A stretch of DNA of 64,000 nt from Actinocorallia populi (GTDB lineage Bacteria; Actinomycetota; Actinomycetes; Streptosporangiales; Streptosporangiaceae). Where the stretch lies: positions 1 to 64,000 of the forward strand of contig NZ_PVZV01000014.1 of NCBI RefSeq assembly GCF_002995495.1. Reading direction: 5' to 3'. A model generated the notes under the pieces. It worked only from the letters and a program-made list of their open reading frames with translations, made no database searches and was not told the origin of the DNA. Positions 1 to 64,000 of this stretch are shown piece by piece. Position 1 is the stretch's first letter. The number at the start of each line of letters is the position of its first letter. The position numbers were made by a program, and so were the translations under genes.

Positions 1-5
1 TGACC
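1..5 (+). rRNA. Probable last bases of 23S rRNA (partial)
   Basis: The window opens with TGACC followed by an A/C-rich run. Actinobacterial 23S rRNA commonly ends in GACTTGACC just before such a spacer, and a 5S gene follows 156 bases on. The bases from here to 160 look like an ordinary 23S-5S spacer with no tRNA. Only a handful of bases are available, so this rests mainly on context. Confidence 0.35.
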
Positions 6-160
6 AACAACACACCAAATCTCCAAGTCTTGGCTGTGTGCTCGCGTCCCTGTGCGGTTCCCGGAAAACAGCCGGCAACCGTACAACTGAATACTTACCG
101 CACGTCCGCAACGTTACGTGCTCAAGAGCTCGGCCTGCCACCGGCAGCGCTGAAGAAACT

Positions 161-277
161 TGCGGCGGTTATGGCGGAGGGGAGACACCCGGTCCCATCT
201 CGAACCCGGAAGTTAAGCCCTCCAGCGCCGATGGTACTGCATGGGAGACTGTGTGGGAGAGTAGGTCACCGCCGCAA
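161..277 (+). rRNA. rrf: 5S ribosomal RNA
   Basis: A full-length (about 117 nt) 5S rRNA, the RNA that bridges the central protuberance of the 50S subunit. The conserved internal blocks are present: CCCGGTCCCATCTCGAACCC, then GAAGTTAAGC, then the loop-E/helix-IV region GATGGTACTGCATGGGAGAC and GGGAGAGTAGGTC. The ends TGCGGCGGT and ACCGCCGCA pair to form helix I. It is the last gene of an rRNA operon that enters from the left and is followed by a strong terminator. Frames that can be translated across it are not genes. Confidence 0.97.
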
Positions 278-286
278 TCAACATCA

Positions 287-319
287 GGAAAGGCCCCGGA
301 CATCGTCCGGGGCCTTTCC
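287..319 (+). terminator. Intrinsic terminator of the rRNA operon
   Basis: A perfect 14-bp stem (GGAAAGGCCCCGGA at 287-300 with TCCGGGGCCTTTCC at 306-319) closes a 5-nt loop, 10 nt after 5S. There is no long T run, which is usual in GC-rich actinomycetes. It separates the rRNA operon from the convergent gene ending at 390. Confidence 0.92.
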
Positions 320-389
320 GCATTTCCGGGGAATTTCCCCTGCCGTTTCGGTGGGTCGCCTGGCTTCGCCCCGCACGGATGCGCCGGGT

Positions 390-1433
390 TCAGTGGACGG
401 TGAAGTGGAGCTGGTCGGTGGCGAGGCGGGTGAGGCGGGGGCCGTCGATGTCGTGGCCGAGGCCGGGCTGGGTGAGGGGGACGGCGACGACGCCGCCGTG
501 GGCGCGCAGCGGCGGTGTGAGGTATTCCGGGCCGCCGACGAACTCGGTGATGTCGCTGGGGAGGGTGCAGCCGGGCAGACTGGCGAGGGCGACGGATGCG
601 GCTTTGCCGATGCCGAAGACGCCGGAGCCGCCGCACCAGACGTCCCAGCCGGCGGCGTAGGCGCGGTCGTGGGCGCCGCGGGCGGTCGTGAGGCCGCCGA
701 GGCGGCTGACGCGGAGGCTGAGGGCGCGGCCGGCGTCCATGGCGATCGCGGCGTCGAGGGCGTCGAGGTCGCCGATGTCGGGTGCGACGGCGGCGCGGAC
801 GGAGCGTTGCAGCACCGCGTGGGTGGCGAGGTCGGCGAAGGGGCGCTCGATGGCGACGAGGCCGTACTCGTCGAGGGACTCCAGTGCCGCGAGGTGTTCG
901 GGGGTGTCGGTGTAGGAGCGGGACCCGTCGACCTGGAGGGCGAGGGTGGGGTAGGCCTGCCGGACGACGCGCAGTGGTTCGACGTCCCAGCCGGGGCGGA
1001 TCTCCAGGGTGACGCGGGTGTGGCCGCCGCCGACGTACCGGTTGACCAGTGAGGGCAGCCCGTCGAGGTGCGGCTGGCAGGGGATGCGGGCGCCGGTGAC
1101 GACGGACGTGCGGGTGCCGCCGAGGGCGTGGGCGACGGGGACGCGGTGCACGCGGCCCCACAGGTCCCAGGCGGCGATCTCGACGGCGGCGGTGGCGCGC
1201 GGCCCGCCGAGGGCGCAGAGCCCGCCGAGGTCCTCGGGCCGCTCCCATTCCAGGCCGCGCAGGGCCGGTCCGAGCCGCTGCGCGAGGTCGGTCCACGTCC
1301 CGTCGTCCAGGAGGGCGCTCTCGCCCCAGCCGACGGTGCCGTCCTCGGCGGTGAGGCACACCAGGGCGCTCTCGGGACGGCGGCCGCGGTGCAGCGCGAC
1401 CCGGTAGGCCCGGAACTCCACGATGGTGGGCAC
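390..1433 (-). CDS. Enolase-superfamily (MLE/OSBS subgroup-like) protein with altered active-site lysines
   Basis: A protein of about 347 residues with the capping domain plus TIM barrel of the mandelate racemase / muconate-lactonizing / o-succinylbenzoate synthase superfamily, which abstracts a proton alpha to a carboxylate. The three metal-ligand positions are kept (D169 in LQVDG, E196 in AIERP, D219 in APDIG). The KxK motif of the second strand reads T142-L-E144, and the lysine expected on the opposite face is R241 (LSLR). It is therefore unlikely to do the standard MLE-subgroup chemistry and may be an inactive or re-purposed paralogue. I chose the GTG at 1433 because a GAAAGG/GGGG ribosome site precedes it and the conserved domain starts there; an ATG at 1478 is the alternative. 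It is divergent from the dehydrogenase at 1538 and may share its operator region. Confidence 0.8.
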   Translation of the reverse strand: MPTIVEFRAYRVALHRGRRPESALVCLTAEDGTVGWGESALLDDGTWTDLAQRLGPALRGLEWERPEDLGGLCALGGPRATAAVEIAAWDLWGRVHRVPVAHALGGTRTSVVTGARIPCQPHLDGLPSLVNRYVGGGHTRVTLEIRPGWDVEPLRVVRQAYPTLALQVDGSRSYTDTPEHLAALESLDEYGLVAIERPFADLATHAVLQRSVRAAVAPDIGDLDALDAAIAMDAGRALSLRVSRLGGLTTARGAHDRAYAAGWDVWCGGSGVFGIGKAASVALASLPGCTLPSDITEFVGGPEYLTPPLRAHGGVVAVPLTQPGLGHDIDGPRLTRLATDQLHFTVH

Positions 1434-1512
1434 TGTCCCCGCCTTTCGTCCCTCGTCGCCGGCGCTCTCGCCTTTCATGATCTCATGTCCCGCACCCGCC
1501 TCCCGAAAGCCT

Positions 1513-1526
1513 AACAAGTGCTCGGT
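1513..1526 (+). promoter_or_regulatory. KstR2-like operator overlapping a promoter
   Basis: The 14-mer AACAAGTGCTCGGT matches the published KstR2 palindrome AnCAAGnnCTTGnT at all but one fixed position. It sits 11 nt before the ATG at 1538. Its last T is also the first base of a -10-like TAGGGT (1526-1531), which lies 6 nt before that ATG, so a bound TetR-family protein would block initiation. KstR2 controls late steroid-ring (HIP) catabolism in mycobacteria. Whether a KstR2 homologue exists in this genome cannot be seen here. Confidence 0.55.
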
Positions 1527-1537
1527 AGGGTGACCGT

Positions 1538-2320
1538 ATGACGATTCCCCAGTATCCGCAGGGCCGAGGTCTGCTCACCGGCAAGGTCGTCGTGATCACC
1601 GCGGCGGCGGGCGCGGGCATCGGCGGCGCCACCGCCCGCCGCTGCCTGGAGGAGGGCGCCTCGGTGGTGATCAGCGACGCCCACGAGCGCAGGCTCGCCG
1701 GGTCGCTCGAGGAGCTCGCGAAGGAGTTCGGCGCGGACCGGGTGGCGGCGCTGCCCTGCGACGTGACCGAAGAGGCGCAGGTCCTGGCGCTGTACGAGCA
1801 CGCCAAGGCGACCTTCGGGCGCGTCGACGTCGCGGTCAACAACGCGGGTCTCGGCGGCACCGACGAGCTCGCCGACATGGCCGACGAGCGCTGGGAGCGG
1901 GTCCTGGACGTCACCCTCAACGGGACGATGCGCTGCACCCGCGCCGCTCTGCGCCTGATGCGCGAGCAGGGAACCGGAGGCGCGATCGTCAACAACGCCT
2001 CGGTCGTCGGCTGGCGGGCCCAGCGCGGCCAGTCCCACTACGCCGCCGCCAAGGCCGGGGTGATGGCGCTGACCCGCTGCGCCGCGCTGGAGGCGGCCGA
2101 CCACGGGGTGCGGATCAACGCGGTCGCGCCGTCCCTGGCGATGCACCCGCACCTGGTGAAGGTGACCAGCGAGGAACTGCTCGACGAGCTCACCTCCCGC
2201 GAGGCGTTCGGCCGCTACGCCGAGCCGTGGGAGGTCGCCAACGTGATCATCTTCCTGGCGGGCGACCAGTCGTCCTACCTGACCGGAGAGGTGATCTCCG
2301 TCAGCAGCCAGCACCCCTGA
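1538..2320 (+). CDS. Short-chain dehydrogenase/reductase (FabG-like), possibly of steroid or acyl-CoA catabolism
   Basis: A 260-residue classical SDR: cofactor loop TAAAGAGIGG near residues 21-30, NNAG near 91-94, catalytic Ser of NNASVVG near 152 and YAAAK near 167-171. The C-terminal FLAGDQSSYLTGE segment is the usual FabG ending. It should oxidise or reduce a hydroxy/keto group with NAD(P)H in the cytoplasm. The N-terminal stretch GRGLLTGKVVVITAAAG resembles SDRs of the KstR2 regulon, and the KstR2-like operator just upstream agrees. No ribosome site is needed: a TAGGGT -10 box lies 6 nt before the ATG, suggesting a leaderless message. It is monocistronic, and its stop is 12 bp from the convergent LCP gene. 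The exact substrate is not determined. Confidence 0.88.
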   Translation: MTIPQYPQGRGLLTGKVVVITAAAGAGIGGATARRCLEEGASVVISDAHERRLAGSLEELAKEFGADRVAALPCDVTEEAQVLALYEHAKATFGRVDVAVNNAGLGGTDELADMADERWERVLDVTLNGTMRCTRAALRLMREQGTGGAIVNNASVVGWRAQRGQSHYAAAKAGVMALTRCAALEAADHGVRINAVAPSLAMHPHLVKVTSEELLDELTSREAFGRYAEPWEVANVIIFLAGDQSSYLTGEVISVSSQHP

Positions 2321-2332
2321 GCGGGCGCGGGT

Positions 2333-3736
2333 TCAGGAAGGGCAGGCCTCGTCCAGGGAGACGGGCCGGGCGGGATCGGGGGACGTCGGGCTCGCCGTGG
2401 CGGGGGCCGCCGTCCGCACCGCGGCTGTCGGGGCCTGGCGTCCGGGCTTCGCGACCGCCCGCGCGGCCCGCGCCCGGATGAGGTCGTAGTCCGGTCCGGC
2501 CGGGTCGATCAGGGGAGGCACGAACGGGAGGCTGGTGATGCGCCCCCGGCTCTTCACCTTCTCGGCCAGCTCCAGGAAGGCCGGCAGCAGGGAGGGCGGG
2601 ATGTCGGTGGAGACGGTGCGCCGCGCGGCCGTCACCAGCTGCTGGAAGCGCGGGAGGAGCCGGTGCGGCTCGGCCTGGCGGGCCATGGCGCGCATGAGGC
2701 ACTTCTGACGGGCCATGCGGACGTAGTCATCGCTGCCGGTCCGGGACCGCCCGTACCACAGGGCCTGGGTCCCCGTCAGCCGGTGGCGCCCGGCGGGGAG
2801 CAGCCCCTCGTCCCGCCTGCCGTAGGCGATGTCCTCGGGGATCGTCACCTCGACCCCGCCCATCGCGTCGATGAGCATGGCGAACCCCCGCATGTCGACG
2901 AGGACGTGGTGGTGCACCGGCTGCCCGAGGACCGCCTCGACGACGGGGCGCAGCAGGGCGGGGCCGCGGCTGTCGCGCGGCACCCCCGGCACGACCTCCG
3001 GGTGGTCCTCGGCGTACTGGTAGACCTCGTTCAGCATCCCCGGTGTCATCGGCCCGTCGCCGGCGAACCCGTCGGGGAAACGTTCGCGGGCGGGTCCGGG
3101 CGGCATCGGTACGCGTTCGAGGTTGCGGGGGAGGCTCATCAGGACGGTGTCGCCGGTGCGGGTGTCGACGCTGGCGAGGGTGATGCTGTCGGTGCGCACC
3201 CCGAACCGGTTGCGGCCGGCGTCCCCGCCGAGCAGCAGGACGTTCAGCCGGGGCAGGCCCGCCCAGGGGCCCGAACGGCCGTCGGCCCTGGCGTGGTCGG
3301 ACGACGTGAAGATGGAGAGCAGCGCGCCCCGGTAGAGGAAGGTGGCGTGGGCGACGACGACGAACGGCGTGGAGACGGCCAGGCACAGCAGGAGCACCAC
3401 GCCGGAGGCCGCGGCCCGCCTCGGCGCGGGCATCCTCGCGGGCCGCACCAGGAACCAGGAGCGGACGACGACGCCCACCCACACCGCGGCAAGCACGAGG
3501 CCGGCGGTCGCGGTGACCGCCAGCCAGCCGGGGCTGAACGCCAGCCTGAGCAGCTGCGGCCGGTGGCCGAGGGGCACGGTGGCGGCCAGCCCGGCGATCG
3601 CCGTGTGGCAGACCAGGAGCGCCGCGCCGGTCCGCACGCGTCCCGTCCGCAGATGGGCCACCCCCCACAGCAGGGTGGACGCCGCGGTCAGCGCCAGGGC
3701 GCTGGGCAGCCCGTCCCGCCGTCGCCGACGTGCCAT
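2333..3736 (-). CDS. LytR-CpsA-Psr (LCP) family cell-wall glycopolymer ligase
   Basis: About 467 residues. The N-terminal third is hydrophobic, with about four membrane segments (residues ~12-150), which is more than the single anchor of most LCP proteins. The extracytoplasmic LCP domain follows: LLLGGDAG, then RTDSITLASVD, LMSLPRN, and later DAMGGVEV, LTGTQALWYGRSR. The conserved Asp and Arg residues that bind the polyprenyl-pyrophosphate substrate are in place. LCP enzymes transfer glycopolymers (arabinogalactan, teichoic acids) from the lipid carrier to peptidoglycan. The ATG at 3736 has a GGGAGGGGG ribosome site, so I prefer it to the TTG at 3763. The C-terminal ~50 residues are Pro/Ala-rich and probably disordered. 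Confidence 0.9.
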   Translation of the reverse strand: MARRRRRDGLPSALALTAASTLLWGVAHLRTGRVRTGAALLVCHTAIAGLAATVPLGHRPQLLRLAFSPGWLAVTATAGLVLAAVWVGVVVRSWFLVRPARMPAPRRAAASGVVLLLCLAVSTPFVVVAHATFLYRGALLSIFTSSDHARADGRSGPWAGLPRLNVLLLGGDAGRNRFGVRTDSITLASVDTRTGDTVLMSLPRNLERVPMPPGPARERFPDGFAGDGPMTPGMLNEVYQYAEDHPEVVPGVPRDSRGPALLRPVVEAVLGQPVHHHVLVDMRGFAMLIDAMGGVEVTIPEDIAYGRRDEGLLPAGRHRLTGTQALWYGRSRTGSDDYVRMARQKCLMRAMARQAEPHRLLPRFQQLVTAARRTVSTDIPPSLLPAFLELAEKVKSRGRITSLPFVPPLIDPAGPDYDLIRARAARAVAKPGRQAPTAAVRTAAPATASPTSPDPARPVSLDEACPS

Positions 3737-3837
3737 GCGCGGATCCCCCTCCCGCAAGATCAAGTCCGGGAGGATCAGCGTGAGCCATCCGGGCGCGGTG
3801 TGCCAGTCACGTCACGGCGTGTCACCGAAGGGAATGC

Positions 3838-5412
<1,575 letters not shown>

Positions 5413-5477
5413 TTACATGGCCGTCTTACAGGACGGCTGACGGGGGAGTCGGGGTTTTGGGACACGGAGAACGCACG

Positions 5478-7166
5478 ATGCGGGTGAGGCTCCTCGGCCC
5501 GGTCGAGCTGTGCGGCGAGCACGGGACGGTGCCGGTCGGGCCGCGGGCGCGCGCGGTGCTGGCCGCGCTGGCGCTCGACGCGGGCCGGCCGGTCGGCGTC
5601 CAGCGTCTGGTGCGCGCCGTCTGGCCGCGCACGCCTCCGGCGACCGCCGTCACCCAGATCCAGGGGTGCGTGTCGGCGCTGCGCCGGGCGTTCGGGCCGG
5701 CGCGTGAGCTGCTGGTGACCTGCTCCCCCGGCTACCTGCTGGCGCTGGACGCCGACGCGGTGGACGCGCTGGACTTCGCCCGCAAGGCGGGCCTGGCCCG
5801 CACCGCCGCGCGGCGCGGCGACGACGAGCGGGCCGCGCTGCTGCTGCGCCAGGCGCTGGGCGGCTGGCGCGGCCCGGCGCTGGAGGGCGTTCCCGGCCTG
5901 TACGCCGAGGCCGCGCAGCTGGAGGAGCAGCGGCTGCTCGCCCTGGAGGCGCGGATCGAGGCGGACCTGGCCAGGGGCGGGGCCGCCGAGCTGGTGCCCG
6001 AGCTGACGGCGCTGTGCGCCGGGCACCCGCTGCGCGAACGCTTCCACGGCCAGCTCATGACGGCGCTGGCCCGGTCCGGGCGGCGCCCCGCCGCACTGGA
6101 GGCCTACCGCAGGCTGCGCGACGCGCTCGTCGGCGAGCTGGGCCTGGAGCCGGGCCCCGAGCTGCGCCGCATCCAGCGCGACGTGCTGGCCGGGCCCGAG
6201 CCCGCGGAGACGACGCTGCCGTACGACCCGGCGGACTTCACCGGCAGGACCGCCGAGACGCTGCGGGTCACCGAGGCCGTCACCTCCTCGGCGCTGCCGA
6301 TCGTGGTGATCAGCGGCCGGCCCGGGGCGGGGGCCACCGCCCTGGCCGTGCACGCCGCCCACCAGCTGCGGCGCCGCTTCCCCGACGGCTGCCTCTACAC
6401 CGACCTGCACTTCACCGCGGAGCCGCTGGAGGTGCTCGGCCGGCTGCTGCGCATGCTGGGGGTGGCCGAGCCGCCGCCGGGACGCGCCGAACGAGCCGAG
6501 CTGTACCGGGCCCGCACCCGGGGTCGGCGCCTCCTGATCATCCTCAACGACGCCTCCGCCGAGCGGCAGGTGCTGCCGCTGCTGCCGGGCGGCGGCGGGC
6601 CGGGGGTGCTGGTGACCGGGCGCAGCAGGCTCAGCGCGCTGCCGGGGGCCGTCCACGTGGAGCTGGAGCCGCTGCCGCCCGAGGACGCGCTGGAGCTGCT
6701 GGCACGGGTCGCCGGGTACGCCAGGGTCGCCGCCGAGCCGGAGGCGGCCCTGCGGCTGGTGGAGCTGTGCGACAGGCTCCCGCTGGCGGTGCGGGCGGCC
6801 GCGGCGCGGCTGGCGGGCAAGCCGCACTGGCGGCTGGCCGACCTGGTCTTCCGGCTGGCGGACGAGGACCGGCGGCTGGGCGAGCTGGCGCACGGCGACC
6901 TGGACGTCAGGCCGGGGCTGGCCGCCAGCCACGCGCGGCTCTCGGCGCGGGCGCGGCGGGTGTTCGCGCGCCTGGCCGACGGGTCCTTCGACCGGGGCGA
7001 GCCGGACGACCTGCTGGAGGAGCTGGTCGACGCGCGTCTGCTGGAGGTGGTCAGGTGCGAGGACAGCGGCCGGATGAGTTTCCGGCCGCCCGGTCTGGTC
7101 CGGTGTTTCGCGCGTGAACTGACCGCCAGGACAGAAGTGGGAAACACCACCGATGAAAGAAGCTGA
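5478..7166 (+). CDS. SARP/AfsR-type transcriptional regulator with degenerate NTPase domain
   Basis: A 562-residue cytoplasmic regulator. Residues ~1-90 form an OmpR-type winged-helix DNA-binding domain (MRVRLLGPVEL start); ~95-240 a bacterial transcriptional activation (BTAD) domain; ~255-500 an NB-ARC-like ATPase module; the C-terminal TPR array of full AfsR is absent. In the P-loop (G280-R-P-G-A-G-A286-T287) the essential lysine is alanine, and the Walker-B region reads LLIILND, so ATP hydrolysis is doubtful. Such proteins activate secondary-metabolite or developmental genes, but no biosynthetic cluster is next to it. The ATG at 5478 follows GGAGA at good spacing. The next gene (7375) is a separate unit. 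Confidence 0.86.
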   Translation: MRVRLLGPVELCGEHGTVPVGPRARAVLAALALDAGRPVGVQRLVRAVWPRTPPATAVTQIQGCVSALRRAFGPARELLVTCSPGYLLALDADAVDALDFARKAGLARTAARRGDDERAALLLRQALGGWRGPALEGVPGLYAEAAQLEEQRLLALEARIEADLARGGAAELVPELTALCAGHPLRERFHGQLMTALARSGRRPAALEAYRRLRDALVGELGLEPGPELRRIQRDVLAGPEPAETTLPYDPADFTGRTAETLRVTEAVTSSALPIVVISGRPGAGATALAVHAAHQLRRRFPDGCLYTDLHFTAEPLEVLGRLLRMLGVAEPPPGRAERAELYRARTRGRRLLIILNDASAERQVLPLLPGGGGPGVLVTGRSRLSALPGAVHVELEPLPPEDALELLARVAGYARVAAEPEAALRLVELCDRLPLAVRAAAARLAGKPHWRLADLVFRLADEDRRLGELAHGDLDVRPGLAASHARLSARARRVFARLADGSFDRGEPDDLLEELVDARLLEVVRCEDSGRMSFRPPGLVRCFARELTARTEVGNTTDERS

Positions 7167-7374
7167 TCGCCGGTGCTGTTCCGTTGCGGCGGACTCCACC
7201 TTCACCGTTTTTTCGGATATTCAGTCGCCCCTGACCACCGCTTCGGCGGTAGTGGAACGGGGCAAACACGAGCAAGATCAAAATTTCCCACGAACGGCCG
7301 GAAAATGTAAGGATCTTGCATCACTTCCTTCAAGGTCCGACCGGCCTCGAACCCCCATGACAGGAGGACTCCCC

Positions 7375-8271
7375 GTGCTGGATGCAGTGGACTCCGTGCT
7401 GGTCCGCGAGCTCCAGCGGGACGGCCGGGCGACGTTCCAGGCTCTCGCCGATCGCGTCGGGCTCTCTCGCACAGCCGTCCGTGCCCGCGTGCAAGGACTG
7501 CTCGAAGACGGCATCGTCCGTGTGGTGGGCATCGTGCACGCCCAGGTCATCGGTGCCGGCGCGGTCGGCCATCTGGCCGTGGTCAGTGCCGGGCCCGCAC
7601 GAGACGTCGCCCTCGAGCTGGCCAAGCAGCCCGCTGTCTGCTTCGCCGGCCTGACAACCGGCCCGCATGCCGTCGTCGCCGAGGCGCGAGCCCGCGACGA
7701 CGAGGCCCTCGCCGTCGTCGTCGACGACATAAGACAGTTGCCGGGGGTCGCCTCCGTGGAGGTGTTCCGCTCGGTCGACGTGGTCAAGGACGCCCACTCG
7801 GTGGTGCGCCCGCTGGGAGAGGTGGTGCTCGACGACATCGACTGGCGGCTGCTGCAGGAGCTGCAGCGCGACGGCCGCGCCCCCTACACCAGGCTCGCCG
7901 GGATCATCGGGCTCTCCCAGGCGGCCACGAGAGCCCGGGTGGTGCGGTTGATGCGCTCGGGGGTGATCCAGGTGACCGGCCTGGCCGCCCCGGCCGCCCT
8001 GGGCAACCTGGAGCTCGCCACGTTCGGCGTGGTGGCCGGCTCCGCGGCCCGCCGGGTGGCGCGCGAGCTGGGGGGCCTGGAACCGGTGCGCTACCTGTCC
8101 TCGGGCTTCGGCAGGTTCGACCTCATCGGGCGGATCGAGGCGGGCTCGCCCGCGGCCCTGGTGGACGCGCTGGACTCCGTGCGGGCGGTGGACGGGGTGC
8201 AGGACCTCGACTCCTGGCACGTGCTGGACATCGTGAAGGAGTCCTACGCCGCCGACCTGCCCGACCGGTGA
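7375..8271 (+). CDS. Lrp/AsnC-family regulator with two HTH-AsnC/RAM modules
   Basis: A 298-residue protein made of two tandem Lrp/AsnC units. The first has an HTH near residues 5-50 (LVRELQRDGRATFQALA) and an effector-binding half. The second has an HTH near 155-200 (LLQELQRDGRAPYTRLAG) and another effector half. Double-unit AsnC proteins are common in actinomycetes and act as amino-acid-responsive or feast/famine regulators. The start is the GTG at 7375, because a perfect AGGAGG (7362-7367) lies 7 nt upstream; the longer frame to the left lacks family similarity. The 200-bp upstream gap is AT-rich and probably carries its promoter. A terminator follows 4 nt after the stop. The ligand is unknown. 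Confidence 0.9.
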   Translation: MLDAVDSVLVRELQRDGRATFQALADRVGLSRTAVRARVQGLLEDGIVRVVGIVHAQVIGAGAVGHLAVVSAGPARDVALELAKQPAVCFAGLTTGPHAVVAEARARDDEALAVVVDDIRQLPGVASVEVFRSVDVVKDAHSVVRPLGEVVLDDIDWRLLQELQRDGRAPYTRLAGIIGLSQAATRARVVRLMRSGVIQVTGLAAPAALGNLELATFGVVAGSAARRVARELGGLEPVRYLSSGFGRFDLIGRIEAGSPAALVDALDSVRAVDGVQDLDSWHVLDIVKESYAADLPDR

Positions 8272-8275
8272 CCGA

Positions 8276-8299
8276 GGCGCCCTCCTCGCGGAGGGCGCC
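8276..8299 (+). terminator. Terminator-like hairpin after the AsnC gene
   Basis: A perfect 9-bp stem GGCGCCCTC / GAGGGCGCC with a 6-nt loop starts 4 nt after the stop codon. It has no T tract but a strong GC stem, as is usual here. Confidence 0.8.
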
Positions 8300-8314
8300 G
8301 CGTCAATCGTCCAC

Positions 8315-8326
8315 GTAACTAGTTAC
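8315..8326. promoter_or_regulatory. 12-bp perfect palindrome upstream of the LysR gene
   Basis: GTAACTAGTTAC is a perfect palindrome 59 bp before the LysR ATG, in an otherwise GC-rich gap. LysR regulators often bind interrupted palindromes upstream of their own promoter, so this is a candidate autoregulatory site, although it lacks the classic T-N11-A layout. Confidence 0.4.
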
Positions 8327-8385
8327 AACCGGTGACTTTCCGGCATGTACCAGCTACGGGGCCGCGGTTGCCATACCGTCGGAGC

Positions 8386-9243
8386 ATGAATCTGCGGCAG
8401 TTGCGCTACGTCGTGGCCACCGCCGACCACGGCACGATGACGTCGGCGGCACAGGCGCTTTACGTCGCTCAGCCAGCTCTCTCCCGGGCCGTGCGGGAGC
8501 TGGAACGCGAACTGGGCACGGAGCTGTTCGCGCGGTCCGGGCGGGGGGTGGTGCTGACCACGGCGGGGGAGCAGGTGGTGCGCCAGGCCCGGATCGCGCT
8601 GGAGGCGGTCGACGCCATCGAGGCGGTGAGCCGGGCGGGCGGCAGGGGCGCCGAGCTGCGCATCGCCGCCACCCCCACGCTGGAGCCCGAGCTGACCGGC
8701 AGGCTGCTGCCGCGCTTCGCCCGGGACCAGCCGGCCGTGCGGGTCAGGGTGGTGCGCTGCGAGGGCAGGGAGGCGGTCGGGGCGGCGGTCCGCACCGGCC
8801 GGGCCGACCTGGCGGTGACGGACCTGCCCGTCCCCGGCGACCTGGCGGCCCACCCCCTGGAGCAGCGGGAGGTGGTGCTGGTCTCGGGGCCTGCGCTCAA
8901 GCTGCGCGACCCGGTGCCGCTGGCGGCGCTGGACGGGCTGCGGCTGATCATGCCGACCCGGGGCACCGCGCGGCGGGCCGAGCTCGACGCCATGCTGGCC
9001 CGGATCGGCGCGAGCGCGGTGGTGGCGGTGGAGTCCGACGAGCGCGGCTCCTGGCCCGGCTGGGTGCGGGCGGGCCGCGGCTCCCTGCTGTGGTACCGCA
9101 ACCAGATCGAGGACACCGAGGGCCTGGTGGTGCGGTCGCTGATGCCGCCGATCACCCGCACCATCGGGCTGGTGCACGCCCACCGCGCGCTCACCCCGGT
9201 GGCCCGCGAGTTCCTGGCCTACGCCAAGGAGCACCCCGGCTGA
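8386..9243 (+). CDS. LysR-family transcriptional regulator
   Basis: A 285-residue LTTR. The N-terminal winged HTH (MNLRQLRYVVATADHG..., with TSAAQALYVAQPALSRAV at ~18-35) is textbook, followed by a linker helix and a type-2 periplasmic-binding-like effector domain from ~90. A -10-like TACCGT (8374-8379) lies exactly 6 nt before the ATG and there is no ribosome site at normal spacing, so the message is probably leaderless. It has no divergent partner: the AsnC gene precedes it co-directionally and folP2 is convergent, so its target genes are not evident from position. Confidence 0.9.
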   Translation: MNLRQLRYVVATADHGTMTSAAQALYVAQPALSRAVRELERELGTELFARSGRGVVLTTAGEQVVRQARIALEAVDAIEAVSRAGGRGAELRIAATPTLEPELTGRLLPRFARDQPAVRVRVVRCEGREAVGAAVRTGRADLAVTDLPVPGDLAAHPLEQREVVLVSGPALKLRDPVPLAALDGLRLIMPTRGTARRAELDAMLARIGASAVVAVESDERGSWPGWVRAGRGSLLWYRNQIEDTEGLVVRSLMPPITRTIGLVHAHRALTPVAREFLAYAKEHPG

Positions 9244-9262
9244 CGGGGCGGGCGCGCGGCGG

Positions 9263-10114
9263 TCAGCGCCGGCCGTCGCGCAGCGCCGCCACCCGCTCCA
9301 GTGCCCCGCGCGCCCCGGCCACGTCGTGCACCCGGAACACCCGGGCACCCTGCCACGCCGAGACGCCCAGCACGGCCATCGTGCCCACACCGCGCTTGTC
9401 CACCGGGCGGCCGAGGGTCTCGCCGATGAAGTCCTTGTTCGACACCGCCACCAGCACCGGCCAGCCGGTGGCGACCAGCTCGCCGAGCCGGCGGCTGATC
9501 TCCAGCGACTGGCGGGTGTTCTTGCCGAAGTCGTGGGCGGGGTCGATGAGCAGGGACTCCCGGCGCACCCCCAGGGCCAGGGCGCGCTCGGCCTCGGCGG
9601 TGACGTGCGCGACGACCGCTGCCACCACGTCGTCGTAGCCGACCCGGTGCGGGCGGGTGCGGGGCGCCTGGCGCCCGGCGTGCGCGCAGACCAGGCCCAG
9701 GCCGTGCTCGGCGGCGACCGCGGCCAGCTCGGGGTCGGGCCCGCCCCAGGTGTCGTTCAGCAGGTCCGCGCCGGCCCTGGCGACCGCGTCGCCGACCTCC
9801 GCCCGCCAGGTGTCGACGCTGATGACGACGCCGGGGTGGCGCTCGCGCACGGCGGCCACGGTGTCCACGACCCGCCGCAGCTCCTCGGCGACGTCCACCT
9901 CGTCGCCGGGTCCGGCCTTCACCCCGCCGATGTCGATGATGTCGGCCCCCTCGGCGACCGCGCGGTCGGCCGCGGCCAGCGCGGCGTCGAAGGCGTAGGT
10001 GGCGCCCCGGTCGTAGAAGGAGTCCGGGGTGCGGTTGAGCACCGCCATGATCGAGTATCCGGCCAGGTCACGCCCGCCGAGGCGGAGCGGCGCGGTGCGC
10101 CCGTCGCCTTCCAT
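9263..10114 (-). CDS. folP2: FolP2-type dihydropteroate synthase homologue
   Basis: A 283-residue TIM barrel of the DHPS family. The signatures NRTPDSFYDRGATY (instead of NVTPDSFSDGG of true DHPS), DIIDIGGVKAGPG, SVDTWRAEV, NDTWGG and DPAHDFGKNT are those of the actinobacterial FolP2 paralogue. Mycobacterium tuberculosis FolP2 has been reported to lack DHPS activity, so the reaction here is uncertain; a link to methylglucose lipopolysaccharide or related chemistry has been proposed from gene context elsewhere. The ATG at 10114 has GGGAG upstream. It is divergent from gmd across a 216-bp AT-rich gap. Confidence 0.88.
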   Translation of the reverse strand: MEGDGRTAPLRLGGRDLAGYSIMAVLNRTPDSFYDRGATYAFDAALAAADRAVAEGADIIDIGGVKAGPGDEVDVAEELRRVVDTVAAVRERHPGVVISVDTWRAEVGDAVARAGADLLNDTWGGPDPELAAVAAEHGLGLVCAHAGRQAPRTRPHRVGYDDVVAAVVAHVTAEAERALALGVRRESLLIDPAHDFGKNTRQSLEISRRLGELVATGWPVLVAVSNKDFIGETLGRPVDKRGVGTMAVLGVSAWQGARVFRVHDVAGARGALERVAALRDGRR

Positions 10115-10330
10115 AGCTGCTCCCGAAGTCGTCTTTCTCCGATGGGTTCCGAGGGTCACACAACCGGCCGCCGGTGCGCGAATCGTGTCCTCGATGATGA
10201 ATCTCATTCGGCTCAGCAGGACCCCGGTCTACTCAGAAGTATCTATGTGTGGATAACCTCGTCTTTCACACGATTTATTGTGTTTCTTCCAGATAGGCCG
10301 TGCCTTCGGGTACATCAGAGGGGGGTTCCG

Positions 10331-11368
10331 CTGACCAGGCGAGCGCTCATCACCGGTATCACCGGCCAAGACGGCTCCTACCTCGCCGAGCACCTGCTCG
10401 AACAGGGTTATGAGGTCTGGGGACTGGTACGCGGACAGGCCAACCCCCATGTCGCGAGGCTGCGCAAGCACATCGGCGATGTGAAGATCATCACGGGTGA
10501 CCTGCTGGACCAGGGCTCGCTCATCTCCGCCGTCGAGCAGGCACAGCCCGACGAGGTGTACAACCTCGGCGCCATCTCCTACGTCCCGATGTCCTGGCAG
10601 CAGGCGGAGCTGACCGCCGGGGTCACCGGCATGGGCACGCTGCGGGTCCTGGAGGCCATCCGGGTCGTCAGCGGGATCGGCGGATCCCGCACCGTCGACC
10701 CGCGCTCCCAGATCCGCTTCTACCAGGCCTCGTCCTCGGAGATGTTCGGCCAGGTGCGCGAGACCCCGCAGAACGAGCTGACGCCCTTCCACCCGCGCAG
10801 CCCGTACGGGGTGGCCAAGACCTACGGCCACTTCATCACCATGAACTACCGCGAGTCGTACGGGATGTACGCCGTCAGCGGCATCCTGTTCAACCACGAG
10901 TCGCCGCGGCGCGGCGCGGAGTTCGTCACCCGCAAGGTCAGCCTCGGCGCCGCCAGGATCAAGCTGGGGCTCGCCGCGGAGCTGCGGCTGGGCAACCTCG
11001 ACGCGCGCCGCGACTGGGGCTTCGCCGGCGACTACGCCAAGGCGATGCGGCTGATGCTGACCCAGGAGACCCCCGAGGACTACGTCATCGGCACCGGCGT
11101 CACCCGCTCGGTGCGCGAGCTGGTGGAGCTGGCCTTCGCCACCGTCGGGCTGAACTGGGAGGACCACGTCGTCCTGGACTCCAGGTACACCCGGCCCGCC
11201 GAGGTCGACCTGCTGTGCGCCGACCCCAAGAAGGCGCGCGAGCAGCTCGGCTGGGAGCCCGAGGTGACGTTCGAGGAACTGGTGGCGATGATGGTCGAGT
11301 CCGACCTGGCGCTGCTGTCCTTCTCCAACCGCCCCGAGGCGGAACCTTTCAGTCCCGACCACTGGTGA
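10331..11368 (+). CDS. gmd: GDP-mannose 4,6-dehydratase, probably with a CTG start
   Basis: A 345-residue extended SDR that converts GDP-D-mannose to GDP-4-keto-6-deoxy-mannose, the precursor of GDP-fucose/rhamnose-type sugars for surface glycans. The NADP loop TGITGQDGSYL (residues ~8-18), the active-site SSSEMFG and YGVAK (Y-x3-K), and FNHESPRRGAEFVTRK are all diagnostic. Family members begin M-x-R-A-L-I-T-G. The only codon matching that position is CTG at 10331, with an AGAGGGGGG ribosome site directly upstream. The nearest in-frame GTG (10280) has no ribosome site and adds 17 unconserved residues. No GDP-fucose synthase lies next to it. Confidence 0.9.
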   Translation: MTRRALITGITGQDGSYLAEHLLEQGYEVWGLVRGQANPHVARLRKHIGDVKIITGDLLDQGSLISAVEQAQPDEVYNLGAISYVPMSWQQAELTAGVTGMGTLRVLEAIRVVSGIGGSRTVDPRSQIRFYQASSSEMFGQVRETPQNELTPFHPRSPYGVAKTYGHFITMNYRESYGMYAVSGILFNHESPRRGAEFVTRKVSLGAARIKLGLAAELRLGNLDARRDWGFAGDYAKAMRLMLTQETPEDYVIGTGVTRSVRELVELAFATVGLNWEDHVVLDSRYTRPAEVDLLCADPKKAREQLGWEPEVTFEELVAMMVESDLALLSFSNRPEAEPFSPDHW

Positions 11369-11450
11369 CGGTAGAAGGTTCCTGATACCGCGCTGGCCCG
11401 CATCGGCCAGCGGCTTGTCCCGCGCGAGAGCGCTCCCGCAGCGTGGGGGC

Positions 11451-13460
11451 ATGTGCGTAGATCATGAACTGCCCGCGGCGGTGGCCCGGACGCTGGAGGC
11501 CTACCGGGCCGTCGTCGCCGAGCACGGCGCCAACTGGAAGGAGTCGTCCCGGTCGCTCTACGGGCCGCTCGTCCCCTACCTGAAGTTCGTGCGGCACACC
11601 CGGCTGCTGGCCGGGCCGGTCACCGCCGCGCTGGCCGAGGGCCGCTCGCTGACCGAGGCCATCGACGGCGCGGCGGAGGGCGACCTGGCCGCGGCGTTCC
11701 GGGACGCGCTGGGCGGCCGGGTCCCCGACGGGGTCGTCGTGCTGCGGCTGACCCCCGGCGGGCCGCAGGTCGAGGCCTCCGGGAACGTCCAGCCGGTCCT
11801 GCGGGGGGAGAGCCTGGAGCACCTGCTGCTGGTGGAGTCGAGGCTGGACGCCGAGGTCCTCGTCGAACCGTTCGGCACGGTGCCGCCCGGCGGTTGCGCG
11901 GTCTGGGAGGTCCTGCTCGGCGCGGCCCCGGGCTTCCTCGTCGTCGACGGGACACCGGTCGAGATGCCGGCCGTCGCCAGGGAGGCCGAGACCGCCACCC
12001 TGCGGGTGCGCTCGCCCGCCACGTGCCGCTGGTCGGTGCTCAGCCCGCAGGGGCGCGGCTGGTTCCCCGAGGACGCGCTGCGCAAGTGGGACGCCCGGGA
12101 CCGCGCCTACTTCCACGCTGAGGAGGCGATCCTCGACGTCCCCGCGGGCGAGCTGGAGGTCGTCGCCGCCCGGGGGATGGACCACGAGGTGCAGCGGACC
12201 AGGGTCGTCCTGGAGCCAGGCGGGGAGGCCGTGGTCGAACTCGACCCCGCGCCGTCGCGCGACCCCGCCGCGGACGGCTGGTACGGAGGGGACCTGCACC
12301 TGCACTTCAACTTCGCCGGGGACCAGGTGGCGGGGCCCGTGGAGGCGGCGCTCATGCAGCGGGGGGAGGCGCTGCACATGATGAACCCGCTGGCCGCCAA
12401 CGCCACGACCTCCTTCGTCTACGACCGGGAGGCGTTCGTCGAGTGGCTCGGCCGCGACCTGCCGTGGTCGGCCCCGGATCTGGTCGCCCGGATGGGCACG
12501 GAGTACCGCAACGACCTGCTCGGCCACTTCGCGGCCTTCGGGCCGCTGTCCGAGCCGTCCCGCTACTACGCGGGGCACGCCGAGTCGGACTCGCCAGCCG
12601 ACTCGCCCTCCAACGCCCACATGTGCGCCGAGCTGCGCCGCAGGGGTGCCGTCATCATCTGGGCGCACCCCCTGACCGCGGACGCCGAGGACCCGCTGGA
12701 CGTGCTGTTCGGCGGGGGCAGCCGCTCCTGCGAGGCTCGTGAGCTGGTGGTCGACGCGGCGCTGGGCCTGGTCGACGGGCTGGACGTGCTCAACCACCTG
12801 TCCTGCACCGGCACCGCCCGCATCTACCGGCGGCTGCTGGGCGCGGGCGTGCGGCTCGCGGCCACCGCGGGCACGGACGTGATGCTCTCCTACAGCCGCC
12901 TGGGCACCTACTCCAACCCGCCGGGCTGGGCCCGCGTCTACGCCCGCCTCGACGGCCCGCTGAGCGTCGCGGCCTTCCAGGACGCCGTCCGGGCCGGACG
13001 CACCTTCGCCACCAACGGGCCCTGGCTGACCCTGGAGGCCGAGGGGCAGGGGCCGGGCGCCCTGCTGGACGTCGAACCCGGGCGGACCGTGCGGGTCGTG
13101 GCCACCGCCACCGGAGCCGACCGGCTGAGGGTCCACGACGCCGCGGGTGTCGTCGCCGAGGGGCAGGGCCGGTTGGACTTCGCCTACCGGGTGGACGAGC
13201 CCACCTATCTGGTGGCCGAGGCAGACGGGGAGCCGCGTCCCGACGACCTCGACCCGCGGGGGCGCTACGCGCACACCAGCCCCGTCCAGCTGAACGTGTC
13301 GGGCCGCTCCGTGGCGCGGGCGGAGGACGTGCGCTGGTGCCTGGAGTGGCTGGACCGGCTGGAGGCGCTGATCCGGGAGCACGGCAAGGACCCCGACCGC
13401 TCCCTGTTCGACCTGCTGGAGCAGGCCAGGGCCCGCTACCGGTCCCGGATCAGCCCTTGA
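11451..13460 (+). CDS. CehA/McbA-family metallohydrolase (PHP-like)
   Basis: A 669-residue protein. The N-terminal ~270 residues are beta-rich and unassigned. A PHP-type metallohydrolase core then starts at GDLHLHFN and continues with IWAHPL and AGTDVML, supplying the His/Asp metal ligands. The C-terminal ~150 residues form a beta-sandwich. CehA/McbA proteins include carbaryl (carbamate) hydrolases, but most members have no known substrate. No signal peptide is visible. The ATG at 11451 is close to its GTGGGGG ribosome-like run, so an upstream TTG (11415) is possible. The 3' end overlaps the convergent rtcB gene by 11 bp. Confidence 0.82.
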   Translation: MCVDHELPAAVARTLEAYRAVVAEHGANWKESSRSLYGPLVPYLKFVRHTRLLAGPVTAALAEGRSLTEAIDGAAEGDLAAAFRDALGGRVPDGVVVLRLTPGGPQVEASGNVQPVLRGESLEHLLLVESRLDAEVLVEPFGTVPPGGCAVWEVLLGAAPGFLVVDGTPVEMPAVAREAETATLRVRSPATCRWSVLSPQGRGWFPEDALRKWDARDRAYFHAEEAILDVPAGELEVVAARGMDHEVQRTRVVLEPGGEAVVELDPAPSRDPAADGWYGGDLHLHFNFAGDQVAGPVEAALMQRGEALHMMNPLAANATTSFVYDREAFVEWLGRDLPWSAPDLVARMGTEYRNDLLGHFAAFGPLSEPSRYYAGHAESDSPADSPSNAHMCAELRRRGAVIIWAHPLTADAEDPLDVLFGGGSRSCEARELVVDAALGLVDGLDVLNHLSCTGTARIYRRLLGAGVRLAATAGTDVMLSYSRLGTYSNPPGWARVYARLDGPLSVAAFQDAVRAGRTFATNGPWLTLEAEGQGPGALLDVEPGRTVRVVATATGADRLRVHDAAGVVAEGQGRLDFAYRVDEPTYLVAEADGEPRPDDLDPRGRYAHTSPVQLNVSGRSVARAEDVRWCLEWLDRLEALIREHGKDPDRSLFDLLEQARARYRSRISP

Positions 13461-14652
13461 CGCACACCAGCTGCCGCAGATGGGCGACGACCTTCACCAG
13501 GTCGCTCTGGGCCTCGATGACGGAGTCCAGGTCCTTGTAGGCGCCGGGGATCTCGTCCAGGACACCGGAGTCCTTGCGGCACTCCACGCCCCGCGTCTGC
13601 TCCTCCAGGTCGGCCACGGTGAAGCGCTTGCGCGCCTGGGTGCGGCTCATCCTGCGGCCCGCCCCGTGCGAGGCGGAGTTGAACGCGTCCTCGTTGCCCA
13701 GGCCCCGCACGATGTACGTGCCCGTGGCCATGGAGCCGGGGATGATGCCCAGCTCGCCCCGTCCTGCCCGGATCGCACCCTTGCGGGTGACGATGACGTC
13801 GACGCCGCCATAGGTCTCCTCCGCCACGTAGTTGTGGTGGCACGAGATCGGCTGGTCCCACCGCACCCGGTGCCGGGGGAAGCAGGCGGTGACGGCGTCG
13901 ACGGTGAGCGCGAGCATCACCGCGCGGTTGCGCCGGGCATACTCCTGCGCCCAGTACAGGTCGCGCCGGTAGGCGTCCATCTCCGCGGTCCCGGTGAGGA
14001 ACACCGCCAGGTCCCGGTCGGGCAGGTCCTGGTTGTGCGGCAGTTTCGCGGCGGCCCCGATGTGGTGCTGGGCCAGTTCGTTGCCGATTCCCCGGGAACC
14101 GGAGTGGAGGACGACCCAGACCGCTCCGGAAGTGTCGGAGCACAGCTCCCAGAAATGGTTGCCCGAGCCCAGCGAGCCCATTTGCGACCTGGCCTTGCCC
14201 AATTTCTCGGACCTCCCGCGGACGGCCGGGTGCAGTTCCTCGAAACCCTTCCAGAATTCGTACCAGCCGCGTTCGCGCAGCCCCGGGACCCCCGAGGGGT
14301 CCACCGGGGTGCGGTGCGCGCCGCGGCCCACCGGCAGCACCCGCTCCACCCTGGAGCGCAGCCGTCCCAGGTCGTCGGGGAGGTCGGCCACGGTGAGGTC
14401 GCTGCGCACAGCGGTCATGCCGCAGCCGATGTCCACGCCCACCGCCGCGGGGGAGACCGCGTCGCGCATGGCGATGACCGACCCGACCGTGGCGCCCTTG
14501 CCGTAGTGCACGTCGGGCATGACGGCCAGCCCGTGGATCCACGGGAGGCCCGCCACGTTCTCCAGCTGGGCGAGCGCCTGTTCCTCGACCTCGGCGGGAT
14601 CGGCCCACATCCGGATCGGGACGGTGCCCCCCGGCAGTACCTGGTGGGACAA
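13450..14652 (-). CDS. rtcB: RtcB-family tRNA/RNA ligase
   Basis: A ligase of about 400 residues that joins 2',3'-cyclic-phosphate (or 3'-phosphate) and 5'-OH RNA ends using GTP and Mn2+. Key signatures are MPDVHYGKGATVGSVIA, GVDIGCGM (metal Cys/Asp), GSLGSGNHFWE, HSGSRGIGNE and SASHGAGRRMSR, which carries the histidine that becomes guanylated. I place the start at the TTG at 14652, six nt after AAAGGAG; a GTG at 14655 and a longer GTG at 14706 are alternatives. No archease or RtcA lies beside it. It is probably an RNA-repair enzyme in this bacterium. Confidence 0.93.
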   Translation of the reverse strand: MSHQVLPGGTVPIRMWADPAEVEEQALAQLENVAGLPWIHGLAVMPDVHYGKGATVGSVIAMRDAVSPAAVGVDIGCGMTAVRSDLTVADLPDDLGRLRSRVERVLPVGRGAHRTPVDPSGVPGLRERGWYEFWKGFEELHPAVRGRSEKLGKARSQMGSLGSGNHFWELCSDTSGAVWVVLHSGSRGIGNELAQHHIGAAAKLPHNQDLPDRDLAVFLTGTAEMDAYRRDLYWAQEYARRNRAVMLALTVDAVTACFPRHRVRWDQPISCHHNYVAEETYGGVDVIVTRKGAIRAGRGELGIIPGSMATGTYIVRGLGNEDAFNSASHGAGRRMSRTQARKRFTVADLEEQTRGVECRKDSGVLDEIPGAYKDLDSVIEAQSDLVKVVAHLRQLVCVKG

Positions 14653-14743
14653 CACCGGCTCCTTTGTCTTGGTTTCCTGTGAGATATTCAGGGACCATAG
14701 AGACACAGCCGGTAACAGATGATCAAATTGTTTTTATTCCGCG

Positions 14744-15262
14744 CTACAGGTCGGGGTCGTGCGGCTGGGCGCCTTCCATCGGCCGCAGCGGCTGGCGCTG
14801 CGGGACGATCATCATGGAGAAGTCGGCGGTGGCGACGATGCGGTCCTCCAGGTCGGTGATCCGGCACTCCACGATCACCAGCTGCCGGCCCGTCTTGATC
14901 ACCTCGGCGCGGGCGTGGACCACGTCGCCGTGCGGGCGGCCGAGGTAGCGCACGTGCAGGTCGGCGGTGACGAGGCTCTGCTCGCCCGGCTTGAAGCCGC
15001 TGCCGCGGGCCGCCGCGCTGGCGGCCGCCACGTCGATGAGGGTGGCGATCGCCCCGCCGTGCAGGTTGGCGGTGCTGTTGAAGGCCTCCTCCCGGACGGG
15101 CATCGCCACGACCGAGTGCCGCTCGCCGATCTCCACGAGGTCCAGGGCCAGCAGGTGGTGCAGCGGCGTGTTGCGGCGCAGCTGCGCCCGGATGAACTCC
15201 TGGTCGGCCTCCGGCAGGTCCGCGACCCTGATGGTGCCGCCGTCCGGTGTCCACTCGCTCAT
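14744..15262 (-). CDS. PaaI/hotdog-fold thioesterase
   Basis: A 172-residue single hotdog domain. The motif FNSTANLHGGAIATLIDVAAASAA (residues ~62-84, written here as NLHGG then TLIDV) is the PaaI/YdiI-type acyl-CoA thioesterase signature, with the catalytic region in the LHGG turn and long helix. It likely hydrolyses aryl- or acyl-CoA esters in the cytoplasm. AGAGGAG lies 8 nt upstream of the ATG. It is co-directional with rtcB but 91 bp upstream of it, and divergent from the hypothetical gene at 15537 across 274 bp in which I see no convincing motif. Confidence 0.86.
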   Translation of the reverse strand: MSEWTPDGGTIRVADLPEADQEFIRAQLRRNTPLHHLLALDLVEIGERHSVVAMPVREEAFNSTANLHGGAIATLIDVAAASAAARGSGFKPGEQSLVTADLHVRYLGRPHGDVVHARAEVIKTGRQLVIVECRITDLEDRIVATADFSMMIVPQRQPLRPMEGAQPHDPDL

Positions 15263-15536
15263 GGTCCGCTCCTCTCCGTCCCCGGTGGCTTCCGCGGGAG
15301 GACCATTATCGGCACGGTCCATACCGGGTGCCCGCGCGGGGGCGGCCGTGCGATGATGCGGTGTCCGCGGAGCCGCTCCGTCACCGGAGCGAGGGACGAC
15401 GACCCTCCGTGCACGGCCTTTCACGGGCTGATGCCGGTACCCCCTGAAATTCATCGTGGTCTTCCCCCACGTGATAAACCAAAGAGCGCCAACCGCTGGA
15501 TGTTGGCCGTCGGAAAGAAAAAGGCGGAGGTGGCTG

Positions 15537-16115
15537 GTGCCGAAGAGGCACGCGCTCGACGGGGCGACGGCGGCGATGAACGCCGCCGCACAGGTGCTCG
15601 CCGTCCGGGGCAAGGCCGAACCCCAGGAGTTCGACAACGCCGACGTCCAGTGGGCGATGCGGGCCCGCGAGGGCGTGTGGACGCCCACCCGGGACAAGCA
15701 GCGCATCCACGTGTCCCTGGACTGCGCGGCGGGCGACCGCGCGGCGACCGTGCTGCGGCCGAGCCTGCGGGTCTTCGCCGGCGTCGACGTCGACACCGAC
15801 ATCGTGGCCCAGACCCTCTCCGACGGCATCCGCCTGGTGACGGTCGTGCACGGCCCCGAGGCCCCCACGTCGTTCCGCTTCTCCGTCTCGCTCCCCGAGG
15901 GCCTGGCGCTGGAGGCGATGCCGTCCGGCGGCTTCGACGTCGTCAACCTCCGCTACGGCGCCACGGTGGGCCGCTTCTACAGCCCGTGGGCCTGCGACTC
16001 GCTCTTCCGCTCCATCAAGGCGCGCTACGAGCTGGAAGGCAACACGATCGTGATGCGCATCCCGCACGAGGGCGCCGCCTACCCGGTGGTCGCGGATCCG
16101 CATTACTCCATATGA
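15537..16115 (+). CDS. Conserved hypothetical protein, function unknown
   Basis: A 192-residue protein of unknown function. The GTG start at 15537 has GGCGGAGG six nt upstream. It has no signal peptide or membrane helix. The middle (residues ~45-150) is predicted mostly beta, and the C-terminus has IPHEGAAYPVVADP, a phrase often seen at the end of actinobacterial secreted or surface-associated hypotheticals. The end, HYSI, is short and hydrophobic. It lies 21 bp before the CGNR gene, but that gene seems to have its own promoter. I do not recognise a named family. Confidence 0.7.
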   Translation: MPKRHALDGATAAMNAAAQVLAVRGKAEPQEFDNADVQWAMRAREGVWTPTRDKQRIHVSLDCAAGDRAATVLRPSLRVFAGVDVDTDIVAQTLSDGIRLVTVVHGPEAPTSFRFSVSLPEGLALEAMPSGGFDVVNLRYGATVGRFYSPWACDSLFRSIKARYELEGNTIVMRIPHEGAAYPVVADPHYSI

Positions 16116-16136
16116 GCGAGGCGTTAGGCTCTCCGC

Positions 16137-16682
16137 ATGATTTTCGCCCATGACACCGAGCACGCCCTCGGCATCATGGTGGATCTGGTCAACAGCGCCG
16201 AGGGCGGCGGGGAGCGGCTGCCGGACCTGGAATCGCTGCGCTCCTTCGTGGCGGCCTCGCGGATGAGCGGGGTGCCGCCCGTGCTGGAGGAGGACCTGGC
16301 GCAGGTGCGGCGGTTGCGCGCCAGGTTCCGGGAGGTCTTCCTCGCGCCGGACCCGGCGGCCGCCGTCCCGCTGGTCAACGCGCTGCTCGGCGCGGTCCGC
16401 GTCACCCCCCACCTGACGGACCACGACGGCTACCAGTGGCACGTGCACTTCTTCGAGCCCGGCAGCCGGGTGAGCGAGCACCTGGCCGTCGAGTGCGGCA
16501 TGGCGCTGGCGTACGTGCTGGCCGCCGGGGAGCTGGACAGGCTGCGCGCGTGCGCGGCCGACGACTGCGACCGCGTCCTGGTCGACCTGTCCCGCAACCG
16601 CTGCCGCCGCTTCTGCGACAGCAGGACGTGCGGCAACCGCGCGCACGTCGCCGCCTACCGCGCCCGCCGCCGCACCGGTTGA
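16137..16682 (+). CDS. CGNR zinc-finger / ABATE-domain protein
   Basis: A 181-residue protein. Residues 1-130 match the ABATE (DUF1470) helical domain (HDTEHALGIMVDLVNS start). The last 45 residues form the CGNR zinc finger, with CAADDC, RRFC and RTCGNR supplying four cysteines. Such proteins are thought to be stress-linked transcription regulators binding DNA through the C-terminal finger. A TAGGCT box (16125-16130) lies 6 nt before the ATG with no ribosome site, so it is probably leaderless. Confidence 0.9.
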   Translation: MIFAHDTEHALGIMVDLVNSAEGGGERLPDLESLRSFVAASRMSGVPPVLEEDLAQVRRLRARFREVFLAPDPAAAVPLVNALLGAVRVTPHLTDHDGYQWHVHFFEPGSRVSEHLAVECGMALAYVLAAGELDRLRACAADDCDRVLVDLSRNRCRRFCDSRTCGNRAHVAAYRARRRTG

Positions 16683-16752
16683 ACCCGCGGCCCCCGCGCC
16701 GTTCGGTATTCCGAAGACCGTAAGTAAGGTGAAGGCGCCGAAAGGAGTGAAG

Positions 16753-17739
16753 GTGCGCTTGCTCGACGGGTACGGACGCCAGGCCACGGACCTCCGTGTG
16801 TCGCTCACCGACCGCTGCAACCTGCGCTGCTCCTACTGCATGCCGCCCGAGGGGCTCGACTGGCTGCCCAAGCCGGAACTGCTCACCGACGAGGAGGTCC
16901 TGCGGCTGGTGCGGATCGGGGTGGAGCGCCTGGGCGTCACCGAGGTCCGCTACACAGGGGGCGAGCCGCTGCTGCGCCGCGGGCTGACCGGTCTGGTCGC
17001 GGCCACCGCGGCCCTGGACCCGCGGCCCGAGATCTCGCTGACCACCAACGGGATCGGGCTGGCCCGGCTGGCCGGGCCGCTGCGCGAGGCCGGGCTCGAC
17101 CGGGTCAACGTCTCCCTGGACACCCTGGACCCGGAGGTGTTCCGCAGGCTGGCCTTCCGCGACCGGCTGCCCGACGTGCTGGCCGGCCTGGCCGCCGCCG
17201 AGGCGGCGGGCCTGGCGCCGGTGAAGGTCAACGCGGTGCTCATGCGCGGGGTCAACGAGGCCGAGGCGGCCCCGCTGCTGCGGTTCTGCCTGGAGCACGG
17301 CTACCGGCTGCGCTTCATCGAGCAGATGCCGCTGGACGCCCAGCACGGCTGGCAGCGGGAGAACATGATCACCGCGGACGAGATCCAGGAGCGGCTGGCG
17401 GAGGAGTTCACGCTGGAGCCGCTGCCGTCGGCCGAGCGGGGCAGCGCGCCCGCCGAGCTCTTCGCGGTGGAGGGCTCGACCGTCGGCATCATCGCCTCGG
17501 TCACCCGGCCGTTCTGCGGCGCCTGCGACCGGGTGCGGCTGACCGCCGACGGGCAGATCCGCAACTGCCTGTTCGCCCGCGAGGAGTCCAACCTGCGCGA
17601 CGCGATGCGCGCCGGGGCCGGGGACGACGAGCTGGCCGACCGCTGGGCGGCGGCGGTCCGCGCCAAGCGGGCCGGGCACGGCATCGACGACCCGTCCTTC
17701 CTGCAGCCCGACCGGCCCATGTCCGCCATCGGGGGATGA
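16753..17739 (+). CDS. moaA: GTP 3',8-cyclase MoaA
   Basis: A 328-residue radical-SAM enzyme catalysing the first step of molybdenum-cofactor synthesis (GTP to 3',8-cyclo-7,8-dihydro-GTP). The N-terminal cluster motif CNLRCSYC (CxxxCxxC) and the C-terminal [4Fe-4S] cysteines (RPFCGACDRVRL ... RNCLF) are both present; the C-terminal GG tail (SAIGG) is also typical. The GTG at 16753 has AAAGGAG 5 nt before it. A short inverted repeat TTCGG-TATT-CCGAA (16702-16715) lies in the leader. It heads a likely operon with mobA and the DUF6457 gene, and would serve the molybdoenzyme at 59.4-60.6 kb. Confidence 0.97.
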   Translation: MRLLDGYGRQATDLRVSLTDRCNLRCSYCMPPEGLDWLPKPELLTDEEVLRLVRIGVERLGVTEVRYTGGEPLLRRGLTGLVAATAALDPRPEISLTTNGIGLARLAGPLREAGLDRVNVSLDTLDPEVFRRLAFRDRLPDVLAGLAAAEAAGLAPVKVNAVLMRGVNEAEAAPLLRFCLEHGYRLRFIEQMPLDAQHGWQRENMITADEIQERLAEEFTLEPLPSAERGSAPAELFAVEGSTVGIIASVTRPFCGACDRVRLTADGQIRNCLFAREESNLRDAMRAGAGDDELADRWAAAVRAKRAGHGIDDPSFLQPDRPMSAIGG

Positions 17740-17746
17740 GGGCGCG

Positions 17747-18280
17747 GTGGAGCCCTACGACGCGGTGATCCTGGCGGGCGGGGCGGCCCGGCGGTTCGGC
17801 GGCGACAAGCCCGGCGCGCCGGTCGGCGGCGTGCCGATGGTCGTCCGGGTGGCCTCGGCGGCGGCGGGCGCCGCGCGCACCGTCGTGGTGGGACCCGAGC
17901 GGCCGGGGCTGGAGGCGGTGTTCGTCCGGGAGGATCCGCCGGGGGGCGGCCCGGTGCCCGCGCTGCGGGCCGGTCTGGCGCTGGTCCGGTCGCCGCGGCT
18001 CGTCCTGCTCGCCGCCGACCTCCCCCTCCTCACCCCGGGGATCGTCGCGGCGCTCCTGGCGCACCCGAACGCCGTACTGATCGACGGCGGGGGTCATGAC
18101 CAGTGGCTCACCGGAGCGTGGCGCACGGACGCGCTCAGGGCCGCGCTGGAGGGTTACGGGGGGCGGTCGCTGCGGGGGGTGCTGGGGCCGCTGGACCCGG
18201 TCCGGGTGCCGGCGGGCGATGATTGGACCGACTGCGACACCCCTGAGGATCTGGCGCGCGCCGAGGAGATGCTGAAGTGA
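17747..18280 (+). CDS. mobA: Molybdenum cofactor guanylyltransferase MobA
   Basis: A 177-residue nucleotidyltransferase that adds GMP to molybdopterin. LAGGAARRFGGDK (residues ~9-21) is the nucleotide-binding signature, LLAADLPLL carries the metal-binding Asp, and DDWTDCDTPEDL is the MobA C-terminal motif. The GTG start lies 7 nt after the moaA stop, and the stop overlaps the next gene as ATGA, so translation is coupled. Confidence 0.93.
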   Translation: MEPYDAVILAGGAARRFGGDKPGAPVGGVPMVVRVASAAAGAARTVVVGPERPGLEAVFVREDPPGGGPVPALRAGLALVRSPRLVLLAADLPLLTPGIVAALLAHPNAVLIDGGGHDQWLTGAWRTDALRAALEGYGGRSLRGVLGPLDPVRVPAGDDWTDCDTPEDLARAEEMLK

Positions 18281-18507
18281 ACGAGTGGATCGAGACCGCC
18301 TGTGCCGAGCTGGGCCTTGAGCCGGGGTCGGTGGACCGCGACCTGGTGCTCGACCTGGCCCGCGACGTCGCGCACGGGGTGGCGCGCCCGGCCGCGCCGC
18401 TGACCGCCTACCTGCTGGGCGTGGCGGTCGGGCGCGGCGGGGACGCCGAGGCGCTGGCGGACAGGCTCGGCGCGCTGGCGCGGAAGGCGGAGCAGCCGGG
18501 CCGGTGA
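18277..18507 (+). CDS. DUF6457-like small protein of the moa-mob operon
   Basis: A 76-residue acidic helical protein (LDLARDVAHGVARPAAPLTAYLLG core). Short proteins of this type (DUF6457) follow or fuse to mobA in many actinomycetes, suggesting a helper role in cofactor synthesis, but the function is not established. It overlaps mobA by four bases (ATGA). Confidence 0.82.
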   Translation: MNEWIETACAELGLEPGSVDRDLVLDLARDVAHGVARPAAPLTAYLLGVAVGRGGDAEALADRLGALARKAEQPGR

Positions 18508-18510
18508 GGG

Positions 18511-18726
18511 TCAGCCGTCGGTGGGGGAGAGCTCTGCCACCGGGACGGCGTCCTTGAAGAAGCCGCGGCGGTCGAGGAAGGACGACAGGCCGTCGCGGTG
18601 CTCGTCGCACGCCAGCCACACCTTGCGCCGCTCCGGCGTGTGGATCTTGGGGTTGTTCCAGCGCAGGCCCCAGACGGCGGCGGCGCGGCAGTCCTTGGCG
18701 GAGCAGATGAGATCGGGATCTTTCAC
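18511..18726 (-). CDS. Small Cys/His-rich conserved actinobacterial protein
   Basis: A 71-residue protein with CSAKDC near the N-terminus and LACDEH in the middle, four likely metal ligands (C-x4-C, C-x2-H). Close relatives in Streptomyces are often mis-labelled acetone carboxylase; it is too small for that. WALRWNNP-type residues (WGLRWNNPKIHTPERRK) are the conserved core. Its stop is 3 bp from the convergent DUF6457 stop. It is probably a small zinc-binding protein of unknown role. Confidence 0.8.
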   Translation of the reverse strand: MKDPDLICSAKDCRAAAVWGLRWNNPKIHTPERRKVWLACDEHRDGLSSFLDRRGFFKDAVPVAELSPTDG

Positions 18727-18831
18727 CGTTTTGGTCTTTCTTTAGCGGCTGTGGATGTCGTTTCCGCGGGAAGAGCGGCAACGTGTGTCTTGTGCCCATT
18801 TCGGGCGTCCCAAGCGATTCGGGAGGATCTC

Positions 18832-18966
18832 ATGGGAGACACCAGGAAGAAGCCGGCCAAGACCACCGGCAAGGCCAAGAAGGCGGCGCTCAAGGCCACA
18901 CGCGCCGCCAAGCAGGAGAAACGGTCCTCCAAGGACAGGCCCGTGGAGGTCCGGCCCGAAGAATAG
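18832..18966 (+). CDS. Very small lysine-rich protein
   Basis: A 44-residue protein from ATG 18832 with GGGAGG five nt upstream. Fifteen of the 44 residues are Lys or Arg (MGDTRKKPAKTTGKAKKAA start), followed by an acidic tail. It has the look of a nucleic-acid-binding or ribosome-associated tail-type peptide, but I recognise no family. The good ribosome site and codon use (G/C at third positions) support it as a real gene. Confidence 0.6.
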   Translation: MGDTRKKPAKTTGKAKKAALKATRAAKQEKRSSKDRPVEVRPEE

Positions 18967-19137
18967 GGCACGGACCACGGGGGGCGCGGGCGTCCGGCGC
19001 CCGTGCCCCCCGCCGCGCGCGCCGGTCCCACGTCGTGCGTATCACGCGCCGCCTCCCGTCTCCTTCGGCGGGGCAGGCGGGGAACGCGTTATTCGTCACG
19101 TTCTGCTCGCCCGCCGTTCACTCTAGACTGGCGCTCC

Positions 19138-19797
19138 GTGAGTGATCTGTCGGCCCTGTCCTCTGTCCCGCCCGCCGGAGTGAGCGGACTGCACCGCGAC
19201 GCGGTGCTCAAGTTCTTCTACGGTCCGATGGACTGCGGCAAGTCCACCCTCGCGCTGCAGATCAACTACAACCACCGCAGACAGGGCCGCCACGGCCTGG
19301 TCATGACCAAGCACGACCGCTCCGGCGGCCCGCGCGTCACCAGCCGCATCGGGCTGGGCGACGAGGCCGTCGAGGTGCACGACGCGTTCGACTTCGGCTC
19401 CCTGGTGCGCCGGACCGCGCCCCGGCTGGACTACCTCATCTGCGACGAGGTGCAGTTCTACTCGGTGGAGCAGATAGAGCAGCTCGCCGACCTCGTCGAC
19501 GACTGCGACGTCGACGTCTACGCCTTCGGGCTGGCCTCGGACTTCCGCTCCGAGCTCTTCCCCGCCACGCGCCGCCTCTTCGAGCTGGCGGACGAGGTGT
19601 GCCGGCTGCAGGTGGAGGTGCTGTGCTGGTGCGGCCGCCCCGGCCAGCTCAACGCCCGCACCGTCGGCGGCGAGCTGGTGCGCGCCGGCGAGCAGGTCGT
19701 CATCGCCGACACCGGCCAGGCGCCCGTCCGCTACCAGGTCCTGTGCCGCCGCCACTACCGCGCCGGCGACCTGGGCAAGAACGCCCCCGCCCTGTAG
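19138..19797 (+). CDS. tdk: Thymidine kinase (type II)
   Basis: A 219-residue salvage enzyme phosphorylating thymidine to dTMP. Walker A GPMDCGKST (residues ~28-36), Walker B-like ICDEVQFY (~101-108) and the C-terminal zinc ribbon CWCG ... CRRH define family II Tdk. A TAGACT -10 box (19124-19129) lies 8 nt before the GTG with no ribosome site, so it is probably leaderless. It is convergent with polX, with 3 bp between the stops. Not all actinomycetes carry tdk. Confidence 0.95.
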   Translation: MSDLSALSSVPPAGVSGLHRDAVLKFFYGPMDCGKSTLALQINYNHRRQGRHGLVMTKHDRSGGPRVTSRIGLGDEAVEVHDAFDFGSLVRRTAPRLDYLICDEVQFYSVEQIEQLADLVDDCDVDVYAFGLASDFRSELFPATRRLFELADEVCRLQVEVLCWCGRPGQLNARTVGGELVRAGEQVVIADTGQAPVRYQVLCRRHYRAGDLGKNAPAL

Positions 19798-19800
19798 GGC

Positions 19801-21498
19801 TCAACGGCCGCCGGCGCCCTTCAGGAAGGCCAGGAGCCGCTCGAGCGGCCAGGTGTTGACGACGTCCTCGCGGGTGAGGCCGGCGCGCTGGGCGATGCCG
19901 ACGCCGAAACGGGTGTGCGCGAGGTGGGGCACGGCGTGGGCGTCGCTGTCGATGGAGAACCGCACGCCGTGGTGGCGGGCGAGCCGCACCAGGTCGGACG
20001 GCAGGTCGGCGCGGTCGGGATAGGAGTCGATCTCCAGGACGGTGCCGGTGCGGGCGGCGGCCCGCGAGACCGCGGACCAGTCGGCGTCCACCATGGGGCG
20101 CCTGCCTATCTTGCGGGTGGTGGGGTGGCCGATGATCTGCACGCCCGGGTTCTCGCAGGCGGCGATGAGCCGGCGGGTCATCTCCGCGCGGGACTGGGTG
20201 AAGTGCGAGTGCACGCTGGCGATCCGGACGTCGAAGCCCTCCAGGACATCCAGGGGCCAGTCGACCGAACCGTCGGGGCCGATGTTGAGCTCGGTGCCGT
20301 GCAGCAGCCTCAGGCCGGGATACCGCTCCTGCAGGCGCGCCAGGTGCTCCCGCTGGGCCAGCGCCTTGTCCAGGGTCATGCGCTGCATCGCGAGGTCGGG
20401 CGCGTGGTCGGTGACGGCGTAGTAGGCCAGGCCGCGGGCCGCCGCGGCGGCGACCATGTCCTCCAGGGAGGCGATCCCGTCGGTGAGGTCGGTGTGGGTG
20501 TGCAGGTCGCCGCGGAGGTCGGCCTGCTCCACCAGGACGGGGAGCTCGTGGCGCAGGGCGGCCTCGACCTCGCCGAGGTCCTCGCGCAGCGGCGGCGGCA
20601 CCCACTGCATGCCCAGCGCGGCGTAGACGTCCTCCTCGGTGCGTGAGGCCAGCGTCCGGTCCCCGTCGGACAGGCCGTGCTCGGAGAGCCTCCAGCCCTT
20701 CCTGGCGGCCAGCTCGCGCAGCCGGACGTTGTGGTCGGAGCCGCCGGTGAAGTACAGCAGGGCCGAGCCCCAGGAGTCGGCCGCAACCCGGCGCAGGTCC
20801 ACCTGCAGGCCCTGCTCGGTGCGCACCGAGGTCTTGCCCTCGCCCGCGGCCAGCACCTCGGCCACGTACGGCTGGGCGGTGAAGACGCTCATCAGCTCGG
20901 CGGGACCCGCCACGAGGACGTCGATGTCGCCGACGGTCTCGCACATGCGGCGCAGCGACCCGGCGACGGCGATGCGCTCGGCGCCCGGCAGGGACTCGAC
21001 GACCTGCTCGGCCAGCGCGCTCGCGACACCGAGGTGCACCCGTTCGCCTGCCTGCCGCTGCCGCTCGATCCCGCGCCGCAGGTTCTCGACGGTCTTGGGC
21101 CCCATGCCGCGCACCCCGCGCAGCCGCCCCTCGTCGATCGCCCGCGCGAGCGCCTCGACCGAGTCGACGCCCAGCTCCCGGTAGAGGAACAGCGCCGTCT
21201 TGGGACCCAGCGAGGGCACGGCCATCAGCCGCCGCACCCCGGCCGGGATCTTGGCCCGCAGCTCGTCGAGCTGCCGGAACCCGCCCCGGCCGAGGAACTC
21301 CTCGATCTTCGCCGCGATCGCCGAGCCCACGTCCGGGACGTCCCGGACGTGGCCGGGGCGCAGATCCTCGGGATACCCCGCGATCGCCTTGGCCGCGCGC
21401 TGGTAGCTGCGCACCCGGAAGGGGTCGCCGCCCTCCAGCGCGAAGAGGTCGGCGTACTCGCGCAGCGCCTCGGCGGCAGCCTCGTTGACCCGTGCCAT
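19801..21498 (-). CDS. polX: Bacterial family X DNA polymerase with PHP exonuclease domain
   Basis: A 565-residue PolX. Helix-hairpin-helix and 8-kDa regions occupy residues ~1-150 (VPSLGPKTA, VRGMGPKTVENLR); the palm holds the catalytic aspartates in GDIDVLV (~190-196). The PHP domain begins at GDLHTHTDLTDG (~330) and keeps DHAPDL, HSHFTQ and DSDAHAVPH, the metal ligands of the 3'-5' exonuclease. It performs gap-filling repair synthesis and end cleaning. The ATG at 21498 agrees with the family start. Confidence 0.95.
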   Translation of the reverse strand: MARVNEAAAEALREYADLFALEGGDPFRVRSYQRAAKAIAGYPEDLRPGHVRDVPDVGSAIAAKIEEFLGRGGFRQLDELRAKIPAGVRRLMAVPSLGPKTALFLYRELGVDSVEALARAIDEGRLRGVRGMGPKTVENLRRGIERQRQAGERVHLGVASALAEQVVESLPGAERIAVAGSLRRMCETVGDIDVLVAGPAELMSVFTAQPYVAEVLAAGEGKTSVRTEQGLQVDLRRVAADSWGSALLYFTGGSDHNVRLRELAARKGWRLSEHGLSDGDRTLASRTEEDVYAALGMQWVPPPLREDLGEVEAALRHELPVLVEQADLRGDLHTHTDLTDGIASLEDMVAAAAARGLAYYAVTDHAPDLAMQRMTLDKALAQREHLARLQERYPGLRLLHGTELNIGPDGSVDWPLDVLEGFDVRIASVHSHFTQSRAEMTRRLIAACENPGVQIIGHPTTRKIGRRPMVDADWSAVSRAAARTGTVLEIDSYPDRADLPSDLVRLARHHGVRFSIDSDAHAVPHLAHTRFGVGIAQRAGLTREDVVNTWPLERLLAFLKGAGGR

Positions 21499-21507
21499 GC
21501 ACCCAGC

Positions 21508-22668
21508 CTACGAGCCGCCTCCGACACTCTCCCGGATCGAGTACCCGTTCGCGGACGGGGACGCGGGGGACGCCTTGCCGCACAGGGCCACCTCGAAGGC
21601 GGCGTCGAGGCGGCGGTAGGTGGTCTCGCTGAGGACGCGGTCGGTGTTGATGGCGATGACCGCCTGGCGGCGCCCGTCGGCGGTGGTGTACGCCAGGCTG
21701 TGGTAGCCGGGGAAGGCGCCGCCGTGGCCCCAGGCGGTGCCGCAGGGCGTGTCGGCGCGGGCGACGCCCAGGGCGTAGCCGTCGGACGCGGCGGCGATGG
21801 TCTTCAGGGCGCGCTGCTGGGCGGGGCGGAGGAGCCGGCCGGAGAACAGGGCGCGCTGGAAGCGGGCGAGGTCCCTGGCGGTGGAGATCATCCCGCCGGA
21901 GGTCCAGGCGATGGAGGGGCTGAGCTCGGTGACGTCCACCGTGCCCTCGCCGGGGACGTTGGTGAGGTGGCCGCGGGTGTGCGGGCCGCGGATGCGGGCG
22001 TCGCGCACGGGCAGGCTCGTGCCGCGCAGGGAGAGCGGCCTGATCAGCCTCCGGTGGATCTCGGCGGACGCGCTGCGGCCGGTGATCTTCTCGATGAGGA
22101 GGCCGAGCACGACGTAGTTGGTGTTGGAGTAGGCGAAGCCGGTGCCCGGCGGGAACAGCAGGGGCTCGGACTCGACGAGGGAGAGGAGCCGGCGCGGCGG
22201 CGAGTAGTACGCGGGGTCCTTGTCGTACGGCTCCAGGAGGCGGGGGTCCCGGCTGAAGTCGGGCAGCCCGCTGGTGTGGTCCAGCAGGTGCCGCACGGTG
22301 ATCTTCCGGCCCCTGACGATCTCGCCGGGCAGCCGGCGCCCGACGTCGTCCTTCAGGCGCAGCCGGCCCTCGCCGACCAGTTGCAGGATGACGGTGGCGA
22401 CGAACGTCTTGGTGCCGCTGCCGATCCGGAACCGGTCGTCCGGCCGGATCTTCGCCCGGGTCTTCAGATTCCGGACACCTCGTGCCTGGAGTCCGGTGTC
22501 GCCGTTCTTCCGGGTGAGCGCGACGGCTCCGGGCACGCCGGAGGCGATGATCCCGTCCAGGGCCGCCTGCAGCCGGGCGGGCCGGGCGGGGGCGTTCGCG
22601 TGGGCGGTGGACGGCACGGTCGCGGCGAGCGCCACGGCCAGCGCGGTCAGGGTGCGGGGCGGACGCAT
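21508..22668 (-). CDS. Secreted serine hydrolase (class C beta-lactamase / DD-carboxypeptidase fold)
   Basis: 386 residues with a Sec signal peptide (residues ~1-27, ending STAHANA). The penicillin-binding-fold triad is complete: SGTK (SxxK) near 79, YSN (FAYSNTNY) near 166 and HGG (WGHGGAFPG) near 305. It probably acts on peptidoglycan stem peptides or esters outside the membrane. GGAGG lies 6 nt before the ATG. It lies 17 bp after the small HTH gene on the same strand and may be co-transcribed with it. Confidence 0.9.
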   Translation of the reverse strand: MRPPRTLTALAVALAATVPSTAHANAPARPARLQAALDGIIASGVPGAVALTRKNGDTGLQARGVRNLKTRAKIRPDDRFRIGSGTKTFVATVILQLVGEGRLRLKDDVGRRLPGEIVRGRKITVRHLLDHTSGLPDFSRDPRLLEPYDKDPAYYSPPRRLLSLVESEPLLFPPGTGFAYSNTNYVVLGLLIEKITGRSASAEIHRRLIRPLSLRGTSLPVRDARIRGPHTRGHLTNVPGEGTVDVTELSPSIAWTSGGMISTARDLARFQRALFSGRLLRPAQQRALKTIAAASDGYALGVARADTPCGTAWGHGGAFPGYHSLAYTTADGRRQAVIAINTDRVLSETTYRRLDAAFEVALCGKASPASPSANGYSIRESVGGGS

Positions 22669-22685
22669 CGGACACCTCCGGGGGG

Positions 22686-22874
22686 TCAGGGGATGAAGAG
22701 GTCCTCGATCTTGGTCTCGAAGACCTCGGCGATCTTGAAGGCGAGCGGCAGGCTCGGGTCGTGGCGGCCGGTCTCGATGGCGTTGACGGTCTGGCGGGAG
22801 ACCTGCAGCCGGTCGGCGAGATCCGCCTGGCTCCACCTGCGGGCCGCGCGCATCTGTCTCAGCCGGTTGTTCAC
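22686..22874 (-). CDS. Small HTH (XRE/YozG-type) transcriptional regulator
   Basis: A 62-residue protein that is a single XRE HTH: RRWSQADLADRLQVSRQTVNAIE, with the recognition helix SRQTVNAIE, and the ending KIEDLFIP typical of these minimal regulators. It starts at a GTG that overlaps the stop of the upstream membrane-protein gene. This gene pair (small membrane protein plus mini-XRE) is a widespread bacterial module. Here it probably represses its own promoter through the repeat at 23285-23316. Confidence 0.9.
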   Translation of the reverse strand: MNNRLRQMRAARRWSQADLADRLQVSRQTVNAIETGRHDPSLPLAFKIAEVFETKIEDLFIP

Positions 22875-23278
22875 CGGGCCCTGCCCCGCAGCTCCAGCGC
22901 CGCCGCCCAGACCAGGACCGACGCGGCGAGGGAGATCTGCACCGACCGGCGCAGGTCCCCGACGGAGGAGGCGTCCAGCAGCCCGGCCACGAAGACCCCG
23001 AACAGCAGGCATCCGAACCCGAGCGCCATCGCCTCGAGCTGGAGCACCCGCTGGTACTCGTCGGCCCGGCGCAGCCCGCGCCACACGGCCCAGCCCAGCA
23101 GCAGGGCCGGTATCGCGTTCGCCAGCGACCACGCCACCCGTGCGGACCCGTCGGAGCCGAAGAGCCCCGCCTCCTGCACGACGGCCAGCGCCGCCATCAC
23201 GGCCACGCCCGGCAGCCAGTCCCGCCACGCCTGGCGCGCCTGCGCCCGCTCGACCGTGCCCTTCCGCTTCTCGTTCAT
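22871..23278 (-). CDS. Four-helix membrane protein paired with the mini-XRE regulator
   Basis: A 135-residue integral membrane protein with four hydrophobic segments (residues ~22-40, ~51-66, ~82-104, ~112-130) after a basic cytoplasmic N-terminus (MNEKRKGTVERAQARQ). Its start lies exactly 6 nt after a TACATT -10 box, so it is probably leaderless. The stop overlaps the regulator's GTG. The function is unknown; such proteins may sense membrane state for the partner regulator. Confidence 0.85.
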   Translation of the reverse strand: MNEKRKGTVERAQARQAWRDWLPGVAVMAALAVVQEAGLFGSDGSARVAWSLANAIPALLLGWAVWRGLRRADEYQRVLQLEAMALGFGCLLFGVFVAGLLDASSVGDLRRSVQISLAASVLVWAAALELRGRAR

Positions 23279-23284
23279 GCCCGG

Positions 23285-23316
23285 AATGTAAAGCATGCTT
23301 GTCTAAATGTAAAGCA
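23285..23316 (-). promoter_or_regulatory. Promoter with 21-bp-spaced direct repeat, candidate operator of the mini-XRE regulator
   Basis: On the minus strand TTTACA (-35) and TACATT (-10) are separated by 17 bp, six nt before the ATG at 23278. The 11-mer AATGTAAAGCA (plus-strand reading) occurs twice, at 23285-23295 and 23306-23316, exactly 21 bp or two helical turns apart, and covers both promoter boxes. This is a good operator layout for a small HTH dimer. Confidence 0.72.
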
Positions 23317-23427
23317 AGCTTTCCATCCCGGACGCCGGTGGTACCGGGTCGGGGCACCTCGCGGGAGGAGGGTGGATCGTCCTGCGGAAGGAGGAAAAGG
23401 GGAGGTGGGCGGGCTGATCATTGGGGC

Positions 23428-24402
23428 ATGACGGATTTCGCGGGACTCGTTCGGGGAACGGCCGGGGAGCTGGCCCGACGGCGGGCCGGGGTGGCGGTGG
23501 CGGCGATCGCCGGGGGAGAGGCGGAGACGGCGGCCGCCGGACGGGCCGCCCCGGAGGCCGTGTTCGAGATCGGGTCGCTGACGAAGGTGTTCACGGCACT
23601 GGCGCTGGCGCGGATGGTCGTGGCGGGGAAGGCCGGGCTGGACGAACCGGTCGCCGAACTCCTCGACGCGCCGGTGCCCGAACGGGACGGCGAGCACATC
23701 ACCCTGCGGCATCTGGCCACCCACACCTCGGGTCTGCCGCGGCTGCCGAAGGGCATGCTCCTCACGTCCCTGCTCGACCCGCGCAAGCCCGACCCGTACG
23801 CAGGCTGCAGCGCGGAGTTCCTGCTCGAGGGCCTGACCCGCACGAGACTCGGTGCCGTACCGGGCACGCGCTTCCGCTACTCCAACCTCGGCGCGGGACT
23901 GCTCGGCCTGGCCTTGGCGCGCCGCGCCGGAACCTCCTACGGCGAACTCGTCGCCGAGCAGGTCTGCAGGCCCCTCGGCCTGGCGAACACCGCCCTGGAC
24001 ACCCCGGGCCTCGTGCAGGGCCACGACCGCCGCCGACGCCCCGTCGCCCCCTGGAACCTCGCCGACCTGGCCGGAGCGGGCGGCCTGCGCTCGACCGCCG
24101 CCGACCTCCTCGTCTTCGCCCGGGCCCAGCTCGACCCGGATTCCACCGCCCTCGCCGAAGCCGTCCGCCTCACCCGAACAGAGGGCCACCGGGTCCACCG
24201 CTTCATGACCGTCCGCCTCGGCTGGATGGAGCTCCGCAAGGACGGCTCCACCCAGCTCTGGCACAACGGCGCCACCGGCGGCTTCACCTCCTTCCTCGCC
24301 CTGCGCCCCGCCGACGGCACCGCGGTGGCCGCGCTCTCCGACACGGCACGCTCCGTGGACCGTCCCGCCACCGACCTCCTGCGTGCCCTGCCGGCCTCCT
24401 GA
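23428..24402 (+). CDS. Cytoplasmic serine hydrolase of the beta-lactamase family
   Basis: 324 residues with no signal peptide. SLTK (near residue 50), YSN (RYSNLGAG) near 151 and HNGATGG near 290 form the SxxK / YxN / HxG set. Similar proteins are EstB-like esterases or PBP4*-like peptidases; location and substrate cannot be told. A purine-rich stretch (GGAGGAAAAGGGGAGG) lies about 25 nt before the ATG, further than usual. It is divergent from the mini-XRE module, and its start region shares no repeat with it. Confidence 0.87.
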   Translation: MTDFAGLVRGTAGELARRRAGVAVAAIAGGEAETAAAGRAAPEAVFEIGSLTKVFTALALARMVVAGKAGLDEPVAELLDAPVPERDGEHITLRHLATHTSGLPRLPKGMLLTSLLDPRKPDPYAGCSAEFLLEGLTRTRLGAVPGTRFRYSNLGAGLLGLALARRAGTSYGELVAEQVCRPLGLANTALDTPGLVQGHDRRRRPVAPWNLADLAGAGGLRSTAADLLVFARAQLDPDSTALAEAVRLTRTEGHRVHRFMTVRLGWMELRKDGSTQLWHNGATGGFTSFLALRPADGTAVAALSDTARSVDRPATDLLRALPAS

Positions 24403-24538
24403 CACCGCGGCGACGGTCCCGTCCCGCGCCTCGGCAGGGGGTTCTGGGGGATCATGTCGTCCGCCGGACGCGGCGCCGCCCGGACGGCGGTCGCCGGGGC
24501 GGCGGTCGAGCACGAGGAAGAACCGGTGGGAGGGCGTT

Positions 24539-25132
24539 GTGCGCAGGGTGGTGTTGGGGTCGGCGTCGGAGTCGCGGCTCGCGGTTCTGCGGGCGGCCGG
24601 GGTGGAGCCCGAGGTGGTCGTCAGCGGAGTGGACGAGGACGCGGTGGAGGCCGGGTCGGTGCGGGAGCTGGTGGAGGCGCTGGCGGTCGGCAAGGCACGG
24701 GCGGTCGCGGAGCGCGTGGCGGGGGAGGCCCTCGTCATCGGGTGCGACTCGCTGCTGGAGTTCGAGGGGCGCGGGCTGGGCAAACCCGAGAGCGCGGAGC
24801 AGGCCGTGGAGTGGTGGGAGAGGCGGCGGGGAAGGAGCGGGACCCTCCACACGGGGCACTGCGTCATCGACACCGGGAGCGGACGCCAGGTGAGCGCGGT
24901 GGGGGAGACCTCGGTGCGGTTCGGGAACCCGACCGATGCGGAGGTCCGGGCTTATGCCGCTTCGGGGGAACCGCTCTGGGCCGCGGGGGGCTTCACCATC
25001 GACGGGAAGGGCGGCTGGTTCATGGACGGCATCGAAGGGGACGCGGGAAACGTGCTCGGGCTCTCGCTTCCGGTGCTGCGGAAACTGCTGGGGGAGCTCG
25101 GGATCTCTCCCAATGAGCTGTGGGCGCGGTGA
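24539..25132 (+). CDS. maf: Maf-family nucleotide pyrophosphatase
   Basis: A 197-residue house-cleaning enzyme that hydrolyses non-canonical or methylated NTPs to NMPs. LGSASESRLAVLRAAG at the start, GCDSLLEFEG and GGFTIDGKGG (substrate-binding loop) are family motifs. The GTG at 24539 has a GGGAGGG ribosome site. In many actinomycetes maf lies near acyl-CoA carboxylase genes; here it ends a co-directional pair. The 177 bp that follow (25133-25309) hold no gene I can support. Confidence 0.9.
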   Translation: MRRVVLGSASESRLAVLRAAGVEPEVVVSGVDEDAVEAGSVRELVEALAVGKARAVAERVAGEALVIGCDSLLEFEGRGLGKPESAEQAVEWWERRRGRSGTLHTGHCVIDTGSGRQVSAVGETSVRFGNPTDAEVRAYAASGEPLWAAGGFTIDGKGGWFMDGIEGDAGNVLGLSLPVLRKLLGELGISPNELWAR

Positions 25133-25309
25133 ACGCCGGGGCGGGTGATGCGCGGCGTTCCTTCGGAGGCGGGCTGTGGAGCATGAGGTCCGGGCCCGCC
25201 CGTGCCCGGAAAGGTCCGACGGCGGCGCGGGAGAGAGGACGCGCCGCCGTCGAAGCGGGAAGGCCGCCGGACGAGGTCCTTGCCGCAGGCCCCTACGGCG
25301 ATCGAGGGT

Positions 25310-26053
25310 TCAGTGGTCGCGCAGGAGGCTTCCGGCGCCCTCGACGCGGTCGGTGATGCCGTTCTCGCGCAGCGCCATCCACCAGGTGGCGGCGTTGATG
25401 GCGATGGTGGGCAGGCCCAGCCAGCGCTCGGCCTCGTCGGCCAGGCCGACCATGGACAGGTTGGTGCCGCACTGGATCAGCGCGTCCACCTCGCCCTCGG
25501 CGAGCTCGCGCAGCGCGCCGCGCAGCTCGTCCTCGGTGACGTGCGCGATGGAGACCGCGGTCGGGCACTTCAGGCCGATGATCTTGTCGACCTCGAAGCC
25601 CAGCTCGTTGAAGAACGTGCGCACGTTCGCGTCGCCGACCGGCTGGTAGGGGGTGACGACGCCGATGCGGCGCGCCCCGTACAGCTTCAGGGCCCGCTCG
25701 CACGCCTCGGCGCCGGTCGCCACCTGCAGGCCGGTCAGGTCGTGGATCTGCTTGACGAACGCCCGGTTGCCCTCGACGCCGCCCCAGAACGTCTCGGCGG
25801 ACATGCCCATGACCATGTAGTCGGGTTCGCAGGTCATGACCCGCTCGCAGGCCGCGCCGATCTCGTCGCGGATCTGCTCCAGCAGGCGCTCCATGCCCGC
25901 GTCGCCGGCCATGTTCTGGTCGCGGATGTGGATGCGGGAGAAGTGCGAGGTCACGCCGGGCACCGTCATGCGGTAGAAGTCGGGCTCGACGATGGTGTTG
26001 GTGGAGGGGGCGATCACGCCGAACTTGCGGCGCCAGCCCAGCGCGTCGGTCAT
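25310..26053 (-). CDS. Asp/Glu-racemase-superfamily protein (maleate isomerase / arylmalonate decarboxylase type)
   Basis: 247 residues. GVIAPSTNTIVEPDF (residues ~12-26) matches the start of maleate cis-trans isomerases (NicE-like, which read GxIVPSSNT). The second active-site cysteine is present (C195 in LIQCGTNLS), but at the first cysteine position the sequence is MGMS (82-85). Maleate isomerase uses both cysteines, while arylmalonate decarboxylase uses only the second, so decarboxylation or a one-cysteine isomerisation fits better. It is the last gene of the eight-gene operon, coupled to the previous one by ATGA, with AGGAG upstream. Possible substrates are maleate-like or beta-keto-acid fragments of pigment breakdown; this is inference. 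Confidence 0.82.
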   Translation of the reverse strand: MTDALGWRRKFGVIAPSTNTIVEPDFYRMTVPGVTSHFSRIHIRDQNMAGDAGMERLLEQIRDEIGAACERVMTCEPDYMVMGMSAETFWGGVEGNRAFVKQIHDLTGLQVATGAEACERALKLYGARRIGVVTPYQPVGDANVRTFFNELGFEVDKIIGLKCPTAVSIAHVTEDELRGALRELAEGEVDALIQCGTNLSMVGLADEAERWLGLPTIAINAATWWMALRENGITDRVEGAGSLLRDH

Positions 26054-26646
26054 GAGGGGATCTCCTGTCGTCTCTGTCGGTCCCGGAGGGTGGCGAGCCG
26101 CCAGGCGGCGAGGAGGAACATCCCCTGGCTGACGGTGTTGATGGACTGCTCGACCCACTGGCGGGCGATGGTCTGCTCGCCCGAGCTGAGCGGGCCGAGC
26201 GCGTACTGGCCGATGATCCAGACGATGAACAGCTTGTGCCTGCGGCTCAGGACGACCGCGGCGGCGGTGCTGGCCGCGATGGTGAGGATGAGCATCGGCA
26301 GGGTGTCGCCGATCGCGAAGGCGGTGCCCAGGCAGGCCATCCACAATCCGGCGATGGCGGGCACGGGCACGCGGGGCTCGATGGCCTTGAGGAGCACGAG
26401 GAAGCCCGCGGCCAGGAAGGGGAAGAGCGCCAGCGGCACCATCCACAGGTCGACGTGGGTGGTGGCGATGATGGTCTTCCAGCCGGCCTTGGCGACCCCG
26501 CCGATGCCCAGCAGCAGCGCCGCGATCCGGGCCAGCCGGGTGTCGACGCCGTCGACCCTGGCCAGGAGGAGCGCCCCGGCGGTGGTGAAGGCCACCGGGA
26601 CGAAGTCCTCCAGGGCCAGGACGAGGGGGTACTCTTCGGGGCTCAC
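26050..26646 (-). CDS. Integral membrane protein of the pigment-catabolism-like operon
   Basis: A 198-residue protein with about six hydrophobic segments (residues ~8-30, ~36-55, ~68-86, ~95-118, ~121-140, ~168-186) and a charged C-terminus. The start is a GTG overlapping the upstream stop (GTGA), and its own stop overlaps the next ATG. No known transporter motif is visible. Position in the operon suggests a membrane component for uptake, electron supply or sensing, but I cannot name a family. Confidence 0.75.
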   Translation of the reverse strand: MSPEEYPLVLALEDFVPVAFTTAGALLLARVDGVDTRLARIAALLLGIGGVAKAGWKTIIATTHVDLWMVPLALFPFLAAGFLVLLKAIEPRVPVPAIAGLWMACLGTAFAIGDTLPMLILTIAASTAAAVVLSRRHKLFIVWIIGQYALGPLSSGEQTIARQWVEQSINTVSQGMFLLAAWRLATLRDRQRRQEIPS

Positions 26647-27395
26647 GAGAACAGGTCCCGCTTGCTGAAGCCCGCCGTGGCGAACCGGAACGCGATCTTC
26701 GGCCCGGTCAGCCAGGCGACGCGCCCGCCGTTCTTGACGCCCTTGAGGATGCCCTCGGCCAGGAACGGGGTGACCGTCTCGACCTTGTCGGCGAGGATGT
26801 TGAAGATCTTCTTGGCCTTCTCCAGCTCCTCGGGCGTGTACTCCTGGACCAGCAGGTCGGTGACGACCATGCCGGGGGAGAGGTGCGCGGCCCTGACCGG
26901 GGTGCCCTTCAGCTCCTTGGCCAGCCCGTCCGTCACGTAGGTGACGCCCCGCTTGGTGGCGCCGTAGGCGACGAGTCCCGGCATGGTGCGCCCGTCGCTG
27001 CCGAAGCCCTCCATGTTCCAGACCGTGCCGGAGCCCTGCTCGAGCATGTGCCGGGCCGCGACGGCGCTGCCGTTGAGCACGCCGAGCAGGTTGGCCGCGA
27101 CGACCGTCTCGATCTGCTCGGCGGGCAGCTCGGTGAGCGGCTTGCGCGCGGTGGAGACACCGGCGTTGTTGACCCAGTGGGCGACCGTGCCGAGCGAGGC
27201 GGCCTTCTCCCACAGCGCCTCGACCTGGGCGCGGTCGGTCATGTCGCAGACGACGCCGGTCGCGCCGAGCTCGGCGGCGGCCTCGTCGACACCGCTCCGC
27301 CCGCAGATGACGACCCGCGCGCCGCGCGCGCCGAGCTCCTTGGCGAGCCCGCGGCCGATGCCGCGGGTCCCGCCGGTCACCACGATCACCGCCAT
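26643..27395 (-). CDS. NOL/NYC1-like short-chain dehydrogenase
   Basis: A 250-residue SDR. TGGTRGIGRG (residues 7-16) binds NAD(P), NNAG is at 76-79, and YGATK (Y144, K148) is the catalytic pair. Between them the usual SSxxG motif is replaced by NMEGFGSDGR. The combination N-[IM]-[DE]-G-x-GSDGR, then YGATKR, then LSPGM-V-TDLL is what plant chlorophyll b reductases (NOL, NYC1) show, and it is rare among bacterial SDRs. I infer reduction of a formyl or keto group on a tetrapyrrole or pigment fragment. The start overlaps the stop of the preceding gene by 10 bp. Confidence 0.85.
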   Translation of the reverse strand: MAVIVVTGGTRGIGRGLAKELGARGARVVICGRSGVDEAAAELGATGVVCDMTDRAQVEALWEKAASLGTVAHWVNNAGVSTARKPLTELPAEQIETVVAANLLGVLNGSAVAARHMLEQGSGTVWNMEGFGSDGRTMPGLVAYGATKRGVTYVTDGLAKELKGTPVRAAHLSPGMVVTDLLVQEYTPEELEKAKKIFNILADKVETVTPFLAEGILKGVKNGGRVAWLTGPKIAFRFATAGFSKRDLFS

Positions 27396-28309
27396 GTGAG
27401 CACCCCGTGGACGACGCCCGACAACGTGTTGCCGTCGAACACCTCGTAGGTGACGGCGAGGGTCTCGCCCGCGTTCATGCCCGGCGTCGCGTCGATCATG
27501 AACTCACGCCCCTTGATCTTGGTGACGGCGGCGCCGGTCGAGAAGTGCACGCTCGTGAAGTTCGCCCGGCCGAACGCCTGCGCGTTGCCCCAGGCTTCCG
27601 GGCCCTCGTAGAACATCCGTGTCCCGTCGCGCCGCTGCTCGACGGTGGAGGACCGCTCGAGCGCGCCGGACCAGGTGACGTGCGCGCGGGTGCGCAGCAG
27701 GTCGATCGGCTCCAGCTCCAGCGTGACGGTGACCTCGCCGACCAGCTTCTGGTCGGCGCCCCACAGCTCGCAGACGCCCTCGTACCCGCCGGCCTTCTTC
27801 GTCGGCAGGATGAACGGCACCGGCCCGTTGCGGGTCTCGGCCTCCAGGAAGTCCAGCGGCGGCTCCTCCCGGCGCTTGTAGACGCCGTTGAAGCAGCCGA
27901 CGACCGTCCAGCCCTGGTAGAGGACCGAGGAGTACACCTGGGTCTCGCCGTCGGGCAGGTTGTGGTTCCAGGTGTTGAGGTCGACCTGCCAGCCCGGCCC
28001 GTAGTAGTGGGCGTCGACGAACGCGCCGTACGGCTGGCCCGTCCCGTAGAAGTCCGGGCCGGTGTAGACGCGGTCGCTGTCGGAGTCGACGACCCCGAAC
28101 GCGAACGGGGCGCCGAGCCGGAACCGCCCGGCCAGCTCGCCGCCGCCCTCCAGGCCGCCGTCCATGTAGTACGTGGTCCTGCCGTCCTCGAACACCGACG
28201 AGCGCCGGATGTCCTCGTAACCGCACCAGACGCCCCTGGCGTCGAACAGGGAGGGGCGGCCGTGCCACTCGCCGGCGATGCGGCTCTGCCATTCGCTGGG
28301 CTCGCTCAT
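27386..28309 (-). CDS. Lipocalin-like (DUF3598-resembling) two-barrel protein
   Basis: A 307-residue, mostly beta protein without signal peptide or membrane helix. The opening IAGEWHGRPSLFDARG has the G-x-W-x-G start of lipocalin-fold proteins (DUF3598 and CpcT/CpcS-like bilin lyases of phototrophs are similar). A second GxYEGxCELWGAD-type strand set begins near 185, suggesting two barrels. Many Trp/Tyr residues line the strands. A pigment-binding or carrier role would fit the operon, but this is inference from fold-like pattern and context. It is coupled by ATGA to the previous gene. Confidence 0.65.
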   Translation of the reverse strand: MSEPSEWQSRIAGEWHGRPSLFDARGVWCGYEDIRRSSVFEDGRTTYYMDGGLEGGGELAGRFRLGAPFAFGVVDSDSDRVYTGPDFYGTGQPYGAFVDAHYYGPGWQVDLNTWNHNLPDGETQVYSSVLYQGWTVVGCFNGVYKRREEPPLDFLEAETRNGPVPFILPTKKAGGYEGVCELWGADQKLVGEVTVTLELEPIDLLRTRAHVTWSGALERSSTVEQRRDGTRMFYEGPEAWGNAQAFGRANFTSVHFSTGAAVTKIKGREFMIDATPGMNAGETLAVTYEVFDGNTLSGVVHGVLTWR

Positions 28310-29031
28310 GCCTGGACCTCGTTCGAGATCAGCTCGGCGCGCAGCCTGTCGGAGGTCTCCCGGCCGACGAGGCGGGTGACCCGCTCCCAGACCGGGTCGA
28401 CCTCGGGGCTGAACAGGTTCTCCCGGTTGGCGCGGTCGCGGGCGGCCAGGTCGGTGTCGGCCAGGGTCGCCAGGACCTCCTGCGGCAGGCCGGACTCCAG
28501 CAGCGCCGACCAGTGCGCGAAGTAGTCGTCCACGAACGTGTCGAACGCCTTGAACTGCTCCTCGTCGGCGCGGTTCACCAGCATCCAGGGCGACATCATC
28601 GCGTACTGGCGCGGGCCGATCGCGGCGCGCAGCGAGCCGAAGACCTCCTTGGAGCGCTCGAAGACCGGGCTGAGCGGCTCGAAGACGGTGTTCACGTAGG
28701 CCAGGTGGGAGGCCAGCTCGGCGCGCGGGACGAGGTCGAGGTGGAAGGCGAGGTTGCCGCCGGCCTCGACGGAGTCCAGGGTGAAGTGCGGAATCGCCGA
28801 GCCGTCCGGGGAGAACGCGAAGATCATGTGGCTGTCCATGCCGATCTGCGGCACGACCAGGCTGATCGTCACGACCTTGGCGATCCGGCTGCCGGTGCGC
28901 ACCTCGAGCCGGCCGACGGGGTCGGGGCCCATCGTGCTGAACAGGTCCTCGCCGTGGACGAGCTTGAGCTCCTCCACGCCCTCGAGCTTGGCGAGGGTAC
29001 GGTCGAACAGGCCCTTGGGCAGTGAGGTCAT
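28306..29031 (-). CDS. Possible ferredoxin-dependent bilin-reductase-fold protein
   Basis: 241 residues, cytoplasmic. The segment PHFTLDSVEAGGNLAFHLDLVP (residues ~82-103; key parts P-F-x-x-D and DLVP) recalls the core strands of bilin reductases (P-x-x-G-x-D ... iDlxP). The later SPWMLVNRADEEQF followed by a helix DDYFAHWSALLE recalls the SPxxLF-R ... F-x-x-Y-x-x-W region of that family. Similarity is weak, so I rank this as a candidate second FDBR/RCCR-superfamily member beside the clearer one at 31.2-32.0 kb. It overlaps both neighbours by ATGA and is certainly part of the operon. Confidence 0.6.
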   Translation of the reverse strand: MTSLPKGLFDRTLAKLEGVEELKLVHGEDLFSTMGPDPVGRLEVRTGSRIAKVVTISLVVPQIGMDSHMIFAFSPDGSAIPHFTLDSVEAGGNLAFHLDLVPRAELASHLAYVNTVFEPLSPVFERSKEVFGSLRAAIGPRQYAMMSPWMLVNRADEEQFKAFDTFVDDYFAHWSALLESGLPQEVLATLADTDLAARDRANRENLFSPEVDPVWERVTRLVGRETSDRLRAELISNEVQA

Positions 29032-30269
29032 GACTGCTCTTCCTTGTCTGCTGCGGGGGTCTCGGCGGTCTCGGCGGCCTTGGCGGCGGCGCGCTCGGCC
29101 TCGCCCTTGAGGATGGAGTCGTCGACCCGGGGGTGCTCGCCCCGGGCCTTGTGCACCCAGGCGCGGGCCAGCTCGGGGTTGTTCCTGCGGGCGGGCGAGG
29201 GGATGACGGTGGCCTCGCGGCGCGGGACGTCGCCCATGATGCGGTCCTCGTCGCCGAGCATCCAGCCCTTGTCGGCCAGCTCCTGGCGGCGGCGGCGGTA
29301 GTGCACCGCGATGAGGTCGGACTTGACGTGCAGTTCGGCGGCGAGGTCGGCGGGCAGCAGCTCGGGCCGGGTGCCGTCCACGACGGGGACGTCCTGGTCG
29401 AAGATGCCGTAGATGCGTTTGAGGGCGTTCTTGTCGGCCCAGTCACCGGTGAAGAAGTCGCGCAGCGCCACGAACTTCACCAGCGTGGTGGTCTCGTCGA
29501 TCGGCACGTTGCTGTCGTAGATGATGATGTTGCCCATGGGCAGCCGCACGTGCAGCTTGATCATGTTCGGCAGCATCCAGCCCGCGCTGGTCTCGACCGG
29601 CGGGCGGTCCTTCAGGTCCCGGCTCTTGCCCGACAGCCGTCCCCACAGGCCCTTGGCCTGCGGCGGGTAGAGCTTGACGGTCGCGAACGCCGACCACTCG
29701 TCGGGCGTCTCGACCTCGTACTCCTCCACCTCGGGCCGCTCGGGGTTGCCGAACCGGCCGCCGTGGACGAACGGGGTGTGCGCGATGTCGCAGCCGTTCT
29801 CCAGGATGCGCTCGTAGTTGGAGTTCCAGAGGTACTCGCCGTAGACCGGCTTCCAGCGGCCGCCGTTCTTCTTCAGGTCGTCGAACTCGGGCCAGTGGGG
29901 GATCGGGGGACGGTCCTCCTCGGCCAGGTCGCCCATGAAGACCCACACGAAGCCGTACTTCTCGGTGGTCGGGTAGGAGTCGACGCGTGCCTTCTTCGGC
30001 ATGCCCCGGCCTTCCAGGTTGGCCGGGATCTTCACGCAGGTGCCGTCGGGCACGAACTCCCAGCCGTGGTAGGGGCAGACCATCTTGTCGTCCTTGACCC
30101 AGCCGCCGGACAACGCCGCGCCGCGGTGCGGGCACAGGTCCGACATGCAGACGACGGCGCCGTCGCGTTTCCGGTACAGGACGAAGTCCTGCCCCAGGCA
30201 CGTGATCTTCTTGGGTTTGCCGGTGACCTGGTCGGACGTCTCGACCGCGTACCAGAAGTTCTTCAGCAT
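29028..30269 (-). CDS. PaO-like Rieske non-heme iron oxygenase
   Basis: 413 residues. The Rieske [2Fe-2S] ligands are C46-x-H48 (CPHRG) and C65-x2-H68 (CPYHGW). The mononuclear iron site is in NGCDIAHTPFVHGG, with D161, H164 and H169. The stretch after the cluster, GTCVKIPANLEGRGMPKKA, parallels G-KCVKIPQ-x-KIPKAA of pheophorbide a oxygenase, and the C-terminal half lacks the ring-hydroxylating dioxygenase alpha-subunit signature. PaO opens the chlorin macrocycle with O2 and reduced ferredoxin. Here the C-terminus (~360-413) is a charged Ala/Glu-rich tail without a membrane anchor. No reductase or ferredoxin gene is adjacent. Its start shares a base with the hydrolase stop (TGATG). Confidence 0.88.
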   Translation of the reverse strand: MLKNFWYAVETSDQVTGKPKKITCLGQDFVLYRKRDGAVVCMSDLCPHRGAALSGGWVKDDKMVCPYHGWEFVPDGTCVKIPANLEGRGMPKKARVDSYPTTEKYGFVWVFMGDLAEEDRPPIPHWPEFDDLKKNGGRWKPVYGEYLWNSNYERILENGCDIAHTPFVHGGRFGNPERPEVEEYEVETPDEWSAFATVKLYPPQAKGLWGRLSGKSRDLKDRPPVETSAGWMLPNMIKLHVRLPMGNIIIYDSNVPIDETTTLVKFVALRDFFTGDWADKNALKRIYGIFDQDVPVVDGTRPELLPADLAAELHVKSDLIAVHYRRRRQELADKGWMLGDEDRIMGDVPRREATVIPSPARRNNPELARAWVHKARGEHPRVDDSILKGEAERAAAKAAETAETPAADKEEQS

Positions 30270-31216
30270 CAGTGCTCCCGCAGTGACACGGAGGGAGGCG
30301 GGTTCTTCCGCACGTTCTCCAGGGGATCGGGGTCGCCGTTCAGCCGCGCGCTCAGGAAGGCCAGCAGCACTTCCAGGTAGGCGGCGCGGCTCTCGGCGGG
30401 GTCGCGTTCGGGTTCCAGGTCCAGGAAGGCCCGCGCGGCGGTCGGGTCCACGGGGTCCGCGACCGCGAAGTGGTTGGCGCCGTCGAGGACGGCGAACAGG
30501 TGGCCCTCACCGGGCAGCGCCTCGTCGAAGGTCCTGCTGACGGGATCGGTGAAGCCGTCCTGGCCGTACCGGTCGCTGCTGCCCAGGATGACCCCGTCGC
30601 GGGTGCCGACGGCCAGGAACACCGGGCAGTCGACCTGGGCGGGCAGCACGGTGCCGGCGGGCCAGCCGAGCATGGTGGCGACCATGGTGTGGGTGCCGAA
30701 CCCGAAGGCGGCCCGCACGCCGGGGAAGAAGCGCGCGGACTGCAGCACGACGGTCCCGCCCGCGGAGTGGCCGCCGAGGGCGACGCGGTCGAGGTCCAGC
30801 GCGTCCTTCAGCAGGTCGATCCCGCGCAGCGCGTCGAGGATCGCCGGGACGGTGGGGCAGGTCGGCCGGGTACCGTACGCGCCGGGCTTGGCCGCCTCCA
30901 GGTCGACCCCGGGGGTCAGCCCGTACTGGCCGCCGAACAGTTCGGCCACCCGGTCGAAGGTCACCACGACGTATCCGGCTTCGGCGATCGCGACGGCCAG
31001 GGTCCGGTAGGAGTCCTGGGCGACGTTGACGCCGGAGAAGAAGAGCACGACGGGGTGCTTTCCGGGTGCCGGAGGGAAGACGCCGGTGAGGCGCTCGGCG
31101 TCGGTGCCCTCGGCGAGGGCGGGGTAGTAGACCTTGAGGTGGGCGGTGTCGAACGGCGGTTCGCCGTGCGTGCGGGCCGACCACCACAGGGAGCGGATCA
31201 AAGGAGGGTTCGTCAC
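30269..31216 (-). CDS. Chlorophyllase-like alpha/beta hydrolase
   Basis: A 315-residue hydrolase. The nucleophile elbow is GHSAGG (S151). Oxyanion-side strand VVLFFSGVN (~57-65), an acid in LAVGTRD and the histidine of GANHF complete the triad. The layout (short N-terminus, FFSGVNVAQDSYRTLAVAIAEAGY-type strand/helix, then GHSxGG) is that of chlorophyllase/PETase-like esterases. Plant chlorophyllase removes the phytol ester; here an ester of the pigment or its 13-carboxymethyl group could be the target. The start is a GTG overlapping the RCCR-like stop (GTGA). Not exported. Confidence 0.82.
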   Translation of the reverse strand: MTNPPLIRSLWWSARTHGEPPFDTAHLKVYYPALAEGTDAERLTGVFPPAPGKHPVVLFFSGVNVAQDSYRTLAVAIAEAGYVVVTFDRVAELFGGQYGLTPGVDLEAAKPGAYGTRPTCPTVPAILDALRGIDLLKDALDLDRVALGGHSAGGTVVLQSARFFPGVRAAFGFGTHTMVATMLGWPAGTVLPAQVDCPVFLAVGTRDGVILGSSDRYGQDGFTDPVSRTFDEALPGEGHLFAVLDGANHFAVADPVDPTAARAFLDLEPERDPAESRAAYLEVLLAFLSARLNGDPDPLENVRKNPPPSVSLREH

Positions 31217-32016
31217 GGGCGCGGCAGTTCCCGGTCGCCGCCCCACAGGGCGCGGACGAGCTTGCCGGTGAGCTCCTCGCCGAAGAACCGCACGCCCATG
31301 GAGTTGGCGGGGTCGCGTTCGGCGATGTTGCGCCGGATGGTCAGGTCGGTGTCGCGCTGCGCCTCGCGCTCGGCCTCCGGCACCGCCTCGGCCTCGTCGA
31401 CCCAGCCGAGCCAGCGGTCGACGTGGGCGTGCATCCAGTCGTTGACGGCCTGGAAGTTCTCCTCCGACCACTTGAAGGAGTAGCACTGGGCGGTGGGGGA
31501 GAGGCTGGTGCGGATGAACGCCGACGGGCTGGTGAACCACTCGAAGTCCGGGTGGTCGGCCTGGAACTTCAGCCAGTCCTCGTTGACGGGCGCGTAGTAG
31601 TCGTCGTAGTAGTCGGCGTCGATGACGAGGCTGGTGCGCGGCACCGAGTCGCAGTAGAACCAGCCCTCGGGCCACAGCAGCAGGGCGATGCCCAGGTGGG
31701 GGACGCGCACCTGCGGGCCGAGCCAGACGGTCAGGTGCAGGTTGACGAAGCTGGCGGCGGGGTTGCCGAGCCAGGAGTGCACCATCCAGTCGACCTCGGG
31801 GCCGCTGTAGGCGGCGACCTTGCCGCCGGGACCGTCCGGGTAGGTGCCGTAGGACTCCAGCTCGAGCGTGGAGGGGTCGCGGGTGGTCTCGAACCGGGCG
31901 TCGATCTTCGCCTTCAGTTCCTCGAGCAGGCGCTGGTACTTCCCGAACGCTTCCGTCACGTCGACGACGGGCGAACTGTCGAGCATCTGTTCGACGTTCC
32001 GGATGGTCTCAGTCAT
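31213..32016 (-). CDS. Red chlorophyll catabolite reductase (RCCR)-like protein
   Basis: A 267-residue protein, first gene of the eight-gene operon. Three separate blocks match plant RCCR: D-x-PRTSLVIDADYYDDYY (residues ~123-141; plant DLPHRKDLV-x3-DYL-x-EYY), SPSAFIRTSLSPTA (163-176; plant SPSLFVRSAFSPTA), and RDTDLTIRRNIAERD ... FFGEEL near 221-249 (plant RRDKSFRRKSIEDD ... MFGEEV). RCCR, a ferredoxin-dependent bilin-reductase relative, reduces the C20/C1 double bond of the linear tetrapyrrole made by PaO. Bacterial enzymes of this family next to a PaO-like gene are not, to my knowledge, characterised. An operator of the local regulon lies 15 bp upstream of the ATG. Confidence 0.88.
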   Translation of the reverse strand: MTETIRNVEQMLDSSPVVDVTEAFGKYQRLLEELKAKIDARFETTRDPSTLELESYGTYPDGPGGKVAAYSGPEVDWMVHSWLGNPAASFVNLHLTVWLGPQVRVPHLGIALLLWPEGWFYCDSVPRTSLVIDADYYDDYYAPVNEDWLKFQADHPDFEWFTSPSAFIRTSLSPTAQCYSFKWSEENFQAVNDWMHAHVDRWLGWVDEAEAVPEAEREAQRDTDLTIRRNIAERDPANSMGVRFFGEELTGKLVRALWGGDRELPRP

Positions 32017-32031
32017 CGAATCTTCCGTCCT

Positions 32032-32056
32032 GGTTCGCTGGGGGAAACGCTGTTTC
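32032..32056 (-). promoter_or_regulatory. Composite IclR-type operator, site A (RCCR/PaO-like operon)
   Basis: GGTTC-N7-GAAAC-N3-GTTTC on the plus strand (14 of 15 half-site bases match the consensus). It includes the perfect palindrome GGAAACGCTGTTTCC at 32043-32057. It ends 15 bp before the RCCR-like ATG, placing it over the promoter/start of the operon. Confidence 0.85.
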
Positions 32057-32097
32057 CATTTTTCGATCCGGAGGTCCGGCTGTCAACGGGTACGCCG

Positions 32098-33711
32098 TCA
32101 CGGTGCGGTCTCCACCAGCGAGCCCAGGGTCCGCCAGGCCCGCCCGTTGACCAGGTCGGTGTTCTTGGACACGAACCGGTTGACGGCCTGGGCGGGGTGC
32201 ACGGCGCCCGTGGTGAGCCCGGGGCCCGCCTCGGTGACGAGCGGGTGGCTGATCCGGCCGGTGAAGGGCCCCTCCCAGGCGGTCCAGAGGGTGAAGTCGC
32301 CGGTGAGGTCGAGGATGAGGCCGCCCTCGGCCCAGGCCGAGACGATGTTCAGCCGGTTCTCCGCGGCCCGCTCGGGCAGCCCGAGGGAGGTCTCCCAGGA
32401 CTCGCCCGCGCTGCGCGGCACCGCCACCACGTCGGCGTCGGCGATCGCGGCCAGCCGGAAGGTCTCCACCGACACCGAGTCGTCGCCGACCACCACCGCG
32501 AGCCGACCGAAGGGCAGTTCGAGGACGGCCACCCCCTCGCCCGTCCGGACGGCCCAGGGGTGGCGGCCGGTGCGGTGCAGCTGGAGCTGGACGCCGGCCT
32601 CGCCCCCGGCCGAGACCACCAGGCCGGCGTGGGCGTCGCCGTCGCGGACGCTGGTGACGGCGTACGCGGCGGTCCCGGACAGCGCCTTGGCCAGCAGTTC
32701 GGTGACCTCGGCGCGGTCCGCCGCGCCGAAGGCCAGCTCGGGCAGGACGATCAGCTCGGCGCCGGCCGCGGCGGCCTCGGCCGTCCCGGGCAGCGGGTCG
32801 GCGTCGGCCACGACCGCGACCCGGCACGCGTCGGCTCCGGGGGGCGCGGTGCGCTCCACCGGGACGGAGGCGATCGGCCGGTAGAGCTCGGGGCGGCGCG
32901 CGGCGAGGATGTCGGTGCCGTCCGGCCGCGTCTTCACGTCGGCCAGGGAGAGGTCGATGTCGGCGACGACCACGGCCTCGCCGGTGCGCGGCCCCTTGGC
33001 CACGACGGTGCCGTCCGGGGCGACGATCTGGCTCTCCCCGGCGCCGTGCACCTGCTCCGGCGGCACGCCCAGCCGTTCGGCGATGGCCGGGGTGAGCGCC
33101 TCGGGCAGCAGCGGGCCGACCTTGTTGGCGGCGACCACCCACACCTTGTTCTCCGCCGCGCGCACCGGGATGTGCAGGCTCGCCTCGTCGGTGGCGAAGG
33201 AGTTCAGGCTGTTGAGCAGCAGCTGGGCCCCGCGCAGGGTGAGGTCCCGGCAGACGTCGGAGGTGACGCCCTCCATGCACGCGTACAGCCCGATCCGGCC
33301 GAGCGGGGTGTCGATGACGGGGCCGCGCTCGGTGCCGGGGTCCATGTGGTCGCCCTCGGCGCCCATCAGGGTGAGCTTGTCGGCCTGGCCGAGCAGGCTC
33401 CCGTCCGGCCCGTACAGCAGGCTGGTGATCGTGGTGCGGCCGTCCTCGCGGGCCACGGTGACGTTGAGCTTCACGTACGCCCCGTGCCGGGCGGCACGCC
33501 CGGCGACGGCGCCGAGGAATCCGCCGTCCAGGGTGCAGGCCAGCCGGTGCGCGGTCTCCCGGTCGGGGTACCAGGACAGGTGGTTGCAGAACTCCGGCAG
33601 GACGACCAGCTCGGCACCGGCGGCGGCTGCCTCGTCGATCATCCGCAGGCAGGTGGCGAGGTTGACCGCGAGGTCCTCGCCCGCCGCGAACTGTACCGCT
33701 GCGACCCGCAT
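32098..33711 (-). CDS. Tandem nitrilase-superfamily hydrolase with an inactive second domain
   Basis: 537 residues in two carbon-nitrogen-hydrolase domains. The first keeps Glu40 (LPEF), Lys112 (QADKLT) and the nucleophile Cys145 (GLYACMEG). The second (from ~275) keeps the Glu (VLPEL) but has no catalytic Lys or Cys (VVVGDDS at the cysteine position), so it is probably structural. Such enzymes hydrolyse nitriles, amides or N-carbamoyl groups. The ATG at 33711 has AGGAGG 8 nt upstream and is preferred to the ATG two codons earlier. Operator site B lies 15 bp upstream. In the island it could open amide or imide fragments released from pyrrole rings. Confidence 0.86.
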   Translation of the reverse strand: MRVAAVQFAAGEDLAVNLATCLRMIDEAAAAGAELVVLPEFCNHLSWYPDRETAHRLACTLDGGFLGAVAGRAARHGAYVKLNVTVAREDGRTTITSLLYGPDGSLLGQADKLTLMGAEGDHMDPGTERGPVIDTPLGRIGLYACMEGVTSDVCRDLTLRGAQLLLNSLNSFATDEASLHIPVRAAENKVWVVAANKVGPLLPEALTPAIAERLGVPPEQVHGAGESQIVAPDGTVVAKGPRTGEAVVVADIDLSLADVKTRPDGTDILAARRPELYRPIASVPVERTAPPGADACRVAVVADADPLPGTAEAAAAGAELIVLPELAFGAADRAEVTELLAKALSGTAAYAVTSVRDGDAHAGLVVSAGGEAGVQLQLHRTGRHPWAVRTGEGVAVLELPFGRLAVVVGDDSVSVETFRLAAIADADVVAVPRSAGESWETSLGLPERAAENRLNIVSAWAEGGLILDLTGDFTLWTAWEGPFTGRISHPLVTEAGPGLTTGAVHPAQAVNRFVSKNTDLVNGRAWRTLGSLVETAP

Positions 33712-33726
33712 CTTCATGGCCTCCTG

Positions 33727-33751
33727 GTTACCTCTAGCGAAACGCTGTTTC
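33727..33751. promoter_or_regulatory. Composite IclR-type operator, site B (nitrilase / Dabb divergent promoter)
   Basis: GTTAC-N7-GAAAC-N3-GTTTC (14 of 15 matches), with the same GCT centre as site A. It lies 15 bp from the nitrilase start and 57 bp from the divergent Dabb start, so it could control both. Confidence 0.85.
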
Positions 33752-33808
33752 CAAAACATACAATCAGGGCCGCTGGATGGGAAGAGATTTCACACCTGGA
33801 GAGCCACC

Positions 33809-34084
33809 TTGCTGACCCACGTCGTTCTGATGAAGTTCACCGACCCCGCCGACGCCCCCGAGGCCAAGGAGAGGCTGGAGGCGCTCGTGCCGCTGATCGG
33901 GCAGATCCGCGGCATGACCGTGGGCCTGGACGCGGTGCGCGGGGAGGTCTCCTGGGACCTGGCTCTGATCACCGAGCACACGGACCTCGACGGGCTGCGC
34001 GGCTACCAGCGGCACCCCGAGCATCTGAAGGCGGCGGGCTGGCTGCGTGAGCGCCTGGCCGCCCGGGCCTCGGTCGACTTCTGA
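33809..34084 (+). CDS. Dabb-domain (stress-responsive A/B barrel) protein
   Basis: A 91-residue dimeric alpha+beta barrel. LTHVVLMKFTDPADAPEAKE (strand-helix) at the start and DLALITEHTDLDGLRGYQRHPEH in the second half are Dabb signatures. Dabb proteins include olivetolic-acid cyclase-like and heme/pigment-binding relatives, plus small-molecule tautomerases or cyclases. It probably starts at the TTG at 33809 behind TGGAGAG. It shares operator site B with the nitrilase and ends before a strong terminator. Confidence 0.82.
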   Translation: MLTHVVLMKFTDPADAPEAKERLEALVPLIGQIRGMTVGLDAVRGEVSWDLALITEHTDLDGLRGYQRHPEHLKAAGWLRERLAARASVDF

Positions 34085-34208
34085 CCGGCAGGGGACCCAC
34101 CCCTTGGAGAAGGTGCTGAACGGGCTGACCAGCGAAGGTGTGGCGATCCTAGGCGCTGGGGCGGCGGGGGGACAGGGTGCCGCCGTAAAAACCGGGTTAC
34201 CGCCATGA

Positions 34209-34244
34209 GACGAGGCCGCCGCGGAGTCCCGCGGCGGCCTCGTC
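34209..34244. terminator. Bidirectional terminator between Dabb and aldehyde dehydrogenase genes
   Basis: A perfect 16-bp stem GACGAGGCCGCCGCGG / CCGCGGCGGCCTCGTC with a 4-nt loop between two convergent genes. It ends 2 bp from the stop of the gene on the minus strand. Confidence 0.92.
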
Positions 34245-34246
34245 CG

Positions 34247-35656
34247 CTATCCGGGGTAGGCGGCCGCGGCCATGCCGCCGCCTCCGGCGCGGAAGGCCGC
34301 GGGAGCGTGCACCGAGCAGGTCTGGGCGTACTCCAGGATGCCCTCGTCGCCGTACTCGCGGCCGTGGCCGCTGCGCTTGACCCCGCCGAACGGCGCCCGC
34401 AGCGCCATCCCGGTGCGGCCGTGCGTGTTGACGAAGGTGAAACCGGCCTCGAAGCGGCGGGCGAAGTCGAACGCCCGGTCCTCGTCGGCCGACCAGACCG
34501 AGGCGCCCAGGCCCAGTTCGCCCGCGTTGGCGCGGGCCAGGACCTCCTCGGTGGTGGAGTAGGCCAGCAGCGGCACCACCGGGCCGAACTGCTCGTCCGC
34601 CACGACGGGCGAGGAGTCGTCCAGGCCGGTCAGCAGCGTGGGCCGGACGTAGTGCCCCCGCTCGAGGTCGCAGGCGACGCGGCCGAGCGGCACGGGCTCG
34701 CCGCCGGAGGCGATCAGCGCCCGGATCCGCTCCGCCGCGCCCGCGGTGATCACGGGTCCGACGGTCGTCTCCTCGTCCAACGGGTCGCCCAGCACGACGA
34801 CGCGCCGGGCCGCCGCCGTGAAGGCGTCCCGGAACTCCGCCTCGCGCCCGGCGGGGACGTAGAGCCGTTTGGCGGCCATGCAGACCTGCCCCGACGTCTG
34901 GAAGCAGCCCATCACCAGCCGGTCCATCGCGTCGTCGGTGAACTCGGCGTCCGGCAGGAGCACCGCGGGGTCGTTGCCGCCCAGCTCCAGCACCGCCGGG
35001 GTGATCATCCGCCCGGCGAGGGCGCCGATCGCCCGGCCCGCGCCCTCGCCCCCGGTGAAGGCGACCTTGCGCACCAGCGGGTGGCCGACCAGCGCGGCGC
35101 CCGTCCCGGCCTCCCCGTGGACCACCCGCACGAGCCCGTCACCGAAGCGGCCCAGCAGCTCCGAGACGGCCAGCGGGGCCAGCGGCGACGGCTTGACCAC
35201 GACGGTGTTGCCCGCGGCCAGCGCCGGTCCGACCTTGAGCATCGCCAGGATCACCGGCGCGTTCCACGGGGTGATCGCCGCGACCGCCCCGTACGGGCGC
35301 CGCCGCAGCAGCAGCCGGCCGGCGGCGTCGTCGGTCTCCACGTCGGCCAGCACCTCGGGGGCGCGGTCGGCGACCCAGTTCAGGAAGACCCCGGAGAACC
35401 GGAGCTCCCCCCGGCAGTCGCCGACCGGTTTGCCGCTCTCCCGGGCCAGCAGCACGGCGAGGTCTTCGTCGTCGAAGGTCGCGGACGCCTCCCGCAGCAC
35501 CCGCACCCGCTCGGCGAGCGGGGTCCGCGCCCAGGAGCGCTGCGCCGCGTCCGCGGCCCGGACGGCCTCGTCGACGTCGGGGGCGTCCGCGACGGGAACC
35601 CGCCCGACCAGCTCACCGAGCCGGGCGGGGTTCTCCCGGTCGAGCCAGGCGCTCAT
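34247..35656 (-). CDS. NAD(P)-dependent aldehyde dehydrogenase 1
   Basis: 469 residues, classical ALDH superfamily. The cofactor region is ITPWNAP (~128-134), the general base is E224 (LELGGNDP) and the nucleophile is C259 (SGQVCMA); PFGGVKRSGHGRE near the end is the oligomerisation motif. It oxidises an aldehyde to an acid in the cytoplasm, probably the last gene of the operon starting at 40832. It overlaps the FAD monooxygenase by ATGA. The substrate is unknown; succinate-semialdehyde-type enzymes are closest in pattern. Confidence 0.92.
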   Translation of the reverse strand: MSAWLDRENPARLGELVGRVPVADAPDVDEAVRAADAAQRSWARTPLAERVRVLREASATFDDEDLAVLLARESGKPVGDCRGELRFSGVFLNWVADRAPEVLADVETDDAAGRLLLRRRPYGAVAAITPWNAPVILAMLKVGPALAAGNTVVVKPSPLAPLAVSELLGRFGDGLVRVVHGEAGTGAALVGHPLVRKVAFTGGEGAGRAIGALAGRMITPAVLELGGNDPAVLLPDAEFTDDAMDRLVMGCFQTSGQVCMAAKRLYVPAGREAEFRDAFTAAARRVVVLGDPLDEETTVGPVITAGAAERIRALIASGGEPVPLGRVACDLERGHYVRPTLLTGLDDSSPVVADEQFGPVVPLLAYSTTEEVLARANAGELGLGASVWSADEDRAFDFARRFEAGFTFVNTHGRTGMALRAPFGGVKRSGHGREYGDEGILEYAQTCSVHAPAAFRAGGGGMAAAAYPG

Positions 35657-36786
35657 CCCGCCCTCCCGGGCTCCGGGGTGCGCAGCGAGGCGATCATCGA
35701 GGTCCGCAGCAGGTGCGCGCGGGCCTTGACGGGGTCGGCGGCCAGCGCGCGCAGTCCGGCCTTGTGGGCCTCGGGGTCGCGCAGCTGCTCCCAGTTGGCG
35801 TGGGTGATCTTCTGCACGAACGAGGCGGCGACCTCCCGGCGGCGTTCACACGCCAGATCCAGGGCCGCGTCGTCGCCGAACGCGGCGGCGACGGCGACCG
35901 CGTCGTGGATGCCGCTGTTGAGGCCCATGCCGCCGAGCGGGTTGTTGACGTGGGCGGCGTCGCCCACCAGCACCACCCGTCCGGCGCGGAACCGGGCGGC
36001 GACCCGCTGGTGCACCCGGTAGAGGGTGGAGTGCGCGACCTTCCACCCGACGTCGACGACACCGCGCAGCCGCTCGGGCAGCCGCGCCGTCTCCGCCTCG
36101 TCGGGGGTGCCGTCCGGGGTCGGGAACAGCACCCGCCAGTGGTCGGGCGTGCGCAGCAGGACCAGCCATTCCTCGGGGTCGAAGACATAGTTGACCGCGG
36201 CGATGCCGGGGATCAGCGTCTCCAGCTCCTCCTCGGTGGAGGCGACGAGGAACCGCTCGGGATAGGTGATGCCCTCGAACGGCACGCCCAGCTCCTTGCG
36301 GACCCGCGAGTGCGCGCCGTCCGCGCCGATCAGCCGGTCGCCCCGGTGGACGGTGCCGTCCGCGGTGGTCACCGAGACGCCCGCCCCGTCCTGGACGACG
36401 CCGGTGACCGCCGAGCCGAAGACGACCTCGCCGCCGTCGGCCCGCAGCAGCTCCAGCAGGATCGGCGTGAGCTTGCTCTGCTCGCACTGCACCCGGTACG
36501 GGTACGGCGTGTCGTTCTCCAGCAGCCGCAGGTCGAGTTCGGCGACGACGCCGCCCCTGCGCTCGCGGTACTGGAAGGTGTGCGAGACCAGGCCCCTGGC
36601 CATCAGCGCGTCCAGCGCGCCGAGTTCGGCCAGCATCTCCAGCGTCGGCGGATGGTAGGTCGAGGCGCGGGACTCGGCGGCCAGTCCTTCGCCGGCCTCC
36701 AGCACCCGCACCTCGAAGCCGCGGCGGGCCAGCGCCACCGCGGCGGCCAGCCCGACCGGGCCCGCCCCGGCGACCAGGACGCGCAT
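35653..36786 (-). CDS. FAD-dependent monooxygenase (PHBH/UbiH class)
   Basis: 377 residues. The N-terminal Rossmann motif VAGAGPVGLAAAVALARRG binds FAD; DRLIGADGAHSRVRKELG is the DG motif; GDAAHVNNPLGGMGLNSGIHDA is the GD motif. Class A flavoprotein monooxygenases hydroxylate aromatic or activated ring carbons with NAD(P)H and O2. It shares one base with the upstream ALDH stop (TGATG) and ATGA with the downstream ALDH. In this island it would attack ring fragments. Confidence 0.92.
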   Translation of the reverse strand: MRVLVAGAGPVGLAAAVALARRGFEVRVLEAGEGLAAESRASTYHPPTLEMLAELGALDALMARGLVSHTFQYRERRGGVVAELDLRLLENDTPYPYRVQCEQSKLTPILLELLRADGGEVVFGSAVTGVVQDGAGVSVTTADGTVHRGDRLIGADGAHSRVRKELGVPFEGITYPERFLVASTEEELETLIPGIAAVNYVFDPEEWLVLLRTPDHWRVLFPTPDGTPDEAETARLPERLRGVVDVGWKVAHSTLYRVHQRVAARFRAGRVVLVGDAAHVNNPLGGMGLNSGIHDAVAVAAAFGDDAALDLACERRREVAASFVQKITHANWEQLRDPEAHKAGLRALAADPVKARAHLLRTSMIASLRTPEPGRAG

Positions 36787-38243
36787 CACGCCTCCCTGGA
36801 GTGCAGGGCGAAGCCGTTCTCGACGCCGACGACCCGGGGGTTGGTGAAGAAGCGCAGCGTCTCGGCGGTGCCCTCCTCGCCCAGTCCCGAGTGGCCCCAG
36901 GCGGGGCGCGGGGCGAACAGGTGCAGGCTCATGATGCTCGAGCCGTTCACCTTCACCTCGCCCGCGCGGATCCGCCGCGCGACGGACAGGGCCTGCTCCT
37001 CGTCGGCGCCGAAAACGTACGCCTCGAGCCCGTAGGCGGTGCCGTTGGCCAGCGCCACGGCCTCGTCGAGGGAGGTGTAGGGGTGGACGGTCGCGACGGG
37101 GCCGAAGATCTCCTCCACGGCCTCCTCCGCCGGGACGCCGGTGACCAGTGCCGGAGCCAGGTGGTTGGTGCCCCCGGGCAGCGCCGTGCCGGTGTGCACG
37201 ATGCCGCCGAGCGCGTCCCGCTGGGAGATGACGAGCTCCCGGTGCCGGGAGTGGATCAGCGGCCCGTAGTCGGTGTCCTCCGACAGCGGATCGCCGGCCC
37301 GCAGGGCGCCCAGGCGCGCGACGACCGCGGCGACGAGCTCCTCCTCCCGCCCCGCCGGGACGATGAGCCTGCCGAGCGCCCGGCACCACTGGCCGTTGAG
37401 CGTGGTCAGCAGGTCGACGACGCCGCGGGCGGCCGCCTCGACGCCGGCGTCGGGCAGCACCACCATCGGGTTGTTGCCGCCCAGCTCGAGCTGGGCGGGC
37501 TTGTGCCCGGTGGCGCAGGCGGCGGCGATGGCCTGCCCGCCCCTGGCGCCGCCGGTGAAGGAGACCGCGCGCACCCGCGGGTCGTTGACCATGGTGCCGC
37601 CGACACCGGGGCCGCCGTGCAGGAACTGGAAGACGCCGTCGGGGACGCCCTGGGCGCGCAGCGCCTCGGCGATCACCTCCGACATCAGCTGGCTGCCGTA
37701 GGGCGCGTACTCGCTGGCCTTGAACAGGGCGGGGCAGCCCGCGGCCAGCGCGTTGGCGATCTTGTGCGCGCCGGTGGGCGCGGGCGCGTTCCAGGCGGTC
37801 AGGCACAGTGCCGGGCCCCAGGGCAGCAGGTGCACCTCGGTGGTGTTGCCGTCCTCGCGCTCCAGGGTGCGCGTCAGCCACCCCTCGCGCAGCTGGCCGG
37901 CGGCGAGCAGGAACGAACCGGTGACGATCATGCCGAGCGGCAGGGTCTGCCGGATGGGCACGCCGGTCGCGAACGACTCCAGCGCGGCGATCTCGGCGAC
38001 CCTCGGCTCGAGCGCCGCGGCGACGGCCTCCAGGATCCGGGCGCGTTCGGCCACCGGGGTCGCGGCCCACGGCCCGGCCGCCGCGTCGGCGGCGGCCAGC
38101 GCCCGCTCGACCCGCTCGGGCGAGCTGGCGGCGGCGGGAGCCAGGGGCTCGCCGGTGGCGGGGTTCTCCAGGACCAGGTCGAGGACGTCGCCGGCGGGCT
38201 CCCACGTCCCTGCGACGAGGTCGCGGGGTTCGGGCGTCTTCAC
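36786..38243 (-). CDS. NAD(P)-dependent aldehyde dehydrogenase 2
   Basis: 485 residues, ALDH superfamily, with E254 (LELGGNNP) and C287 (NGQWCRA). WGPALCLTAWNAP forms the cofactor pocket. It resembles benzaldehyde/vanillin-type dehydrogenases more than ALDH 1 does. The start is a GTG overlapping the stop of the acyl-CoA-dehydrogenase-fold gene (GTGA). A second ALDH in the same operon suggests a dialdehyde or two-step aldehyde route. Confidence 0.91.
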   Translation of the reverse strand: MKTPEPRDLVAGTWEPAGDVLDLVLENPATGEPLAPAAASSPERVERALAAADAAAGPWAATPVAERARILEAVAAALEPRVAEIAALESFATGVPIRQTLPLGMIVTGSFLLAAGQLREGWLTRTLEREDGNTTEVHLLPWGPALCLTAWNAPAPTGAHKIANALAAGCPALFKASEYAPYGSQLMSEVIAEALRAQGVPDGVFQFLHGGPGVGGTMVNDPRVRAVSFTGGARGGQAIAAACATGHKPAQLELGGNNPMVVLPDAGVEAAARGVVDLLTTLNGQWCRALGRLIVPAGREEELVAAVVARLGALRAGDPLSEDTDYGPLIHSRHRELVISQRDALGGIVHTGTALPGGTNHLAPALVTGVPAEEAVEEIFGPVATVHPYTSLDEAVALANGTAYGLEAYVFGADEEQALSVARRIRAGEVKVNGSSIMSLHLFAPRPAWGHSGLGEEGTAETLRFFTNPRVVGVENGFALHSREA

Positions 38244-39508
38244 GACTTCACGCTCGCGAACAGCTCGTTCTCCTTGTCCTGGGTGATCATGGAGGCGGCC
38301 TCCAGTCTGCCGCGCTCGGCGGGGAAGGTCATGACCAGCGCCATGGCCAGGTCGCGCAGGGTGCGGCCGATGACGCCGTCCATGGTCGCCGCGGAGGTGC
38401 CGCACGCCTTGAGCGCGCCGAGCGCGACCTGGAAGCAGGCCTCGGAGATGTCGCCCTTGGCGATGCGCCACTGCTTGTAGACCTCGGGCTTGGGCAGCAG
38501 CGGCGGTTCGGAGGTCTCCAGCTCGATCTGCCGCCTGATCCACAGGTAGGCGGTCTCCAGGCGCTCGGCCATGTCGCCGATGATGACCTGGTGCATGGGC
38601 GAGCTGGCGATGGTCCTGCCGGAGTCGGCGAAGGTCCTGCCGGTGGTGCGCTCCAGCGCGTAGTCGTAGACGTTCTGGGCGGCGCCCAGGTAGACGGCCA
38701 TGATGGCCAGCTGGTTGCCGACGAAGCTGCCGCGGCTCATCTGCAGCATCTTCACGAAGGAGCCCGGCACGGTGAGGGAGTCCTCGGCGGGGACGAACAC
38801 GTTCTCCATGACGATGCCGTCGTTGGCCGAGGCGCGCATGCCCAGGCCGTTCCACCTGGGCCGGTTGGTGATGCCCGCGTAGTCGCGGCCGACCAGGAAC
38901 AGCGCCAGGCCGTCGGCGTTCTCGGTGCCGTCGACCTTGGCGGTGACCAGGTAGTAGTCGGCGACGCCGGTGGCGCAGCCGAAGGACTTGACGCCGCTCA
39001 GCGACCAGCCGCCCTCGGCCGGGGTGGCGACGGTGGCGATGGCGATGTTGGCGCTGGAGCTCTTGACCTCCTCGGAGGCGAAGTTGGCCAGCCAGGTGCC
39101 CCCGGCCATCCTGGTGAGCAGCCGCCGCGCGAAGGCGTCGATGACCGGGACCTCCTCCGCGGAGAACAATCCGGCCTCGATGGCCTCCAGCGGCAGCAGG
39201 CCGCGGGAGGCGCTGGTGTTGTGGAAGAAGTAGGCCAGCGCGGTGGACGGGCAGGCCGAGCCGAGGGTGAAGGTCGCCCCGGCCAGGTCGCGCAGCCCGC
39301 CGCCCAGGCCGCCGAACTCCTCGGGGATGATGAGGCCGAGGAGCCCGGCCTCGCGCATCAGGGCGATGTGGCCGACGGGGAACTCCCCGGTCTCGTCGGC
39401 CTTGGCCGCGGCCTCCCGCAGCGCGGGCAGGACGGACTCCACCTTCTCCATCCGGGCGCGCTCGGCGTCGGTGAGCTTGGTCAGCAGCCGTTCGGCGATC
39501 AGTGTCAT
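38240..39508 (-). CDS. Acyl-CoA-dehydrogenase-fold flavoprotein, possibly a two-component monooxygenase
   Basis: 422 residues with the ACAD N-terminal, beta-barrel and C-terminal helical domains (PEEFGGLGGGL, SGVKSFGCATG, GLGMRASANDG). The region that normally carries the catalytic glutamate (YEGTSxIQ) reads FPAERGRLEAAS, so it lacks the standard dehydrogenase base. ACAD-fold proteins without that residue are often group-D flavin monooxygenases (HsaA, DszC type) that take FMNH2 from a partner. The gene just upstream is a flavin reductase, which fits. 124 bp with a GC-rich hairpin separate them. The start is ATG 39508. Confidence 0.83.
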   Translation of the reverse strand: MTLIAERLLTKLTDAERARMEKVESVLPALREAAAKADETGEFPVGHIALMREAGLLGLIIPEEFGGLGGGLRDLAGATFTLGSACPSTALAYFFHNTSASRGLLPLEAIEAGLFSAEEVPVIDAFARRLLTRMAGGTWLANFASEEVKSSSANIAIATVATPAEGGWSLSGVKSFGCATGVADYYLVTAKVDGTENADGLALFLVGRDYAGITNRPRWNGLGMRASANDGIVMENVFVPAEDSLTVPGSFVKMLQMSRGSFVGNQLAIMAVYLGAAQNVYDYALERTTGRTFADSGRTIASSPMHQVIIGDMAERLETAYLWIRRQIELETSEPPLLPKPEVYKQWRIAKGDISEACFQVALGALKACGTSAATMDGVIGRTLRDLAMALVMTFPAERGRLEAASMITQDKENELFASVKS

Positions 39509-39632
39509 CGCAACTCCTTGAAGATGGGTGCCCCCGGCTCGGCCACGGGGGAGGGGAAGCAGGCAGGTGCGGCGACCGGCGGGCTGCCCCCGCGGCCGGT
39601 CGCCAAGGTCCCCGCCGGGGGCGGGGAGGGTT

Positions 39633-40832
39633 TCAAGAAGCCGTCCTTCCCAGTGCGCGGGTGCGGCCGGGCAGCGGCTCCCCGCAGGCCGTCTCCAGTT
39701 CGGCCGCCGCGGCGGCCAGCGCCTCCCGGTCGGCGGGGCCCTCGACGCCGAGCCGGGACGCGAGGAAGAGCAGGTCGACCGAGCACAGCCCGTCGTCGAG
39801 CCCGCCGAGGGTCACGTCGAAGTGCCGGACGCCGCTCTTCATCGCGGTCAGCGCGTTGGCCAGGCCGAGGCCGGCCCGGTCGGTCAGCCGGACCCGCACC
39901 GGGGTCTGGCGGGCCTGGGAGACGGCGTCGCCCAGGATCTCGCGCACGGCCAGGGGGGAGGCCGGTTCGCCGCCCTCGTCCAGCGCGATCTCGTCGCAGC
40001 CCGCCGCGAGCAGTTCGCCGACCGCGGCCAGCGTTCCCGCGCGCCGGTCGGCGGCGAAGGCGTCGAAGACCCGACCGACGGCCGTGCAGTCCGCGGCGCG
40101 CGCCGCGGCGACCATCGCCGCGGCCGCCGCCGGGTCCCGGTACGGGAACTCGATCACCCCGCCGGGCCCCGGCGCGGGCCCGGCGGGGGAGTCCAGCAGC
40201 ACGGACCGGGCCTTGCCCGGTCCGCCTCCGCGCACCCGGGTGCGCACCCCGGCGTCCCGCACGGCCTCCAGCAGCCGCCCGTCCGCCAGGCCGCGGCGCT
40301 CGAGCGCCGCGGCCAGACCGGTGTCGGCCAGGACGACGCGGTCGGGCAGCGGATCGGCGAGCCGGCCCCAGGTGCGGGAGTGGAAGAGCAGCGGGCCGGT
40401 GGCGCGCGGGGTGTCGGCGGCGAGCACCTCGCCGACGAAGATCGTGTGGTCGCCGCCCGGGTAGGCGTGCACGACCCGGCAGTCCAGCCAGCCGAGCGCG
40501 TTGGCCAGCACGGGCGAGCCCGTCCGCGGCGTCAGCCACTCCTGCCCCTGGAACCTCTCGGCGGGGGGCAGCCGGCCGGCGAAGCGCCGGCCCAGCTCCG
40601 CCTGGTCGCGGCCGAGGATGCTGATCCCGAACGCGCCGCTGTCGGAGACCAGCCGGTGGCTGGCCAGACGGGTGTCCAGGCAGACCAGCACCAGCGGCGG
40701 CTCGAGGCTGACGCTGGAGAACGAGCTGGCCGTCATGCCGTGCCAGCCGTCGCCGGCGGTCGTGGTGACCAGGACGACCCCGGTCGGCCACTGCCCGAGC
40801 ACGGATCTGAAGGTCTCGGTGTCGACCGCCAC
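39633..40832 (-). CDS. Flavin reductase fused to a degenerate HMG-CoA-lyase-like TIM barrel
   Basis: 399 residues. Residues ~1-160 are a HpaC-type flavin reductase (WPTGVVLVTT, GMTASSFSSVSLEPPLV, HTIFVGEV). From ~180 to 385 the sequence follows the C-terminal part of HMG-CoA lyase-type barrels (LAAGCDEIALDEG, then GLGLANALTAMKSGVRHFDVTLGGL), but the metal-binding HxH-D motif reads VRLTD and the catalytic RDG start is missing. The second domain is therefore probably non-catalytic or altered. The reductase should supply FMNH2 to the flavoprotein at 38.2-39.5 kb. It starts at a GTG; operator site C lies 13 bp upstream. First gene of the operon. Confidence 0.84.
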   Translation of the reverse strand: MAVDTETFRSVLGQWPTGVVLVTTTAGDGWHGMTASSFSSVSLEPPLVLVCLDTRLASHRLVSDSGAFGISILGRDQAELGRRFAGRLPPAERFQGQEWLTPRTGSPVLANALGWLDCRVVHAYPGGDHTIFVGEVLAADTPRATGPLLFHSRTWGRLADPLPDRVVLADTGLAAALERRGLADGRLLEAVRDAGVRTRVRGGGPGKARSVLLDSPAGPAPGPGGVIEFPYRDPAAAAAMVAAARAADCTAVGRVFDAFAADRRAGTLAAVGELLAAGCDEIALDEGGEPASPLAVREILGDAVSQARQTPVRVRLTDRAGLGLANALTAMKSGVRHFDVTLGGLDDGLCSVDLLFLASRLGVEGPADREALAAAAAELETACGEPLPGRTRALGRTAS

Positions 40833-40845
40833 CTGAGTCCCCCTC

Positions 40846-40870
40846 GTTTCGCTTGTGGAAACACTGTCCC
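40846..40870 (-). promoter_or_regulatory. Composite IclR-type operator, site C (flavin-reductase operon)
   Basis: GTTTC-N7-GAAAC-N3-GTCCC (13 of 15 matches), 13 bp before the GTG at 40832 and 114 bp from the divergent IclR start. Confidence 0.8.
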
Positions 40871-40907
40871 GCAGAAGGTAACAATGCTGTGGACAGGGTG
40901 TCAATGT

Positions 40908-40936
40908 GTTTCCCCGCCTGTTTCCCGTAGAGAAAC
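40908..40936 (+). promoter_or_regulatory. Variant half-site array in front of the IclR gene
   Basis: Three half-sites, GTTTC (40908), GTTTC (40920) and GAAAC (40932), each separated by 7 bp, lie 48 bp before the IclR start. The spacing differs from the seven other sites (no N3 palindrome), which could mean a weaker, autoregulatory site. Confidence 0.6.
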
Positions 40937-40984
40937 GAATTGCCCTAGACTCGCGATGTCAGATCTCTTCAGGAGGGCGGGAAC

Positions 40985-41791
40985 GTGCCGAGGACAGCGT
41001 CGACCAAGGGCGATGAGGCCGCCGAGGGTCAGAGCAGATCGATCGCCGCGGTGGAGCGGGCCATGGACGTCCTGCTGCTGTTCGGGCGCAGCGCGCGCCC
41101 CGACCTCGGCGTGACGGAGATCGCCACCGAACTGGGGCTGACCAAGGCCGCGGTGCACCGCATCCTCACCGCGCTGCGCAGCAAGGAGCTCATCACCGTC
41201 GACTCGGTGACCCGCCGCTACTCCCTCGGGCACGCGGCGATCTCGCTGGGCCGCGCCTACATGGCGCGGATGGACCTGCGCGCCATGGTCGGCCCCGAGC
41301 TGCGGCTGCTGTCGCGCCAGACGGGGGAGACCGCCACGCTGTCGGTGCGCCGCGGCGACACCCGCATGTACGTCGACCAGGCGGTGCCCAACCAGGAGCT
41401 GCGGATGGAGGTCAGTCTCGGCATCCCCTACCCGCTGCACGCGGGCAGCTCCTCCAAGGCCTTCCTCGCCTTCCTCGACGAGGCGGAGGTCGACGGCTAC
41501 CTGGCCCGTCACCCGCTGACCGCCCTGACCGACAAGACCCTCGTGGAGGAGGACGCCCTGCGCGCCGAGCTGGTGCTGATCCGCAAGCGCGGGTACGCCA
41601 CCTCGCTCGGCGAGCGCCAGGAGGGGGCGGCCTCCATCGCCGCCCCGGTCTTCGACCACGACGGCCGGGTGCTGGCCGTGCTGAGCGTCTCGGGTCCGCT
41701 GAGCCGGTTCAAACCGCATATCAAGGAGTACGCCCCGCTCCTGCTCGCCGCGGCGGCGCGCGTCTCCGCCCAGCTCGGCCATCCCGGGTGA
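40985..41791 (+). CDS. IclR-family regulator, probable master regulator of the catabolic island
   Basis: 268 residues. N-terminal winged HTH (VTEIATELGLTKAAVHRILTAL, ~43-64) and IclR effector domain (LHAGSSSKAFLAF, GYATSLGERQEGAASIAAPVFD). IclR proteins of the PcaU/PobR/KdgR group repress or activate catabolic operons in response to pathway acids or aromatics. It is the only regulator between 25 and 56 kb and sits between operons carrying the repeated GTTTC/GAAAC operator. The GTG at 40985 has AGGAGG. The ligand is unknown; a breakdown product is likely. Confidence 0.92.
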   Translation: MPRTASTKGDEAAEGQSRSIAAVERAMDVLLLFGRSARPDLGVTEIATELGLTKAAVHRILTALRSKELITVDSVTRRYSLGHAAISLGRAYMARMDLRAMVGPELRLLSRQTGETATLSVRRGDTRMYVDQAVPNQELRMEVSLGIPYPLHAGSSSKAFLAFLDEAEVDGYLARHPLTALTDKTLVEEDALRAELVLIRKRGYATSLGERQEGAASIAAPVFDHDGRVLAVLSVSGPLSRFKPHIKEYAPLLLAAAARVSAQLGHPG

Positions 41792-41794
41792 CCG

Positions 41795-42502
41795 CTAGAG
41801 GTTCGCGCCGGGCTTGAGGACGCCCAGCACCGCGGTGACGAGCACACTGATCCAGATACCCAGCACATAGGGCACGCAGCCGTCGATCGAGCGCTTGACG
41901 GCGCTCTCGGTCTCCGGGCCGCTGCCCTGCGCCATCAGCGCGCCCCAGGCCGGCCCGAACGGCTTCAGCTTGATCCGGATGCCCAGCCCGCAGGCGATGG
42001 CCAGGCCGTAGAGGAAGATCTTCCCGGCGAGCCAATCGGGGTCGGTGGTGACGCCGAACGGCTCGGCCGCGGCGAACGTGTAGGCGGCCGAGCCGAACAG
42101 CACGGCGATGAGGCCGATCCGGACCGCCCAGTCGGCGCGCCGCACCCACGGGTAGCGGCCGTGCGTGCGGTGGTCGACGACGGCGGACGCCAGCCAGCCG
42201 ACCGCGAACACCCACGTCAGCACGACCAGCGGCCAGCTGAAGACGTCGTATCCGGCCAGGGTCGCGCCGTGCGGGTCCATCGCCATCAGCGTGACGCCGC
42301 TGGGAAGGAACAGCACCAGGCAGATCTTCGGGCCGAGGTCCAGGCCGTTCATGATGCTCAGCGCGGTGCTGCGCGCGGCGGGCGTGAGGTCCGGCCGGAT
42401 GACGAACCGGCTGGAGTAGTAGACGCCGAGGTCGCCGCCGAGCCAGAAGACGAACAGTACGAGGTGGAGGACGATCCACCAACCGTAGGGATGAGCTCCC
42501 AC
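41795..42502 (-). CDS. Integral membrane protein (DUF2269/CopD-like pattern)
   Basis: 235 residues with about six transmembrane segments. The N-terminal WWIVLHLVLFVFWLGGDLGVYY contains His and Asp in the membrane, as in CopD/DUF2269-type proteins that may bind copper or heme. It lies 3 bp after the MmgE/PrpD gene on the same strand and ends the operon starting at 44714. The start is a GTG. Its convergent neighbour (IclR) ends 3 bp away. The function is unknown; transport or redox sensing is possible. Confidence 0.75.
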   Translation of the reverse strand: MGAHPYGWWIVLHLVLFVFWLGGDLGVYYSSRFVIRPDLTPAARSTALSIMNGLDLGPKICLVLFLPSGVTLMAMDPHGATLAGYDVFSWPLVVLTWVFAVGWLASAVVDHRTHGRYPWVRRADWAVRIGLIAVLFGSAAYTFAAAEPFGVTTDPDWLAGKIFLYGLAIACGLGIRIKLKPFGPAWGALMAQGSGPETESAVKRSIDGCVPYVLGIWISVLVTAVLGVLKPGANL

Positions 42503-42505
42503 CGG

Positions 42506-43921
42506 TCATTCTCCCGTCGTGAGGGGGCCCACCCGCGGTGTGTCCGCGAGGGCCGCGACGGCCTGTGCCAGGGCCTCCGCCCGGTCCTGCGGGATCGCGC
42601 GGGCGGCGTTGAGGAGGAACTTGGTGCGCAGGTCGGCCGCGGGCAGGGGGTGTCCCGGACCGCCGCGCGAGGAGTCCACCCGGTGCTCCAGGACGGAGCC
42701 GCCGCGGGTGGTCACCCGCAGCACCGCAGCGAACGCGTTGGGGAAGATGTCGCTGGCCTTCTCGTCGGCGAAGCACGTCACCTTCGCGGCCAGCGCGAGC
42801 CGCTCGGGGTCCTCGTGGGCGCCGTCGGCGAAGTCGTCCAGGTAGACGCCGAGTCCTCCGCCGCCCAGCAGCGCCGTGGCGATGGTGAAAGGTCCGGAGA
42901 ACTTGGCGTGGTAGGCCGAACGCGGCCGCGCCTTCTCCTCCGGAGGCTCGCCGACGGTGCGCAGCGTCGGTGCCGGGAAGCCCGCCTCGATCGCGGTGAT
43001 GTCGGCGGGGTCGAGGCCGTGCTCGCGCAGCGCCAGCGCGCAGTCGATGGCCGGGTGGGTGAAGTGGTTGGTGGGGTAGGGCTTGTAGACCGTGCGGGTG
43101 GTCTCCCAGCGCTCGCCCAGCCCTTCCATCAGCGCGGAGGAGTCGTACACGCCGTCGAGCCAGGCCTGGAAGAAGCCGAACCGGCCCTCCAGCACGGTCG
43201 GCGGGCCGGTCACCCCGGCGGCGGCGAACCCCGCGGCGGCCACGCCTCCGTGCGCGGCCCATCCGCAGTGGACGCGTTTGACGGTGCCGCCGGTGCGGTT
43301 GGCCTCCAGGACGCCCGAACCCATGCTGGCGGCGATGCCGATCGCCGAGGCGACGCCCTCGGCCTCCAGCCCGTACAGCAGCGCGGCCGCCGCGGCGGCG
43401 CCGAGCGTGCCGCAGATGGAGGTGGCGTGCTGGCCCTTCTCGAAGAAGACCGAGTTGCGCAGCTTCGGGTCGTAGGAGGCCATGCCGAGCCGGTTGCAGA
43501 TCTCGACGCCCGCCGCGACGGCGGCCAGCAGGTCGGCTCCGGAGGAACCGCGTTCCTGCGCGACGGCCAGCGCCGCCGGGACCACCGAGGCGCTGGGGTG
43601 GAGCACCGACGGCAGGTGGGTGTCGTCGAAGTCCAGCGCGTGCGCGTAGGTGCCGTTGACGAGCGCGGCGTTCGGCGCGGGCAGGACCGTCCCGGTCCCC
43701 AGCACCTCGGCCGCGCCGCCCTCGCCCCAGCCGCGCACGGTGGTCAGCACCGCGTTGCCCGGGTCGGTCGCGGAGGTCTCCTCGGCCCGGCCGGCCAGGC
43801 AGTTGCCCACGACGTCCAGGACGCGTTCGCGGACGTCGCGGGAGACCTCCGGGGGGATCCCCTCGTCGCGGCAGCGGGCGGCGAACCCCGCCAGCGCCTG
43901 CACCTGCGTGAGCTCACTCAC
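42506..43921 (-). CDS. MmgE/PrpD-family protein
   Basis: 471 residues. Family motifs: HALDFDDTHLPSVLHPSASVVPAALA (substrate loop with Asp/His), YGLEAEGVASAIGIAASMGSG, KRVHCGWAAHGG and KPYPTNHFTHPAIDCAL. Members are 2-methylcitrate dehydratase, cis-aconitate decarboxylase and iminodisuccinate epimerase, all acting on tri- or dicarboxylates. That agrees with a pathway yielding substituted maleate/citraconate-like acids. The GTG at 43921 overlaps the cyclase stop by 8 bp. Confidence 0.9.
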   Translation of the reverse strand: MSELTQVQALAGFAARCRDEGIPPEVSRDVRERVLDVVGNCLAGRAEETSATDPGNAVLTTVRGWGEGGAAEVLGTGTVLPAPNAALVNGTYAHALDFDDTHLPSVLHPSASVVPAALAVAQERGSSGADLLAAVAAGVEICNRLGMASYDPKLRNSVFFEKGQHATSICGTLGAAAAAALLYGLEAEGVASAIGIAASMGSGVLEANRTGGTVKRVHCGWAAHGGVAAAGFAAAGVTGPPTVLEGRFGFFQAWLDGVYDSSALMEGLGERWETTRTVYKPYPTNHFTHPAIDCALALREHGLDPADITAIEAGFPAPTLRTVGEPPEEKARPRSAYHAKFSGPFTIATALLGGGGLGVYLDDFADGAHEDPERLALAAKVTCFADEKASDIFPNAFAAVLRVTTRGGSVLEHRVDSSRGGPGHPLPAADLRTKFLLNAARAIPQDRAEALAQAVAALADTPRVGPLTTGE

Positions 43922-44714
43922 CGGCCACCGCCGGGATGACCGCGAGCGGGCGGACGGGGGAGCCGGTGGCGCCGACGACCGGCAGGGGGTTGAGCACCAG
44001 CAGGAACTCCCGCACTCCGGACTCCAGCAGCGGCAGCAGCCGCATCGTCTCGATGATGTTGATGCCCGCCTCGACCAGCAGGATGCGGTGGACCGGGAGC
44101 AGCGCGTGGCCCTTGCCCGGGGCCAGGTGCTCGAAGGCGATCGTCTCGCCCCCCGCGGCGCGCACGCCCAGCCCGGCCAGCCAGCGGCCCGCGGCCGCGC
44201 CGGGTCCCGGCACGCCGTCCCGGGCGCCGACGAACCGTTCACCGTCCGCCCAGTGCCGCGACCAGCCGGTGCCGATGAGCACCACGTCGCCCGGGTGGAT
44301 CTCGAGGCCGTCGGCGGCCTTCTCCAGGTCGTCGACGGTCACCTCGTACCCGGCGGGCAGCACCGGCACGCCGTGCGCTCCGGCGACGTCCAGCAGCACG
44401 CCCCGTCCGACGTAGGGGGGGAAGTCGTCGATGCCCATCTCGGCGAAGCCGCGGTGGTCGGAGACCGCGGGCCTCCCGCCGTACAGCAGCCCCTCGTGGG
44501 AGACGTGCGCCAGGGCGTCGACATGGGTGCCGACGTGCCCGCCGGTGATGATGATCTCGTTGGCGGCGGAGCCTCCGTCGGCCCGGACCATGTCGCCGTG
44601 CCGCCGCTCGAGCAGCATCCGGAACGGCGGGTGGTTCGGTGACTGCGGCATGCCGGTCCGCATGGGCTGGGCGAGGTCGAGGACCGCCGCCCCGGCCAGG
44701 TCATTCCAGAGCAA
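43914..44714 (-). CDS. Cyclase/kynurenine-formamidase-like metal-dependent hydrolase
   Basis: 266 residues of the PF04199-type cyclase family. The metal motif GGHVGTHVDALAH (H-x-G-T-H-x-D) is intact, followed by GDVVLIGTGW and HRILLVEAGINIIE. Known activities are formamide or cyclic amide/imide/lactone opening (isatin hydrolase, kynurenine formamidase). In this context a ring-opening of an imide such as a maleimide is attractive. It probably starts at a TTG (44714). First gene of the three-gene operon, with site G 44 bp upstream. Confidence 0.87.
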   Translation of the reverse strand: MLWNDLAGAAVLDLAQPMRTGMPQSPNHPPFRMLLERRHGDMVRADGGSAANEIIITGGHVGTHVDALAHVSHEGLLYGGRPAVSDHRGFAEMGIDDFPPYVGRGVLLDVAGAHGVPVLPAGYEVTVDDLEKAADGLEIHPGDVVLIGTGWSRHWADGERFVGARDGVPGPGAAAGRWLAGLGVRAAGGETIAFEHLAPGKGHALLPVHRILLVEAGINIIETMRLLPLLESGVREFLLVLNPLPVVGATGSPVRPLAVIPAVAGE

Positions 44715-44758
44715 GGTCAGATCATGCCTTTCTTGCGCGGAGCCCGTCGTGGTTTATG

Positions 44759-44783
44759 GAAACGACGTTACACTGTGAGGAAC
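44759..44783. promoter_or_regulatory. Composite IclR-type operator, site G (cyclase-MmgE/PrpD operon)
   Basis: GAAAC-N3-GTTAC-N7-GGAAC on the plus strand (13 of 15 matches). It is the same element in the opposite orientation relative to the operon it precedes. It lies 44 bp before the cyclase TTG. Confidence 0.72.
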
Positions 44784-44843
44784 AGTGGGCGGAAGGCGTC
44801 GGGCATGATCCCGTGTTCCGCCTGGTGGACGGGCCCCGCGCCG

Positions 44844-45512
44844 TCAGGCCGTCGCGCGCGGCTCGCTGCGCGCCAGGTCGGCGAAGATGATGAGCCGGTA
44901 GGCGGCGGAGAACTTCGGGTGGCAGGTGGTCAGCGTCAGCCGCGCCTTCTCCGGCCTCGCGCCGGGCCTGCCGGGCACCGGGGCGATGACCGAGACGTCC
45001 GTGGGCAGCACCACCTTGTGGCCGGTCACCCGGTAGACGTGGGTGGCCGTGGCGGTGTCGACGAGGATCTGGTCGCCGGACACCAGCTCGCCCAGCCGGT
45101 TGAACGGGCCGCCGTAGGTGGTGCGGTGCCCGCTGAAGACGGTGTTGCCGATCTGGCCGGGCAGCGCCGTGCCGGGGTAGTGGCCGGGGCCCTTGGCGAG
45201 GTCGGCGTTGCTCACCCCCTCGACCGCGGCGTATCGCCAGGCGGGACCGAAGCGGGGGATGCGCACGACCGCGAAGGCCCTGCCCCGCTCGGGACGGGCG
45301 GCCGTCCGGGGCACCACCTGGGGCCTGCCCGGGCGGACGGCGGCCGAGACCGTGGTCTGCTTGCGCCAGAGCTCGTCCAGCTCGTCGTTGAGGCCGGCCT
45401 GGGCGCGGCGGGCGTAGTCGTCGGTGCCCCACGTCAGGTGGGCCACGAAGAGGGCGATGACCAGTCCCGCGGTGATGAGGAGTTCCGCGAGCAGGCGTAC
45501 CACGGTGCGCAT
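44844..45512 (-). CDS. Class E/F sortase
   Basis: 222 residues. One N-terminal membrane anchor (residues ~6-27) and an extracellular sortase barrel with the catalytic His in FSGHRTTYGGPF, the Cys in LTTCHPKFSAAYR and the Arg of that same motif. It joins LPxTG-type surface proteins to the cell wall. The likely substrate is the LPQTG protein ending at 52034 in the divergent operon. The start could be ATG 45512 or an upstream TTG (45554). Confidence 0.92.
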   Translation of the reverse strand: MRTVVRLLAELLITAGLVIALFVAHLTWGTDDYARRAQAGLNDELDELWRKQTTVSAAVRPGRPQVVPRTAARPERGRAFAVVRIPRFGPAWRYAAVEGVSNADLAKGPGHYPGTALPGQIGNTVFSGHRTTYGGPFNRLGELVSGDQILVDTATATHVYRVTGHKVVLPTDVSVIAPVPGRPGARPEKARLTLTTCHPKFSAAYRLIIFADLARSEPRATA

Positions 45513-45561
45513 GTCCAGGGACGGTATCCCGAGTTTCGCGCGAAAGGGAAACAAAGGACCG

Positions 45562-45585
45562 GTGAAGGAAACGTTTGTGTTTCAC
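45562..45585. promoter_or_regulatory. Imperfect 24-bp palindrome upstream of the sortase gene
   Basis: GTGAA-GG-AAACGTTT-GTGT-TTCAC: the outer GTGAA/TTCAC and inner AAACGTTT arms are palindromic. It uses the same AAAC/GTTT core as the regulon sites but with different spacing. It is a candidate binding site between the sortase and the surface operon. Confidence 0.5.
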
Positions 45586-45641
45586 GTCCCGGGCGGTCTT
45601 GACAGGGGCGCTTCTGGGACGGTTCTCTAAAGCGCAGTTGT

Positions 45642-45666
45642 GAAACTTTGTTTCCTCCAGCGGAAC
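45642..45666 (+). promoter_or_regulatory. Composite IclR-type operator, site F (surface-protein operon)
   Basis: GAAAC-N3-GTTTC-N7-GGAAC (14 of 15 matches), 16 bp before the GTG at 45683. It has the same orientation and distance to its gene as sites A-C, tying the surface-protein operon to the catabolic regulon. Confidence 0.82.
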
Positions 45667-45682
45667 AGACGGAGTTCAACCC

Positions 45683-47002
45683 GTGATGAAGAGACAGGCC
45701 GCCCTCCGGGGCCTTGTGGCCGGGGCGACCGCCGTGGCCGCCACGGCGGTCGCGGGGGAGCCGGCGCGGGCGGGAACGGGCGGCATCACCTACGACTGCC
45801 AGATCTTCGCCAGCAGCTTCACCTACACCGCCGAGGTCAGGGTGAGCGGTCCTCCCTCACCCGGCGGCGTCGGGGACACCGCCCGGATCGAAGCGGACTT
45901 CTCCGACCTGCCCGGCGTCGCACCGCTCAAGGTCGACTCCTGGCGGACGACCGCCGAGCTCGTCGCGTCGGGCGCGCAGTCGGAAACCTACGACCTCACG
46001 GGCCCCCGGCGAAAGGGCCCCGTCCAGAAGAAGAAACCGCTGCCGATCGGCGAACTCGCCGCACGGGTCCCGCTGACGGCGGGAGGCACCGTCGACTTCA
46101 CCCTCGGCGCGCTCACCATCACGGGCACCTCGTTCGGCATCTCGGTGCCGATCACCTGCAGGCCCAAGGGCAGGACGCCCAAGCTGCTGTCGCTGAAGGT
46201 GCGCGGGGAGAGCTCGCCGGTCACCCTGCTGGCCGACTCCGCCGCCGTCACGCCCGGCGCCGAGGTCGAGGTGTCCGGTTCCGGCTGGGGGAGCGGCGAG
46301 GTGAAGCTGGCGCTGTGCCGGGAGGACGGCTCCGGCTGCGACGCCGCGGGGCTCACCGACGTCGCCACCTCGGTGGCGGGCGGGAAGCTCACCGGCAGCG
46401 CCAGGGTGAAGGAGGGCACCGCCGCCGGCACCTACAAGATCAAGGCGAGCCAGGGCGACGCGGCCAAGTTCGTGTCGATCCGCGTCGAGGACCCCGGCAC
46501 GCAGGGCGAACCCGACCCCTGCGCCGGCAAGGAACCCGACCAGTGCGGGCAGCAGGACGTCACGGTGACCGTCACCGGCGGGCCCCTCACCCTCGCCCAG
46601 GACCCCGGCGAGGTCGTCCTCGACCCCGTCACCCTGAACGGCGCCGCCCAGACCACCACCGGGATGCTCCGGCGGGTGACGGTCAGCGACGCGCGCGGCT
46701 CGTCCGTCGGCTGGTCGCTCATCGGCACCCTCGGCGACTTCAAGGGCCCGGCCGGCGCGTCCATCGCCGCGGGCAACCTCACCTGGACCCCGCAGTGCAC
46801 CGCGCGGGCCGGCGCGACACCCGTCGTCACCGGCACCCCGGGGCCGCTCGGCGAGGCGGGCGCGCTGCTGTGCTCCACCGCCGACAGCACCGCGGGGCCC
46901 GTCGGCGGCAGTTACGACGCCGGCGCCGCCCTGTCCCTGAACGTCCCCGCGGCCACCGCCTCCGGGGAGTACGACGCGGTCCTGACCCTCACCCTCTCCT
47001 GA
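45683..47002 (+). CDS. Secreted surface protein with WxL-like C-terminal domain
   Basis: 439 residues with a Sec signal peptide (residues 1-30, cut near PARAGTG). Three beta-rich parts: ~31-160, an Ig-like part ~165-268 (SGSGWGSGEVKLALC), and a C-terminal domain ~290-439 (LTLAQDPGEVVLDPVTLNG ... VSDARGSSVGWSLIGTL). The last resembles WxL cell-wall-binding domains, and its partner gene is DUF916-like. No membrane anchor. It heads the six-gene surface operon. A 10-nt-loop hairpin separates it from the next gene. Confidence 0.8.
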   Translation: MMKRQAALRGLVAGATAVAATAVAGEPARAGTGGITYDCQIFASSFTYTAEVRVSGPPSPGGVGDTARIEADFSDLPGVAPLKVDSWRTTAELVASGAQSETYDLTGPRRKGPVQKKKPLPIGELAARVPLTAGGTVDFTLGALTITGTSFGISVPITCRPKGRTPKLLSLKVRGESSPVTLLADSAAVTPGAEVEVSGSGWGSGEVKLALCREDGSGCDAAGLTDVATSVAGGKLTGSARVKEGTAAGTYKIKASQGDAAKFVSIRVEDPGTQGEPDPCAGKEPDQCGQQDVTVTVTGGPLTLAQDPGEVVLDPVTLNGAAQTTTGMLRRVTVSDARGSSVGWSLIGTLGDFKGPAGASIAAGNLTWTPQCTARAGATPVVTGTPGPLGEAGALLCSTADSTAGPVGGSYDAGAALSLNVPAATASGEYDAVLTLTLS

Positions 47003-47024
47003 CCCCTCCGGCAATCCCCGTACC

Positions 47025-47056
47025 CCCCGCCGGGCGAACGCGCCCGCCCGGCGGGG
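47025..47056 (+). terminator. Intergenic hairpin (attenuator-like)
   Basis: An 11-bp stem CCCCGCCGGGC / GCCCGGCGGGG with a 10-nt loop, between two co-directional genes of the operon. It could lower expression of the distal genes relative to the first secreted protein. Confidence 0.6.
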
Positions 47057-47069
47057 CACCCCCCTCGTG

Positions 47070-47079
47070 AAGGAGGTGA
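47070..47079 (+). promoter_or_regulatory. Extended Shine-Dalgarno sequence
   Basis: AAGGAGGTGA is complementary to the 16S rRNA 3' end over ten bases, four nt before the ATG at 47084. It is the strongest ribosome site in the window, consistent with high or re-initiated translation after the hairpin. Confidence 0.8.
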
Positions 47080-47083
47080 CCAC

Positions 47084-48094
47084 ATGATCAGAGTGATCAC
47101 CGCCCTCGTCGTGGCGCTGACCGCGCTGGCCCCCGGCTCCCCGGTCCGCGCGGACGGCACCTCCCCGCCGGCGAGCAAGGACGTCCCGCGGAAGCCCGCC
47201 GGGACGACCGGCAACGGCTCGTGGGCCGTCGGCCCGGCGACGAACAGCAAGACGCTCACCCCCCGGCTGCACTTCACCCTCGAGGGGCGGGCAGGCGACG
47301 TCGTCCGCGACACCGTCCGGATCTGGAACCTCACCGGCGAGAAGATGGAGTTCGAGGTGTACGGAGCCGACGGCTACAACACCGCGCGGGACGGCGCCTT
47401 CGCCCTGCGCGGCGAGAAGGAGCCGCAGAAGGGCATCGGCCTGTGGACCAGGGTCGGCAGCCGGGACGTCTCCGTTCCGGCGGGCCGCGCCGTGGACGTG
47501 CCCTTCATCGTGAGCGTCCCGAAGAACGCCACGCCCGGCGACCACATCGGCGGCGTCGTGGTCGCCGGTAAAGAGGTGGAGGCGGTCAAGAAGGCCGGGG
47601 GGACCACGCTCGGCCTGCGCCGCGCCGTCGGCGCCCGGATCTACCTGCGGCTCGAAGGGCCCCTCGTGCCCGGGGCCAAGGTCGAGGGCCTGCGGGTGGA
47701 GAACACCGAACCGCGGCTGCCCTGGGGCGGCCCCGTCGGCACCGTGATCAGGTATCGGATCGCCAACGTCGGCAACGTCCGGCTCGCGCCCACGGCGCAG
47801 ATCCGCGCCACCGGCCTGTTCGGCCGGGTCCTGCGCGACTTCCCCGAACGGGCGATGCCCGAACTGCTGCCCGGCGAGGAGGTGGAGGTCGAGCTGGAAT
47901 GGCCCGGAGCCCCGCCCGCCGACGCGGTGAAGGTCACCGTCGAGCTCAAGACCCGGGCCGGCCTGCAGTCGGTCGCCCGCACCGGCTACACCTCCCTGCC
48001 CTGGCAGACGCTCGTCGCCCTGCTCGCCCTCGTCATCGCGGCCGCCGTCGCCCTGCGGACGCACCGCCATCTCACCGCCCGGAGAAAAGCATGA
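47084..48094 (+). CDS. DUF916-like (WxL-interacting) surface protein with C-terminal membrane anchor
   Basis: 336 residues: signal peptide (~1-24), beta-sandwich region resembling DUF916/WxLIP (~60-190; RLHFTLEGRAGDVVRDTVRIWNLT, then PKNATPGDHIGGVVV), a second beta domain, and one transmembrane segment near 307-325 followed by RKA. In Firmicutes such proteins hold WxL proteins on peptidoglycan. The pairing with the preceding secreted protein is the same here. The stop overlaps the next start by ATGA. Confidence 0.85.
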   Translation: MIRVITALVVALTALAPGSPVRADGTSPPASKDVPRKPAGTTGNGSWAVGPATNSKTLTPRLHFTLEGRAGDVVRDTVRIWNLTGEKMEFEVYGADGYNTARDGAFALRGEKEPQKGIGLWTRVGSRDVSVPAGRAVDVPFIVSVPKNATPGDHIGGVVVAGKEVEAVKKAGGTTLGLRRAVGARIYLRLEGPLVPGAKVEGLRVENTEPRLPWGGPVGTVIRYRIANVGNVRLAPTAQIRATGLFGRVLRDFPERAMPELLPGEEVEVELEWPGAPPADAVKVTVELKTRAGLQSVARTGYTSLPWQTLVALLALVIAAAVALRTHRHLTARRKA

Positions 48095-49152
48095 CCGGCA
48101 CGCGTAGCCCGCGCGCTCTGGCCGCCCTCGTGCTGGTGTCCCTGTTCCTGTGGCCCGCGCCCGCCGCGGCCGACCCCGGCGCGAGCGCCTCCCCCGCCGA
48201 GGGCGCGCCCGGCACGGTCGTCCAGGTGCGCGGCGCCGGCTGGCCCGCCGGCGTCTCGGTGCAGGTCTCGGTCTGCGGCCGCAACGCCGTCAACGGGTCC
48301 GTCGACTGCGACCAGATCAACGCGGTCGCCGCGCCCGTCGGCCCCGACGGGATCGTGACCGCCGGCCTCACCGTGTCCGCCCCGCCCGTGCCGTGCCCCT
48401 GCGTCGTCCACATCACGACGCCCTCGGGCGCGGAGCGGATGACGGTGAACGTCCCGTTCACCGTGCTGGGCCACGAGACCGCCGAGGTCGTCAGGCAGGA
48501 GAACCCGGCGCGCATCGACGTGGTCGACGCCGAACTGCGCGGCAGCGGCGGCGTCAGCGAGCTGTTCGGCTGGCGGACCCGGCGGACGCTGGTGCTGACC
48601 GTCCGCAACAACGGGCCCGACCCGGTGACGGACGCGCCGCTGGTCGTCGGCTGGGGCGCGGACGCCACGGCCGACTCCCCGCTGACCGCGCCGCCGACCG
48701 GCACCATCGAACCCGGCGCGACCGCGGTCTACCGGGTGCCGGTGGAGCTGCCGCCCGCCTCCTACGGCACGTTCGTGGTCGGCGGCAGGTTCGCCGGCCA
48801 GACCGAGTTCCAGCTCAAGTTCACGACCTACCCGTACCTGCTGTTCGCGGTGAACCTCGTCGCCCTCCTGGCGGTGCTCGCCGGAGTGCGCGCCGCCCTG
48901 CGCCGCAGGCGCACCCGATCGCGCGGGGCCGCCGTGGACGTCCCCTTCCCGGCCGCGCCGAAGGCGGCCCCGCGCCGGCTCGACCAGACCGCGCTGCTGG
49001 CCTACCTGGAGGGCAACGCCCGCCGGGAGGACGGCGAGACCCTGGTCATCGACCGGCCCTCGCTGGTGGCCTACCTGAACGGGCCGCCCCTCCTGGACTC
49101 CCAGGCCCTCGACCGCTTCCTGTCCGATGGAGGGCCCGATGCGTCACGGTGA
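48091..49152 (+). CDS. Surface protein with Ig-like domains, one membrane helix and a cytoplasmic tail
   Basis: 353 residues. Signal peptide (~1-26), a neocarzinostatin/Ig-like domain (~30-130; ASPAEGAPGTVVQVRGAGW, four Cys), a second sandwich (~135-245), a membrane helix (~250-268), then a basic cytoplasmic tail with two similar short motifs, LLAYLEGNARREDGE and LVAYLNGPPLLDSQ. Bitopic topology with a structured tail suggests signalling or anchoring to an inner partner, perhaps the protein encoded next. It overlaps both neighbours. Confidence 0.8.
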   Translation: MTGTRSPRALAALVLVSLFLWPAPAAADPGASASPAEGAPGTVVQVRGAGWPAGVSVQVSVCGRNAVNGSVDCDQINAVAAPVGPDGIVTAGLTVSAPPVPCPCVVHITTPSGAERMTVNVPFTVLGHETAEVVRQENPARIDVVDAELRGSGGVSELFGWRTRRTLVLTVRNNGPDPVTDAPLVVGWGADATADSPLTAPPTGTIEPGATAVYRVPVELPPASYGTFVVGGRFAGQTEFQLKFTTYPYLLFAVNLVALLAVLAGVRAALRRRRTRSRGAAVDVPFPAAPKAAPRRLDQTALLAYLEGNARREDGETLVIDRPSLVAYLNGPPLLDSQALDRFLSDGGPDASR

Positions 49153-50803
49153 ACGCGTCCACATCGTCGGTTCCGCGGCGGTCGCGCCGCTCGCGCTGGG
49201 CTCGCTGGTCCTGCTGGGCGACGGGCTGGGCACCCTGCTCAGCTTCCCCGGCCAGGTGGTCGGCTACATGGTCGCCATGGGCGTGCTGGTCGGCATCGGC
49301 GTCTCGCCCTGGGTGCTGCGCGGCGAGGGCCACCCGGTGGTCCGCCGCCTGCTGTGCCTGCTGCCCGGCCTGAGCCTGCTGGTGATGGCCGCGCTGCCGA
49401 CCGTACCGGTGTTCGCCTCCCTGGCCATGGTGGTCGGCCTGTGCATCCCGACCCTGCTCGCGATGACCCGGGGCGGCGCCGGCCGCGGCATGGGCTACGC
49501 GGGTGTGGCGGGCGCGGCGGGGGCGGTGGCCGTCGCCGCGGTGTGGCAGGACGAGCCGAGGCTGGGCCTGGCGGTCGCGGGCGTCTTCGCGGCGTTCGCG
49601 GGAGCCTTTCCCGGGCCCGTCCCCGACTCGCGCCGCGCCTTCCGCGAGGTGCGCTGGATGCTGCCCGACTACGCGGCGGTCGGCTGGGCGCTGGGCGCGG
49701 TGATCCTGCCCGCCGCCCGGCTGCTGCTGTTCCGGTTCGAGCTGTTCGGGGCCGACCGGATGTACCACCTGCTCGCCGCGGTCGCCGGCGGATGCGTGCT
49801 GGCGTTCCTCCTCGGCAGGCTGGCGGGGGAGGTCCAGCTGCTGCTGGTCGTGGCCGCGGGCGGCCTGCTGCTGGTGGCCACCGCCCCGTGGGCGGCCGGG
49901 GTCTCCGCCGGCGCCGCCGTGGTGTTCGGCGCGGCGATGGCCGCGCTGTCCCGGCTGGACCGGCTCGCCGGGGGCCGGGGCGCGGCGCTGACCGCGACCG
50001 CCGCGCTACTGGGAGGTCTGGGTGCCTACGGGGCCGAGCCGCTGCTGCGCATGTTCGCCGGTTCGGGCGCCGTCCTGGCGCTCAGCACGATCCCCATGGC
50101 GCTGCTCATCCTGTGGTCGGTGTACCTGACCCCGGCCGCCGAGGCCGGAGGGCCGCCGCTGGCGTTGTGGCGGCTGAGCGACGCCGAGCGGAGCATCGAC
50201 CGCCTCGACCTGCGGGCCGAGGCCGGGGAGAAGATGGCGTTCTACGGGCCGGGTTCGCAGAGCCTGCTCCGCCTGCTGTCGGGCGAGGCCAGGGCCGACG
50301 GAGGCAGGTTCCTGTCGCGGGGCGTCGACTTCACCAAGGCGACCGCGGCGCGGCGTACCGAGCTCAGGGTGAGCCACCGGGTCCCGGCCGTGCCGGGGGA
50401 CGACCGCAGGACGGTCGCCGAACGCCTGGCCGACCTGACGGTGAGCGATCCCTGGCGGGTCCGCGCGGTGCTGGAGGTCTTCCCCGCGCTGGCGGAGCGC
50501 CGCGGAGAGCCGGCCGCCGACCTCGACGAGACCGGCGCGCTGCTGCTGGGCCTGGCCGAGGCGCTGCTGCTGCGCCCCCGGATCGTGCTGGTCGACGCCC
50601 GAGGCTGCGATCCCGGCCTGGCCCCGGTGCTCGACGGGCTGGCCGCCGGCGGCGCGGTGGTCGTCCTGGCCGAGCCGCCGGTGCCGCTGACCACGGCCCT
50701 GGGCGCCCACGCCCACCTGCTGCGCCACGGCCGGCCGGCCGACGAGCTCCCGCATCCCACCGAAGAAGAACTGACCGCGAGCCTGGACCGAGGACGCCCA
50801 TGA
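49139..50803 (+). CDS. Polytopic membrane protein fused to a degenerate ABC-ATPase-like domain
   Basis: 554 residues. Residues ~10-330 contain roughly ten hydrophobic segments; ~345-554 form a cytoplasmic domain with ABC-ATPase traces. The P-loop position reads FYGPGSQSLL without lysine, the signature region has GALLLGLAEALLLRPRIVLVDARG, and there is no catalytic Glu. It is therefore a pseudo-ABC domain. I choose ATG 49139, with GGAGGG just before it, inside the 3' end of the previous gene. It may be a scaffold or gate for the surface complex. Confidence 0.78.
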   Translation: MRHGERVHIVGSAAVAPLALGSLVLLGDGLGTLLSFPGQVVGYMVAMGVLVGIGVSPWVLRGEGHPVVRRLLCLLPGLSLLVMAALPTVPVFASLAMVVGLCIPTLLAMTRGGAGRGMGYAGVAGAAGAVAVAAVWQDEPRLGLAVAGVFAAFAGAFPGPVPDSRRAFREVRWMLPDYAAVGWALGAVILPAARLLLFRFELFGADRMYHLLAAVAGGCVLAFLLGRLAGEVQLLLVVAAGGLLLVATAPWAAGVSAGAAVVFGAAMAALSRLDRLAGGRGAALTATAALLGGLGAYGAEPLLRMFAGSGAVLALSTIPMALLILWSVYLTPAAEAGGPPLALWRLSDAERSIDRLDLRAEAGEKMAFYGPGSQSLLRLLSGEARADGGRFLSRGVDFTKATAARRTELRVSHRVPAVPGDDRRTVAERLADLTVSDPWRVRAVLEVFPALAERRGEPAADLDETGALLLGLAEALLLRPRIVLVDARGCDPGLAPVLDGLAAGGAVVVLAEPPVPLTTALGAHAHLLRHGRPADELPHPTEEELTASLDRGRP

Positions 50804-51405
50804 GAAGAACCGCGCTCCTGGCGCTCGCCGCCGCGTCGGCATTCGCAGCCGCGCCGGCGCTGGCGCCCGCACCCGCCCTCGCCGAGGGCGGACCCGCCCT
50901 GGAGATCAGCAAGACCGAGGGCATCGCCGAAGGCGACGAGATCACGGTCACCGGGACCGGCTTCAAGCCGGGCCTGCAGGGGATCGCGGTCGGGTTGTGC
51001 ATCGAGGGGTACACCAACGGCCTGAAGCACTGCGACATCCAGGACAGCGGCGCCGCCTTCGTCGCCGCCGACGGGCAGGGCAAGCTGCCCACGCTGACGC
51101 TGACCGTCTCCACGAAGTTCCTGGAGTACGACTGCCTCGCCCAGCAGTGCGTGGTGGGCGCGGGCCCGCTTCCCGGGGCGGTGCCCGACTCCGTGCAGAA
51201 AGCCAACTCCGTGACCACCCGGCTCGGTTTCGAGGGCGCGACCTTCGAGCCCGAGCCGACCGAGTCCGCGGCTCCGGCCGCGGCGGACGCCGACCCCGAC
51301 GGCGTGGGCGGCCCCTCGGCCCCCCTGTGGTTCGCCACGGCGGGGCTGCTCGTCCTCGTCACCTTCCTCGCCGCCCGGCGACAGTCCCTCAGGAGGATCA
51401 CATGA
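50800..51405 (+). CDS. Membrane-anchored neocarzinostatin-fold surface protein
   Basis: 201 residues: signal peptide (~1-29), one Ig/neocarzinostatin-like domain (~32-145; ISKTEGIAEGDEITVTGTGF, four Cys in two likely disulfides), an acidic Pro/Ala linker, and a C-terminal membrane helix (~177-193) followed by Arg residues. There is no LPxTG motif. Relatives of this fold bind small hydrophobic chromophores in neocarzinostatin, which is suggestive in a pigment regulon but not proof. ATGA coupling on both sides. Confidence 0.83.
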   Translation: MRRTALLALAAASAFAAAPALAPAPALAEGGPALEISKTEGIAEGDEITVTGTGFKPGLQGIAVGLCIEGYTNGLKHCDIQDSGAAFVAADGQGKLPTLTLTVSTKFLEYDCLAQQCVVGAGPLPGAVPDSVQKANSVTTRLGFEGATFEPEPTESAAPAAADADPDGVGGPSAPLWFATAGLLVLVTFLAARRQSLRRIT

Positions 51406-52034
51406 AGTTCACTCAGGCCGCCGCGCTGGGCGCGGCGGCGGTGCTCGTCTGCGCGCCGTCCGCGGCCTCGGCCTCGGCCGCGGCGGCCAAGCTCTCGCTG
51501 AGCAAGACCAGCGGTCTCGCGGTCGGCGACACGGTCAACGTCACCTCGCTCACCGGCCTGAAGGCCAACCTGGCCCAGGTGTACGTCGCCCAGTGCAAGA
51601 AGAAGGTCGCCGGCCCCACCGACTGCGAGCTGAGCAGCGCGCTGTCGGGCAACGCCGACGCGAGCGGCACGTGGAAGTCCTCCAAGGGCACCGCCATCAA
51701 GCTGGTGAAGACCATCGGAGGGGTCGACTGCACCTCCGCGGCCGGCGCCTGCATCATCGGCGTCACCAGCCTCACCAACCCCGGTGACGTCATCGCCACG
51801 GCGTCACTGACGTTCGGCGGCTCCTCGACGGACTCGAACGACGACTCGAACGACGCGAACGACGACTCGAACGACTCCGGAACCCCCGGCTCCAACAACG
51901 ACGACACCGACAACGCCCTGCCGCAGACCGGCAGCCCCGACGGCGTGCCCACCTTCGCCCTGGCGGCCTCGGCCCTGGTGCTCACCGGTGCGGCCGCGCT
52001 GTTCCTGGTGCCGCGCCGCCGCCGCACGAACTGA
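51402..52034 (+). CDS. LPQTG-anchored neocarzinostatin-fold surface protein
   Basis: 210 residues: signal peptide (~1-26), an Ig/neocarzinostatin-like domain (~28-138; LSKTSGLAVGDTVNVT; four Cys), a Ser/Asn/Asp repeat linker (~142-168), the sortase motif LPQTG at 173-177, a membrane helix and a final RRRR. This is the only LPxTG-type protein in the window and the probable substrate of the sortase at 44.8-45.5 kb. AGGAGG lies five nt upstream. Confidence 0.92.
   Translation: MKFTQAAALGAAAVLVCAPSAASASAAAAKLSLSKTSGLAVGDTVNVTSLTGLKANLAQVYVAQCKKKVAGPTDCELSSALSGNADASGTWKSSKGTAIKLVKTIGGVDCTSAAGACIIGVTSLTNPGDVIATASLTFGGSSTDSNDDSNDANDDSNDSGTPGSNNDDTDNALPQTGSPDGVPTFALAASALVLTGAAALFLVPRRRRTN
51831..51877 (+). 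repeat. Tandem GACTCGAAC-type repeat coding the linker
   Basis: Nearly perfect copies of GACTCGAACGAC occur about four times and encode Asp-Ser-Asn-Asp units of the cell-wall-spanning linker of the LPQTG protein. Such repeats vary in length between strains. Confidence 0.8.
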
Positions 52035-52048
52035 CCCCGCACGAGAGG

Positions 52049-52078
52049 AAGGCCCCGGTCCGCAAGGACCGGGGCCTT
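52049..52078 (+). terminator. Terminator of the surface-protein operon
   Basis: A 13-bp perfect stem AAGGCCCCGGTCC / GGACCGGGGCCTT with a GCAA tetraloop, 14 nt after the stop codon. Confidence 0.93.
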
Positions 52079-52104
52079 CACCGTGGGCGCACGTCAGCGG
52101 AGCC

Positions 52105-53310
52105 TCACATGCCCTCGCCGCTCCAGCGGCCGGTCGAGCGGCTGCGCACCGGGAGGGTGGACAGGATCGGGGCGGGGATCGGGTCGCCCTGCTTCCACTG
52201 GCGGCCCGCTCCCCAGTTGTGGTTGAGCCGGTCGGTGCGTTCGTTGGCGTGCTCCAGGGACGCCGGGTCCGCTCCCCAGTCGGCGGCGGGCACCTCGTGG
52301 TCGTGGTCGTGCGCGTGGTCGTGTCCGTGGCCGCCCTGCAGGGTGGCGGCGTCCAGCGCCTTGGCGATCGCGATGAGGCTCTTGTCGGTGCCCGTCCCGT
52401 GCGGGACGAACGGGGCGTCCATCTCGCCCTGGGAGTGCTGGTAGGCCACGGACGCCACCAGTTCCTCGTGGTCGCGGTCGGAGCGCCCGGCGGGACCCAG
52501 GTCGTGGGAGGACTGCGACCAGCGCATCCGGCCGCCTTCCGGCCCGTAGTTGACGGCCTCGCCGCCCCAGCGCAGCCACTCGTTCTGGGTGTACCAGTTC
52601 ATCAGCTCGCCGTCGGAGCGCAGCAGCCAGGTCGCGCCGCCCTCCTGGGTGGTGAAGTGGCCGTGCTTGACCCGTGCGGGGCGGAAGAAGTAGGTGCCGA
52701 GGTCGAGGGTGCCGAAGTTGTACTCCATGTGGCCCTGGGTGGTGTAGGCCTCTTCGTAGCAGGGGTGGTGGGCCAGGCGGTGGTCGGTCCACCCCTCCTG
52801 GGCGTGTACCAGCCGGGTGTAGAAGCCGGTGGCCGGGTCGACGTGCAGGTATTTGATGAACAGGCCGGGCATGGGGCCGGGGTTGGGCACCGCGTCCCAC
52901 TTCATCGCCTCGGTGTCCAGGACGATGACCTCTTCCCGGGCGTCGTCCCGGCGGGAGGCGCCGGGGTCGAAGCCCGCGTCGCCGTACTCGCGGTAGTGCA
53001 GCACCTTGCTGCCCTCGGAGAACACCAGCGACTCGGCGGGAACGCCCTTGGGAACGTAGAGGTAGGCGCCCTTGCCGTACTCCCTGCCCCCGTACGTCAT
53101 GGAGCCGCCGAGGACGTAGAACTCGGTGTCGGCGTGGTGGACGCCCGGTCCGCGTCCCCAGCGGGTGTGGAAGTCGATCCGCAGGGACGAGGAGCCGTCC
53201 TCCTCGTCCACCGAGAGCCGGCGCTCGCTGGCGCGGCCCTCGCCGCCGACGAGCTCGGCGCCGTGCCAGACGTAGTCGTTCTCCTGGATCAGTTCGACGT
53301 GCGGCCGCAT
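52105..53310 (-). CDS. Double-cupin metalloprotein with His-rich tail
   Basis: 401 residues. Two cupin barrels are seen: one near 55-95 (VHHADTEFYVLGGSMTYGG ... YLYVPKG) and one near 180-225 (HHPCYEEAYTTQGHMEYNFG ... GTYFFRP). A Gly-His-Asp run (GGHGHDHAHDHDHE) near 325 may bind or store metal. Cupins of this kind are often dioxygenases or isomerases. It lies 6 bp after the CoA-ligase gene on the same strand and so belongs to the unit controlled by site D. It may cleave a ring or act on a CoA ester. Confidence 0.75.
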   Translation of the reverse strand: MRPHVELIQENDYVWHGAELVGGEGRASERRLSVDEEDGSSSLRIDFHTRWGRGPGVHHADTEFYVLGGSMTYGGREYGKGAYLYVPKGVPAESLVFSEGSKVLHYREYGDAGFDPGASRRDDAREEVIVLDTEAMKWDAVPNPGPMPGLFIKYLHVDPATGFYTRLVHAQEGWTDHRLAHHPCYEEAYTTQGHMEYNFGTLDLGTYFFRPARVKHGHFTTQEGGATWLLRSDGELMNWYTQNEWLRWGGEAVNYGPEGGRMRWSQSSHDLGPAGRSDRDHEELVASVAYQHSQGEMDAPFVPHGTGTDKSLIAIAKALDAATLQGGHGHDHAHDHDHEVPAADWGADPASLEHANERTDRLNHNWGAGRQWKQGDPIPAPILSTLPVRSRSTGRWSGEGM

Positions 53311-53316
53311 GGTGTC

Positions 53317-54792
53317 TCAGTCCTTCCGCAGTTCGCGCTTGAGGATCTTGCCTGCCGCGTTGCGCGGCAGGGTGGTCAGGAACTCGATCCGGCGGGGCAC
53401 CTTGGGGCCCGCCAGGACCGTCCGGCAGTGCTCCACCAGGGCGTCCGGATCGGGGGAGCCGCCGGGCAGGGGGACGACGAAGGCGGTGACCCGCTCGCCC
53501 CAGCGCTCGTCCGGCAGGCCCACGACGGCCGCCTCCGCCACGCCGGGGAAGGAGCAGAGGACCTCCTCCACCTCGCGGGGCGCCACGTTCACCCCGCCCG
53601 AGATGATCATGTCCTTCTTGCGGTCCACGATGGTGAGGAACCCGTCGGCGTCCTGCACGGCGATGTCGCCGGAGCGGTAGAAGCCGTCCTCGGTGAGGGC
53701 CTCGGCGGTGGCCTCGGGGTTCTTCAGGTAGCCGTTCATCAGGAAGGGGGAGCGCGAGCACAGCTCGCCGCGCTCGCCGCGCGGCACCTCCGCGCCGTCG
53801 TCGTCGACGACCTTCACCTCGGTGAGGAACCACGGGGGGCCGACCGAACCCGGTTTGCGCAGCGCGTCGGCGGGCCGGCAGTCGGTGACGATGCCGCCCT
53901 CGGTCGAGCCGTAGAGCTCGTGCACGCCCGCTCCGGGGAAGGCCGACATCACCCATTCCTTGAGCGTGACGGGCAGCGCGGCGGCGTTGAAGAACAGCGT
54001 GTCGAGGCTGGAGGCGTCGTACCGTCCCATCAACCCGGAGGCGCGCAGCTGATGGGCGTGGGTGGGCACCAGGAAGACGCTCTGCGCCCGGGTCTCGGCG
54101 ACGAGCGACAGCAGCGCCTCGGGGTCGAACGCGCGCAGCATCACCACGGTGCCGCCGGTGAAGACCGGGGCGTAGCCGAAGGCGAACCCCGCCCCGTGGT
54201 ACATCGGCGCGACCGCGATGCTGACGCGTCCGGGGCCGAGGTTCCATTCCAGCGCCGCGCAGTAGAAGGTGAGCGCGCGCGAGCGGTGGCTGATCAGGAC
54301 GCCTTTGGGGCGGCCGGTGGTGCCGGAGGTGTAGACGATGGTGAACGGGTCGGTCTCGGCGACCGGGACGCGCGGGTCGACGGGGGAGGCCGCGGCGAGG
54401 AACTCCTCGTACCCGCCGTCCACCTCCACCACGACCGGGGGAGGGGCGGGGACGCCGCCGAGCAGCGCCCGGTCGGCGATGAGGGCGGCGCACTCGGAGT
54501 GCTCCAGGACGTAGGCGTTCTCGGCCGCGGTGGAGCGGGTGCCCAGCGGGACCAGCACCAGCCCGGCCTTGGCCAGCCCGGCGGCGACCTCCGGCCACTC
54601 GAGCCGGTTGCCCAGCAGGACGCCGACCCGGGCTCCGGGTCGCAGGCCCGCCGCCAGCAGCCCGTCCGCCAGTCTGCTGGACCGCTCGTGCACCTCGGCG
54701 AAGGTGAGCCGGCGCGGCCCGTCGACGACGGCCACCGCGCCGGGGCTGCCGACCGCGAACTCCCTGATCCCGCCCGCTATCGAAAGCTGCAA
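53317..54792 (-). CDS. AMP-dependent acyl/aryl-CoA ligase
   Basis: 491 residues of the ANL superfamily: YTSGTTGRPKG (P-loop-like A3 motif), YGSTEGG (A5), DRKKDMIISGGVNV (A8 hinge) and the catalytic lysine of NAAGKILKREL near the C-terminus. It activates a carboxylic acid to its CoA thioester with ATP. TTG start with GGAGG upstream. Site D lies 25 bp upstream. In the pathway it would feed acid fragments into beta-oxidation-like steps. Confidence 0.93.
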   Translation of the reverse strand: MQLSIAGGIREFAVGSPGAVAVVDGPRRLTFAEVHERSSRLADGLLAAGLRPGARVGVLLGNRLEWPEVAAGLAKAGLVLVPLGTRSTAAENAYVLEHSECAALIADRALLGGVPAPPPVVVEVDGGYEEFLAAASPVDPRVPVAETDPFTIVYTSGTTGRPKGVLISHRSRALTFYCAALEWNLGPGRVSIAVAPMYHGAGFAFGYAPVFTGGTVVMLRAFDPEALLSLVAETRAQSVFLVPTHAHQLRASGLMGRYDASSLDTLFFNAAALPVTLKEWVMSAFPGAGVHELYGSTEGGIVTDCRPADALRKPGSVGPPWFLTEVKVVDDDGAEVPRGERGELCSRSPFLMNGYLKNPEATAEALTEDGFYRSGDIAVQDADGFLTIVDRKKDMIISGGVNVAPREVEEVLCSFPGVAEAAVVGLPDERWGERVTAFVVPLPGGSPDPDALVEHCRTVLAGPKVPRRIEFLTTLPRNAAGKILKRELRKD

Positions 54793-54817
54793 CCGAGCCT
54801 CCAGGATTGCCGCATCC

Positions 54818-54842
54818 GTTTCCCTAAAGGAAACGATGTTTC
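54818..54842 (-). promoter_or_regulatory. Composite IclR-type operator, site D (CoA-ligase operon)
   Basis: GTTTC-N7-GAAAC-N3-GTTTC, the only copy matching all 15 half-site bases. It lies 25 bp before the TTG at 54792. Confidence 0.88.
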
Positions 54843-54879
54843 ATTATCGGCAATAGCATGGTGTCCGGAGGGCGTCGCG

Positions 54880-55512
54880 TCAAGGCGTGCGGGGCGGGGC
54901 GGCCAGCAGCTGCGCGGCCTCCTCCAGGCAGACGACCTCGGCGTACTTGTGGCGCAGGTCGAACAGGGCGGCCTCGTGCGGGCGGGGGTCGCGGTCGCCG
55001 CAGGCGTCGGCGACCACGTAGGGGACGAACCCGTGCTGCAGGGCGTCCACCCCGGTGGCGCGCACGCAGCCGCTGGTGGACAGGCCGCAGATCAGCAGGG
55101 TGTCGACGGACATCGCGGTGAGGGTGGCGGCCAGGCTGGTGCCGAAGAACGCGCTGGCGTACTGCTTGACCACCACCACGTCGCCCTCGCGCGGCGTCAG
55201 CTCCGGCACGAAGCCCCCGTGGGGGTTGCCGCGCTGGAAGGCGGCCAGCGCCGGCACCTTGCGGTAGAACAGCCCGCCGTCGGCGCCGCCGGGCAGGTAC
55301 TCGACCCTGGTGAAGACGACGGGCGCCCCGGCGGCGCGTCCGGCGGCCACCAGCGCGGCCCCGGCGGCGACCGCGTCCTCGACGCCGGCGTACAGCGGGG
55401 AGTCCTTCTCCAGGTAGGCCCGCACCATGTCCACGACCAGGACGGCGGGCCGCCGCCCGAACGGCAGCCGCCCTCCGAATCCTGCTTTTTCGTAGTCTTG
55501 TTCCAAATTCAT
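54880..55512 (-). CDS. Isochorismatase-like amidohydrolase (N-carbamoylsarcosine/maleamate amidase type)
   Basis: 210 residues with catalytic D28 (VVDMVRAY), K116 (VVKQYASAFFGT) and C149 (STSGCVRAT). The stretch K-x-x-x-SAFFGTSLAATL ... TSGCVRATGVDA ... GDRDPRPHEAALFDL is that of N-carbamoylsarcosine amidase and of NicF maleamate amidohydrolase rather than true isochorismatases. It would release ammonia from a maleamate-like half amide in the cytoplasm. GAGGGG lies just before the ATG. Site E lies upstream and is shared with the divergent secreted protein. Confidence 0.9.
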   Translation of the reverse strand: MNLEQDYEKAGFGGRLPFGRRPAVLVVDMVRAYLEKDSPLYAGVEDAVAAGAALVAAGRAAGAPVVFTRVEYLPGGADGGLFYRKVPALAAFQRGNPHGGFVPELTPREGDVVVVKQYASAFFGTSLAATLTAMSVDTLLICGLSTSGCVRATGVDALQHGFVPYVVADACGDRDPRPHEAALFDLRHKYAEVVCLEEAAQLLAAPPRTP

Positions 55513-55553
55513 TGCGCATCCCCTCTGTGCGTTCCGGTTCAGCATAGGGATCT

Positions 55554-55578
55554 GTATCTTCAAGCGAAACGTCGTTTC
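55554..55578. promoter_or_regulatory. Composite IclR-type operator, site E (amidohydrolase / secreted protein divergent promoter)
   Basis: GTATC-N7-GAAAC-N3-GTTTC (14 of 15 matches) in the 87-bp divergent gap: 41 bp from the amidohydrolase start and 21 bp from the secreted-protein start. Confidence 0.82.
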
Positions 55579-55599
55579 CCTCACTTGGGGAGTTGGTCC

Positions 55600-56289
55600 A
55601 TGCGACACACCATCGGGCGGGGAATCCTCGCCCTGGGGACGGCGGGCACCTGCCTCGCCGTCCTCTCCGGCGCCTCCTCCGCCTCCGCGGCGGCCGCGCC
55701 GGCCGGTGACCTGTGCCTGCGCGCGCAGCACCAGACCGCCGGGATCGACCAAGCCGCCTTCCAGGCGGCGGGAGGCGAACTGAGCAACGTCGAATATCCC
55801 GACAAGACCTCTTTCGAGAAGTCCAAACCGACGGAGAAGCCCCTCGTCACCGGCTCCTACACCACCTACGAGGACGAGGCGGGGACGCTGCCCCGGCAGG
55901 TCCGGTGCAAGACCAAGCGGTCCGACCACCTGCAACTGGTCTACGGGCAGGACGCGGCAGGGCCCGAACAGCAGTGCAAGGTGGTCAACGAGACCACGCT
56001 CCAGGAGGTCGACGCCTCCTTCACCGAGGCGGAACGCGCCTCGCTGGCCTACCCGGCCTCGAAGGTCGTCGTCGACCGCGACGTGCCGGCCTTCACCGGC
56101 TGGGACTGGCTGTGGGAGTTCCCCGCGGCGTACGAGGACCGGCGCGGCAGGCTCCACCTGCCGTCGCGGTCGCTGTCCGTCCCGTGGACGTGGAACGCGC
56201 TTCCCGCGAGCTTCCGCGGCCAGCACTACTGCACGTTCATCGCGCCGCCGTACCTCAGGCGGCTGATGCTGGGGCAGGCCGTTCTCTGA
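55600..56289 (+). CDS. Secreted protein of unknown function in the regulon
   Basis: 229 residues: Sec signal peptide (~1-35, ending ASAAAAPAG), then a soluble domain with four cysteines (LCLRAQ, VRCKTK, QQCKVV, HYCTF) that could form two disulfides. A lysine-rich KTSFEKSKPTEK segment is followed by YTTYEDEAG. The C-terminal half is Trp-rich (GWDWLWEFPAAYEDRRGRLHLPSRSL). I recognise no family. The gene has its own GGGGAG ribosome site and shares site E with the amidohydrolase, so an extracellular role in pigment or complex binding is plausible. A terminator follows. Confidence 0.75.
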   Translation: MRHTIGRGILALGTAGTCLAVLSGASSASAAAAPAGDLCLRAQHQTAGIDQAAFQAAGGELSNVEYPDKTSFEKSKPTEKPLVTGSYTTYEDEAGTLPRQVRCKTKRSDHLQLVYGQDAAGPEQQCKVVNETTLQEVDASFTEAERASLAYPASKVVVDRDVPAFTGWDWLWEFPAAYEDRRGRLHLPSRSLSVPWTWNALPASFRGQHYCTFIAPPYLRRLMLGQAVL

Positions 56290-56314
56290 TCTGTCCAAAA
56301 TCGGCCGCCCGCTC

Positions 56315-56361
56315 CCGGAGCGCCCCTACCTGCGGTTTCCCGCGGGGCCGGGGCGCTCCGG
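56315..56361 (+). terminator. Terminator-like hairpin after the secreted-protein gene
   Basis: A 12-bp stem CCGGAGCGCCCC / GGGGCGCTCCGG with a 23-nt loop that can itself form a small CGCGG hairpin. It begins 26 nt after the stop. Confidence 0.75.
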
Positions 56362-56427
56362 TGTTCCTGATGGGACGAAGCGGGCTTCTCATCATGGTTC
56401 GCGCCTCGTGCCATGGTCGGCGGCGCA

Positions 56428-56433
56428 TACGCT
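56428..56433 (+). promoter_or_regulatory. -10 box of a probable leaderless transcript
   Basis: TACGCT lies six nt before the ATG at 56440 and there is no ribosome site, the same arrangement as at 1538, 8386, 16137 and 23278. Confidence 0.55.
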
Positions 56434-56439
56434 GTCCAG

Positions 56440-57711
56440 ATGTCTCAGGTGACGATGCGCCCGCCCTCGGACGCGCCTTCCGGGTCCGCCGTCCCCCGAG
56501 AACCGGCCCGCCTGGGCTGGCTCGACCTCCTCCGCGGGATCGCCGCGCTGATGGTGGCGCTGCAGCACGCGATGTACTACTACACCCCGGCCGCCTGGAC
56601 GCAGATGTCGCGTTGGATCGATCCCGGCAAGTACGGGGTCCTGCTGTTCTTCCTCATCAGCGGCTACATCGTGCCCGCCTCGCTGGAACGGCGGGGGAGC
56701 GTGCGCGGCTTCTGGATCGGGCGCCTCCTGCGCATCTACCCGCTGCTGCTGACGGTCTGCGCGCTGCTGCTGGTCCCGCTCGCCCTCGGCTGGTGGGAGC
56801 CGCGCGCCGAGGTCGAGGGCATGGACCCGCTGCTGGGCACCGTGGCGCACCTGACGATGCTGCAGGACCTGGTCGCCGTGCCGAACCTGCTCAACGTGCT
56901 GTGGACGCTCTCCTACGAGATGGTCTTCTACCTGCTGGTCGTCGCGCTGTTCGTGACCGGGGCGCACCGGCGCTCGGCGGAGATCGCGCTGGGCTTCGCG
57001 GTGGCCGCGGTGCTGCTCGGCGGCCTGCTGCCCCGGGCCCTGCTGTCGGAGTCCTTCGGCACCGGCCCCGTCGTCGCGGCCGTCGCGGCCGTCCTCGTCG
57101 CGGCGCTCGCCGCGTCGGTCTCCGGCCGCCCCGCCCTCGCCCGCTGGGGCGCGGTGGCCGGAGGGGCGCTGGGCCTGGTGCTCCTGCTGGTCAACGGGCG
57201 GCCCGGAGCCTGGGAGACCCTGTCCATCTTCGCCGTCATGTTCCTGGGCACCGCGATCTACCGCGTCGAACAGGGCCAGATCTCCCGGCGGACGGCCGCG
57301 TGGGCCGCGGCGCTGGTGTTCGGCTGCACCGTCGCGTCGGGGCTGCTCAACGCGGGGCAGTGGCTGAGCGGCTCCGAGGCCGCCGGGCTGCGGCTGATCT
57401 GGACGGGTTCGCTGGTGCTGGCGGCCCTGAGCTTCTGGGCGGGGCGCCGCCTGCGCCACCGCCGCGTCCCGCGGGCGCTGACCGGCCTCGGCACCATCAG
57501 CTTCTCGCTCTACCTCGTGCACCCGGTGCTGCTCATGGCGGCCGAGGCGCTGCTCGGCGAGGCGGGCCCCCAGCGCTGGGGCGGCCTGGCCGTCTTCACC
57601 CTGGTGCTCGTCGCGGTGAGCTGGGCGTCGTACCGCTGCGTCGAGGCGCCCTTCCAGCGGCTCGGCCGCGACCTCGTCCGCAGGCAGGCCGCCAGGGGCC
57701 GGGCGGGCTAG
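56440..57711 (+). CDS. Acyltransferase 3 family membrane protein
   Basis: 423 residues, about ten to eleven membrane helices. LGWLDLLRGIAALMVALQHA near the N-terminus carries the family histidine; GVLLFFLISGYIVP and the C-terminal SFSLYLVHPVLL are signature segments. It O-acylates extracytoplasmic sugars such as cell-wall glycans or exported metabolites. I choose ATG 56440 (leaderless -10) over ATG 56413. Its TAG stop overlaps the convergent sulfatase stop (CTAG). Confidence 0.9.
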   Translation: MSQVTMRPPSDAPSGSAVPREPARLGWLDLLRGIAALMVALQHAMYYYTPAAWTQMSRWIDPGKYGVLLFFLISGYIVPASLERRGSVRGFWIGRLLRIYPLLLTVCALLLVPLALGWWEPRAEVEGMDPLLGTVAHLTMLQDLVAVPNLLNVLWTLSYEMVFYLLVVALFVTGAHRRSAEIALGFAVAAVLLGGLLPRALLSESFGTGPVVAAVAAVLVAALAASVSGRPALARWGAVAGGALGLVLLLVNGRPGAWETLSIFAVMFLGTAIYRVEQGQISRRTAAWAAALVFGCTVASGLLNAGQWLSGSEAAGLRLIWTGSLVLAALSFWAGRRLRHRRVPRALTGLGTISFSLYLVHPVLLMAAEALLGEAGPQRWGGLAVFTLVLVAVSWASYRCVEAPFQRLGRDLVRRQAARGRAG

Positions 57712-59213
57712 GCGGGGAGGCCGGGGCCGCCCGGGCCGGGGCGGAGGTCCTGCGCCTGCGGCGTCCAGGACTCGCGCATGTAGGAGATGCCCTCCTGGAC
57801 CATGGCGGGGTGGCGGGAGGCGATGTCCTCGCTCTCCCACGGGTCGTCGAAGAGGTCGTAGAGCTCGTACGTCCAGTCGGCCCCCGGCACGCTGTAGTCG
57901 GGGCCGGGGCCCCAGCCGATGAGCTTCCAGCGGCCGAACCGGACGGCGGCGGAGACGTTCCTGCCCAGGCCCTCCTCCTCGGCGCGGTGCAGGGGGGTGC
58001 TGCCGACGTGCAGGCGCAGCCAGTACAGGTACGGGTGCACCGCCGCCGCGCCGTCGCCGGTGAGGACCGGGCGCAGGGACAGCCCGTCGGTGCCGGGGGG
58101 CGGCTGGACGTCCGCGAAGTCGGCGAGGGTGGCGAGCAGGTCGTAGTGCGCCGTCGGGTGCTCGACCGTCGTGCCGGAGGTGCGCCGGAACAGGCGGGGC
58201 GACCAGGCGATGAACGGGACCCTGATGCCGCCCTCGTAGAGGTTGCGCTTGAGCCCGCGGAAGGGCCCCGCGGCCTGGAAGAAGTCCGGGTGGACGCCGC
58301 GCTCCTGGTGGGGGCCGTTGTCGCTGGTGAAGATGACGACGGTGTCGTCGGCCAGCCCCTGGGTGTGCAGTTCCTCCAGGAGCGTGCCCACGTACCTGTC
58401 GAGCAGGGTGATCTGCGCGGCGTGCGCGGCGTCCTCGGGGTCCCAGCCCAGACCCGAGTACTCGCCGAGCCGGGGCGCGGCCGAGGGCGCGTGCGGCAGC
58501 GGCGGGGTGAGCGTGAGCAGGAACGGCTCGCGGCTCGGTTCGCGCAGGAAGTCCAGCGCCCGCCGCATGATGAGGTCGGGCCCGAACAGCATGCCGCTCT
58601 CGCCCTGGTTGCCCGGCACCGACACGGACTCGTCGTTGTGCCACAGCGCGCGCGGGTAGTAGTAGTGCGCCGAGCGGTGGGTGAGGTAGCCGAAGAACTC
58701 CTCGAACCCGTAGGCGTTGGGGTGGTCGGGGCCCGGCTGGTCGGGCCCGAAGCCCCACTTGCCGAACAGGCCTGTGCGGTAGCCGCTCTCGCGCAGCATC
58801 GTGGCGAAGGTCGGCACGCCCTGCAGCGGCAGGTCCTGGCCCTGCGGCGGGTTGCGGCGGACCGGCGAGTGGCCGCTGTGCAGCCCGGTGAACATCGAGG
58901 CGCGGGCGGGCGCGCAGACCGGCGCGGCGGCGTAGGCGTGGGTGAAGCGCAGCCCGTCGGCGGCCATCCGGTCGAGATGGGGGGTGCGGATCTTCTGCTG
59001 CCCGTAGCAGCCCAGCTGGCCGTAGCCGAGGTCGTCGGCGAGCACGACGATGAAGTTCGGGCGCCGGCCCGCGGCCCGGACGTTCTGCTTGCGGGGCGTG
59101 TCGGAGGATCCCGGCGCCTGGGAGACCGGCCAGGCCGCGACCCCCACCGCGCCGGCCGCCAGACCGCCCATTCCCAGCAGGAAGCGGCGTCTGTTCGGCG
59201 AGGTCGGGATCAT
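57708..59213 (-). CDS. Tat-exported sulfatase (arylsulfatase type)
   Basis: 501 residues. The N-terminal NRRRFLLGMGGLAAGAVG is a twin-arginine signal. The metal site starts at VVLADDLGYGQLG, and CAPARASMFTG contains the CxPxR motif whose cysteine is converted to formylglycine. SDNGPHQERG supplies further ligands. It hydrolyses sulfate esters outside the cell. A formylglycine-generating enzyme is required but not present here. Single-gene unit, convergent with the acyltransferase. Confidence 0.94.
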   Translation of the reverse strand: MIPTSPNRRRFLLGMGGLAAGAVGVAAWPVSQAPGSSDTPRKQNVRAAGRRPNFIVVLADDLGYGQLGCYGQQKIRTPHLDRMAADGLRFTHAYAAAPVCAPARASMFTGLHSGHSPVRRNPPQGQDLPLQGVPTFATMLRESGYRTGLFGKWGFGPDQPGPDHPNAYGFEEFFGYLTHRSAHYYYPRALWHNDESVSVPGNQGESGMLFGPDLIMRRALDFLREPSREPFLLTLTPPLPHAPSAAPRLGEYSGLGWDPEDAAHAAQITLLDRYVGTLLEELHTQGLADDTVVIFTSDNGPHQERGVHPDFFQAAGPFRGLKRNLYEGGIRVPFIAWSPRLFRRTSGTTVEHPTAHYDLLATLADFADVQPPPGTDGLSLRPVLTGDGAAAVHPYLYWLRLHVGSTPLHRAEEEGLGRNVSAAVRFGRWKLIGWGPGPDYSVPGADWTYELYDLFDDPWESEDIASRHPAMVQEGISYMRESWTPQAQDLRPGPGGPGLPA

Positions 59214-59361
59214 CGGTCGGGCTCCGGGCGGTCAAGCGGGGGGATGGCGTCAGCCAGCTTAGAGCACCCCTGATCATTCGGCGTCCGGTTCGCGCCGGTG
59301 TCCTCCTCTCGCCATTCCCGCTTCATCCCGCTTCACACCCGGGGTCCCTTTCCGTGCCCTG

Positions 59362-60606
59362 TCAGACGACCGTCACCGGATGCCGGACGACCGCGCCGAA
59401 CAGGTAGCCGAGGGTGTTGTGCGGCTCGGTGTCGGGCTGGACGGCGCCGGTCTCGTCCACGGCGCGGGCGAGGAGCACGTGGGAGCCCTTCGCCGGACGT
59501 TCCCAGACATACCGCCACCGCTGCCAGGCGTACCGCGCGCGGGCGCGTTCCAGCACGGCCGGACGCCAGGACGCGCCTTCGTCGACGCTGACCTCGACGC
59601 GCCGGATCCGCCCGCCGCCCGACCAGGAGCGCCCGGTGAGCACCACCCTCCGGCGCGCGGGGATCTCGGCGTCCCAGGCCAGCTCGAAGGCGCTCTTGAC
59701 GTTCTGGCGCGTGACGGGCTCGCTGCCCTCGGGCGGGTGGCCCGCGCCGAACAGCCGGTAGTACCGGGTGTTCCAGGGGGAGAACAGCGGTTCGGCGGCG
59801 ACCTGGATGTCGCCGACCCACTTGATGGAGGCGATCCCCGCCCAGCCCGGCACCACCACGCGCACGGGGAACCCGTGGTCGGGGGGCAGCGGCCGGCCGT
59901 TCAGCTCGTAGGCGAGCAGGACGTCCTCCAGCGCCTTGGAGACCGGCAGGGGGCGGCGCACCCGGCCCTGGACGACGCCCTTGTCGACGTACTCGGCGTC
60001 CAGCCCCGACGGCAGGACGTCCACCGCCTCGGGGGTGAGGCCCGCGTGCCGCAGGACGGTCGCCAGCGGCACGCCCCGCCACCGCCCGACGCCGATCGCC
60101 CCGAGCCTCCACGGGGTGCCGCTGACGGCCTGCCCCTGCTGGGTGGTGAAGAACCCCCGGGCGTTGCCGGTGCACTCGATGGCGGCGGTGACGGTCTCGG
60201 CCGGCAGGGAGCGCAGGTCGCCGTATCCGAACTCGACGGCCTGGCCGGGTCCGGGCGCGCCGCGCAGCCCGTCGCCCCACAGCCGCAGCCGGTAGGCGTC
60301 CGGATCGATCTCGGGGGTGGCGGTGTGGTTGCGGACGAAGAAGCGCTCGGCGGGGGTGAGGAACTCCCGGGTGCGCACCGACTCCCAGCGCAGTTCGGCG
60401 TTGGTCCCGTGGGAGACGAACCACTCGGGGGGCAGCGGTTTGACGATGGGACCCGCGGCCCGCGCGGGGGAGGGCGCGGCGCCGGCGAAGGCCAGCCCGG
60501 CGCCCAGCGCGGCCGAGCCGCGCAGCAGGCCGCGGCGCGACATCCGCGACCACTGGCGCGCGCGGACGGCGTCGTAGACGCTCTCGTCGGTGAGGTCGTG
60601 ATCCAT
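59362..60606 (-). CDS. Sulfite-oxidase-type molybdopterin oxidoreductase
   Basis: 414 residues with a Tat signal (SRRGLLRGSAALGAGLAF). The molybdenum-ligand cysteine is in AIECTGNARGFF, and GWAGIASIKWVGDI and PWNTRYYRLFG follow the sulfite oxidase/SorA pattern; a Mo-co dimerisation beta domain (EVSVDEGASWRPA) ends it. No heme domain. It probably oxidises sulfite or a related compound outside the membrane. It uses the cofactor made by the moaA-mobA genes at 16.7-18.3 kb. The start may be ATG 60606 or GTG 60621. Confidence 0.9.
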   Translation of the reverse strand: MDHDLTDESVYDAVRARQWSRMSRRGLLRGSAALGAGLAFAGAAPSPARAAGPIVKPLPPEWFVSHGTNAELRWESVRTREFLTPAERFFVRNHTATPEIDPDAYRLRLWGDGLRGAPGPGQAVEFGYGDLRSLPAETVTAAIECTGNARGFFTTQQGQAVSGTPWRLGAIGVGRWRGVPLATVLRHAGLTPEAVDVLPSGLDAEYVDKGVVQGRVRRPLPVSKALEDVLLAYELNGRPLPPDHGFPVRVVVPGWAGIASIKWVGDIQVAAEPLFSPWNTRYYRLFGAGHPPEGSEPVTRQNVKSAFELAWDAEIPARRRVVLTGRSWSGGGRIRRVEVSVDEGASWRPAVLERARARYAWQRWRYVWERPAKGSHVLLARAVDETGAVQPDTEPHNTLGYLFGAVVRHPVTVV

Positions 60607-60638
60607 GGGACCGATGGTCACCCGAATTCCATGCTAAG

Positions 60639-60657
60639 TCAACCAGGTTGGTTGGTT
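60639..60657. promoter_or_regulatory. Repeat-containing candidate operator upstream of the molybdoenzyme
   Basis: TCAACCAGGTTGGTTGG carries AACCA/TGGTT arms plus a tandem GGTT unit. It sits 33 bp before the molybdoenzyme start and on the left side of the gap to the membrane-protein gene. It looks like a TetR-type site, but no matching regulator is nearby. Confidence 0.4.
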
Positions 60658-60842
60658 ATTCCGCGGAGGAGTACTCGCCCCCTCCGGGCACCCTGCGGTC
60701 TGGAGTTACGGTCACGTGGGGGATACTGTATGTCACTTTCCGTTATTGGATCGAGGGGGAACATGCGAGGCCGGTTCTCGCCGGGGCACGGTACTCCGCC
60801 CGCGGGCGCGGGGCGCCCCTCCCGGTGACCCCGGTGCGGAGG

Positions 60843-61328
60843 ATGGTGAGTGCCCTGGTGCTGGGAGCCGGGGCACTGGTCGTGGTGCTCTGCGGGCACG
60901 CCCTCGTCGTCACCCCGCAACTGGTGGCGGAGAGCCCGCCGCCACCGCCGGGCCAGGACTTCGGCTCCGCCACCGCGCTGGTCGTCTTCCCGCTGGTGGT
61001 GTCGGCGGGACTGCTGGGCGGGATGCTGCTGATCTGGTCGGGCGTGCGGGGCATGCGCTCGGCGGGCCGTCCGGTGCTCTGGCGGGCCCGGCAGAGGACG
61101 GCCCTGTGGGGCTGCGCCGTCGGCACGGTCCTGGCCGCGTTCATCTACTTCTTCAGCGGGGAGCCGTGGACGGGCCTGCCGGAGGACTCCCGCGTCCAGG
61201 GGATCCTGATGGTCGTCTTCTACAGCGCCCTGGGCTTCCTGCTGATCGCGGTGCTCGCCCTCCAGAACGAGAGGAACGGCCGCGTCCCGCGCGCGGAGGC
61301 GTCCCGGCGGCGCCCGCGCTCACCGTGA
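60843..61328 (+). CDS. Small polytopic membrane protein of unknown function
   Basis: 161 residues with four hydrophobic segments (~3-22, ~43-63, ~82-102, ~118-137). A Pro-rich loop (SPPPPPGQDF) follows the first helix and the C-terminus is Arg-rich. I recognise no family. The start is uncertain: ATG 60843 is preceded directly by CGGAGG, too close for use, and GTG 60825 is a good alternative. The 3' end overlaps the convergent reductase-like gene by 9 bp. In the 200 bp upstream only the candidate operator at 60639-60657 stands out. Confidence 0.65.
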   Translation: MVSALVLGAGALVVVLCGHALVVTPQLVAESPPPPPGQDFGSATALVVFPLVVSAGLLGGMLLIWSGVRGMRSAGRPVLWRARQRTALWGCAVGTVLAAFIYFFSGEPWTGLPEDSRVQGILMVVFYSALGFLLIAVLALQNERNGRVPRAEASRRRPRSP

Positions 61329-62189
61329 GGATCCGGCCAGCTGCCCGTAGTTCAGGACCGGCCCCTCTCGGCAGACCCGCACGGGTCCGTCCGGCGTCTC
61401 CAGCAGGCAGCGCCCGCACCGGCCGCTGCCGCACTGGACGAGTTCGTGCGCGGCCACCTGGATCCGCTCGGCGGCCACCCCCTGCTCGTGCAGCCTCCGC
61501 GCGGTGGCCAGCGCCGGCCGCAGCGGCCCGGCCAGCAGCGCCACCGCCGCGTCCGGGTCGAAGGACAGACCGCCCGGGGACTCCGGGCCGTCCGCCGCAG
61601 GGCCGTCCACCACCGGGACGACCCTCCCCGACGGGGCGGGCCGCCCGCCGGAACCCTCGGGCGCGGCCGTCCAGACGGCCCCCGCCGCCCACACCCGCAG
61701 GCTCCGGTAGCGCGCCGAGTCGGCCAGCACCCGCTCCACCACCGGCCGGAGCAGGGCCAGACCCGGCTCCCAGCCGAGGACCAGCAGCTCGCCGCCCGCC
61801 GCGGGGCCGAGGTCCCAGCCGTTGCCGCGCGGGCCCGACAGCCCCACCCGGTCGCCGATCCGGCAGGCGCCCGGCCCGCACGGCACCCGCAGGGCCCTGA
61901 GCTCCACCAGCGAACTCTCCCCGGACCGCCCGTCGGACAGCAGCGGCCTGCCGCCCACGTCGGCCGCGGGGATGCGCATGCCCGCCCGGGTGTGCAGCAC
62001 CCAGAACCGGCCCGGCGCCGCGCAGGCGGACGCCGGGGGAGCCTGCCCGGCCCGTTCGCGCTCCTGTCCATCGGGCGCGTCGGGCACCAGGACCAGCGTC
62101 ATCTCGCCCGGGAGCTCGGCGTACCGGTCCACGATCCGGTAGGGGCGCGGCGCCGTGCTCCAGACCCGATACCGCTCCCTGCCCGGCAC
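61320..62189 (-). CDS. Degenerate ferredoxin-reductase-like protein with C-terminal [2Fe-2S] site
   Basis: 289 residues. The layout is that of sulfhydrogenase gamma / PyrK-type electron-transfer subunits: FAD-barrel-like region (~10-130), nucleotide-binding region (~135-235; GLALLRPV at the usual GGxGxxPL motif) and a C-terminal cluster motif CGSGRCGRC ... CREGPVL (C-x4-C-x2-C-x11-C). The FAD-binding RxYS motif and the GGxG of the NAD site are lost, while all four cluster cysteines remain. It may therefore be an electron carrier or sensor rather than a reductase. I choose GTG 62189 with GAGGGG upstream. Divergent from the stress protein. Confidence 0.75.
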   Translation of the reverse strand: MPGRERYRVWSTAPRPYRIVDRYAELPGEMTLVLVPDAPDGQERERAGQAPPASACAAPGRFWVLHTRAGMRIPAADVGGRPLLSDGRSGESSLVELRALRVPCGPGACRIGDRVGLSGPRGNGWDLGPAAGGELLVLGWEPGLALLRPVVERVLADSARYRSLRVWAAGAVWTAAPEGSGGRPAPSGRVVPVVDGPAADGPESPGGLSFDPDAAVALLAGPLRPALATARRLHEQGVAAERIQVAAHELVQCGSGRCGRCLLETPDGPVRVCREGPVLNYGQLAGSSR

Positions 62190-62470
62190 ACGGCCCCCCT
62201 CGCGTCTCGTCCCGCCCGTGCCCGGCGATCCGGACACCCGCACCAGGCTGCGGGCGCGGCCCCCCGGACAGGTAGGGGCGAAAGTCCCTTTCCCGGAGCA
62301 GTCCCGCCGGTGGCGAAGGTCCTCCCGGCCGGGGACGTGCGCCTCTGCCCGGCCGCCCCGCCCGGCACGGCATGATCCACTCGGGGGGCGGGGCACACCG
62401 AGTGCTTACCCGCGCACCCGGTACCGCGTCCCCCGATCCGGGGATGCCCATCGAGACGAAGGAGAACACG

Positions 62471-63328
62471 ATGACCCGGCGCCATGGAGTGCTCGTCGGC
62501 TACGACGGCTCCGAGGGCGGCGACCTCGCCCTGGACTGGGCCGCGGAGGAGGCAGTCCTCCGCGGGCTCCCGCTGACGGTCTGCCACGTCTGGCAGATCG
62601 TCTACCCGGGGTTCGTCGTGATGCCGGTGACCACGTTGAGCGACGCGGCCGAGAGCATCACCAGGACCGCCGCGGAACGCGTCTCGGGCGCCCACCCGGG
62701 GCTGGAGGTCCGCAGGCTGGTGGAGAGCGGATCGCCCGCCTACGCGCTGATCGAGCACGCGAGGGAGGCCGGGCTGACCGTGGTGGGCAGCGAGGGCGCC
62801 GGCACCGTGCGCAAGGCGCTCCTCGGATCGGTGAGCGCCCAGGTGACCGCGCACGCTTCCGGCGCCGTGACGGTCGTGCGCCCGACCTTCGGGCAGGGGA
62901 GCCGGCCCGGGCGGATCGTGGCCGGCGTCGACGGATCGCCCGCCGCCGACCACGCGCTGGGCGCGGCGTTCGAGGAGGCGCACCTGCGCCGGACGGGGCT
63001 GACCGTCCTGTGCGTGTGCCCGGAGAACGCGGGCGTGCGCGACACCCCGTTCGTCGACGACGGGGTCCTGCGCGAGCTGTCCCGGGAGCGGTTCGAGCGG
63101 TCCGTGGACTCCTGGCGGGCGAAGTACCCCCAGGTGCGGGCCGAGAAGGTCTTCCTGGAGGGCGACCCGGTCACCGAGCTGATCAACGCGTCCGAGGGGG
63201 CGGTCCTCCTGGTCGTCGGCTCCCGGGGCGTCGGCGGCATCCGGAGCATGCTCCTGGGCTCGGTGAGCGACGCGGCCGTCCGCCATGCGCTCTGCTCGGT
63301 CACCGTGGTCCACCCGCCGGAGGAGTGA
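62471..63328 (+). CDS. Tandem-domain universal stress protein
   Basis: 285 residues made of two UspA domains. Each ends in the ATP-binding G-2x-G-9x-G-[ST] motif: GSEGAGTVRKALLGSVS near 134 and GSRGVGGIRSMLLGSVS near 255. VLVGYDGSEGG and IVAGVDGSPAA start the two halves. Such ATP-binding proteins support survival under hypoxia or starvation. AAGGAG lies six nt before the ATG. The 281-bp gap to the divergent gene holds no clear motif. The next gene follows after 23 bp. Confidence 0.94.
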   Translation: MTRRHGVLVGYDGSEGGDLALDWAAEEAVLRGLPLTVCHVWQIVYPGFVVMPVTTLSDAAESITRTAAERVSGAHPGLEVRRLVESGSPAYALIEHAREAGLTVVGSEGAGTVRKALLGSVSAQVTAHASGAVTVVRPTFGQGSRPGRIVAGVDGSPAADHALGAAFEEAHLRRTGLTVLCVCPENAGVRDTPFVDDGVLRELSRERFERSVDSWRAKYPQVRAEKVFLEGDPVTELINASEGAVLLVVGSRGVGGIRSMLLGSVSDAAVRHALCSVTVVHPPEE

Positions 63329-63351
63329 ACGCGGCAGAAGGGAGAAGGAGC

Positions 63352-64000
63352 ATGAAGGGGAGACGCGGGACGAGGTGGCTCGTGCCGCCCGCGGGGCTGG
63401 CCGCCCTGGCCCTCTACGGCTACGGGAGGCTGCTGCTGCCCAGGCTGGACCGCTACGGGGCGACCCGGGCGGAGGCGTCGGCGCGGCTGCCGGGGGACGA
63501 GATGATCCCCGGCGGGACGGTGAGCACCATGGGGGTCACCCTGCGGGCCGCGCCGGAGCGGGTGTGGCCGTGGCTGGCGCGCGAGGACCTCAAGGCGGGG
63601 GAGCGGGTGTCCATGCCGCCCGGCGGCGACCCCCATCTCACGGTGGAGATCGTCGACGCTCCGCGCACGCTGGTCCTCAGCTCCGACCTGCGGCTGCCCC
63701 AGGGCCGGATGACGGTCCCCGAGGGGCCGCTCCCGCCGGTCTACTCCACCTCCGTGCGGGGCTACCACCTGCGGCCGCTCCCCGGAGGGCGCACCCGGCT
63801 GGTCGTCCGGACCCGCAGCGAGGGCAGGCCGCGGGCCCTGGTGCGGCTCGCCGGCCTCCTCGCCGACCGCCCCGGGCGCTTCCTGCGGTCGTTCCGCCAG
63901 TTCCAGCAGCTGCACGACCTCGCCGAACGGGCGGAGGCGGAGGCGGGCGCGCGGGTGGACGAAGGTCCCGCCGATGCCCGCCCTTCGGCCTCTGCCTCCC
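63352..64000 (+). CDS. Membrane-anchored SRPBCC-like protein (truncated by the window edge)
   Basis: At least 216 residues, with no stop before the end of the window. A basic N-terminus and a membrane helix (~10-28; WLVPPAGLAALALYGYG) are followed by a START/SRPBCC-like domain: LPGDEMIPGGTV, TLRAAPERVWPWLA and SLRL-type strands. Relatives with GDExxPGxxxxTxAxxIxAPPExVWPWL are common in actinomycetes, often as small hydrophobic-ligand binding proteins. GGAGA lies ahead of the ATG. It is probably co-transcribed with the stress protein. Confidence 0.78.
   Translation, partial: MKGRRGTRWLVPPAGLAALALYGYGRLLLPRLDRYGATRAEASARLPGDEMIPGGTVSTMGVTLRAAPERVWPWLAREDLKAGERVSMPPGGDPHLTVEIVDAPRTLVLSSDLRLPQGRMTVPEGPLPPVYSTSVRGYHLRPLPGGRTRLVVRTRSEGRPRALVRLAGLLADRPGRFLRSFRQFQQLHDLAERAEAEAGARVDEGPADARPSASAS

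Follow-up and report, generated by a model that had tools for sequence, protein, structure and literature searches.

In the window, the 64,000-nucleotide stretch of Actinocorallia populi DNA analysed here, we found a conserved actinobacterial operon with a palindrome-marked regulon, which together probably degrade an imported tetrapyrrole, presumably one derived from chlorophyll, as a nutrient. A tetrapyrrole pigment stemming from chlorophyll or heme would be the best reading of the substrate class. Eight open reading frames, A to H, lie on the minus strand at 25310..32016, where the original prediction had placed an operon of tightly coupled genes:

31213..32016, minus strand: A, RCC-reductase family protein (PF06405) of 267 aa, predicted bilin/RCC-type reductase
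30269..31216, minus strand: B, alpha/beta hydrolase, chlorophyllase/PAF-AH/dienelactone-hydrolase-like
29028..30269, minus strand: C, VanA-type Rieske oxygenase, PF00355 and PF19112 over cut-off
28306..29031, minus strand: D, second predicted RCCR/FDBR-fold protein, Asp86 and Asp212 in the FDBR/RCCR acidic columns
27386..28309, minus strand: E, predicted DUF3598-like double beta-barrel, possible pigment carrier
26643..27395, minus strand: F, short-chain dehydrogenase (PF00106, 133.8 bits), Y144/K148 kept
26050..26646, minus strand: G, small, variable membrane protein, no Pfam or NCBIfam match
25310..26053, minus strand: H, AMDase/EutA-type protein (PF17645, 69.4 bits against 25.9)

The coupling was confirmed at every junction. 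According to the translated ends, the genes overlap by 4 bp at A/B (GTGA, presuming that B starts with the GTG at 31216), 1 bp at B/C (TGATG), 10 bp at E/F and 4 bp at C/D, D/E, F/G and G/H, and calling by codon usage recovered the same genes, with the B start at 31201, 15 bp further in. The order A-B-C-D-E-F-H is kept downstream of A in 73 of 80 relatives from named genomes, so the operon is more than a chance assembly, as had been claimed. Being the top 80 of 187 relatives, these loci under-represent distant clusters. C is present in 77, D in 78 and E in 76, while A stands without the rest of the operon in two (L031 and L067). G was assigned to 50/80 loci plus the window by clustering (loci L013-L092 and the window genes between 22 and 56 kb) and to 8/80 by tblastn.

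A core made of the RCCR-family protein, the VanA-type Rieske protein, the second bilin-reductase fold and the E-type barrel is kept outside the class; L131 and L132, stretches of 20 kb each, yielded no relative of B or F. A is present in one of the two genus-mates searched and absent from the other. When a divergent A copy was used to query 296 genomes sampled from the phylum, it matched, apart from the host, only 2 genomes. In a search for a plasmid origin, A and a paralog of it matched none of 72,556 plasmid records. The conserved residues given for B, C, F and I come from alignments that omit short gene models (kept: A 74/75, B 69/73, C 75/76, D 64/70, E 76/77, F 58/74, H 80/90 and I 68/75).

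Two proteins related to bilin reductases

The assignment of the first gene to PF06405 was borne out. A scores 56.6 bits (cut-off 24.9, E 2.9e-15), with residues 29-257 on model positions 4-251, and it matches Arabidopsis RCCR with an E of 4.3e-9 as a single sequence and 4.4e-17 as a profile, and GtPEBB by profile with 1.8e-8. With the Arabidopsis numbering fixed through the F218V entry, Asp235 of A aligns with Asp291 of RCCR, and Ala111 occupies the column of Glu154, which is Asp in PEBB. Glu154 and Asp291 we take to be the acidic pair of the Arabidopsis enzyme; the pair is thus incomplete in A, which need not perform the RCCR reaction. A is described here as a predicted reductase of the RCC family, a term that makes no claim to RCCR catalysis.

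The proposal of a bilin-reductase fold for D is supported across the whole chain by profiles and by a confident predicted structure. Like the FDBRs (PcyA, PebA/PebB, HY2), to which A is related by profile, D has this predicted fold and keeps the central Asp column, but it scores 18.3 bits against PF05996, below the cut-off of 31. Alignments chained through A, PEBB and RCCR put D86 in the central column (Asp105 of PcyA) and D212 in the C-terminal Asp column; D86 is invariant in 10 alignment rows and D212 nearly so, being Asn in one D paralog. The central column is Asn in tomato HY2. The D family comprises at least 1,674 proteins, and none of the 120 listed carries a Pfam domain. Since the RCCR/FDBR fold also occurs in a subunit of the chloroplast Ycf2-FtsHi motor complex, the fold alone is no proof of a bilin enzyme.

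B, C and F compared with plant enzymes

The PAO/phyllobilin pathway of plants involves PaO, RCCR, TIC55 and chlorophyllase/MES16, with PaO and TIC55 as the oxygenation steps. The original prediction had counted four plant chlorophyll-degradation classes in the operon, and this count is supported only in part. B passes the chlorophyllase model PF07224 (29.2 bits, cut-off 26) along with PF03403 (PAF-AH, 27.4 against 20) and PF01738 (DLH, 26.1 against 21), and its closest solved structures are PET hydrolases (E 4e-4). Its Ser146 and His244 (310-aa model numbering) are conserved and GHSAGG is kept. F, taken earlier for NOL/NYC1-like, comes out as a generic SDR with all models applied, and no NOL/NYC1 model matched in the libraries used; the resemblance to NOL came from an NMDG-like motif that we presume to be shared.

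C had been read as a PaO-like Rieske oxygenase. It scores 92.4 bits against PF19112 (VanA_C) and has no match to PF08417, the PaO C-terminal domain, at E<=1. The Rieske ligands C46/H48/C65/H68 and the 2-His-1-Asp site N158/D161/H164/H169 are conserved, the best PDB match is SxtDIOX (5.7e-32), and among NCBIfam models a methylsterol monooxygenase comes closest, at 118.5 bits well short of its cut-off of 600. A search for PF08417 in 15 carrier genomes at E<=0.1 returned nothing in 14; the sole match, on contig C6 of the host (28.5 bits, cut-off 27), lies next to genes for an IclR protein and a reductase and reads from the DNA as part of a VanA/VanB-type pair, so PF08417 is not strictly specific. 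On these Pfam results PaO was rejected for C. Two outcomes had been named beforehand as together refuting the prediction, a Rieske protein of VanA rather than PaO affinity and a first gene outside PF06405; only the Rieske outcome was found.

These assignments suggest that the operon is not a set of four orthologs of the plant pathway. It resembles that pathway in having an RCC-reductase family protein, a Rieske gene (77/80 loci) and ester hydrolases, and differs in its VanA-type Rieske protein, in lacking the Glu154 equivalent in A, and in adding a second bilin-reductase-fold protein, a DUF3598-like barrel and ring-degrading catabolic genes. In the accessible part of PMC2716323, cyanobacterial RCCR homologs are named in Nostoc and Anabaena with no such operon described, and bacterial PaO relatives are said generally to lack the PaO motif; these homologs are, like A, bacterial PF06405 proteins, and C also lacks that motif.

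E and H

The likeness of E to DUF3598 is a fold match only; PF12204 (DUF3598) does not match E, or anything on the window's contig, at E<=10. Fold matches beyond DUF3598/BFA1 are weaker and mostly cover the second barrel.

H had been called a maleate-isomerase/AMDase-type protein, and the AMDase half stands: besides passing PF17645, it has Gly83 and Cys195 on the AMDase Gly and Cys columns, whose catalytic roles we assume. G83 is found in 80/80 models and C195 in 72/80, the other eight being second copies in Nocardia loci. Maleate isomerase was rejected, as the column of its second catalytic Cys, which is Cys/Ala in 4fq7/4fq5 and 2xec/2xed, holds Gly196 in H.

A wider cluster marked by a palindrome

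The predicted boundaries proved too narrow. Upstream, at 32098-41791, the nitrilase-like gene I, the aldehyde dehydrogenases K and M, monooxygenase genes and the IclR regulator P recur with the operon, and further genes follow beyond them:

32043..32058, minus strand: palindromic operator-like site TGGAAACAGCGTTTCC, upstream of A
32098..33717, minus strand: I, nitrilase-superfamily amidohydrolase (CN_hydrolase; PF00795, 149.5 bits), directly upstream of A
33738..33753, minus strand: the same palindrome, upstream of I
33794..34084, plus strand: J, divergent Dabb (stress-responsive A/B barrel) protein (PF07876), 51/80 loci
34247..35656, minus strand: K, aldehyde dehydrogenase (PF00171, 402 bits)
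35653..36789, minus strand: L, FAD-dependent monooxygenase (PF01494, 174 bits), 65/80 loci
36786..38243, minus strand: M, aldehyde dehydrogenase (PF00171, 349.7 bits)
38240..39508, minus strand: N, acyl-CoA-dehydrogenase-fold protein (PF08028/PF02771/PF02770), possible flavin monooxygenase component, 50/80 loci
39633..40832, minus strand: O, flavin reductase (PF01613, 145.2 bits) with an HMGL-like C-terminal match (PF00682, 32.3 bits), 28/80 loci
41051..41791, plus strand: P, IclR-family regulator (PF01614 and PF09339), 28/80 loci
42506..43903, minus strand: R, MmgE/PrpD family protein (PF03972 and PF19305), possible lower-pathway hydratase/dehydratase
43914..44714, minus strand: S, PF04199 cyclase (96 bits), kynurenine-formamidase-like amidohydrolase
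44844..52034, no single strand: surface block with a sortase, WxL-like and WxL-interacting-like (weak) proteins and three neocarzinostatin-family proteins
52105..53310, minus strand: U, DUF4437 cupin (PF14499, 207.8 bits), matches in 21/80 loci
53317..54735, minus strand: V, AMP-dependent CoA ligase (PF00501, 285.5 bits), palindrome upstream, 8/80 loci
54880..55434, minus strand: W, isochorismatase-family amidohydrolase (PF00857, 128.7 bits), palindrome upstream, 4/80 loci

I lies upstream of A in 76/80 loci, with K114/C147 conserved. K and M were each matched in 70/80, counts in which the two dehydrogenases can cross-match, and N and O score against HsaA and HsaB, among others. R and S are in none of the 80 locus stretches; relatives of R lie close to the cluster in L110 and L131, and L110 has a relative of S. 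In the surface block the sortase (44844-45512, minus strand) reaches 111.6 bits against PF04203, and the neocarzinostatin-family proteins start at 48130, 50800 and 51402, one with an LPXTG-like end. Two of them pass PF00960 (43.6 and 32.2 bits, cut-off 25) and that at 48130 falls below it (22.2), as do the WxL and LPXTG matches below theirs. Neocarzinostatin-like relatives occur in a minority of loci (14 and 8 others, 18 distinct, of 80). The families identified in the window cluster include no ferredoxin, ferredoxin reductase or dedicated importer.

The palindrome stands upstream of I in 74/74 evaluable loci and directly upstream of A in only 8/79 at <=1 mismatch, and I and A are therefore probably one unit in most loci, the A site of the window being an extra one. 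This A site abuts a promoter-like TTGACA-17-AAAAAT (32086-32058). Palindromes in the window amount to 12 rows at 7 places, including 42238 (3 mismatches, inside gene Q and not before a gene), 44757 (2 mismatches, upstream of S), 45641 (within the surface block), 54828 (upstream of V) and 55564 (upstream of W); in a set of 149 sites, 33 are not near a called gene start. P is likely the regulator of the cluster, and may be linked to it through the palindrome.

Proposed route and alternative explanations

In the tetrapyrrole route that we favour, release and binding of the pigment would fall to predicted secreted chlorophyllase/PETase-like hydrolases and to surface-anchored neocarzinostatin-like proteins, after which the intracellular hydrolase B would remove an ester. 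C could then oxygenate the macrocycle or the opened chain, a PaO/TIC55-like role for a protein that is not itself in the PaO family. With ferredoxin electrons, A and D would each reduce the open-chain product at a different position, E might hold the reduced product, and the flavin monooxygenases (N/O and L), the aldehyde dehydrogenases K and M and the SDR F may cut it into monopyrrole lactams or maleimides. The amidohydrolases I, W and S would open C-N bonds; the alkylated C4 acids would then enter central metabolism by way of the AMDase-like H, the MmgE/PrpD protein R, CoA enzymes and an enzyme of PEP-mutase/methylisocitrate-lyase type. The IclR protein P would switch the regulon via the palindrome.

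That the regulon instead degrades another nitrogen-containing aromatic or a terpenoid, with A, D and E as bilin-reductase-fold and barrel proteins turned to it, is rather unlikely. C, L, N, O, K, M and F belong to broad catabolic families, the methylsterol monooxygenase match of C and the HsaA and HsaB scores of N and O lean this way, A has Ala111 in place of the acidic residue, and the Ycf2-FtsHi subunit uses the fold outside bilin chemistry. However, two separate bilin-reductase-fold proteins co-occur with the E-type barrel in almost every locus (D in 78 and E in 76 of 80), which makes a linear tetrapyrrole hard to avoid; D retains both acidic columns, and the several kinds of amidohydrolase point to a substrate that contains nitrogen, unlike a sterol.

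Endogenous heme, its biliverdin being formed by the host's heme oxygenase and then reduced and modified to detoxify it, recover iron or supply a chromophore, is an improbable source. Heme oxygenase (PF01126) does occur in 10 of the 15 carrier genomes searched, including the host, where it is on contig C3, yet it lies away from the A locus in 10/10. It was found in 0/5 small genomes of the f7 family, though this family has the most copies; four of these five are 60-93% complete, and the search covered canonical heme oxygenase only. Moreover, nutrient use is the better fit for so large a catabolic set, for the predicted secreted hydrolases and for the palindrome regulon. The pre-1 and pre-3 clusters of heterotrophic bacteria carry heme oxygenase, V4R, Fe-S and globin genes, according to the accessible part of PMC10151467; the operon differs from these pre-PcyA clusters in having no heme oxygenase, V4R or globin neighbours, none of these families being found among window genes A-P, R and S. 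Very improbable is a literal plant phyllobilin pathway made of orthologs of chlorophyllase, PaO, RCCR and NOL: PF06405 on A and PF07224 on B, the latter just above cut-off, would suit it, but C is VanA-type without PF08417, a domain not found at E<=0.1 in 14/15 carriers and matched in the host only elsewhere, in a gene that reads as VanA/VanB-type, F is a generic SDR, and no B or F relative was found in L131 and L132.

Beyond the favoured tetrapyrrole reading, it is possible, and we suggest it only tentatively, that the regulon is a complete bacterial pathway from environmental chlorophyll, or its pheophorbide or phyllobilin products, to central metabolites under one operator, and that it represents a bacterial reservoir that may have given rise to the RCCR family. 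Secreted esterases would remove the phytyl group, surface proteins would bind the chromophore and the VanA-type Rieske protein would attack the ring, followed by two bilin-type reductions in succession, carried out by a new RCCR/FDBR superfamily branch, and, at the end, by hydrolysis of maleimides and cleavage of alkylated C4 acids in retro-aldol/Claisen reactions. We found no bacterial route mineralising the chlorophyll ring described in the literature searched; the accessible text on geoporphyrin (PMC8669743) names mono- and dioxygenases and maleimides and no RCCR-type gene. Chlorophyll is produced and broken down in enormous amounts, and the operon would give a bacterial route named genes, an operator and culturable hosts. 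The superfamily that produces the pigments of phytochromes and phycobilisomes gains the D family as a branch, which is relevant to the origins of RCCR and the bilin reductases.

Gene layout and the assignment of protein A

The eight overlapping minus-strand genes of the original prediction are present where it placed them, and all of their junctions overlap, by 1 to 10 bases. They encode an RCC-reductase family protein (A), a hydrolase (B), a VanA-type Rieske oxygenase (C), a second RCCR/FDBR-fold protein (D), a DUF3598-like barrel (E), an SDR (F), a small membrane protein (G) and an AMDase-type protein (H), the folds being predicted.

Features of the cluster and its surroundings
31213-32016, minus strand: A, first of the eight overlapping genes
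25310-26053, minus strand: H, last of the eight
32098-33717, minus strand: I, nitrilase-like, upstream of A-H
Minus strand, upstream of A-H: K-L-M-N (aldehyde dehydrogenase, FAD monooxygenase, aldehyde dehydrogenase, acyl-CoA-dehydrogenase-fold protein), each junction a 4-base overlap
39633-40832, minus strand: O, flavin reductase, upstream of A-H
Strand opposite to A-H: J (Dabb) and P (IclR)
44844-52034, between S (PF04199 cyclase) and U (DUF4437 cupin): surface block, preceded by a palindrome, with a sortase, WxL-type proteins (weak matches) and three members of the neocarzinostatin family

The C-terminal stretch of O matches HMGL-like proteins (E = 9e-8), an unusual fusion.

By its sequence, A belongs to the RCC-reductase family, scoring 56.6 bits against PF06405 (cut-off 24.9). 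The literal analogy with plant chlorophyll breakdown proved half right. A single-sequence search of the PDB matched Arabidopsis RCCR at 4.3e-9, and a profile of 19 sequences reached RCCR at 4.4e-17 and Guillardia PEBB at 1.8e-8, the C-terminal ERDPAN-MG-RFFGEE of A being similar to PEBB EKDPARGMFTRMYGPE. Asp235 of A occupies the column of RCCR Asp291, whereas Ala111 stands in the column of RCCR Glu154; the RCCR literature assigns roles to both of these RCCR residues. For A, 347 relatives were found; among the 120 listed, the usual source name, where one is given, is oxidoreductase or hypothetical protein, and P0004 and P0034 bear the name red chlorophyll catabolite reductase. The bilin-reductase fold also occurs in a subunit of chloroplast FtsHi motor complexes (8xqw_H / 8xks_P).

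Conservation of the cluster across actinobacteria

With each species represented by a single genome, a scan gave 187 relatives of A, and the best 80 of these 187 loci were retained, from Actinoplanes, Catellatospora, Micromonospora, Dactylosporangium, Nonomuraea, Streptosporangium, Actinomadura, Nocardia, Streptomyces and others. In these best 80, relatives of D (78), F (78), C (77), H (77), B (76) and E (76) lie 3' of A, I is immediately 5' of A in 76, and the full A-B-C-D-E-F-H order is colinear in 73. Among the exceptions are two loci with A alone (L031, L067) and one in which C and E are relocated (L050), while L055 is interrupted by a contig end. K and M were each matched in 70 of the same 80, with cross-matching between them possible, and L, N, O and P in 65, 50, 28 and 28, many stretches stopping short of these genes. 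In a search that was independent of the A-based choice of loci, D and A were each found in 15 of 394 sampled genomes of the class, and the 15 were identical. The distribution of the trait is patchy, and PF06405 was found in one of the two genus-mates searched. Carriers with species names include Actinocorallia libanotica (P0252), with 93% identity in D, and Nocardioides pantholopis (P0156).

Outside the class, the order of the genes is partly kept. Among 296 genomes sampled across the phylum, only two besides the host were found, both from other classes, and both keep the order A-C-D-E (L131, L132); their 20-kb stretches yielded no relatives of B or F. L131 additionally holds IclR, CoA transferase and MmgE/PrpD genes together with a portion of I, and L132 holds I, HMGL, CoA transferase and H.

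Genome G362 carries the order O-N-M-X-L-K-A-B-C-D-E-F-G-H (L111; X is PEP-mutase/methylisocitrate-lyase-like), and G428 carries the same gene set as a single run with I in front (L108). The stretch adjoining L111 (L110) holds S, R (MmgE/PrpD), V (CoA ligase), genes for an IclR protein and a CoA transferase, plus a divergent copy of A. Relatives of this divergent copy include divergent PF06405 proteins (P0182, P0186, P0229, P0172) from the proteobacteria Parahaliea, Litorivivens, Halioglobus and Temperatibacter.

Split clusters (L093, L095, L097, L098, L112-L116) occur in one family with genomes of 1.0-1.7 Mb (G068, G095, G145, G158). These genomes have up to 4 matches to A, some partial, and up to 5 to D, and two kinds of split cluster pair A with a Rieske gene; several copies of A and D are a heavy investment for genomes of this size.

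A shared palindrome links the cluster to other genes

The palindrome TGGAAAC-AGC-GTTTCC lies 5' of A, abutting a promoter-like hexamer pair, and recurs 5' of I, the surface block, V, W (isochorismatase-family) and, with 2 mismatches, S; a seventh place is within gene Q. The window gave 12 matches, counted over both strands, at these 7 places against 1.23 expected, and none of 100 shuffles reached that number. Since the pattern was derived from the window, it was tested outside it. All 74 evaluable loci carry it within 150 bases 5' of I at no more than 2 mismatches, compared with some 1.6% of random stretches; 5' of A it was seen, at no more than 1 mismatch, in 8 of 79 loci. The 1.67 Mb of loci and window contain 149 strict sites (GAAACNNNGTTTC) and none of the reversed pattern. 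Such sites stand before 60 of 75 gene models of I, 26 of 33 of J and 14 of 31 of predicted secreted hydrolases.

The host genome (8.25 Mb) contains 11 palindromic sites, 5 of them within the window. Those outside lie about 53 bases 5' of a hydrolase with a signal-like start (PF07224, 36.3 against 26; PF12740, 54.9 against 28), about 15 bases 5' of an H paralog (53% identical), about 55 bases 5' of a Rossmann protein with 38% identity to a cluster-adjacent protein of a small genome, about 76 bases 5' of a relative (47% identity over 150 residues) of the gene at 45716, which itself sits behind a palindrome, about 33 bases 5' of a CoA ligase with an HMGL gene in the same stretch, and on contig C16, with nothing recognisable nearby. 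Families, linkage and operator are observed. The cluster belongs to a catabolic regulon that is conserved, is tied together by an operator and has two proteins of predicted bilin-reductase fold at its base, which makes it of more interest than a set of weak matches. The open-licence literature searched, including PMC10151467, PMC2716323 and PMC8669743, yielded no description of the A-H cluster, an absence that is no proof; RCCR homologs are already known in Nostoc and Anabaena (PMC2716323).

Candidate substrate and pathway

The substrate and the order of steps are what we infer throughout, and tetrapyrroles are favoured because A, D and E each indicate them and almost always accompany C, and because the amidohydrolases, AMDase, MmgE/PrpD protein and methylisocitrate-lyase-like enzyme would suit alkylated C4 acids derived from maleimides. 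The best PDB relative of X is carboxyvinyl-carboxyphosphonate phosphorylmutase (1e-46), closely followed by methylisocitrate lyase (2.1e-42) and 2,3-dimethylmalate lyase (3.2e-41). As the source of such a substrate, an imported pigment is favoured over endogenous biliverdin, since heme oxygenase (PF01126) was found in none of the five small carrier genomes searched (one rated 100% complete, the others 60-93%) and since the palindrome is shared by predicted secreted hydrolases. The predicted secreted ester hydrolases linked to the palindrome also tip the choice of imported pigment slightly towards chlorophyll over heme.

Neocarzinostatin proteins are chromophore binders, and the surface block, with its sortase, could possibly serve as a pigment-capture device. 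Two of its three neocarzinostatin-family proteins score above the family cut-off, one of these having an LPXTG-like end marginally below its own cut-off. Relatives of these proteins lie near A in 14 + 8 other loci of the 80, 18 of them distinct.

Additional loci in the host genome

Contig C10 of the host has a second catabolic locus (L174:3928-10618), where isochorismatase (like W), PEP-mutase/methylisocitrate-lyase-like (like X), AMDase (like H), nitrilase (like I) and FAD-monooxygenase (like L) genes, all relatives of those named, lie together, and this locus would provide the lyase that is absent from the window. The strict palindrome is absent from C10 among the sites listed for the host genome. 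On contig C6, a Rieske oxygenase gene (G000:C6:323964-324209, L133) is accompanied by genes for a reductase and an IclR protein and is read as VanA/VanB-type; because it scores just above the cut-off of the PaO C-terminal model, that model is not strictly specific.
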